Assembly (NCBI GenBank): GCA_030431515.1
Contig: JAUIIX010000038.1
Span: 1-32,264, forward strand
DNA length: 32,264 nucleotides
Direction of reading: 5' to 3'
From: a bacterium
Lineage (GTDB): Bacteria; Bacteroidota; Ignavibacteria; Kapaibacteriales; UBA2268
Positions 1 to 32,264 of the stretch are shown here, in pieces (within the stretch, counting starts at the first letter, position 1; each line of letters begins with the position of its first letter). The notes beneath the pieces are model-generated. The model was not told where the DNA came from. It saw only the letters and a program-made list of their open reading frames with translations, and searched no databases. The position numbers and the translations under genes are program-made.

Positions 1-3000
1 GTTAGAGGTGGAAAAAACTTAAATCCATTTTCATTAAGAGCTTATGATTATGTAAGAAATTACTTCTTTTTACATGATGACTACAAAAAAGTATATACTG
101 AGTATTTTAAATATTCAACTCCTGTATTGCCTGTCGAATTTGATAGTCTTAGTATTAAAGAACTTGAAGTTTGGGAATCAACAACTCAATTAACAAATAC
201 TAAGGTTAGAGAGGCAGTTGCACACGCAAGTTTGCCGAGATTAGCAAGAGGGCAGAATTATCCTGCTAACTTTATAGATGCTCAAATTACAGCAGGTCAA
301 GTTGAAAAAGGTAGATTTCAATTATTAGATTCAACTAAATGGGATGTTGATTATAATCTTGGAACATTAAGAATTGAGAACTTATCTCCAGATAGAACTT
401 ATGCTGTTTCATATAGAATACAAGGACCAAGCCAAGCACTTGATGATGATTTGAGAGTTGGATATATGTCGTCTGAGAGAGGATTTGACGAAACAATGGT
501 ATTACAATTAGTTCACGTTAGAAATCTTCAACCTGGCTTTAAAGAATTGTGGTCCCGTCAGATGAGAAATATTTATAATATTGGAGCTTCAAATGTTGAT
601 GCGTCTTCTGCAAAAGTAAATATCTGGTATCTAAGACCAAGTAATGATTCTGTTGATGTAATCGAAGGTTCTAACGAGAAAATAGTAACAATATTCGGAG
701 TAGATAGAACAGATAATAATGGGCAAGTAACTCCAGATGGTCAGTTTGATTTAAGAGAACCATTTTTTAATGCAAATCGTGGTGAGATTACATTCCCAAG
801 TGTAGAGCCATTCAGACAAGGAATTATTGATTATTTTGATAAATTAGGTAAAAGACAAGTTGCCGATAAATATGTTTATGGCGATGTATATGACACAACT
901 TGGGACGTCGCTAAAATTAATACATCGAGAGATAGATTTATCATCACTGGTGAAGTGTCTGGCTCATCAAGTAATAGAATTAGATTAGGTGCATTCAATC
1001 TTGCTCAAGGGTCAGTAAGAATTTCCTTAGACGGTTCACCATTAAGAGAATACCAAGATTTCGTCGTTGACTATTTTTCTGGTACTGTTCAATTAAGAAA
1101 TCCAAGAGCAACTTTACCTAATGCAAACTTAAAAATAGAATTTGAACAACAAGATATTTTCCAAGTTTCAACTAAAACATTAGCAGGTTTACGTGCAGAT
1201 TATAATATTATTGATAGAAGGCGAATAAGGTCTGACCTTGGATTTACATTTTTACATTATAATCAATCAGCAGTTATAGATCAAGTTCAACTTGGTCAAG
1301 AGCCAGTAGCAAACACAATGCTTGGATTTGATGCTAAGTTGAATTGGGATATGCCTTGGTTTACTCGGATGTTAGATTATTTACCATTTTATGATACTAA
1401 AGCAAAATCAACTTTAGATGTTTTAGGTGAATGGGCATTGATGATTCCAGAACCTAATAAAAGAAAATCAACTATCCCGAGTGATGATGGTGAATCAGTA
1501 GTTTATATAGATAATTTTGAAGCATCTCAAAGAAGAATAACTTTAGGGTTGAATCCTACTTTATGGTCGCATTCATCATCTCCACTTGATTTAGAAATTG
1601 GTGAGACAGGTGAAGAAAGAAATAAATTTAGAGCAAAAACTTATTGGCTGCAAAAATTTATACCTTGGATACCTCAAAAAAATATTTATCCTGACAAAGA
1701 AGTTTTAATTGGACAGAATAATGTTAGCCCAATGGAATTTTTCTTTGACCCATATACAAGAGGTATTTATAATAATAACCCTGAGTTTTTAGATCCAATA
1801 AACCCAGAATTTGATGAGACTCAAGCTCACTTTACAGATAGATTTGGTAGCGATGGCATTCCTAACAAAAAGAAAGTTTGGGGTGGTATGATGAGACTTT
1901 TATCATCATTTAATACTAACTTTGATAATGAAAACATTGAATTTATCGAGATAATGATAAATGTTACTAATAGAGAAGCAAGTACAAGATTGTATTTAGA
2001 CTTAGGGCAAGTTAGTGAAGACATTATCGCAAATGGTGCTTTAAATACGGAAGATGGTATTACTGAAGCAAGTAGATTACCAAATGGAATGATTGATCAA
2101 GGTGAGGACGTTGGGATTGATGGACTTTCTAATGAACAAGAGAAAAACAATACTGATCCAAGTAAATTGATTTTCCCTTATCCATTGAATTTGGAAGATG
2201 ACCCTGCAAGAGATGATTATGTATTTGATTTCCAAAAACCTGTAAGCGAACAAGCTTCAATTGACTTTATAAATTATAATAACTATGAAAATAACTCTAA
2301 ATTCTCTGAAGTTGGTGCTTTTCCAGATACTGAGATATTAAATGATAATAATGGTCAGCAAGTTGCACTTGATAATAGTTATTTTAGATATGAAATAGAT
2401 ATTCAAAATCTTAATGAAAATACGAACTCTCAGATAGTTGGTGGTAATCCTGAAAAAGGATGGTATCTATTTAGAATTCCAATTAGAAAACCATCAACAC
2501 GAGTTGGAAATCCACAGTTTTCTAACATTCAATATGTTAGATTAGGTGCTCAAGGTGGTGTCTTTTCAGCGTGGATAGCAGATTGGGCTTTAGTTGGTTC
2601 TCAATGGCAAAGAATAAATACATTCCAATCAGTTCCTCCAACAGATAGTGCGATGTCAGTTTCTTTTGTGAATGTGTTTGAAAATAGTTCATCACCTGAT
2701 TTCTATACTATGCCACCTGGTGTAAGATCTCCAAGACAAATTAATAGCCCTAACCCTCAACAAGATATTAGATTAAATGAGCAATCATTAAGAATTTGTG
2801 TTAATAATCTTAGATTTGGTGAAGAAAGAATGGCTACAAGAATATTCCAAAATATGGATATATTCTACTACAAAAAATTAAAATTCTTTATTCATGGTGA
2901 TGGTTCAATGCCTCCATTCATAAGTGAAGGAACTATACCTACTGCTTATGCTTATATGAGATTTGGTATTGACTCTAATAACTATTATGAATATAGACAA

Positions 3001-5874
3001 CCTCTAACTGAGGGCTGGGATGATATCGAAATTGATTTAAGAAAATTAACTTCAATTAAATCAGTGAGAGATCCTTCAAGAATTAACGAAAGACAAGAGT
3101 TTGCAGCTAATAATGGAAATCCAAATGCGACTTATGCAATCAAGGGAACTCCAATTTTAACTCGTGTTACTTTCTTTGGCTTTGGTGTTGCAAACCCAAG
3201 CGAGAGATTCCCTAATGATTTATCAACTTGTGCTTGGATAGACGAGTTGCGGCTAACAGATGCTGAAAATAGTAATGATTGGGCAGCTAATGCAAGTGCA
3301 AACTTACAATTAGCCGACCTTGGTACGATTAACGCCTCCTTTAATAAAAAACAAGCGAACTTCCATAAACTTGAAGAACGCTTTGGTGATCGTAATAATG
3401 ATGGTGGACTAACTATTCAGATGTTAGGTAATTTAGAAAAATTTGCTCCAAGATCTTTCAAGCAGATGAAAATTCCTATTTCTTATACTCACTCTGAGAT
3501 GCTATCAACTCCTCAATTTATTGCAAATACTGATTTATCTTTAGAAGAAGCCGCTAAAATTACTGCTGATAATATTATAGATAATGGCGGAACTCAAAAA
3601 GAAGCAGATGATGCTGCTAAAGAAATTAAGCAACGCTCTGAAGTCCTCAAAGTTCAAGATTCTTGGTCATTAACAGGTATCAAATTAGGTATTCCGATTT
3701 CTCATTGGACAATAAGTGAAACCTTGAATAAACTTAATTTTAGTTACTCTTATGCACAAGAATATACTCGTACACCAGTTTATGAATCTCGCTTCAACTG
3801 GTCTTGGAATTTGGAGGCAAATTATGCGAATACAATACCAGATATTTTAGCATTTCAACCAATAAAAGCAATTAAAGAAACCCCATTAATTGGAGTTTAT
3901 AGTGATTGGAAAATCAACTTTTTACCATCGAATATTGGTTTTGGTTTAAATATGAATAGAGGAAGGCAGACAGAACAATCTCGATTCTTGACCTTTGCTT
4001 CTCCTGTTGTTAGAAATTTCTTTGCTGATAGAAAAGCAAACTTCACTTGGAGATTAAGTCAAGGTGGTTTCTTATCTCCTTCATTTGATTATAGTTTTAA
4101 TACTCGCTCATCTATGATTGATTTAGAATTTGATGAATTTGGTAACCAAAGAACTGGGTCTGAAATTTCGAGTGCGATGTTTGGCAATGGAATAGATTTT
4201 GGTAGAAATACAATGCACAATCAAAATTTAACTATCAACTTCAAACCAGTATTACCAATTGGACTAATTGGAAAGTATTTAGATATGAATGGCTCGTATT
4301 CTGTTGGCTACAACTGGACTGACCCACTTCAACCAGATCCTGCTGTAAGAGATAGAGCAAAGAATGCAAATTATAATGGGCAATTCAGATATAATATTAA
4401 TTTGGGATTAAGAAAATTTGGTGATGATATTTTTGGAATAACTCCAGCAAATACATTTGGCAGAAGAAAGTCTGCAGATGGAAGCGGAGGATTGTCATTT
4501 TTACAAAGTGTAGCAATTACTCTAAAATCGATATTCTTAGATTATGATAAAATTAATATTACATTAAATCAAACTAATAACGCTACTAACCCTGGTATTT
4601 TTGGTGGAAATGGGATGAGTAATTTCTGGGGTAGGGGTTTAACTGGAAGAGAAAGTTTAGACCCATTCGGACCAAGTTTTGCTTATCAAATGGGACTAAT
4701 TTCTAATCCTCATGGTGGTATTAACTTTAATTCATCAAATCAATTTCCTTTTTTTTCTATAGAGACTTTCCCAGGATTAAGACCAGCCAATGGTAGATAT
4801 CAAGATAACTATAGGCAAAGTACAGATATGAATATTACTACAAACAGACCTCTTTGGGAAGGTGCTACTCTTGATTTAAGTTGGAGAACAGCTAAAAATT
4901 ATAATAGAAACCAAACTGTTTTAACAAATGTAGATGGTGTTCCTACTTTTACAAATATAATTGCAACAGAAACTCTTGAAAAAACTTTTATATCTTTACC
5001 AAAAGTATTTGGTTTTAATATATTTGGTAATACTATTCAAGATGTAGTTCAAAATTATGAAGTAGCAAGAGATCAAATAATATCAAGAACTGACATAGAT
5101 TCCCTTGATAAAAATAAATTACTAAATGCTGCTTTGGCAAAGAGTTTTTATACTCAATTAGAAACATTCTCACTTTCAGGTGTAGGTAATCTTGGAATGT
5201 TTTTACCGTCAATCAACTGGGGAATAAGATGGACTGGTATTGAAAAATGGAAATTGTGGGATGGCTATCTTAAAAAAGTTCAAGTAGATCACGCATTTAC
5301 TTCTAATTATACAGAGTCAGTTCAAATTACTGATAATGGTAGAGTAATTCAAAATCAACAAGTTACATCTGGATTTTCACCTTTGATTGGGGTAACTACT
5401 TCGTTTATGGAAGATAAATTAGACGGAACATTAACTGCTACAATCAGATGGAATAGAACCCAAGGATATAACTTAAATGCTGCTGCTAAGTCCGTAGTAA
5501 CTTCGCAAACTACCAATGAACTATCTATGCAAGCAAGTTACACTATGAATAGTTTCAATATTCCTTTCTTAGGATTCCAACTTAAAAATGATATAGAATT
5601 TATATTCTTAGGTTCATATAAATATAATGGTAGAGGTACATTTGATGTATTCGACCCTGCAAGTTTCGAAGGTGGAGATGAACAAGGGCGTGTGTTAGAT
5701 GGAAGTACTGTGATTAGCATTGAGCCACGAATAAGATATTCATTGTCTGAAAGATTAACTGCTTCATTCTTCGTTCGTTATGATGGTACTTTCAACGAAG
5801 GTGCTGCAAATCCTGGTTTCCACACAACTCAAGTAGGTTTAGACTTCAGACTTTCAATCGCTGGTGGAAGATAA
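1..5874 (+). CDS. sprA: SprA, T9SS outer-membrane translocon (5' end outside window)
   Basis: The frame is open from base 1 without a start, so the N-terminus lies upstream; 1957 residues are visible and the stop is TAA. SprA family proteins are about 2400 residues and form the very large outer-membrane beta-barrel through which type IX secretion cargo leaves the cell; in Flavobacterium SprA is also needed for gliding. The visible protein is rich in alternating polar and aromatic beta-strand sequence, with many N/G/W/F/Y residues and typical SprA stretches such as YLRPSND, VVYIDNFEASQRRITLGL and CAWIDELRLTD, and it ends with a barrel-like segment (IRYSLSERLTASFFVRYDG, GLDFRLSIAGGR). A TTG at 127 is not a credible start because coding sequence continues upstream of it. 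No terminator is obvious directly after the gene. The presence of SprA makes the CTD-bearing proteins elsewhere in this window plausible T9SS cargo. Confidence 0.93.
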   Translation, partial: VRGGKNLNPFSLRAYDYVRNYFFLHDDYKKVYTEYFKYSTPVLPVEFDSLSIKELEVWESTTQLTNTKVREAVAHASLPRLARGQNYPANFIDAQITAGQVEKGRFQLLDSTKWDVDYNLGTLRIENLSPDRTYAVSYRIQGPSQALDDDLRVGYMSSERGFDETMVLQLVHVRNLQPGFKELWSRQMRNIYNIGASNVDASSAKVNIWYLRPSNDSVDVIEGSNEKIVTIFGVDRTDNNGQVTPDGQFDLREPFFNANRGEITFPSVEPFRQGIIDYFDKLGKRQVADKYVYGDVYDTTWDVAKINTSRDRFIITGEVSGSSSNRIRLGAFNLAQGSVRISLDGSPLREYQDFVVDYFSGTVQLRNPRATLPNANLKIEFEQQDIFQVSTKTLAGLRADYNIIDRRRIRSDLGFTFLHYNQSAVIDQVQLGQEPVANTMLGFDAKLNWDMPWFTRMLDYLPFYDTKAKSTLDVLGEWALMIPEPNKRKSTIPSDDGESVVYIDNFEASQRRITLGLNPTLWSHSSSPLDLEIGETGEERNKFRAKTYWLQKFIPWIPQKNIYPDKEVLIGQNNVSPMEFFFDPYTRGIYNNNPEFLDPINPEFDETQAHFTDRFGSDGIPNKKKVWGGMMRLLSSFNTNFDNENIEFIEIMINVTNREASTRLYLDLGQVSEDIIANGALNTEDGITEASRLPNGMIDQGEDVGIDGLSNEQEKNNTDPSKLIFPYPLNLEDDPARDDYVFDFQKPVSEQASIDFINYNNYENNSKFSEVGAFPDTEILNDNNGQQVALDNSYFRYEIDIQNLNENTNSQIVGGNPEKGWYLFRIPIRKPSTRVGNPQFSNIQYVRLGAQGGVFSAWIADWALVGSQWQRINTFQSVPPTDSAMSVSFVNVFENSSSPDFYTMPPGVRSPRQINSPNPQQDIRLNEQSLRICVNNLRFGEERMATRIFQNMDIFYYKKLKFFIHGDGSMPPFISEGTIPTAYAYMRFGIDSNNYYEYRQPLTEGWDDIEIDLRKLTSIKSVRDPSRINERQEFAANNGNPNATYAIKGTPILTRVTFFGFGVANPSERFPNDLSTCAWIDELRLTDAENSNDWAANASANLQLADLGTINASFNKKQANFHKLEERFGDRNNDGGLTIQMLGNLEKFAPRSFKQMKIPISYTHSEMLSTPQFIANTDLSLEEAAKITADNIIDNGGTQKEADDAAKEIKQRSEVLKVQDSWSLTGIKLGIPISHWTISETLNKLNFSYSYAQEYTRTPVYESRFNWSWNLEANYANTIPDILAFQPIKAIKETPLIGVYSDWKINFLPSNIGFGLNMNRGRQTEQSRFLTFASPVVRNFFADRKANFTWRLSQGGFLSPSFDYSFNTRSSMIDLEFDEFGNQRTGSEISSAMFGNGIDFGRNTMHNQNLTINFKPVLPIGLIGKYLDMNGSYSVGYNWTDPLQPDPAVRDRAKNANYNGQFRYNINLGLRKFGDDIFGITPANTFGRRKSADGSGGLSFLQSVAITLKSIFLDYDKINITLNQTNNATNPGIFGGNGMSNFWGRGLTGRESLDPFGPSFAYQMGLISNPHGGINFNSSNQFPFFSIETFPGLRPANGRYQDNYRQSTDMNITTNRPLWEGATLDLSWRTAKNYNRNQTVLTNVDGVPTFTNIIATETLEKTFISLPKVFGFNIFGNTIQDVVQNYEVARDQIISRTDIDSLDKNKLLNAALAKSFYTQLETFSLSGVGNLGMFLPSINWGIRWTGIEKWKLWDGYLKKVQVDHAFTSNYTESVQITDNGRVIQNQQVTSGFSPLIGVTTSFMEDKLDGTLTATIRWNRTQGYNLNAAAKSVVTSQTTNELSMQASYTMNSFNIPFLGFQLKNDIEFIFLGSYKYNGRGTFDVFDPASFEGGDEQGRVLDGSTVISIEPRIRYSLSERLTASFFVRYDGTFNEGAANPGFHTTQVGLDFRLSIAGGR

Positions 5875-5933
5875 ACCATAAATTAAAATTATTTATTATG
5901 ATTTTGATTCAGAATTACGATGACAATTTCTGG

Positions 5934-6206
5934 GAGATTCTTCGGCTTCGCCTCAGAATGACGTAGGGGTTTTTGGGTGATTTAGTTTTAACCTTCCGAA
6001 GGTTTTGAACCTTCGGAAGGTTTCTAATATCGTTTAATATGGATTCTTTGCTTCGCTCTGAATGACGACATTTTGACTTAGTTCACTACTTTGATGGTTT
6101 TGTTTTAGATACGATAAATCTCTACATTTTTGTTGTTTTTTGACGCTATGTATGACGGGTTTCTCGACTACGCTCGAAATGAAAGGGCTAGACTCTGAAT
6201 GACGAG
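5934..6206. repeat. Cluster of REP-like intergenic repeat fragments
   Basis: Four related fragments: 5934-5963 (GATTCTTCGGCTTCGCCTCA then GAATGACG), 6041-6068 (GATTCTTTGCTTCGCTCTGA then ATGACGA), 6161-6182 (TTCTCGACTACGCTCGAAAT) and 6191-6206 (GACTCTGAATGACGAG). They match the widespread bacterial intergenic motif family of the form GATTCTTCGCT..AGAATGACG and TCGACTACGCTCGAAATGA, found in many genomes and often mis-annotated as short proteins. Function is unknown; such elements are usually non-autonomous. Confidence 0.6.
5990..6022. repeat. Perfect 15-bp inverted repeat with self-palindromic arms
   Basis: Arm 1 AACCTTCCGAAGGTT (5990-6004), spacer TTG (6005-6007), arm 2 AACCTTCGGAAGGTT (6008-6022). 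Arm 2 is the exact reverse complement of arm 1, and each arm is itself a palindrome around one central base (AACCTTC-N-GAAGGTT). The sequence can therefore form one long hairpin or two small ones. No T-run follows directly, so a simple terminator is less likely than a repeat element or protein-binding site. Confidence 0.75.
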
Positions 6207-6346
6207 AAATAGTTGTTAATCCGTAAGGGAAATTAGATTCGCTGAAATTTTGAAATAATTTTCCTACTCTGTAACTTTTTTCCTTTTCATGTGTCAATTA
6301 AATAGAAAATTATAATAATTTCAAATATATTTATTAATTTAGAGTT

Positions 6347-8176
6347 ATGATATTAATACTTTTCATATTTTCTTTTATCAATTCTCAAGATATTATTAAA
6401 TATCCTGAGCAGTTACCTATTCATAATCAAGAGGTAATTGAACATCTAAAAAAGAAAGAGCAAGCTCAATTATTAGGAGATGAATATTGGGACGATGACA
6501 GAATACTTTTTTCTACTTATTTTGGTGGCTCTGGTTACGATTGTATTAATGACGGTGCTTTTGATAGTAAAGGGAATTTCATTCAAGTAGGATATACTGG
6601 AAGCCCTGATTTACCTATCGTAGGTGATGCTTTTCAAAAAGAAAAGAATCTAAATCACGATATGTTTATTGTAAAGTGGAATCCTGAAGGAGATGTAATT
6701 TGGTCAACTTTTCTTGGTGGCTCTGGTTCTGATGTTTTATATTCCGTAGCAATAGACAAAAATGATGATATAATAGTAGCAGGTAGAACAGAATCTACTG
6801 ATATAATAGTTTCAGATAATGCACCACAATTGAAAAATAATGGTGGAAGTGATTTTTATCTTGCAAAATTTACTACTGAAGGAGAATATGTTTGGTCAAC
6901 CTATTGGGGTGGAAGTAAAGAAGAATTACAATGTCGTATGGTTATTGATGAATCTGGTAATATTTATCTTGGTGGGACAACAAGCTCTACAGGCAAAAGC
7001 ACATTTAACAATATAATACTTCCAACTAATGAAGATGCGATTTATACTGAAGTTGTAAAACCAAGTACAGATGAAGAAACTTACTATACTACTTATATTT
7101 CAAAGTTGACACCTGAAGGAAAATATATTTGGGGTACATATTTTGGGAATAGAGGAGATGTAAGTGAGGTATTAACAGGATTAGATGTTTTTGGAGATGA
7201 AGTCGCATTTTCATGGGATTTATGGGGATATAGAGCAACTAAAGATGGAAATCATATTTTTGCTATAGTAACAGATGATGCAGAACAAAAAGAAGGAATA
7301 ACAATTGAAGGGCAATATCAAAATACTGGCTGGCAAACACAAGTTTTTAAAATTGACACAGTTGGTACAACTCTTAAATATGGAACTTTTTATAGTGGAG
7401 ATGATTGTATAAGTAGAAATATTAAATATGACAAAGATGGAAATTTAATTTTACATGTAGCAACATTTAGAGATATACCAAAAAAGGATTCAGTTTTTAA
7501 AAGTACTGGGAATTTAGTCTTTGTAAAATATAATAGAAATAATGAATTAGAATAGGACTTCGGATTTGGTTGCTTAGACAGAGGACTTGAAACTTATGAT
7601 TTTGATATTGATGAAAATAATGTTTTGTGGACGGCAGGAATTACTAGCTGTAATGAATTAGAACAAAACATAAATGCATTTCCTTCAAATCAAAAACCAA
7701 CAGGATTTATTTTTGTATTAGACCTTTCCACTTATAAAAATTGGCAAAGTTATATAGATTTAAGATTTCAAAAACAAAATTCAATAAAATGTTTGAAAAA
7801 TAAATTAATTGTATCTGGATGTAGTCCATATATTTTAACAAAAAGTCCTTATCAAATCAAAAAAGAAAATAATGAAAATGTTTGGGGTACTTTTTATATG
7901 TTAGGTATGAATGATGTTTTTAGTTATAATGATACATCGAGTATTGACACAACAAAAAAAGATTATGAGTATTATTATTACCTAGATGGTGACAAGTTAA
8001 TCATAACTTCAAAAGATTCAATTAATAATGTAAGTTTATATAATTTGAATGGAAGAGAGTTATTGAGAAAAAAATATTATTCAAATAGAATAGAAATAAA
8101 TGGAACAAAATATTCAAGTGGTGTTTATTTTGTAATAATAAACGAAGAAAAAATCTATAAGATTTTGAAGGAATGA
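6347..8176 (+). pseudogene. SBBP beta-propeller protein with T9SS sorting domain, split by an in-frame TAG
   Basis: The first part (6347-7555, 402 aa) starts with a short hydrophobic signal (MILILFIFSFINSQ) and contains SBBP-type propeller repeats: FSTYFGGSGYDCINDGAFD, WSTFLGGSGSDVLYSVAID, WSTYWGGSKEELQCRMVID and WGTYFGNRG. A TAG at 7553-7555 follows residues NNELE, but the same frame stays open without a gap (DFGFGCLDRGLETYDFDIDE and onward) to TGA at 8174-8176. The downstream part ends with a classical T9SS type A-like sorting domain (LIITSKDSINNVSLYNLNG, SSGVYFVIINEEKIYKILKE). A change of TGG to TAG would explain the break, since an ELEW-type junction is natural in SBBP repeats. As read, the product would be truncated before its sorting signal and not attached or exported by T9SS. 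A TTG at 7625 could start the second half but has no signal peptide. Alternatives are a sequencing error or low-level readthrough. Confidence 0.75.
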
Positions 8177-8185
8177 AGTAGGAAA

Positions 8186-9055
8186 ATGAAATCAATAATA
8201 ATATTATTTTTACTATCTATATCCTACCTTTCCTGCGATACATACGTCAATGGTGAAGGTGAGAAGCATTTATGTGGAAAGTTTGAGATTGAAGATTTGA
8301 TTTCGGATTCTACTTGTTCTACTTGGTTTTTGGAAGAATACAAGAACTATGATTTTAAGGCAGATACTTCATTAAAGACCAAACTAAATGAGTATAAAGT
8401 TGAAATATATTTAGGGACTTGGTGCGGTGATAGTAAGCAATGGGTACCTCGCTTTATTAAAGTTTGGAATGAACTTGGATTAGAAAGAAGCAATCTACAG
8501 ATGTGTGCTTTATACGACAAAACTATTTATGGTAAAAGTAAAAAAGGACCAAAAGGAGAGGAAATTGGTAAAAGTATTTTTAGAGTTCCTACTTTTATAT
8601 TCTACAAAAATGATATTGAATTGGCAAGGATTATTGAATCTCCTCATAAAGATTTAATAAGTGATTTAACAAAAATTGCAAATAATAAGATCTTAAAAAC
8701 AAATTATCCTGCTTCATCATACCTTATAAAATTACTTGAAAATGAAAGTCTTGAAAATATAAAAAAGCATAGAAATAAAATAGTAAATCAAATTAAAAAT
8801 AAGTTAAGTGATTATTCAGAATTAAATTCAACAGCAACTTATTTTATTGACATAGATAGACTTGATATTGCGATGGAAATATTTGAAATTAATAATAATA
8901 TATTTAAAAATTCGATTGAATTATTAGAGGATTTTGCTGAAAAATTAGAGTATTATTCTAATTCTAAAGAAATTATTGATGTTTATTTTAGAATATTGAA
9001 GATAGATAGTAATAATAAAAATGCAAAAGAAAGATTAGATTATTTATCAAAATAA
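8186..9055 (+). CDS. Thioredoxin-fold lipoprotein
   Basis: 289 aa. The N-terminus MKSIIILFLLSISYLSC is a lipoprotein signal with the lipid-accepting cysteine near residue 17. A thioredoxin-like domain follows: beta strand VEIYLGTWCGDSKQW with Trp79-Cys80-Gly-Asp-Ser83 at the active-site position, and the cis-proline loop RVPTF at about residues 133-137. The second cysteine of the usual CxxC is replaced by serine, so this is a monothiol-type site. That makes it an unlikely classical disulfide reductase; it may act as an isomerase, peroxiredoxin-like or binding protein. The C-terminal third (from about residue 165) is helical and Lys/Asn/Glu-rich, possibly TPR-like. It lies 9 bp after the SBBP gene with AGTAGGA just before the ATG, so it is probably co-transcribed with it, and its stop abuts the end of the convergent MFS gene with no gap. 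Confidence 0.75.
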   Translation: MKSIIILFLLSISYLSCDTYVNGEGEKHLCGKFEIEDLISDSTCSTWFLEEYKNYDFKADTSLKTKLNEYKVEIYLGTWCGDSKQWVPRFIKVWNELGLERSNLQMCALYDKTIYGKSKKGPKGEEIGKSIFRVPTFIFYKNDIELARIIESPHKDLISDLTKIANNKILKTNYPASSYLIKLLENESLENIKKHRNKIVNQIKNKLSDYSELNSTATYFIDIDRLDIAMEIFEINNNIFKNSIELLEDFAEKLEYYSNSKEIIDVYFRILKIDSNNKNAKERLDYLSK

Positions 9056-10429
9056 TCAAGCATATTTTTTATTATAAAATACTAATGATATTATACTTAT
9101 AGATAAAATAAATATAAATGGTAGCCACGAATAAAATGGATTATAATTATTAAATAAATAAGTAGTAGTTTCCGAAAAAGTCATTCCTAATTTTTGAGAT
9201 AATTCGAGCATAGCTGTTTTAGACTCTACATTTACACCAAATTCAGCTTGTAATGCTTTTTGAGCAAGATGTGCTTTTTCACCAAATTTATCATAAATCA
9301 TTCCTCCACTAAGTGAGCCAGACATATAACCTACAGCATAAGAAATGTGTAAAAAACTAATATATTGACTTTCTTTATTTACTGGAGACATTTCAGAAAT
9401 TATCTCTTGGAATTTTGGTCGAACTATCATTTCACCACTTGTATATATTATAATTGCAAGTAATAATATTATTGATAATTGAGTTAAGCCAACTAAAAAA
9501 CAACCAACGCAAACTAATATTAAACCGATAGTTAGAGCAGTTATATTGTGATATTTATGTGTATAATTAGAAATTAATTTAATAAATATAATAACTAAAA
9601 ATGGATTAATAAAATAAATCATTTGATAAGAAAGCATCACACCACTTTCTGTAGTTGTAGTCATAAACTGTGGTAAAGATAAGAAAGCAACTAAATCTGA
9701 AGTATCAACCCAATCATAAATATAATTAGGTAACATCTGATAAAAATTAATATACATAATTGTAAAACCAGACATAATTAATACTAAATAAATCATCCTT
9801 TTATCAGCAAATGCTGTTTTAAAAGAAGTGATAATACTTGGTTGAATTATTACATCACCAAATTGCATTCTTTCTTTTAAAAAATAAATTAAAGGGAAAT
9901 TAAAAAGAATTATAATAGCAGAGCCAATAAATGCAGCTTGGTAAGATATTTTTTCCAAATAAACAATTAATATTGTCGAACTAATTACAGCAATATTAAT
10001 GAATAAAAGAAAACTACTCCATATTTTATGACTATTATTATTTTTAGAATAAAAAGATAAACAGCCCTCTAAACTTGGCTTAAATATCCCAAATCCAACA
10101 CCTAATATTGAGACTGAAATTAAAAATAAATAATATTCTGATGCAAATGAAATTGATAAATAACCAATTACTAATAAAGATTGAGATAAATATAATGATT
10201 TTTTTACACCAAATTTATCTGCATAAGCACCAAAAATAATATTAGTAATATTTTGAATAAAAACCCAAGTAAAAAAGATAAATCCTTTTTGAGTATGCGA
10301 CCATAATAAACTTCCCGAAGCATCATCTTGCGACAAATAAATTGGTAACTCAATCATTACAATCCACAATGCTGCTTGCATAAAAAATTGAATGAATAAA
10401 AGTAATTTTACTTGACTATTGCTATGCAT
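9056..10429 (-). CDS. Major facilitator superfamily (MFS) transporter
   Basis: 457 aa, about 12 hydrophobic segments. MFS motif A is clear after TM2 (GAYADKFGVKKSL, the GxxxDxxGxK pattern). TM4 carries GVGFGIFKPSLEG and is followed by FLLFINIAVISS, reminiscent of the GxGxxKP and FINxG motifs of peptide/POT-like MFS proteins, but this is not enough to name a substrate. A long loop around residues 390-430 (QKALQAEFGVNVESKTAML) lies between TM11 and TM12. It is the last gene of the minus-strand operon, starting 6 bp after the ZnuA-like gene. Its stop codon is directly adjacent to the stop of the convergent thioredoxin-like gene, so transcription from both sides must end inside the opposing gene or very close to the junction. 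Substrate unknown; position after purC is only a weak hint. Confidence 0.85.
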   Translation of the reverse strand: MHSNSQVKLLLFIQFFMQAALWIVMIELPIYLSQDDASGSLLWSHTQKGFIFFTWVFIQNITNIIFGAYADKFGVKKSLYLSQSLLVIGYLSISFASEYYLFLISVSILGVGFGIFKPSLEGCLSFYSKNNNSHKIWSSFLLFINIAVISSTILIVYLEKISYQAAFIGSAIIILFNFPLIYFLKERMQFGDVIIQPSIITSFKTAFADKRMIYLVLIMSGFTIMYINFYQMLPNYIYDWVDTSDLVAFLSLPQFMTTTTESGVMLSYQMIYFINPFLVIIFIKLISNYTHKYHNITALTIGLILVCVGCFLVGLTQLSIILLLAIIIYTSGEMIVRPKFQEIISEMSPVNKESQYISFLHISYAVGYMSGSLSGGMIYDKFGEKAHLAQKALQAEFGVNVESKTAMLELSQKLGMTFSETTTYLFNNYNPFYSWLPFIFILSISIISLVFYNKKYA

Positions 10430-10435
10430 TTTATA

Positions 10436-11245
10436 CTATTGGTATAGTTTAACAATTACATTTGATATTTCTTGCATCATTTCATAATAGTTCTTATCTT
10501 TATAACCATAGACATTAACTTCTACAGAAACAAGTTCATAATCAACTATTAAATCTTTTATTTTTTCATCTTTAGCGTTGTAGGAATTAATAATTATTTG
10601 GTTTACACCGGTATCTTTTAGTGTCATTATTTCATGCTCAATATCTTCTTCAGGTAATTCTTCAATTGAAAAAGGTATTGGAAATTCATAATTAGAAGCA
10701 AAATATATCAAAGTAGATACATCTTGGAGCATAGGAGGTCTATCTATTATTGATAATTTCTTCTCAATTAAAGCATCAATTAATTCAAGTTTCTCAATAA
10801 ACTTTTGAGCATTTTTTTGAATATCTGCTGCTTTAGTAGGAAATAAAACTGACAAAGTATCAGCGAGTTTTTCTACAACAACAGATGTACTTTTTGGATC
10901 AGTCCAAAAGTAATCTTCTGAATCTTCTTCATTTAGGAAAATCCTATCTTCTTCAGGTATTAGAAAAGTAAGATTGATTTTATTCTTTTTAGGTAAATCA
11001 TAAACCCAGTTTTCATTTATTTCGGAAGAATAAATTAATACTTTAGATTTATTAACCTTATAGATTACATCACTGTTTTGCTTGTATTGTTTAGTTGGAA
11101 TACCAGCCGATAAAATTGATTCTGATTCAAATAAGTTGCCAACAACTTCATCAACAATAATTTTAACAGGGTAGGAAGTAGAAAGTACTAAATCCTTAGC
11201 ACTTATACTAATAGTGAATATTAAAAGTAATAATACTTTATACAT
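10436..11245 (-). CDS. ZnuA/TroA-fold periplasmic binding protein lacking metal-ligand histidines
   Basis: 269 aa with signal peptide (MYKVLLLLIFTISISA). The start (LVLSTSYPVKIIVDEVVG) and middle (FWTDPKSTSVVVEKLADTLS followed by FPTKAADIQKNAQKFIEKLE) match the layout of cluster A-I metal-binding proteins (ZnuA, TroA, MntC), which normally bind Zn or Mn through three His and one Asp/Glu. Here the positions that usually hold the histidines are changed: the DPHxW motif reads DYFWTDP, and neither the first His loop nor the third (LQDVSTLIYFASNY) contains His. The only histidine in the protein is in EDIEHEIMTL. No ABC permease or ATPase gene is adjacent. It is probably a repurposed family member that no longer binds metal in the usual way. 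It starts 8 bp after purC and shares its operon. Confidence 0.65.
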   Translation of the reverse strand: MYKVLLLLIFTISISAKDLVLSTSYPVKIIVDEVVGNLFESESILSAGIPTKQYKQNSDVIYKVNKSKVLIYSSEINENWVYDLPKKNKINLTFLIPEEDRIFLNEEDSEDYFWTDPKSTSVVVEKLADTLSVLFPTKAADIQKNAQKFIEKLELIDALIEKKLSIIDRPPMLQDVSTLIYFASNYEFPIPFSIEELPEEDIEHEIMTLKDTGVNQIIINSYNAKDEKIKDLIVDYELVSVEVNVYGYKDKNYYEMMQEISNVIVKLYQ

Positions 11246-11253
11246 ATATTTAT

Positions 11254-12138
11254 TTAATTAAAAATTTTATTTGCAATAATATCATATTGCAATAGTATTT
11301 TCTCAATAATTTCTTTTGGTAAATCTGGAGCAGGTGCTTCTTTATTCCAAACTTGAGTTTCCAACCAATCTCTCAAACTTTGTTTATCAAAATTATCTGG
11401 CTCTTTTCCTTCTTGATAAGTATCCAAATTCCAGAAACGAGAAGAGTCTGGAGTCATAACTTCATCAATTAAAATAATTTTACCATTCGCATCTTCACCA
11501 AATTCAAATTTAGTATCTGCTAAAATAATTCCTTTTTTTGCAAGATTCTCTCTTCCAAACTTATACAATTTTATTGAAATATCACGCAAATATTCTGCTT
11601 TTTCTTTTCCAAGTATTTCAGATGCAGTTTCAAAATCGATATTTTCATCATGTCCGGTAGCTGCTTTTGTTGCTGGAGTAAAAATTGGTTCATCTAATTT
11701 AGAATATTTCTTTTTTCCTGCTACTATTTTAATTCCACAAATAGTTCCATTTGCTTCATACTCTTTCCAACCAGACCCAGCGATATAACCACGAACAACA
11801 AACTCAACAGGAAGTGGTTTACATTTTTGAACAATCATTGACCTGCCGTCAAGAATATCTTTATACTTCTGCAATCCTGCAGGATATTCATTTACATCAT
11901 CTGTAATAAAGTGATTATCAATTATTTCTTTAGAGTTTAAAAACCAATATTTAGATACCTTATTCAAGTAGATTCCTTTACCTGGAATAGCTTGGCTCAT
12001 AATCACATCAAAAGCAGAAATTCTATCAGATGCTACAAATAGCAAACTATCGCCCAAATCATAAATCTCTCTAATTTTTCCTTTAGAAAGTAGTTTTAAA
12101 TCTTCGAAATTAGATTCAAATAAAGTGTTTATTTTCAT
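11254..12138 (-). CDS. purC: Phosphoribosylaminoimidazole-succinocarboxamide synthase (SAICAR synthetase)
   Basis: 294 aa. The enzyme joins CAIR and aspartate with ATP in step 8 of purine biosynthesis, in the cytoplasm. Diagnostic sequence: nucleotide-binding start LLSKGKIREIYDLGDSLLFV, the signature SDRISAFDVIM, VEFVVRGYIAGSGWKEY, FEFGEDANGKIILIDEV and TPDSSRFW. Length fits the longer Ade1-like form common in Bacteroidota. Its ATG overlaps the stop of the upstream small membrane gene in an ATGA (12135-12138), implying translational coupling. Confidence 0.95.
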   Translation of the reverse strand: MKINTLFESNFEDLKLLSKGKIREIYDLGDSLLFVASDRISAFDVIMSQAIPGKGIYLNKVSKYWFLNSKEIIDNHFITDDVNEYPAGLQKYKDILDGRSMIVQKCKPLPVEFVVRGYIAGSGWKEYEANGTICGIKIVAGKKKYSKLDEPIFTPATKAATGHDENIDFETASEILGKEKAEYLRDISIKLYKFGRENLAKKGIILADTKFEFGEDANGKIILIDEVMTPDSSRFWNLDTYQEGKEPDNFDKQSLRDWLETQVWNKEAPAPDLPKEIIEKILLQYDIIANKIFN

Positions 12139-12362
12139 TTTTTATTTTTTCCCGCATCACCTTTTAAAATAACAGTATTATCTTTCTTGTATAATACTTC
12201 ATCATTTTCTTTGTTAGAAAAACCTTGTTGTTGCTGTTTAAATTGTTCAGGATTAATACCAGCATTTTTAAAAAAAGAGCCAATTAATTTTTTAGATATA
12301 TACTTGAAAAGCATATATATCCCACCAAAAACTAATAGCAATATCGCCAAAAACTTTAACAT
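12135..12362 (-). CDS. Small single-pass membrane protein (DUF4834-like)
   Basis: 75 aa. One N-terminal transmembrane segment (MLKFLAILLLVFGGIYMLFKYI) is followed by a basic amphipathic stretch and a polar, Gln/Lys-rich tail (QFKQQQQGF to KGDAGKNKK), presumably cytoplasmic. The size and layout resemble DUF4834 proteins of Bacteroidota, but this is a pattern judgement. It lies 4 bp after murG and its stop overlaps the purC start by 4 bp, which supports it as a real gene. Function unknown. Confidence 0.7.
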   Translation of the reverse strand: MLKFLAILLLVFGGIYMLFKYISKKLIGSFFKNAGINPEQFKQQQQGFSNKENDEVLYKKDNTVILKGDAGKNKK

Positions 12363-12366
12363 TTAC

Positions 12367-13449
12367 TTATATATTTTTTATTATAAAATCTGCAATAGAA
12401 GAACACGCATCATTCTTTGCAAAATCACTAACATTACTACTTAATTGATTTCTTTTTGTTTCATCATCAATTAGTTCTTTTATCGAGTTAAATAGTTTAT
12501 TTTCTAAGTCGATATCACTCAATAAAATTGCAGCACCTTTATTTTCTAAATTCTTTGCATTCAGATACTGCTCATTATTAGCAGCACTACCCATTGGAAT
12601 TAATATAGACGCTTTAGCTACAGAACTTATTTCACTCACGGCTGTTGCACCACTCCGAGAAACAATAATATCCACCATACTATAAACGCTTGCCATATCA
12701 TCTATAAAATCTACAATTTTTATATTACCTGGAATATCATCCCTTAAATTAATTCCATCTAAATTTTTGCTACCACCCGTTTGCCAGATAATATTCACAT
12801 TTTCTTGTTTTAATTTATCATAAGAATTAAAGATTGCTTTATTTATACTTTTTGCACCTAAACTACCCCCCATTATTAAGATAGTTAGTTTATCTTCAAA
12901 GCCATATTTTTTCAATGAAGTATTTCTGTCTGGTAAATTTAGAATTTCCTCTCTGATAGGGTTTCCTGTAAATTGAATTTTATCTTTTGCCGAAATATAG
13001 GAACTTGTTTCTTCCCAAGAAGTAAAAATATTCTTAGATTTAGAAAGTAAGATTCTATTAGCTTTACCAAGATTTACATTAGATTCCATCAGAAAAATAG
13101 GCACTTTATTACTCGCTGCAGCCAAGCCAGGCGGAACACATAAGTAAGCACCTGCACAAATAAGAGCATCTATCTTATTCTCTTTGATTACTTTATTAGC
13201 GATAGACTTTGATTGTAAAAATTCAAGAACCCACTTCACAGCTTTAAAATTTTTACCTGGGAAAGCTTTAATAGGAGTAGGAAAAAATGGATAATTCATT
13301 TCTGGAATTTTAATAGATTCAATTCTATAACTTGTTCCAATAAAGAACAACTTTGCACCATATTTCTTTTCTAACTCTTTGCCAACAGCAAGAGCAGGAA
13401 ATAAATGACCACCAGTACCACCAGCCGCTATTAAAATATTCTTAGTCAT
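12367..13449 (-). CDS. murG: MurG, lipid II synthase (UDP-GlcNAc transferase)
   Basis: 360 aa. MurG transfers GlcNAc from UDP-GlcNAc to lipid I on the inner face of the cytoplasmic membrane, forming lipid II for peptidoglycan. The N-terminal glycine-rich loop AAGGTGGHLFPALAVGKEL (residues 8-26), the C-domain loop LIMGGSLGAKSIN, IWQTGGSK, the donor-site motif SRSGATAVSE and AANNEQYLNAKNLENKGAA are all present. Length is normal. Its start overlaps the end of acpS by 8 bp. Its being apart from a dcw cluster and next to acpS and purC is a local rearrangement. Confidence 0.96.
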   Translation of the reverse strand: MTKNILIAAGGTGGHLFPALAVGKELEKKYGAKLFFIGTSYRIESIKIPEMNYPFFPTPIKAFPGKNFKAVKWVLEFLQSKSIANKVIKENKIDALICAGAYLCVPPGLAAASNKVPIFLMESNVNLGKANRILLSKSKNIFTSWEETSSYISAKDKIQFTGNPIREEILNLPDRNTSLKKYGFEDKLTILIMGGSLGAKSINKAIFNSYDKLKQENVNIIWQTGGSKNLDGINLRDDIPGNIKIVDFIDDMASVYSMVDIIVSRSGATAVSEISSVAKASILIPMGSAANNEQYLNAKNLENKGAAILLSDIDLENKLFNSIKELIDDETKRNQLSSNVSDFAKNDACSSIADFIIKNI

Positions 13450-13819
13450 TATGCTCCAATATCACAATAGCCACTGCATTAGTCTCGCTATGGCTCATAG
13501 TTAGATGTGCTTTCAAATGTCCATATTTATCCAACATAGACCCAGATAATACAATCTTAGGTTGTCCACTTTTTTGATTTTCTACTCCAACTTCTGTGAA
13601 TTTGAATCCATCTCTAAGCCCTGTTCCAATTGCTTTGGAAAAAGCTTCTTTGGCAGCGAAACGAGCAGCATAATGAAGATAATCATTCAACTTAAATTGA
13701 TTGCAGTAATCTTGCTCAACTTGAGTATAGATTTTATTTTTAAATCTATCTCCAAGTTTCTCTAAAGAGCCCTTAATCCTCGAGCATTCAACTAAATCGT
13801 GACCAATACCATAAATCAT
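13442..13819 (-). CDS. acpS: Holo-[acyl-carrier-protein] synthase
   Basis: 125 aa, the normal size for AcpS. The enzyme transfers 4'-phosphopantetheine from CoA to a serine of apo-ACP. The two metal/catalytic residues are present: Asp8 in MIYGIGHDLVECSRI and Glu58 in ARFAAKEAFSKAIGTG. The C-terminal LTMSHSETNAVAIV strand is also typical. It is the first gene of the minus-strand operon acpS-murG-small membrane protein-purC-ZnuA-like-MFS, so the operon promoter should lie just to the right of 13819. Confidence 0.95.
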   Translation of the reverse strand: MIYGIGHDLVECSRIKGSLEKLGDRFKNKIYTQVEQDYCNQFKLNDYLHYAARFAAKEAFSKAIGTGLRDGFKFTEVGVENQKSGQPKIVLSGSMLDKYGHLKAHLTMSHSETNAVAIVILEHND

Positions 13820-14005
13820 ATTTCAAAATCGCAAAATTTAAAAAACAATATTATCAAATAATTTAGTAAGAAAAAAATCAAAGGGATAAAAAATATAATC
13901 AAAACTATTCTAAGAATAAATACTAACGGATGGTTAAAAAAATGAAATACCCTGTTTTAAAAAAAAATTTAATGAAATCACCTCTCATTTTCCAGAGCGA
14001 TGCGT
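13820..14005. other. Non-coding interval upstream of acpS
   Basis: AT-rich sequence with no credible gene. It should contain the minus-strand promoter for the acpS operon. The right part runs into regulatory module copy A. I cannot assign boxes with confidence. Confidence 0.5.
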
Positions 14006-14113
14006 GGAATTGATAAAATATTCCACCCCAAAATGTAACAAAATCGACCTTAATAAGTTAATTGGATATAGAATAATTACAAAAAATAAAAATGTTTTAT
14101 ATTTTTTTATAAT
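14006..14113 (+). promoter_or_regulatory. Dispersed regulatory module, copy A
   Basis: Core ACCCCAAAATGTAACAAAAT at 14025-14044, identical to copies B and C. A GGAAT..ATTCC imperfect inverted repeat precedes it: GTGGAAT, then 9 bases, then ATTCCAC just before the CCC. TATAAT at 14108-14113 lies 75 bp after the ATGTAAC of the core, nearly the same spacing as in the other copies (78 and 76). An ATG follows at 14139 after AAAGG. It leads into the remnant of a T9SS-CTD gene. I interpret it as a promoter with an upstream operator or activator site; a mobile repeat is the alternative. Confidence 0.6.
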
Positions 14114-14138
14114 TTATCAAATTTTCAAAAGGTTAAAT

Positions 14139-14671
14139 ATGAAATTATTATTGATGCCGCTTTAACACAAGGTTCGGGCCAATTTTCCCATAAAGTATTA
14201 GTTTCATAGGATGATGGCAACACATTTAAAGAAATAAATGATGGGCTTTCTACAAAAGCTAAAGTAAGTGGAGGCGAATTTCATTTATACGGAGATAAAA
14301 TTTTATTTTGTTCGCAATCAGGTATATTCCATAGAAATTTAGAAGAACTTGGAATCACACTTACCTCAGTCGAAAAAACCGAGCAACGAAACTATCTATA
14401 TACATTCCCACCATTTCCACAACCAACAAAACAAGAGGTAAAAATAAGCACTTATTGGGATAGTGCATTGCCTTTTACTGCTGATGATGTAGAAATTTAT
14501 AATTTAGCTGGTATTAAAATTAATACTGATAACAAACTAAGCATCAACAAAGAATCAAACTACAATGGACATATAATTTGGGACACAAGTGGTGAACAAA
14601 CAGGAATATATATAGTTAATATAAAACACGAAACTGAAACAAGAATGCAGAAAGTAATGGTAGAAAAGTAA
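14139..14671 (+). pseudogene. Remnant of an Asp-box beta-propeller/T9SS-CTD gene
   Basis: An ATG at 14139 with AAAGG upstream gives only MKLLLMPL before a stop. The downstream frame (phase of 14372) is coding-like from about 14129, with a TAG at 14207-14209 inside an Asp-box (LVS-stop-DDGNTFKEINDG). It then stays open to TAA at 14669-14671. The last 99 residues (from 14372) form a T9SS CTD about 89% identical to that of the gene ending at 23762 (shared NYLYTFPPFPQPTKQEVKIS, DDVEIYNLAGIKINT, HIIWDTS, QKVMV). So promoter, start and C-terminus remain, while most of the propeller is deleted and the frame is broken. A plain terminator follows. Confidence 0.8.
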
Positions 14672-14682
14672 ATTAATAAATC

Positions 14683-14704
14683 AAGGAGCTTCGGCTCCTT
14701 TTTT
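14683..14704. terminator. Rho-independent terminator, probably bidirectional
   Basis: Stem AAGGAGC (14683-14689), UUCG-type tetraloop TTCG, GCTCCTT (14694-14700), then a T-run to 14704. It follows the CTD remnant on the plus strand and also sits 2 bp from the end of the minus-strand aspartokinase-like gene, so it can serve both. Confidence 0.9.
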
Positions 14705-14705
14705 G

Positions 14706-15779
14706 TCAACTAATATCCAATATTGTCTTAATTGATTTAATTTTATTTAAGTCTATTTCATTTTGAAAATAAAGAATAATTTTATTTTTTTTGGGTTTAA
14801 TGTTTGCTTCAATAATTTCATTATCTTTGTTTGTCATTATAGAAGATATTAATTCTGTGCTTTTTGGTGAAAATATTGTTGCTTTACTGTTATCAATTAT
14901 TAAAATATATTTATAGTCTGATGTTTTATCATTTATTTTTGTTTGTAAGTTATCTGAATAGTATGAAGTATAGATTAGTTCAATTTTGTATTGTTCTGAT
15001 AATTCTATTTGTTCGGTTGTAAATAATTTCAATCCATTTTCTGCAAGTGCTAAAGCATCTTTATAATTCAAATTATTAATAGAATCGGACTCGGTCAAAA
15101 TTGGATCAATTTGGTAAATTGCTTTTGTGTCTGTAATAAATAAACAAGATTTTGTTTCTAAAGCTATTGAACATAAAATTGCACTTAAATTTGAGTTTTC
15201 CATTCCTAAAGTTGTTGGATTAGATAGTGAATCTGAGCCAATATATCCTGCGAGAATTGTGGTTTTGTCTTTGATATGTTTCTTTATGTTTCCTAAAGTA
15301 CTATCAATTATTACATCTGCTTTACCAAAATTAGAATTTGTGATAAATATTTCTTGTGAATTTATGTATTCGCAATCAGCCCAAGATTGTTTTAATTCAA
15401 TATAAAATATCTCACTTGATATTAAATCACCATAAGACAATATGTTATCCATCAGTTTGTCTGAACAATCTTCTAGGACAGAAACTGCAAAGAGTAAGCT
15501 CTCCAAAGATTTTATATGGCTTTGTAACAATATTTTGGTATTTTTGTTATTAAATATATTTAAAAATAATTTAATATTGTTTAATTCGTTAGAGTAATTG
15601 TCTGGATTGTCAAGGATTTTATAAACTGAATCTTTAAGCAATTTTGTTAGTTTATGAAAAGCACTGATGATAATGACAAGTTGCTCTGAACTTGGATAAT
15701 TAGAAATTAAGTAATTTATTGCTATTTCTAAATCTGATGTAGATTTTATGGTGCTACCACCAATTTTAATAATTTTCAT
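14706..15779 (-). CDS. Divergent aspartokinase-like amino acid kinase
   Basis: 357 aa. The N-terminal KIGGST (residues 5-10) corresponds to the KFGGTS phosphate-binding motif of aspartate kinases; VIIISAFHKLTKLL, SYGDLISSEIF, LAGYIGSDSLSNPTTLG, ITDTKAIYQIDP and YKDALALAENGLKLF follow the aspartokinase order. However, the canonical TTLGRGGSDYTA motif reads TTLGMENSNLSA (from residue 189), so the usual Arg and Asp are missing. A C-terminal region of about 75 residues is too short and divergent for a confident pair of ACT domains. Aspartokinase makes aspartyl-phosphate for Lys/Thr/Met synthesis; this protein may be inactive, regulatory or specialised. It is transcribed alone, divergently from the VCBS gene with a 63-bp shared intergenic region. 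Confidence 0.65.
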   Translation of the reverse strand: MKIIKIGGSTIKSTSDLEIAINYLISNYPSSEQLVIIISAFHKLTKLLKDSVYKILDNPDNYSNELNNIKLFLNIFNNKNTKILLQSHIKSLESLLFAVSVLEDCSDKLMDNILSYGDLISSEIFYIELKQSWADCEYINSQEIFITNSNFGKADVIIDSTLGNIKKHIKDKTTILAGYIGSDSLSNPTTLGMENSNLSAILCSIALETKSCLFITDTKAIYQIDPILTESDSINNLNYKDALALAENGLKLFTTEQIELSEQYKIELIYTSYYSDNLQTKINDKTSDYKYILIIDNSKATIFSPKSTELISSIMTNKDNEIIEANIKPKKNKIILYFQNEIDLNKIKSIKTILDIS

Positions 15780-15842
15780 TTTTTTAAAATAATTTGAATA
15801 ATAAACTTAAAATTACAAAAAAATAATTAAAGGGGAAAAATA

Positions 15843-18800
15843 ATGAAAAGTATAATACTAATACTCTTTATATGTGTGAGTTTAAATGCTCAATCAAAAA
15901 AAGAAACTTTATTTAAGAAATTAACTCCAAATGAAAGTGGAATTGATTTTATGAATAATCTTAAACAAGACATATATCTAAATTTATATATATGTGAATA
16001 TATGCTTAATGGTTCTGGGGTTGCTGTTGGAGATATTAATAATGATGGTTTACCAGATATTGTATTAGGTTCAAATCAAAGTAATTCGAAATTATACCTT
16101 AATCAAGGTAATATGAAGTTTAAAGATATTACTTTAAGCTCTGGAGTCGGGAAGACAAAAACCTGGAAGTCTGGTGTAACTATGGCAGATATAAACGGAG
16201 ATGGATACTTAGATATTTATTTTTCAGTATCTTTATTAGGGTTTCCACAAGCCACCAGAAATGAGTTATGGATTAATAATGGAGATTTAACATTTTCAGA
16301 AAAAGGTGAAGAGTATGGGCTTGACTTACCATATTTATCATCACAAGCAACTTTTTTTGATGCCGACAATGATTCTGATTTAGATATGTTCTTGATTACT
16401 ACTCCAAGATGGTCACAAGATGTAAGTCAAGCAGTTAATGACACATTTAGTGTACAAGAAAATTTTAGGAGTGCTTTATATATCAACAACAATGGTAAAT
16501 TCGAGAGAAGTGATAAAATAGTAAATGATAAAGATTATTTTTCTATTGGAGTTTGTGCTTCGGATTTAGATAATAATGGGTTTGTTGATATTTATGTGGC
16601 AAATGATTATGCATCTCAAGACTATTTGCTTTTTAATACTAATAATAACTGGTCAGAAGAAATAAAGATAGCAACAAAGCAAATATCAAACAATAGTATG
16701 GGAATTGATGCTAACGACTTTGATAATGATGGATTTGTAGATGTGCTAACTTTAGATATGACAGCAGCAGACAATAAAAGATTAAAAGCGAATATGTCTG
16801 CAATGAATCCTCCAAATTTTTGGAAAAATATCAAAAGAGGTGGACATTATGAATATATGTTTAATGCTTTACAGAGAAACAATGGTAATAAATCATTTAG
16901 TAACGTAGCTCAAATTGGAAATGTAGCTACTACTGATTGGAGTTGGGCACCACTTATTGCGGATTTTAATAATGATGGGTGGAAAGATATATTTGTAACA
17001 AATGGAGTTAGATATGACTTTAGGAACTCTGATTATAAGGATATTTATGCATCCTTAAGTGATTTGTTTTTATATAAAAAGCAAGTAGAATCTACAGGAG
17101 AGTTGAGTAGGGATGTTATGAATGAGATGCTTGGTCGTTATGATGATTATATTAAGCAATATAAATTTAAAAATCTTGATGATATTAATCTGGATGAGTT
17201 ATTAAAAGATATGCCTCAAACACCTCTTCCTAATTATGCTTATAAAAACAATGGAACTTTAAGATTTGATGATGTATCTGAGGAGTGGGGCTTGAATGAT
17301 CTTGGTTATTCACAAGGTGCTGCTTATGCTGATTTGGATGGAGATGGTGATTTGGATTTAGTAGTGAATAATATTGATGATTATTCATTTATATATGAAA
17401 ACAGATCTGAAAAATTAGAAAATAATAATTTTATTAGGTTCAAATTTAACGGATCGGGAAAGAATACATTTGGATTAAATACTAAAGTTAATATTTGGGC
17501 TGAAGGTAAAATGCAAACCAATGAATTAACTCTAACAAGAGGGTTTTCTTCGAGTGTTGAGGCTATTCTTCATTTTGGAATTGGGAAAGTAAATAAAATA
17601 GATAGTGCTGAAGTAATATGGTTAGGTGGCAAGAAGCAAATGCTTTATAATTTAGATGTTAATAAACTTTACACTGTTAATTATAATGATGCTAATTTGA
17701 CTAAAGATTATAAGCTTCTTGAAAGTAAGTTTTTTAAAGAGAATACTAAATTTAGTCCAGTTTTAGAATATTCTGAAGATGAATATGATGATTATGAAAA
17801 AGAAGTGTTACTTCCTCACAAGATGTCACAATTAGGTGGAGGTATTGCAGTTGCAGATTATAATTTAAATGGCTCTGATGATTTCTATTTTCCTGGTGCT
17901 AAAAATAAAGTAGGTAAACTTTATAAATTTTCAAGCATGAATAAGTATAAACTTCAAGAAAATAGATTCTTTAAATCAGACTCAGTATATGAAGATATGG
18001 GTTCTTTGTTTTTTGATGCTGATGGCGATAATGATTTAGATTTATATGTTACTTCTGGTGGAAACGAATATCCTGATGGCAGTGAGTTTTATCAAGACAG
18101 ATTGTATATAAATAAAGGTAGAGAAGAAGGGTTTGTAAGGTCTAAAAATACTTTGCCTGAAATGCACACTTCAACTTCATGTGTTATTGCTGCTGATTTT
18201 GACAAAGATGGTGATTTAGATTTATTTGTAGGTGGACGTCAGAAACCTGGTAAATATCCTTATCCTGTTCGTTCTTATATTTTAAGAAATGATGGCGGTG
18301 TGTTTAATGATGTAACTAAAGAAATTGCTCCTGATTTAGTGGAGCCAGGTATGGTTACTTCTGCTTTATGGACTGACTTTGATAATGATGGTGATAAAGA
18401 TTTAATAGTAGTTGGTGAATGGATGCCTATTAGGTTTTTTGAGAATAGAGAAGGTAAATTTGTAAATATTACTGACAAAGAATTTGAAAAAAATACTGTT
18501 GGTTGGTGGTGGAGTATAGTTGGTGGTGATTTTGATAATGATGGTGATATCGATTATGTTGTTGGAAATCTTGGCTACAACTATAAATATCAAGCAAGTA
18601 TAGATGAACCATTCTCTGTTTTTAGTAAAGATTTTGATGACAATGGTAATAATGATATTGTCTTGAGCTATTATGATATTGATGGAAAATGTTATCCTCT
18701 TAGAGGTAGATCTTGTTCTTCTCAACAAATACCTGAAATTAAAAAGAAATTCCCTAATTATAATTTATTTTCAGAAGCAACATTGACTGAAGTATATGAA

Positions 18801-19424
18801 GACAAAGACTTAGAAACATCATTGAGGTATGATGCCAGACAATTCGGATCTGTATATATTGAAAATAAAGGTAATGGGAATTTTGAATACAAAGATTTAA
18901 CAGACTTAGCTCAAATTTCAACTTTATTTGGGATCTTACCTTTTGATTATGATGGTGATGGTAACTTAGATTTATTAATGAGTGGTAATTTCCATCATGC
19001 AGAGATAGAAACTCCACGAGCTGATGCAAGTGTAGGACTGTTAGCATTAGGTGATGGTAAAGGGAATTTTAAACCAGTTAGTACTAATGAAAGTGGATTT
19101 TTTGCTAATGAAGATGCTAAAGGTCTTAGTTTTATTAAGACAGGACCACGTAATTTAAACGCTGTAGTCATTAATAATAATAGCAAAGCACAATATTTTG
19201 ACGTGAATTTAGAGCATGTGAAACAACTTTATTATGTTAAATCAGATGTAGATTATTCCCTTTCATACCTTAAAAATGGAAAAATTAGAAAAGAAGAGTA
19301 CTATAATGGTTCTGGATATCTTAGTCAAAGTGCTAGATTTTTACCAGTCTATGACTATTTAAAATCATTTAAATTAGTTGATGTTAATTCTGTAATTAAT
19401 GAGGTAAAACTCGGTGAGAAATAA
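15843..19424 (+). CDS. Exported VCBS/FG-GAP repeat protein with ASPIC/UnbV domain (CRTAC1-like)
   Basis: 1193 aa, a normal length for this Bacteroidota family. Signal peptide MKSIILILFICVSLNA. About 15 Ca-binding FG-GAP motifs of form DxDxDGxxD are visible, for example VAVGDINNDGLPDIVLG, MADINGDGYLDIYFS, DFDNDGFVDVLTLDM, AYADLDGDGDLDLVVNN, AADFDKDGDLDLFVGGR, GGDFDNDGDIDYVVGN and FDYDGDGNLDLLMSGN, pointing to two beta-propellers. Between them (about residues 530-620) sits an ASPIC/UnbV domain (LTRGFSSSVEAILHFGIGK, AEVIWLGGKKQ). No T9SS CTD is present at the C-terminus (ends VINEVKLGEK), so it may be periplasmic or surface-bound by another route. Good ribosome binding site AAAGGGGA. It overlaps the next gene's GTG start by 11 bp. 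Family function is not well defined; carbohydrate or surface binding is often proposed. Confidence 0.88.
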   Translation: MKSIILILFICVSLNAQSKKETLFKKLTPNESGIDFMNNLKQDIYLNLYICEYMLNGSGVAVGDINNDGLPDIVLGSNQSNSKLYLNQGNMKFKDITLSSGVGKTKTWKSGVTMADINGDGYLDIYFSVSLLGFPQATRNELWINNGDLTFSEKGEEYGLDLPYLSSQATFFDADNDSDLDMFLITTPRWSQDVSQAVNDTFSVQENFRSALYINNNGKFERSDKIVNDKDYFSIGVCASDLDNNGFVDIYVANDYASQDYLLFNTNNNWSEEIKIATKQISNNSMGIDANDFDNDGFVDVLTLDMTAADNKRLKANMSAMNPPNFWKNIKRGGHYEYMFNALQRNNGNKSFSNVAQIGNVATTDWSWAPLIADFNNDGWKDIFVTNGVRYDFRNSDYKDIYASLSDLFLYKKQVESTGELSRDVMNEMLGRYDDYIKQYKFKNLDDINLDELLKDMPQTPLPNYAYKNNGTLRFDDVSEEWGLNDLGYSQGAAYADLDGDGDLDLVVNNIDDYSFIYENRSEKLENNNFIRFKFNGSGKNTFGLNTKVNIWAEGKMQTNELTLTRGFSSSVEAILHFGIGKVNKIDSAEVIWLGGKKQMLYNLDVNKLYTVNYNDANLTKDYKLLESKFFKENTKFSPVLEYSEDEYDDYEKEVLLPHKMSQLGGGIAVADYNLNGSDDFYFPGAKNKVGKLYKFSSMNKYKLQENRFFKSDSVYEDMGSLFFDADGDNDLDLYVTSGGNEYPDGSEFYQDRLYINKGREEGFVRSKNTLPEMHTSTSCVIAADFDKDGDLDLFVGGRQKPGKYPYPVRSYILRNDGGVFNDVTKEIAPDLVEPGMVTSALWTDFDNDGDKDLIVVGEWMPIRFFENREGKFVNITDKEFEKNTVGWWWSIVGGDFDNDGDIDYVVGNLGYNYKYQASIDEPFSVFSKDFDDNGNNDIVLSYYDIDGKCYPLRGRSCSSQQIPEIKKKFPNYNLFSEATLTEVYEDKDLETSLRYDARQFGSVYIENKGNGNFEYKDLTDLAQISTLFGILPFDYDGDGNLDLLMSGNFHHAEIETPRADASVGLLALGDGKGNFKPVSTNESGFFANEDAKGLSFIKTGPRNLNAVVINNNSKAQYFDVNLEHVKQLYYVKSDVDYSLSYLKNGKIRKEEYYNGSGYLSQSARFLPVYDYLKSFKLVDVNSVINEVKLGEK

Positions 19425-20280
19425 TTTAAGAAAATGGCAGTTAGTAGCTGCCATTTTTTTTATCTTTTCTTTCAATCTTAATTGTGAGAATACTAATAAA
19501 GATTTTGAATTTTTCTTTAAGAAGTTATACAAAGATAAAGTTGAAGGAAAAAATCAACCCTTATTAGCATTTAATATTTCTTCAAATTTTATCTATTTAC
19601 CTAATATAAAGGATAAAAAATATCTACCAAAAACTTTTTCTTATGAGTTTTTCTACGGTTTTTTTCGTGAGAGTGATGAATTTTATTATGATGATTTTAC
19701 TTATCATTCCAGTGAATTTGCCTTTGGTGGAAACACAAGTTCAAAATTAGACCCTAATAAAGACCTCAGCAAAATCTATGACTCTTGGCGATTTGGTATA
19801 GGTTGGCAAAATGGGTATAAATATAATTTGAATAATCTTGAAATATATTTAGTTCATAAAGGAACATTTAATTGGACAAATTTAGAATTAAATTATAATT
19901 CAGAATTGCATAATATTAATAAATTTCAATCCGGTTTAAAGTTTGGAACAAGTTATGCGTCTGGTGTTATGATAAAGGTATCTGGACCTTTTCAGCTTGG
20001 AATTATGTATGAAGAAAGTCAAATACATCCGAAATATACTTTTAGTCATCAGTTACTTTCACTAACAATAGAGAGTATTTTGCAAAGAGGAATTGAGTTT
20101 TTTGAATATGATTTAATTTACCACACAGGTAAAATGTATCCAATTTATAACTTCATTTACAAAACAAGTATCTCTGCAATATTATATAAAGTTCGTGAGC
20201 AAAATGTAAATTTTCCAATTAGTTCACCCCACCCTATAGTTAACAATAGCATTACACTAAACTTCGTTTTTACTTTTTAA
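19414..20280 (+). CDS. Putative outer-membrane beta-barrel protein
   Basis: 288 aa from a GTG start. GAGG at 19401-19404 sits 9 bases before the GTG and no other early in-frame start exists. The first residues give a signal peptide (RKWQLVAAIFFIFSFNLN). The remainder has alternating hydrophobic strands and many aromatic and Asn residues (SWRFGIGWQNGYKYNL, GLKFGTSYASGVMIKVSG, GPFQLGIMYEESQ), and it ends with a terminal phenylalanine (SITLNFVFTF), as is typical of outer-membrane barrel proteins recognised by BamA. I do not recognise a family. The gene overlaps the end of the VCBS gene, suggesting coupling, yet a strong terminator hairpin lies inside its signal-peptide codons, so its expression may depend on readthrough or antitermination. 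Confidence 0.65.
   Translation: MRNNLRKWQLVAAIFFIFSFNLNCENTNKDFEFFFKKLYKDKVEGKNQPLLAFNISSNFIYLPNIKDKKYLPKTFSYEFFYGFFRESDEFYYDDFTYHSSEFAFGGNTSSKLDPNKDLSKIYDSWRFGIGWQNGYKYNLNNLEIYLVHKGTFNWTNLELNYNSELHNINKFQSGLKFGTSYASGVMIKVSGPFQLGIMYEESQIHPKYTFSHQLLSLTIESILQRGIEFFEYDLIYHTGKMYPIYNFIYKTSISAILYKVREQNVNFPISSPHPIVNNSITLNFVFTF
19431..19461 (+). terminator. Strong terminator hairpin inside the start of the next gene
   Basis: Perfect 10-bp stem AAAATGGCAG (19431-19440), loop TTAGTAG, CTGCCATTTT (19448-19457), with a continuous run of eight T from 19454 to 19461. It sits 7 bp after the VCBS stop codon but within codons 7-16 of the gene starting at 19414. Confidence 0.8.
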
Positions 20281-20474
20281 ATATATTTGCGAAATATAAA
20301 TTATATGATAAAATTAATAATGAAATTGATTTATCTAAATTATTTCAAGTTTGATTATGCTTTTTATTTAAGTTAATTTTGAACTTTTATTTATTTATAT
20401 TTGATATTGATTCTCTTTATTAGTTATTTTGAAAACATTACTAACATCTTAAATTTATTAATCCATAAAATTTG

Positions 20475-20584
20475 TGGTTCTGAATTTATTCTACCCCAAA
20501 ATGTAACAAAATCGCCTCTATATTGCTTATCGAGTATATCTAAAACACTAAAAATAATTTTTTATTTAAAATTTATTTTATAAT
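20475..20584 (+). promoter_or_regulatory. Dispersed regulatory module, copy B
   Basis: Core ACCCCAAAATGTAACAAAAT at 20493-20512. Beyond it, CTATATTGCTTATCGAGTAT resembles the sequence right of the mobile element at 29579 onward (CTATTGTGTTTATAGTATAT), so homology extends past the core. TATAAT is at 20579-20584, 78 bp after the ATGTAAC. A short ORF with a TA repeat begins 62 bp after the TATAAT. The rest of the 20281-20917 interval is AT-rich with no other gene. Confidence 0.6.
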
Positions 20585-20640
20585 TTGAAACAATAATATT
20601 TCAAAAACAAAATAATATTTTGAGAAATTGCGAAAACGAA

Positions 20641-20845
20641 ATGCAGACAACTATTAAATATATCGCCTTAACTTCTTATATATATATATATATATATAGG
20701 GATATATTTGTGTATCTCAACTAATCTAACTTGTGGAAATCCAACTAAAAATGAAGAAAATGACTGTAAAATTAAACGTACAAATCAATCAACTTGGGAT
20801 TTATATAACTTAATAAAACAAAAATTTAGGCGTAAAATAATTTAA
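20641..20845 (+). other. Short leader ORF with TA microsatellite, frame split by the repeat
   Basis: ATG at 20641 reads MQTTIKYIALTSYIYIYIYR and stops at 20724 (27 aa). The frame that would be joined by adding one TA unit or removing two is open from the repeat to TAA at 20843-20845. It continues GIYLCISTNLTCGNPTKN and onward, which would make a hydrophobic start followed by a small Cys-containing domain of roughly 70 residues in total. The start lies 62 bp after the TATAAT of module B, as the related short ORF at 29698 lies 60 bp after its TATAAT. It may be decayed or switchable; no clear ribosome binding site is present. Confidence 0.35.
20677..20698. repeat. (TA)11 microsatellite
   Basis: Eleven uninterrupted TA units near codon 13 of the short ORF at 20641. 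Repeats of this length are prone to slipped-strand mispairing, and every unit gained or lost shifts the frame. Confidence 0.85.
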
Positions 20846-20917
20846 TTTCTTAAAGCATAAAAAGGAAGTAAGGGGAATTAACAAATTATTTTACAAAAAA
20901 AATTTAGAGGTTTAATT

Positions 20918-21520
20918 ATGAAAAATTTCATTTCATTTATAATTATTACTTTCACATTATTGATTTTGTCTAATGTAGTGAGTAAAGGGCAGTGCCAAAG
21001 TGGATATACTCAACAAATAATTACACTTAATATTGGGGGATGCAACTACGATATTGAATTGTGTTATAAGTGTTCAGTTACTGATCCAGGTGAAGTTATT
21101 ATTAATAGTGTAATTAAAGAGCCAACAGTTCCATATTGCTCTGGTTGGGATTTTGTTGATGTGGTTAATTATGCTAATGCCTATTTAACTTCAGGTCAAT
21201 TTATATATTCTATGTTATGTCTATGGACTGATATTCCTCCTTGCGAAACACAGCGGTCTTCAAAAATAATAAAATATAAAATGCCATTATGTTGGAAAGA
21301 GTTGAATGATTATAATTATTATCATGAACATACAATAAAAGCTATACCTTGTAATAGTGATTATTGTGAAGTTTCAGTTAAGTATTGCAAAAATGCTCAA
21401 GGTGAAATGATAACCACTTATTTAGATGTAACTTTACATGATGAAATACCAAATTGTCCCGAATATGATAATGTTAATTTCGGGGAATGTTTTATTGTAA
21501 AGACGCAATGTAACCCATAG
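20918..21520 (+). CDS. Small secreted cysteine-rich protein
   Basis: 200 aa. Signal peptide MKNFISFIIITFTLLILSNVVSKG, with the mature protein probably starting near QCQSGYTQQ. The mature part has 14 cysteines (for example GGCNYDIELCYKC, DYCEVSVKYC and a C-terminal TQCNP), an even number consistent with extracellular disulfides. No T9SS CTD and no family that I recognise. Ribosome binding site AGAGG lies 9 bases before the ATG. A strong hairpin follows the stop and the next gene is an exported Asp-box propeller, so the two form a probable secreted-protein unit downstream of regulatory module B. Confidence 0.7.
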   Translation: MKNFISFIIITFTLLILSNVVSKGQCQSGYTQQIITLNIGGCNYDIELCYKCSVTDPGEVIINSVIKEPTVPYCSGWDFVDVVNYANAYLTSGQFIYSMLCLWTDIPPCETQRSSKIIKYKMPLCWKELNDYNYYHEHTIKAIPCNSDYCEVSVKYCKNAQGEMITTYLDVTLHDEIPNCPEYDNVNFGECFIVKTQCNP

Positions 21521-21528
21521 ATTGTTTA

Positions 21529-21555
21529 GAGTAACAGGTATTTATCCTGTTACTC
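21529..21555 (+). terminator. Hairpin between the Cys-rich and propeller genes
   Basis: Perfect 10-bp stem GAGTAACAGG (21529-21538), loop TATTTAT, CCTGTTACTC (21546-21555). It is followed by ATTATATTATTA, not a pure T-run, so it may be a weak terminator, a processing signal or an mRNA-stability element separating expression of the two genes. Confidence 0.6.
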
Positions 21556-21581
21556 ATTATATTATTAAAAAGGATTAAATT

Positions 21582-23762
21582 ATGAAAGCAGTTTTATTTT
21601 TATTATTAACACAAATCTCAGTTTTTTCCCAATGGAAAGAAATAGAATCACCTAATGGACGAATTTCTGCACATTATTATTTGTATAATAATGATTTTGA
21701 ATTACTTATGAATAACACTGAAATATTTCAAACTGAAGATAATTGGAATAATTTTGTTGCAGTTGAAAGTAATTTTTTAGATTCAATTGGTTATATCAAT
21801 GATATATTTTTTTATGATAATTTAATTTATTTATCAACAATATATGATATTAGTAATAAAATAGGGGGTGGTGTATATTATAGTAGTGACAAAGGTTTAA
21901 ATTGGCATATATTATCAGATACAATGAAAAATAAATATTACTATGCATTTAAAAAAAATGGTGATTTTACGTATAGTTTAACAAAAGATGGTCTTAATCT
22001 TTATAATTCAGAGAATAATCAAAATAAATTAATTTCAAAATACTATGATCCTAAGTTAAAAGATTCTATTAAAATCAGAGGTAATAATATTTATTTTAAT
22101 GAGTCAAATAATATTATTATTATTAATTCTTTTACAAATAGTTTACCTGGCTTATTAATTTCGACAGATAATGGTAATAGTTTTTCAGAAATATTTCTTT
22201 TAAATGATTATAGAGATATAATCAATAAAGTCTTTTGGAAATCAGATACTATTTTTGTTGCTTCGAGTAAAGGAATATTTATATCTTATGATTTAGGACA
22301 AAACTGGAAGCCAATAATCAATAAAAATGGAGATAACTTTATTACAGACATTGTATATTTGAACTCTAATTTATTTGCAAGTTCCGATAAAGGCAACGTT
22401 TATAAAATTGTACTTAATAGTGAGGAATGGGAAATGGTATTTAACAGTAACTCTATTAAATCAATTCGACTATATGATTATCAAGATGAGTTGTTTTTTA
22501 CATCAACTCACGGTTTATATAAATATAATGAATCAAGTAATAGTTTTTCAGAAAAAGAAATTTTTATTAAAAGTACTAATTATAGTTTACAAACTGAAAA
22601 AGACAGTCTTTATTTGGTTACAACTAATTCTGGAATACCAAAAACAATCAGTGGAGATAATTTCAATTGGAAGCAATTAAATGACTCACTTTTTATTGAT
22701 GGATTTAACATTGATAATTTTTCTAAATCTGACTCCTTAATTCTATGTTCTTATTTTTCATTTAGTGGGGTAATTATTTCTAAAGACTACGGAAAAACGT
22801 GGACTTACAAATTATTACCTACGAATTCAAGTGGAATTAAAACTTATGTAACCAACTCTCATATATATCAGAATAAATTTTTTATAACTACAATAGATGG
22901 TAGATTACTTATTTCTAAAAATATGGGTAACACATGGTTAGAAAGTAAATATGATTCAAAGTATTCTGAAACATTTACAAATATTTTTATGTTTGATGGT
23001 ATGTACTTTGGAACAACTAAATCAAATGGTATATTAATTTCTACTGACGATGGTGATACTTGGAAAAAGATAAACTCAGATACTACTGATTTAATGGAAA
23101 AGCAGTATGTTAGATTATTGGCAAAAAATAAAAATAATTTGTTGGCAGATTCAAAAGATTTAAACTTAATAAAATCATCTGATAATGGAAAGAGTTGGAA
23201 TAAGACTTTCTTTTCTGAAGAAAATATCTCTATTCTAAAGATTGCAAACTACAGATCTAATTTCTTTATTTTAACGGATAATGGGTTTTATTTTTCTACT
23301 GATAATGGAAATACTTTTAAGTTGTACAATAATGGTATAGAGAAGGAAGATTTTCAAGAAATGAAAGATGTTATTGTCTTTGGAAGTAATTTAGTTTTAT
23401 GTTTTAACAGAGGAATTTACACCCTACCTCTTTCCGAACTCGGAATTGAATACACCACCGTAGAAAAAACAGAAAAACGAAACTACCTCTATACATTCCC
23501 TCCATTTCCACAACCCACTAAACAAGAAGTAAAAATAAGCACTTACTGGGATAGTGCTTTACCTTTTACTGTTGATGATGTAGAGATTTACAACTTAGCA
23601 GGAATTAAGATAAACACTACAAATAAACTTAGCATCAACAAAGAAACAAACTATAACGGACATATAATTTGGGACACAAGCAGTGAACAAGCTGGTATTT
23701 ATATAGTTAATATCAAACATGGAACAGAAAGCAGAACTCAGAAAGTAATGGTAGTAGATTGA
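21582..23762 (+). CDS. Secreted Asp-box beta-propeller protein with T9SS sorting domain
   Basis: 726 aa. Signal peptide MKAVLFLLLTQISVFSQ. The body has at least seven Asp-box motifs (SxDxGxxW/F): STDNGNSF, SYDLGQNW, SKDYGKTW, SKNMGNTW, STDDGDTW, SSDNGKSW and STDNGNTF, typical of sortilin/YCF48/BNR-like propellers. Residues 628-726 form a CTD with NYLYTFPPFPQPTKQEVKIS, then VEIYNLAGIKINT, HIIWDTSSEQAGIYIVNIKH and QKVMVVD, the sequence pattern of T9SS type A signals. It should be exported through SprA and anchored or released at the surface. AAAAAGGA precedes the ATG. Its CTD is nearly the same as that of the remnant at 14372-14671. Ligand unknown. Confidence 0.85.
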   Translation: MKAVLFLLLTQISVFSQWKEIESPNGRISAHYYLYNNDFELLMNNTEIFQTEDNWNNFVAVESNFLDSIGYINDIFFYDNLIYLSTIYDISNKIGGGVYYSSDKGLNWHILSDTMKNKYYYAFKKNGDFTYSLTKDGLNLYNSENNQNKLISKYYDPKLKDSIKIRGNNIYFNESNNIIIINSFTNSLPGLLISTDNGNSFSEIFLLNDYRDIINKVFWKSDTIFVASSKGIFISYDLGQNWKPIINKNGDNFITDIVYLNSNLFASSDKGNVYKIVLNSEEWEMVFNSNSIKSIRLYDYQDELFFTSTHGLYKYNESSNSFSEKEIFIKSTNYSLQTEKDSLYLVTTNSGIPKTISGDNFNWKQLNDSLFIDGFNIDNFSKSDSLILCSYFSFSGVIISKDYGKTWTYKLLPTNSSGIKTYVTNSHIYQNKFFITTIDGRLLISKNMGNTWLESKYDSKYSETFTNIFMFDGMYFGTTKSNGILISTDDGDTWKKINSDTTDLMEKQYVRLLAKNKNNLLADSKDLNLIKSSDNGKSWNKTFFSEENISILKIANYRSNFFILTDNGFYFSTDNGNTFKLYNNGIEKEDFQEMKDVIVFGSNLVLCFNRGIYTLPLSELGIEYTTVEKTEKRNYLYTFPPFPQPTKQEVKISTYWDSALPFTVDDVEIYNLAGIKINTTNKLSINKETNYNGHIIWDTSSEQAGIYIVNIKHGTESRTQKVMVVD

Positions 23763-23769
23763 ATTAAAT

Positions 23770-23802
23770 AGTAGTGAATGCAAATTTGCGTTCACTACTT
23801 TT
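23770..23802 (+). terminator. Terminator after the propeller gene
   Basis: Stem AGTAGTGAA (23770-23778) with TTCACTACT (23791-23799), inner complementary GCAAATTTGC, then TTTT to 23802. It begins 8 bp after the stop codon. Confidence 0.75.
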
Positions 23803-23810
23803 GTGTTGAA

Positions 23811-23840
23811 ATGGTCATTGATCGTAGTCAAAATGACAAT
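23811..23840. repeat. Degenerate REP-like fragment
   Basis: GGTCATTGATCGTAGTCAAA, then ATGACAATCTCC, resembles the reverse form of the repeat family seen at 6161-6182. GTCATT and AATGAC at its edges are inverted. It lies between convergent genes. Confidence 0.35.
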
Positions 23841-23865
23841 CTCCTAAATAATATAAATTATCCGA

Positions 23866-25416
23866 TTACCCCTCTCTATTTGCAATATCGATAGCAGCTT
23901 TTATACCATCTGCACCGCTTGAAACTATGCCACCTGAAAAGCCAGAACCCTCGCCTACAAAATATAAATTACTGAAACCATCGCACAATCCTTCTCGGCT
24001 TCTACTTGCTTGTATTGGTGATGATGTGCGTGACTCCAAGCCCATCAAAATCCCTTGGTCAAAGCCAATCATTTGTTTATTGAATTTACGTAGAGCTTCT
24101 TTTTGTGAATTTACAATATTTGCTGGTAATAAATCATTCATATCTGCACTTTTCAAATCAAATGGATAACTTGATTTTGGAAATATTGACGTGGTTTTAT
24201 TTCTTAATAAATCAGCGACTTTCACAGCAGGTGCGTCATATCCGTTCACATAGTCATAAAACTTTCGCTCTAAATCCATAACCCAATTAAGTGCTTCAAG
24301 TGGCTCTACTTCTTTGTTTAATTGCTTATTTAAGTCCAATCCTGCAACAATTGCAGAATTAGCAAAAGGATAATTTCTCTTGTAATTACTCATTCCATTT
24401 ACTAAATTTACGCCTTTCACTGGTGGTGCAGAAACTACATTCCCACCTGGACACATACAAAAAGAATATACAGGGTTAGACGCATCATTAAAAGTAAGTG
24501 CATAGTCGGCAGCTTTCACACCGGGTAATTCTGTTGTTCGCCACATACAATTATTAATCACTTCTTGGGTATGCTCAACTCTATTTCCAATTGCAAATGG
24601 CTTGATTTGAAATTTTACACCAGCTTTGATTAGCATTTCATAAACAGGATAACTCGAATGACCACTGGCTATTACAAAATAATCAGCGTCCATTTTACCT
24701 TTGTTAGTTTCCAATGAAGTAATTTTATCATCTTTAAGATTTATACCAATCATTTCAGTATCAAAAAGCATTTCACCGCCAATATATAGGAATTTATGGC
24801 GTAAGTTTTTAGCAGTTTTAACTAATAAATTAGAACCAATATGTGGCTTTGATAAATAACGGATTTCTTCAGGTGCACCTGCTTCGATATATTCATTAAA
24901 TATGAAATTACGTTCCAATTTAATAGTTTTTGTTCTTGAAGTTAGTTTTCCATCAGAAAAAGTACCTGCACCACCTTCACCAAAAGCATAATTAGAGCGT
25001 TCATTCAATATTCGCTTTTTGTGAAATAACTTCACATCTTTTATTCGTTGGAATACTTCTGGTCCTTGTTCGATTAATCTAACTTTAAAGCCAGCTAATC
25101 TCAATACATAAGCAGAGTAAAAGCCAGCAGGTCCACTACCAACTATAATTACAGTTTTATCAGTATTTACTTGTGGAATATAGAGTTCTTCTACTTCTGG
25201 TGTTTCACCATCTTTGATATGAATTGAGGAAACTGAAACCCTAATTAACCAATGTATATCAGTTTTTTTTCTACCATCTAATGATTTTTTATCAATTGAA
25301 AATTCAAACTCATTAGAAGAAATAATATTTTCAATTTCTTTTTTTAGTTCATCGTCGCTATAATCGCTCGGCATTTTAATTGTAAGAGATCTATATCCCA
25401 TTTTATTATGACCCAT
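23866..25416 (-). CDS. FAD-dependent dehydrogenase of the COG2509 type
   Basis: 516 aa. An N-terminal region of about 85 residues precedes the dinucleotide-binding motif VIIVGSGPAGFYSAYVLRLA (GxGxxG at residues 93-98), with the acidic residue of the ribose-binding strand in VRLIEQG. Family-typical sequence follows: YAFGEGGAGTFSDGKLTSR, LSKPHIGSNLL, FAIGNRVEHTQEVINN, FCMCPGGNVV and the C-terminal FAD motif LYFVGEGSGFSGGIVSSGADG. The family is predicted to be cytosolic flavoprotein oxidoreductases of unknown substrate. The start could be Met at 25416 or the second Met six codons in (MGYRS); both fit. It stands alone, convergent with the propeller gene. Confidence 0.85.
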   Translation of the reverse strand: MGHNKMGYRSLTIKMPSDYSDDELKKEIENIISSNEFEFSIDKKSLDGRKKTDIHWLIRVSVSSIHIKDGETPEVEELYIPQVNTDKTVIIVGSGPAGFYSAYVLRLAGFKVRLIEQGPEVFQRIKDVKLFHKKRILNERSNYAFGEGGAGTFSDGKLTSRTKTIKLERNFIFNEYIEAGAPEEIRYLSKPHIGSNLLVKTAKNLRHKFLYIGGEMLFDTEMIGINLKDDKITSLETNKGKMDADYFVIASGHSSYPVYEMLIKAGVKFQIKPFAIGNRVEHTQEVINNCMWRTTELPGVKAADYALTFNDASNPVYSFCMCPGGNVVSAPPVKGVNLVNGMSNYKRNYPFANSAIVAGLDLNKQLNKEVEPLEALNWVMDLERKFYDYVNGYDAPAVKVADLLRNKTTSIFPKSSYPFDLKSADMNDLLPANIVNSQKEALRKFNKQMIGFDQGILMGLESRTSSPIQASRSREGLCDGFSNLYFVGEGSGFSGGIVSSGADGIKAAIDIANREG

Positions 25417-25485
25417 TATTATTGAGTAAATTATAAGTTTGCAAAATTATGAAAAATATAGAATACTTATCTAATTATTTTAAAA

Positions 25486-25544
25486 TGAGATGAGGAATCC
25501 AAAAAATAATCCACCCCAAAATGTAACAAAATAGACCCTATTGT
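25486..25544 (+). promoter_or_regulatory. Dispersed regulatory module, copy C, upstream half (interrupted)
   Basis: GATGAGGAAT, then AAAAAATAATCC, then core ACCCCAAAATGTAACAAAAT at 25513-25532, matching copy A in both the GGAAT-TCC flank and the core. The downstream half with TATAAT is not here; it is found 4.1 kb away after the mobile element (29562-29643). Confidence 0.6.
25521..25544 (+). repeat. attL, left attachment site
   Basis: 24 bp identical to 29562-29585. It lies within the core of regulatory module C. It contains TGTAAC, the reverse complement of the GTTACA that is repeated at internal sites near both ends of the element. Confidence 0.8.
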
Positions 25545-25580
25545 TTTTTCATTAGTGTTTATGCTTGTTTCAGGGCTTTC

Positions 25581-25599
25581 AGTTACAAAATGAGTTACA
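25581..25599 (+). repeat. Internal 19-bp repeat, left copy (candidate integrase arm site)
   Basis: AGTTACAAAATGAGTTACA, made of two AGTTACA units 12 bp apart. It is identical to 29435-29453 and lies 37 bp inside attL. Confidence 0.65.
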
Positions 25600-25888
25600 A
25601 TTTTGTAATATTTAGCATTATTTAACACTTTTTTTATACTTTTTTACATCTTACTTTTATATTGACTACAAAAGAAATTTTTTATTATATCTTAGCAGCA
25701 ATAAACTAAATTTTGAATAGTGCTTAGTTTTAGAAGTGTTTAAGTGTCAAGCAATGGAATACATCTCAATTTTATTGTTTTCAGGTGGAGGGCTTGAAAA
25801 TTGTTTTAATATTGTTATTAGCTCCAGTAATCTAATTTTAACAGATATTGCTAATTTATTGCTGTTGCTGCTAAGGATAAAGTATAAG

Positions 25889-25909
25889 AAAAGCCCTCAA
25901 AGAGCTTTT
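25889..25909 (-). terminator. Possible terminator hairpin beyond rep
   Basis: Stem AAAAGC (25889-25894) and GCTTTT (25904-25909) with a 9-base loop. On the minus strand the stem ends in GCTTTTCTT, a weak T-run. It is a candidate end for the minus-strand xis-rep transcript, about 370 bp past the rep stop. Confidence 0.3.
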
Positions 25910-26023
25910 AAATAATTAAGCATAGTTTTATACTAAAATTATATTAAAATTCAATAGTGGGCTTGTATGGTGCTTTATTTTGTATTTATGACTATTTTAA
26001 ATACATAAAACTCTTCTTAGGGT

Positions 26024-26083
26024 TGTAATTCTTGCAATTTTACTTTTATAGAGTGTAATTCTTGCAATTTTCTCTTTTATAGA
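26024..26083 (+). repeat. Two tandem 30-bp repeats, candidate iterons
   Basis: Unit 1 at 26024-26053 and unit 2 at 26054-26083 share TGTAATTCTTGCAATTTT and a trailing TTTTATAGA. Each contains the palindrome TTGCAA within AATT..AATT. A partial third TTTTATAG follows at 26101. They lie about 190 bp from the rep stop and are possible Rep-binding sites. Confidence 0.55.
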
Positions 26084-26274
26084 TATGACAAAACTCCCTT
26101 TTTTATAGTGTTAACTTTGTTCACTTATGAATAAATCTTAGTTTTTTATTTCTACTAAGCATAAGACAAATAGTTATTAAGTCAATAGATTAGTAGTATT
26201 AAGTGCAAAATAGTTTTTGAAGTAAATTTACAGCTTAATTTTTAAAGTTGCTTAGAAGTCCTTTAAATAGCTTT

Positions 26275-27207
26275 TTAGATGGTTTCACTTAGCTCCTTGC
26301 TAAATTTATCATTAATCTTTTCTCTTAACTCAGCTCCTAAAGAGTTGTTTTCAATCTCAAAGCCCTTGCCTCTTTCTCTAAATAGTTTCCTTATTCTACT
26401 TTTTTCATTTGGAGAAACATTATATTCCTTAAAGTAAATTTCTAAACTTGCAAGCCACTTATTTAACTTTGGAGTATTCATTAGAAACATAATTTTTCTA
26501 ATATCTGAGTAATTTTTAAACTCAGGTATTTTGTAATAATCATCAATTTGTATTCTATCTAAATTCTTTTTTGCATCACTCAATATAAGTTTTTTAGTTT
26601 TGTTTTCAAATAAGTCTTTCACTTTTAAGCTCTCTTTTAATTTTAATTTAGTTTGAATTAAATGTGGTCTTTTAACTTCACACCTAAGCAAATTAACATC
26701 TACATACTCAGGTTTTAAAAGTTCTTTGTTAAATTTTACTTCACTTGTTTTGTCATACATAACTATTTGCAAGTAGTCATTTTTATTCTTATGATTTGCA
26801 CCAATACCAAATACTTTACCAGTAAGACCTTTTTTGTTTTTATAAGGGCTTTCTTTAAATAAAGTTGGAGTAATTAGAGAATTAATATAAAGAGGTGGAG
26901 CAACCTCAGTTTTAAAGTTTGCTCCTATCTCATATTGATAAACATTAAAGTTACTTATATCAATATCAATTTCAGCATCTAAACAATTTAAGTATTCTAA
27001 GCAGTCATTATAAGAACAATCCTCATAATTATTACCAATTCCATACTTTTGAATAGAGCCACTTATATTAATAATATTTTCATCAATATAAACATTGATA
27101 TTGTTGAATTTTTTAAAATAACTTTTATTATCTTTTGTATTTTGAATATAATTCTCTAAATTTGTGTTATGTTTATTTACACTATTTAAGAATATATAAT
27201 CAATCAT
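26275..27207 (-). CDS. Phage/plasmid replication initiation protein (Rep, Phage-CRI-like)
   Basis: 310 aa. The layout resembles the replication proteins of filamentous-phage-like and small plasmid elements of Bacteroidota: a DNA-processing N-half with ININ/ISGSIQKYGIGNNYEDCSYN and YEIGANF, then YLQIVMYDKTSEVKF, then LLRCEVKRPHLIQTKL, where alternating basic and acidic residues and the RxEVK pattern are typical, followed by a helical DNA-binding C-half. Such proteins nick the origin to begin rolling-circle replication. The catalytic Tyr cannot be fixed from sequence reading alone. The gene overlaps the 154-aa gene by one base (TAATG), so it is translationally coupled. No coat or assembly genes are nearby, so the element would depend on a helper if it were phage-derived. 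Confidence 0.55.
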   Translation of the reverse strand: MIDYIFLNSVNKHNTNLENYIQNTKDNKSYFKKFNNINVYIDENIINISGSIQKYGIGNNYEDCSYNDCLEYLNCLDAEIDIDISNFNVYQYEIGANFKTEVAPPLYINSLITPTLFKESPYKNKKGLTGKVFGIGANHKNKNDYLQIVMYDKTSEVKFNKELLKPEYVDVNLLRCEVKRPHLIQTKLKLKESLKVKDLFENKTKKLILSDAKKNLDRIQIDDYYKIPEFKNYSDIRKIMFLMNTPKLNKWLASLEIYFKEYNVSPNEKSRIRKLFRERGKGFEIENNSLGAELREKINDKFSKELSETI

Positions 27208-27671
27208 TAGTTACCTATTTTTGTATAAAAGTTACTATTGATATTATATTGGTAATTCTGAGAGTGCAATCTCAAAATTTCATTCTTAAAGTCAGCATCT
27301 TTTAAAAGCCCCTCTATTTTGTCAGTAGAGGGTTTTTTTATGTCCAATACATAAAAGTCTATTGTTTCAGGTTTCTCTTTGTCAGGTTCTAACTTAATCA
27401 AAATTAGCTCCTCAGTTGCTTGAATATCTCCTAAGCAATACATACTATCATTTAGTTGCATTACTCTTGTTATATGATTATGTCCATCTGAAATTCTATG
27501 AGTAGCTTTTAACTTGCCTTGCTTATCTCTTTGAATTGAAGAGTAATATATACCAAACTCATTATTAGAATATTTTTTTAATAATCTCATATCTATTTGT
27601 AGAGCTTTATCTAACATATAGACTACTTTGTTATTTGGTTTTTTTGTGAAGTGTAAATGGTTACTTATCAT
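27207..27671 (-). CDS. Conserved-looking unknown protein of the mobile element
   Basis: 154 aa, no signal peptide and no membrane segment. Charged with mixed alpha/beta character; segments RISDGHNHITRVMQLNDSMY and EELILIKLEPDKEKPETIDF resemble a small beta-rich domain, but I recognise no family. It is enclosed in the xis-unknown-rep operon: 4-bp ATGA overlap with the HTH gene and 1-bp overlap with rep. The position suggests an accessory replication or regulatory role; this is inference. Confidence 0.6.
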   Translation of the reverse strand: MISNHLHFTKKPNNKVVYMLDKALQIDMRLLKKYSNNEFGIYYSSIQRDKQGKLKATHRISDGHNHITRVMQLNDSMYCLGDIQATEELILIKLEPDKEKPETIDFYVLDIKKPSTDKIEGLLKDADFKNEILRLHSQNYQYNINSNFYTKIGN

Positions 27672-27961
27672 TTTACACCTCTAAAATTATTCTGAGTATA
27701 TTCCTCAGCAAGTTGCTTAGCATTCTTTTGAGGTTTGCTTAAAAGCCAGTTGTCAAGCTCATTCCTATCAAAGTAAATTTGTTTTCCATTTGGTTTATAA
27801 AATGGAATTAAATTCCTATGAGTTAATTGATAAAGGTATGTTTTGGATATACCTATATAATTACTTGCCTCACTCATTGTAAGTGCTTTCTTATTGTTTA
27901 AGCTATTATTAATGATAAAGTCTAATTTATCATTTAGCTCATTATACATTGTAGCAGTCAT
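27668..27961 (-). CDS. Excisionase-like MerR-type helix-turn-helix protein
   Basis: 97 aa. Residues 22-70 form an excisionase-family HTH domain: LTMSEASNYIGISKTYLYQL (HTH) followed by HRNLIPFYKPNGKQIYFDR and ELDNWLL (wing). Such proteins bend att DNA during excision or control the int/rep operon. First gene of the operon with a good ribosome binding site (ATAGGAGC, then AATTCAA before ATG on the minus strand). Confidence 0.8.
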   Translation of the reverse strand: MTATMYNELNDKLDFIINNSLNNKKALTMSEASNYIGISKTYLYQLTHRNLIPFYKPNGKQIYFDRNELDNWLLSKPQKNAKQLAEEYTQNNFRGVK

Positions 27962-28347
27962 TTGAATTGCTCCTATATTTGTTTTAAAATATATTTACTC
28001 TTATTAATATTTGGGTAATATTATAAAAAGTGAAATAACTATAAAGCAAAATTAAAAGAAACTAATGACAAAACAAAATTTTGATTATCATAACTTGTTG
28101 ATATATATAAAATTATATTTGTATTTGGAAAATATTATTTTAATTAAAAAAAATAGTTTTTAAATATTAAAAAGAGGTATAATATAGGTAACTTGCATAA
28201 TATATTTAATTATTATGAATTTAGAATAATACATTAAAAATTCTTAATTAATAATAGGAGCATTAATAAAACAGAGTAGTAAATTTAAAATTGTTAGAAT
28301 TGTTGAAAACTTTATTTGTTTTATTCTGTAAAGTGTAATTCCTACTT
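27962..28347. other. Non-coding spacer between xis-like gene and integrase
   Basis: Very AT-rich, 386 bp, no gene. It holds the operon promoter for xis-rep on the minus strand; I see nothing else definite. Confidence 0.5.
28020..28050 (-). promoter_or_regulatory. Candidate promoter of the xis-rep operon
   Basis: On the minus strand TTGCTT (28049-28044), 18-bp spacer, TATAAT (28025-28020), about 60 bp upstream of the ATG at 27961. It is close to the sigma70 consensus. Confidence 0.4.
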
Positions 28348-29403
28348 TTAAATCTCCAAATTAGGAATAGAATTAATAGCATTAACTTTGTTTTCATTGA
28401 TAAGATTAGAATAAATTTCAGTCATAGAGACGCTTGAGTGTCCTAATAACTTTGAAACCGTGTATATATCAACACCACTTGAAAGTAAGATTGTAGCAAA
28501 GGTATGCCTTGAGCAATGGTAAGTAATATGCTTAGTAATTCCAGCCAGTTCACAAATTGCCTTTAATTGATATTCAATAGTTCGCCTTTGCTTAGGTAAA
28601 TTAAATATATAGTCATTCTCTTTGTCTATATCATTTAATATTTTGTTAGCAGTAGCATTTAAAGGTATAGTCTCATATTTGCCAGTTTTCTTAATTTTCA
28701 AGTAAATAGAGTTCCCTCTAATATCATTCCATTGCAAATTTTTTACATCAATCATTCTAAGACCAGTAAAGCAAGAAAAAATAAAAGCTACTTTTGTATG
28801 ATTGAATTTATCTACTTTTGAAAATAAATCTATTTCATTAAATGTTAGATATTCTCTTTTAGTGCTTTCTTTTTTTAACTTCTTAATATGAGTAGTTGGA
28901 TTTTTAGAGATATATTCTTTCTCAATACACCAGTTGAAAAAAGTAAACAGATAACTTATATATTGATTAATAGTAACATTCTTAATTTCTCTATCTTTCA
29001 AATGAATAAAAAAATTATCAATCAATAATTTATCTACACTTTTAATAGATGCACCAGCTCCAACAAAATTTAAGAATACTTGAAAATTATACTTAGCATT
29101 AGCATAAGAATTACTATTTACATATTTCTCTAAATATAAATTTAAAACTTGCTCTACATTGTTATTTCTCTTAATAACTCCAATAGAAACACCATCATTA
29201 ATTTGCTTTTCTCTTTGCTCTCTAATTGATTCAGCTAAAGCAAGGACTTCATAGTCTTTCTTTTTATTTCCAGTAAGTTTTAGAGTGCTTTTCCCATCAA
29301 CAGAATACAAAGTTTCATTTGTTCTTTTCCCATTTTTATAATAGTCCAGCCACAAAGAAAAGCCACCTTTTGATAATTTCCTTTTTCTAAGAATAACACT
29401 CAT
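28348..29403 (-). CDS. Tyrosine recombinase/integrase
   Basis: 351 aa. N-terminal arm-DNA-binding segment (residues 1-60; LSKGGFSLWLDYYKNGKRTN), a SAM-like core-binding domain (about 80-180), then the catalytic domain. The active-site residues are visible: Arg216 in CFTGLRMIDVKNL, Lys239 in IKKTGKYETIPL, His296-x-x-Arg299-His300 in ITYHCSRHTFA, His322 in LLGHSS and the nucleophile Tyr331 in MTEIYSNL. It sits at the right end of the element, reading inward, 158 bp from attR, the usual arrangement for int genes. It should recombine the 24-bp core sites, and AGTTACA repeats near both ends are candidate arm sites. No Shine-Dalgarno is evident. Confidence 0.95.
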   Translation of the reverse strand: MSVILRKRKLSKGGFSLWLDYYKNGKRTNETLYSVDGKSTLKLTGNKKKDYEVLALAESIREQREKQINDGVSIGVIKRNNNVEQVLNLYLEKYVNSNSYANAKYNFQVFLNFVGAGASIKSVDKLLIDNFFIHLKDREIKNVTINQYISYLFTFFNWCIEKEYISKNPTTHIKKLKKESTKREYLTFNEIDLFSKVDKFNHTKVAFIFSCFTGLRMIDVKNLQWNDIRGNSIYLKIKKTGKYETIPLNATANKILNDIDKENDYIFNLPKQRRTIEYQLKAICELAGITKHITYHCSRHTFATILLSSGVDIYTVSKLLGHSSVSMTEIYSNLINENKVNAINSIPNLEI

Positions 29404-29434
29404 ATTTTTTGTATTTTGTTTTAAATATAAAGCA

Positions 29435-29453
29435 AGTTACAAAATGAGTTACA
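29435..29453 (+). repeat. Internal 19-bp repeat, right copy (candidate integrase arm site)
   Basis: AGTTACAAAATGAGTTACA, identical to 25581-25599, located just upstream of int and 108 bp inside attR. Confidence 0.65.
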
Positions 29454-29561
29454 TAATTACAAAAATAATAGTAAAATAAGGATAAAAGAAAAGTAAAGGA
29501 AATGAGTTAAGTCTTTGATATAATATATTTATAGTATATGGTTTTTTTATAGTTTTTTTAT

Positions 29562-29585
29562 ATGTAACAAAATAGACCCTATTGT
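29562..29585 (+). repeat. attR, right attachment site
   Basis: 24 bp identical to 25521-25544; the chromosomal half of regulatory module C resumes here. Confidence 0.8.
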
Positions 29586-29643
29586 GTTTATAGTATATAT
29601 TACATTTACAAATTTTAAAAAATGTTTTTTATTTTTGTATAAT
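29562..29643 (+). promoter_or_regulatory. Dispersed regulatory module, copy C, downstream half
   Basis: The core now has only ATGTAACAAAATAGACCC because the CCACCCC upstream part stayed at the left end of the mobile element. TATAAT at 29638-29643 lies 76 bp after the ATGTAAC. AGGGG at 29687-29691 and an ATG at 29698 follow. This should be the promoter for the small-protein operon. Confidence 0.55.
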
Positions 29644-29697
29644 TGTTCAAATATTATTAAGCAAATTTATTTTTTATATTTATTTTAGGGGTTTTAT

Positions 29698-29934
29698 ATG
29701 ATGAATTGCTTTAAGTATCTAAATAGTTCTAAATCCATATATATATATATGGCGATTGCATTTAATATATTTATATTTGACTCGTCACCAAATTTAGTCG
29801 CTGATGATAAATTAAACTCATTATAAAAACCTGAATCAAAAATTGAAGAATTAACACTTTATATGATTGAATTGAAAAAAGAGAATGAAAAACTAAAAAC
29901 ACAAATATCACAAATTAAAGGAATAAGAAAATGA
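29698..29934 (+). pseudogene. Small exported coiled-coil protein interrupted by an in-frame TAA
   Basis: ATG at 29698 after TAGGGG reads MMNCFKYLNSSKSIYIYMAI, with a hydrophobic segment to about residue 28, then SSPNLVADDKLNSL and TAA at 29824-29826. The same frame continues KPESKIEELTLYMIELKKEN, then EKLKTQISQIKGIRK, to TGA at 29932-29934. The tail is a clear short coiled coil, and its stop overlaps the next ATG by ATGA. Coupling and continued coding bias suggest a 78-residue original gene; an internal ATG at 29863 could still make the tail. The (AT)7 run makes a CC(AT)7GG palindrome at 29735-29752. Confidence 0.5.
29735..29752. repeat. CC(AT)7GG palindrome
   Basis: A perfect 18-bp palindrome containing seven AT units in the hydrophobic segment of the gene at 29698, comparable in place to the (TA)11 at 20677. 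Confidence 0.7.
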
Positions 29935-30482
29935 AAAATCTATTAATATTATCAATGCTAACTATCTTCTTTTTTGCTTGCAAAGATGAAGGAGAAGCTG
30001 GTCCGCAAGAGGAAGAGGTTATTGAAGAAATAATTTATACAGTTTATAAGGAAAATGAAGGTTTTACTTGTGATACTTTGATTTTAAAGAGTGATTCATC
30101 ATTAGTAATATTCAAAACCAGATGTGAAAATAATCCAAATTATATTGAGAAATTTTACAATGAAGATGTATTACATTTTATTGATACACTAGTAAATCGA
30201 CCAGAATTAAAAATTGATTTAAAATATAAATTTGAAGATATCTTTGATTCAACTGCATTAAAATTTTTTTATGATTTACCTGAAAATTCTACACATAATA
30301 TATTTAATTCAATTGTAAATTATAGCTTTAGTATTAAAACTATAACAAACAAACAAGAAAAAATAGTTAATTTCAATTTTAAAAGAAAAAATGAATATGA
30401 TATTATTGATTCTTTGTTATTAAAACTATTTGAAATAAGAGAATATCACGTTTTAAGATTAGCAAATAAATACAAAGGATAA
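29931..30482 (+). CDS. Small lipoprotein, paralogue of the following gene
   Basis: 183 aa. Lipoprotein signal MKNLLILSMLTIFFFACKDE with the lipid-accepting cysteine at residue 17, then an acidic linker (EEEVIEE). The C-terminal two thirds (FYNEDVLHFIDTL, DIFDSTALKFFYDLP, IDSLLLKLFEIREYHVLRLAN) aligns with the product of 30485-30928 in order and spacing. No known family. ATGA overlap with the interrupted gene upstream and a 2-bp gap downstream show a compact operon. Confidence 0.65.
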   Translation: MKNLLILSMLTIFFFACKDEGEAGPQEEEVIEEIIYTVYKENEGFTCDTLILKSDSSLVIFKTRCENNPNYIEKFYNEDVLHFIDTLVNRPELKIDLKYKFEDIFDSTALKFFYDLPENSTHNIFNSIVNYSFSIKTITNKQEKIVNFNFKRKNEYDIIDSLLLKLFEIREYHVLRLANKYKG

Positions 30483-30484
30483 CA

Positions 30485-30928
30485 ATGAATAAATTATTAT
30501 TTTTCGTAATATTTGTTTCCTTTGTTCTAATATTACATTCAAAAGAGACAGTTTTAATAAAATCAAAATACAGTAAAAGTGTAGAATTAGATTCTATTTA
30601 TAAATTTTATAATAAAAATGTTGAGAGTTTTATAGATACTTTAAATGGAAAACAAAATATTTTAAATATTGAAAACGATTTTGATGATATAACAAAGTAT
30701 TTAGATATTGATAGTTTTTTCGAACTTAATGACTCAGTAGCAATTAAATACCCTGGATTTTTTCATTGGAGCATTTTAGTAAGAACTAACAAAAGAGATA
30801 AGAACATTTATGTATATGTTAACCCAACAAGTACAAATATTCTTGTAGAGGATCTAGTTTATCTTTTAGTTAATTTTAATAATTATCATCAAAGACGAAT
30901 TGCTAATTTATTAGGCGGTTGGGAATGA
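30485..30928 (+). CDS. Small exported protein, paralogue of the preceding lipoprotein
   Basis: 147 aa. Signal peptide MNKLLFFVIFVSFVLILHSK without a lipobox. FYNKNVESFIDTL, DFDDITKYLDIDSFFEL and VEDLVYLLVNFNNYHQRRIAN match the preceding lipoprotein, so the two arose by duplication but may now occupy different places (lipid-anchored and soluble). Function unknown. Its stop overlaps the next ATG (ATGA, 30925-30928). Confidence 0.65.
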   Translation: MNKLLFFVIFVSFVLILHSKETVLIKSKYSKSVELDSIYKFYNKNVESFIDTLNGKQNILNIENDFDDITKYLDIDSFFELNDSVAIKYPGFFHWSILVRTNKRDKNIYVYVNPTSTNILVEDLVYLLVNFNNYHQRRIANLLGGWE

Positions 30929-31167
30929 AAACTAACAACATATTAACTCCATTACTATTAATATTTTTGTTTTCACAAGTTAAATCAAATCTATTTAATA
31001 AAATTGATTTTACTTCTGAAAAACAAATTTTATTTGAAAGTTATCTTGATAATGGATATAATCAATTTGAAATTGAAACAAGCAAATATAATACTGGTAC
31101 ATACGTTTATAACGTATTAATTGATGGACAACTTGTAAAGTCAGGTAAATTTATAAAAGTGAAGTAG
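30925..31167 (+). CDS. Minimal signal-peptide plus T9SS-CTD-like protein
   Basis: 80 aa from the ATG at 30925, which overlaps the upstream stop; a TTG two codons earlier is an unlikely start. Signal peptide MKTNNILTPLLLIFLFSQVKS is followed almost at once by a CTD-like end: NQFEIETSKYNTGTYVYNVL, then IDGQLVKSGKFIKVK, the usual final strands of T9SS type A domains. There is hardly any cargo domain between, so it may be a carrier-like or truncated protein. Terminator directly after. Confidence 0.6.
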   Translation: MKTNNILTPLLLIFLFSQVKSNLFNKIDFTSEKQILFESYLDNGYNQFEIETSKYNTGTYVYNVLIDGQLVKSGKFIKVK

Positions 31168-31178
31168 TTTTAATAACT

Positions 31179-31208
31179 AAGACCTTACTATAAAGTAAGG
31201 TCTTTTTT
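31179..31208 (+). terminator. Rho-independent terminator of the small-protein operon
   Basis: Perfect 11-bp stem AAGACCTTACT (31179-31189), loop ATAA, AGTAAGGTCTT (31194-31204), T-run to 31208. Confidence 0.92.
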
Positions 31209-31231
31209 ATAAATTTTAATTAAGGATAATT

Positions 31232-32264
31232 ATGAAAATTTTATTAATTATTGTGTTATTCTCTTATTATTTACAAGCAGAATGGAAAGAGGCTTTTTTT
31301 AAACAAAGTTATGTTCCAATTTCAATTGATTGTGTTGATTCTAATAATTGTTATGCTTTGTTAAATTCTATAAGTACAAAAGACAATGAAGAGACTTTAA
31401 TTTATAAATCTTATAATCAAGGTAAAGATTGGAATGAAATTTATAGATATAATCCATTAGTTAATAATCCAAAGTTTTTATTTTCGCCTTGGTGTGCATC
31501 AGTTCCTAATGGAAATGATTATTTTATTTCTTACTTTGAAAGAGGAACACTAAAAGTAAGCAACGATAGTGCAAAAACATTTAGAATAGTTGACCTAGAA
31601 ACTCCAAGAGAAGTATTATGGATGGATATGTATGATGATAAAATTGGTATGGCTTTTACACCTATTAATAATTACATTACTTATGATGGATGGGAAACTT
31701 GGGAAAAAAGAGATGATTTTTTTAAAATAGAAGATCAAGATAATAAGATATTTGAAGCAAGATCTCCACTTCTAAAAAATGAAGATACATTATTTATACT
31801 TACATCGCAAGGGAAAAGTTCCAGTGTTTTTAGTATTTACTCATTGAAAACCAAAGAAAGTTCACACCATATAATTGATACAACCAATTATGAAAGGGTT
31901 TCATATATTCAAGATTTTTGTTTTATAGATTTAAATACTTTAATTGCTGTTGGAAGCAGGTCTTCAACATTTGGTCAAACATCATACAATTTAATTTACA
32001 AAAGTACTGATAAAGGGAAAACTTGGGAAAAAAAACATGAAAAATGGGAAGGTTTATCGACAGGATATGCTGGTGGATTACAACAAGTATCATTTTATGA
32101 TGATAAAAATGGGGTTGCTGTTGGTCGATGGGCAAATATTTTGCTTACAAATGATGGTGGTGAAACTTGGGTTTATAATGACATCACAGCTTCAATGGAA
32201 GATAGTCCTAAAATGAAAATAGAATGGGCAGGAAGAACTCCAATTATAGGAGCATATAAAGGAG
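31232..32264 (+). CDS. Exported Asp-box beta-propeller protein (3' end outside window)
   Basis: ATG at 31232 after AAGGATAAT; open to the window end, 344 residues visible. Signal peptide MKILLIIVLFSYYLQA. Repeats with Asp-box-like motifs: YNQGKDWNEIYRYN, DGWETWEKRDD, STDKGKTWEKKHEKWEG and TNDGGETWVYND, as in YCF48/BNR propellers. The preceding strand FYDDKNGVAVGRWANILLT is typical of such blades. A T9SS CTD may lie beyond the window. Separated from the small-protein operon by a strong terminator, so it probably has its own promoter or depends on readthrough. Confidence 0.8.
   Translation, partial: MKILLIIVLFSYYLQAEWKEAFFKQSYVPISIDCVDSNNCYALLNSISTKDNEETLIYKSYNQGKDWNEIYRYNPLVNNPKFLFSPWCASVPNGNDYFISYFERGTLKVSNDSAKTFRIVDLETPREVLWMDMYDDKIGMAFTPINNYITYDGWETWEKRDDFFKIEDQDNKIFEARSPLLKNEDTLFILTSQGKSSSVFSIYSLKTKESSHHIIDTTNYERVSYIQDFCFIDLNTLIAVGSRSSTFGQTSYNLIYKSTDKGKTWEKKHEKWEGLSTGYAGGLQQVSFYDDKNGVAVGRWANILLTNDGGETWVYNDITASMEDSPKMKIEWAGRTPIIGAYKG

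Follow-up and report, generated by a model that had tools for sequence, protein, structure and literature searches.

The window, by which we mean the whole stretch of 32,264 nucleotides analyzed here, carries near its right end three closely packed genes (29931-31167) encoding a putative lipoprotein (lipo), an exported paralog of it (sol) and a very short exported protein with part of a T9SS CTD (CTD80). These genes and the neighboring features are listed in Table 1.

Table 1. Features at the right end of the window (positions are those of the window)
Feature	Position	Strand	Remarks
Genome-recurrent repeat, in part before other surface-protein units	29562-29686	+	Promoter-like by position only
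Stump of a surface-protein gene with coiled-coil tail	29827-29934	+	35 codons and stop
lipo, 183-aa putative lipoprotein	29931-30482	+	ORF call; lipobox FFAC by eye
sol, 147-aa exported paralog of lipo, without lipobox	30485-30928	+	Plain signal peptide by eye
CTD80, 80 aa from ATG 30925, signal peptide and partial T9SS CTD, no passenger	30925-31167	+	
Intrinsic terminator ending the three-gene unit	31179-31204	+	
Exported protein of the YCF48/BNR type, truncated at the contig end	31232-32264	+	PF14870, 31 bits (cut-off 27)

The open reading frames lie exactly where the earlier note had placed a lipoprotein, a soluble paralog and an 80-aa frame, and the tight coupling and the paralogy it described are both confirmed. 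The lipo gene (549 bp without and 552 bp with its stop codon) is separated from sol by 2 bp, sol and CTD80 overlap in an ATGA at 30925-30928, and lipo and sol align with 26% identity over 141 aa (BLASTP, E = 2e-6) and with 28% (E = 3.4e-5) in a search of their own genome. Each of the three scores as coding in its own frame, above the five other frames, with a score reached by 0 of 1000 shuffles in every case; the chance of 80 stop-free codons, as in the CTD80 frame, is about 0.001. The intrinsic terminator (one found, against a mean of 0.1 in shuffles) makes CTD80 the last gene of the unit. Library searches gave no useful Pfam or NCBIfam match for lipo or sol, and none of useful strength was obtained against solved chains, the best match to a PDB sequence having an E-value of 0.028. 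No relatives of sol were found in a scan of GTDB contigs, and its AlphaFold model, built from 2 sequences, has a pLDDT of 40 and is too poor for use.

The boundaries proposed for the unit hold for the three genes and fail at the start, which was set one gene too late: lipo is preceded by the stump of a surface-protein gene, the TGA of which overlaps the ATG of lipo, again as ATGA. The stump has a codon usage of 0.223 bits per codon, a score reached by 7 of 1000 shuffles, and matches the C-terminal part (278 aa) of a surface protein from another genome, G025, with 68% identity over 31 aa (E = 2.8e-5). When these C-terminal 278 aa were used as query against the own assembly (3.55 Mb, completeness 100), the stump was the sole match at an E-value of 0.01. 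Further upstream, between an integrase gene and the stump, lies the genome-recurrent repeat, for which a DNA search identified 8 further sites (E < 1e-9, 74-86% identity), all beginning at the same base (query 160). Four copies were aligned and the downstream side was read for four; behind three of these (C133, C118, and C145) comes a small Cys-rich protein, a YCF48/BNR-type gene or both, and behind the fourth (window 14033) an orphan CTD frame. We also noticed that a pair formed by a Cys-rich 200-aa exported protein and a YCF48-CTD protein (20918-23762) has counterparts at C133 and C118, in both cases behind a repeat of this type.

The region to the left of the repeat is a small integrative element (25521-29585) with a tyrosine integrase (28348-29403), an excisionase-like HTH protein (27668-27961) and two unknown genes. 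An exact direct repeat of 24 bp (25521-25544 and 29562-29585) flanks the element, and its right copy is the start of the genome-recurrent repeat.

Homologs of lipo were accepted in two of the 122 other genomes of the order (G025:C92:74605 and G016:C123:38533). A search with lipo across 60 genomes, its own included, gave matches in 14 at an E-value of 1, from which the G025 protein was accepted (E = 2.8e-4). The G016 protein was missed by the lipo query alone and by profile A2 at an E-value of 0.1; it was recovered with a profile built from lipo, sol and the G025 protein (A3, E = 5.4e-4) and by hhalign (E = 4.6e-7, signal peptide included). At an E-value of 0.001, profile A3 matched four of the 123 genomes of the order, own genome included (G000, G025, G016, and G071). 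Most matches of the lipo query at an E-value of 1 and of profile A2, which at an E-value of 0.1 gave matches in 24 of 54 genomes, were dropped as weak, many being limited to the signal-peptide part. The same applies to G071:C33 (E = 9.4e-4, positions 1-55) and G017:C159 (E = 2.1e-4, positions 1-67), both signal-peptide matches, and to G017:C70 (E = 0.02 with the lipo query, residues 1-58), which is a row of alignment A2 and therefore matches the A2 profile strongly by construction.

In both genomes with an accepted homolog, the lipoprotein gene is directly preceded by a coiled-coil-tail surface gene, read in two overlapping frames in G025, and directly followed by an M12B metalloprotease. The sequence link between lipo and the G016 protein is modest, and this gene order is the stronger argument. 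The two proteases match Reprolysin_5 (1.7e-17 in G025 and 8e-16 in G016), align with each other at an E-value of 1e-7 and have the HELGH zinc motif in common. Their CTDs score 28.0 and 23.7 bits against TIGR04183, both above the cut-off of 23, and 24 and 32 bits against PF18962 (cut-off 27). In the window, no protease and no trace of one is found beside lipo, and sol and CTD80 are there instead; G025 and G016 have no counterpart of sol. We regard lipo as a possible partner of a secreted protease that was presumably lost, or as its inhibitor. It was also considered whether sol might be a fusion of a protease signal region with a lipo body; the match of sol residues 1-45 to the start of the G025 protease (score reached by 3 of 2000 shuffles; mature part alone, 940 of 2000) likely reflects signal-peptide composition.

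A similar arrangement of small lipoproteins and secreted proteases has been described in Tannerella forsythia, where KLIKK protease genes are directly preceded by genes for small lipoproteins, the potempins (PMC7296668, PMC4404884). As described in these sources, potempins inhibit the co-expressed protease, and six of these lipoprotein ORFs are not significantly similar to one another; the genes are 360-550 bp long (PMC4404884). The G025 and G016 loci are alike in that a small lipoprotein stands directly before a T9SS-CTD protease and in that the lipoproteins have little sequence in common; the T. forsythia locus, too, is described as containing pseudogenes (PMC4404884, PMC7296668). The size of the lipo gene fits the potempin range at its upper edge, and its lipobox was recognized by eye. 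By this analogy the two pairs look like potempin-protease pairs, with inhibition being hypothetical. Unlike the KLIKK operons, the proteases here are of the M12B type, a surface-protein gene stands in front, and a KLIKK end is absent (KFIKVK in CTD80, KIINLK at the C-terminus of the G025 protease). In the window, moreover, the lipoprotein is doubled and no protease follows, so a defining feature of a potempin-protease operon is missing and we do not assign the locus to that class.

Across the family, coiled-coil-tail genes gave 28 matches in 15 of 54 genomes, query locus included, 27 of them with readable downstream DNA. A small lipoprotein follows in 12 of the 27, a count made by eye (a pattern flagged seven, of which one was dropped, and six were added) that includes three units of one array and the query locus itself. 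A YCF48/BNR-type gene follows in 5 of the 27, in one case with a score of no more than 24.9 bits, and other frames follow in the rest. The order at G005:C72 resembles the window, with a coiled-coil gene, a lipoprotein (likened to lipo by position, which does not imply homology), a shortened frame for an exported protein, a frame of 70 aa comprising only a CTD, and a BNR-type gene. The earlier note had suggested a small undescribed surface system. Its surface character is supported, as lipo is part of a type of surface operon that recurs and includes T9SS-secreted partners; one conserved system of the three genes is not supported, the trio not having been found, at the search sensitivity used, in any of the 53 other genomes of the family, many of which are incomplete. 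In a limited literature search, we found no description of this operon type, in which a surface protein and a small lipoprotein are followed by a protease or a YCF48/BNR-type protein.

A separate observation concerns G010:C41 (1-12000), an array of units each composed of a tail stub, a lipoprotein and a CTD cargo. Two units agree at 90% identity over 628 bp that span the end of the CTD cargo and the tail stub. Lipoprotein starts are 89-98% identical over 125-164 bp, and the tail of the full gene matches a stub with 74% identity over 486 bp. The four lipoproteins have almost the same first 38 residues and widely differing bodies, and the array looks like a cassette-diversifying locus.

CTD80 consists of a signal peptide of about 21 residues, as judged by eye, followed by approximately the last 57 residues of a T9SS CTD. 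Its homology to two CTDs of the same genome that pass PF18962 (C113, 30.9 bits; C54, 34.2 bits) and the retention of G58, K75 and the end of the domain liken it to the T9SS type A CTD (PF18962/TIGR04183), from which it differs in scoring below both cut-offs (15 bits against 27 and 13.6 bits against 23, respectively) and in having neither the first part of the domain nor a passenger. The T9SS-CTD-like end recognized earlier is real but scores weakly against the libraries; it is clearer in the comparison with C113 (37% identity, E = 1.1e-4, score reached by 0 of 2000 shuffles); the match to C54 is weaker (36%, E = 0.0065). A complete type A CTD is a 3+4 beta-sandwich, of which the approximately 57 residues of CTD80 would be only a part; in the weak predicted model (pLDDT 55), strands are formed by residues 49-56, 59-66, and 69-77. 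A fold assignment was discarded, the best Foldseek hits being unrelated chains (E = 0.54). The T9SS translocon is encoded in the genome, with SprA (TIGR04189, 775.9 bits) at 1-5874 of the window; the single SprA relative from a named genome, an Ignavibacteriaceae MAG, stood at 26%. The targeting signal of HBP35 is described as localized to the last 22 residues of its CTD (PMC11285876), so a shortened CTD such as that of CTD80 may still be recognized. Small CTD proteins have also been described, namely Fjoh_0547 (112 aa) and PorA (246 aa) (PMC7712824). They are like CTD80 in having a short passenger or none before the CTD, the 112 aa of Fjoh_0547, for which the comparison is with its description, probably leaving little room for one; CTD80 is shorter and its CTD incomplete, and PorA differs in its FimH-like domain.

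Besides itself, CTD80 has 51 family matches at E-values up to 0.01, of which 47 lie in frames of at least 174 aa and four in frames of 64-146 aa. At G000:C54 and G073:C12 and in G074, G017, and G020, the frames read upstream measure 560-1260 aa. Within the own genome, C54 has a frame of 1255 aa, the end of which is matched by a CTD frame of 67 aa at C113. Each of these tails precedes a YCF48/BNR-type gene, the two genes being paralogs, and the C113 frame is a cut-off counterpart of the end of the C54 frame. Given the relatives in larger frames, the C113/C54 pair and the order at G005:C72, the best reading of CTD80 is that it is the end of a larger protein. This also bears on the earlier description of CTD80 as a bare CTD protein that might deliver or cap partners: the family search did not show the 80-aa frame to be conserved in this form, and most relatives lie in larger frames, both of which the earlier note had named as refuting outcomes; nothing was found in support of delivery or capping. 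We favor less the view that CTD80 derives from the tail of the lost protease, as it scores 12.6 bits with a profile made from five cargo tails of that kind, compared with 22.9 bits for YCF48/BNR-type tails, 29.0 bits for G010-type tails and 41.5 bits for tails found with CTD80, a value biased by the construction of that profile from CTDs that CTD80 itself had found. In direct comparison with the G025 protease tail, the score of CTD80 was reached by 4 of 2000 shuffles.

Bare tails are not confined to this locus. A census of the own genome scored at least 150 CTDs among 215 candidates (CTD80 was absent among those listed), at least six of them in frames of up to 120 aa, two of which are at contig ends. 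Among the short frames that could be read (C42, C110, and C113), no signal peptide was seen. Bare tails with a signal peptide occur at G010:C114, where a 104-aa signal peptide and CTD frame (TIGR04183, 18 bits, cut-off 23) lies between lipoprotein genes, and at G075:C77 (2121-2450 of locus L187), where a 99-aa signal peptide and coiled-coil tail, a coiled-coil counterpart of CTD80, overlaps a lipoprotein gene.

CTD80 stands 64 bp before the YCF48/BNR-type gene, with the terminator in between. A 91% identical copy of this gene at C133 has no trio before it, and the trio is thus not bound to the downstream gene. Among 30 inspected relatives of CTD80, a YCF48/BNR-type gene follows at -42 to +82 bp in 12, one is at a contig end and 17 have none; in a comparison set of 19 G010-type CTDs, three are followed by such a gene, 15 are not and one is at a contig end. 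Sequences used to build the profile recur in these counts (one of the 12 and two of the three). The YCF48/BNR profile for the neighbor counts was made from ten proteins picked by eye, and the neighbor matches at C113, G005:C72, and G016:C98, as profile members, arise by construction. In a Pfam scan of ten such genes, all had a BNR, Sortilin-Vps10 or YCF48 match at an E-value of up to 0.01, and YCF48 (PF14870) was found in nine, above its cut-off in three.

These observations suggest that the three genes are probably, with considerable room for doubt, a remnant, rearranged where two surface-protein units meet, rather than an intact new system. The first ancestral unit would have comprised a surface protein with a coiled-coil tail, a small lipoprotein and a T9SS-secreted protease, and in the window its surface gene would have been cut to the last 35 codons, its protease lost and its lipoprotein doubled to give lipo and sol. 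The second would have comprised a larger exported CTD protein followed by a YCF48/BNR-type protein, of the former, only a signal peptide and the final portion of the CTD would now be left. The lipo protein would be exported, lipidated and held in the membrane, and sol would be exported without an anchor; both may once have restrained a co-expressed secreted protease in a potempin-like manner and may now serve only in immunity or scavenging. Sec would export CTD80, which carries nothing; with the end of its CTD retained, this protein could still enter the T9SS. The remnant reading is weakened by several observations: CTD80 starts at a clean ATG, its codon usage is native and a signal peptide is recognizable by eye, features that a chance stub would not need; frames of signal peptide plus tail exist in G010 and G075; the link between lipo and the G016 protein is weak and sol has no counterpart in G025 or G016; 17 of the 30 CTD80 relatives lack a YCF48/BNR-type gene behind them; a terminator separates CTD80 from the next gene; and no trace of a protease is left beside lipo.

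Part of the same evidence can be read as use rather than decay. With lipo homologs adjoining M12B-CTD proteases, two paralogs kept as open frames, and potempins being small lipoproteins before secreted proteases that they are said to inhibit (PMC7296668), lipo and sol might restrain a protease encoded elsewhere in the genome, CTD80 being irrelevant; as no protease adjoins them in the window and the best solved-chain match has an E-value of only 0.028, we consider this rather unlikely. It appears unlikely, too, that the genes form a working minimal system, in which lipo and sol would be a surface or periplasmic pair and CTD80, as a genuine protein made only of a tail, would cap that pair or else occupy or prime the T9SS or its shuttle. 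The clean operon with its coupling and terminator, the coding signal in all three genes, and the bare tails with signal peptide beside lipoprotein genes at G010:C114 and G075:C77 are in line with it; against it, searches of the family and the order did not find the trio elsewhere, CTD80 lacks the first part of its CTD, and the partner is purely hypothetical. A broader version, in which exported tail-only proteins (signal peptide plus surface-protein tail) form a genuine class in this lineage, are translated together with small lipoproteins and act as T9SS or shuttle placeholders, decoys or adaptors in shuffled arrays of lipoprotein and secreted-protein cassettes, seems quite unlikely to us; its candidate members would be CTD80 and the G010:C114 and G075:C77 frames, and a function for bare tails is possible.

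The integrase, the excisionase-like gene and the 24-bp direct repeat raise the further question of whether the tyrosine-integrase element (25.5-29.6 kb) and the adjoining recurrent repeat simply joined unrelated ends with no common history. Such an insertion product is highly improbable in our view, as the direct repeat does not extend to 29.6 kb and the coiled-coil tail meets the start of the lipoprotein much as it does in the relatives. On the remnant reading, an orphan-looking trio is tied to a recurrent, fast-diverging operon type, and the locus suggests a route by which T9SS cargo genes erode to bare tails, some of which retain a signal peptide. The G025 and G016 loci provide two clean lipoprotein-protease pairs for probing the inhibitor role.

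Two other places in the window also show CTD genes in an altered state. The 153-aa frame at 14210-14671 is another orphan tail; its CTD closely resembles the one in the 726-aa protein at 21582-23762, and each scores 35.8 bits against PF18962. The frames at 6338-7555 and 7556-8176 are in the same reading frame with one stop codon between them, and, as the second ends in a CTD-like tail, the two look like one interrupted CTD protein gene.
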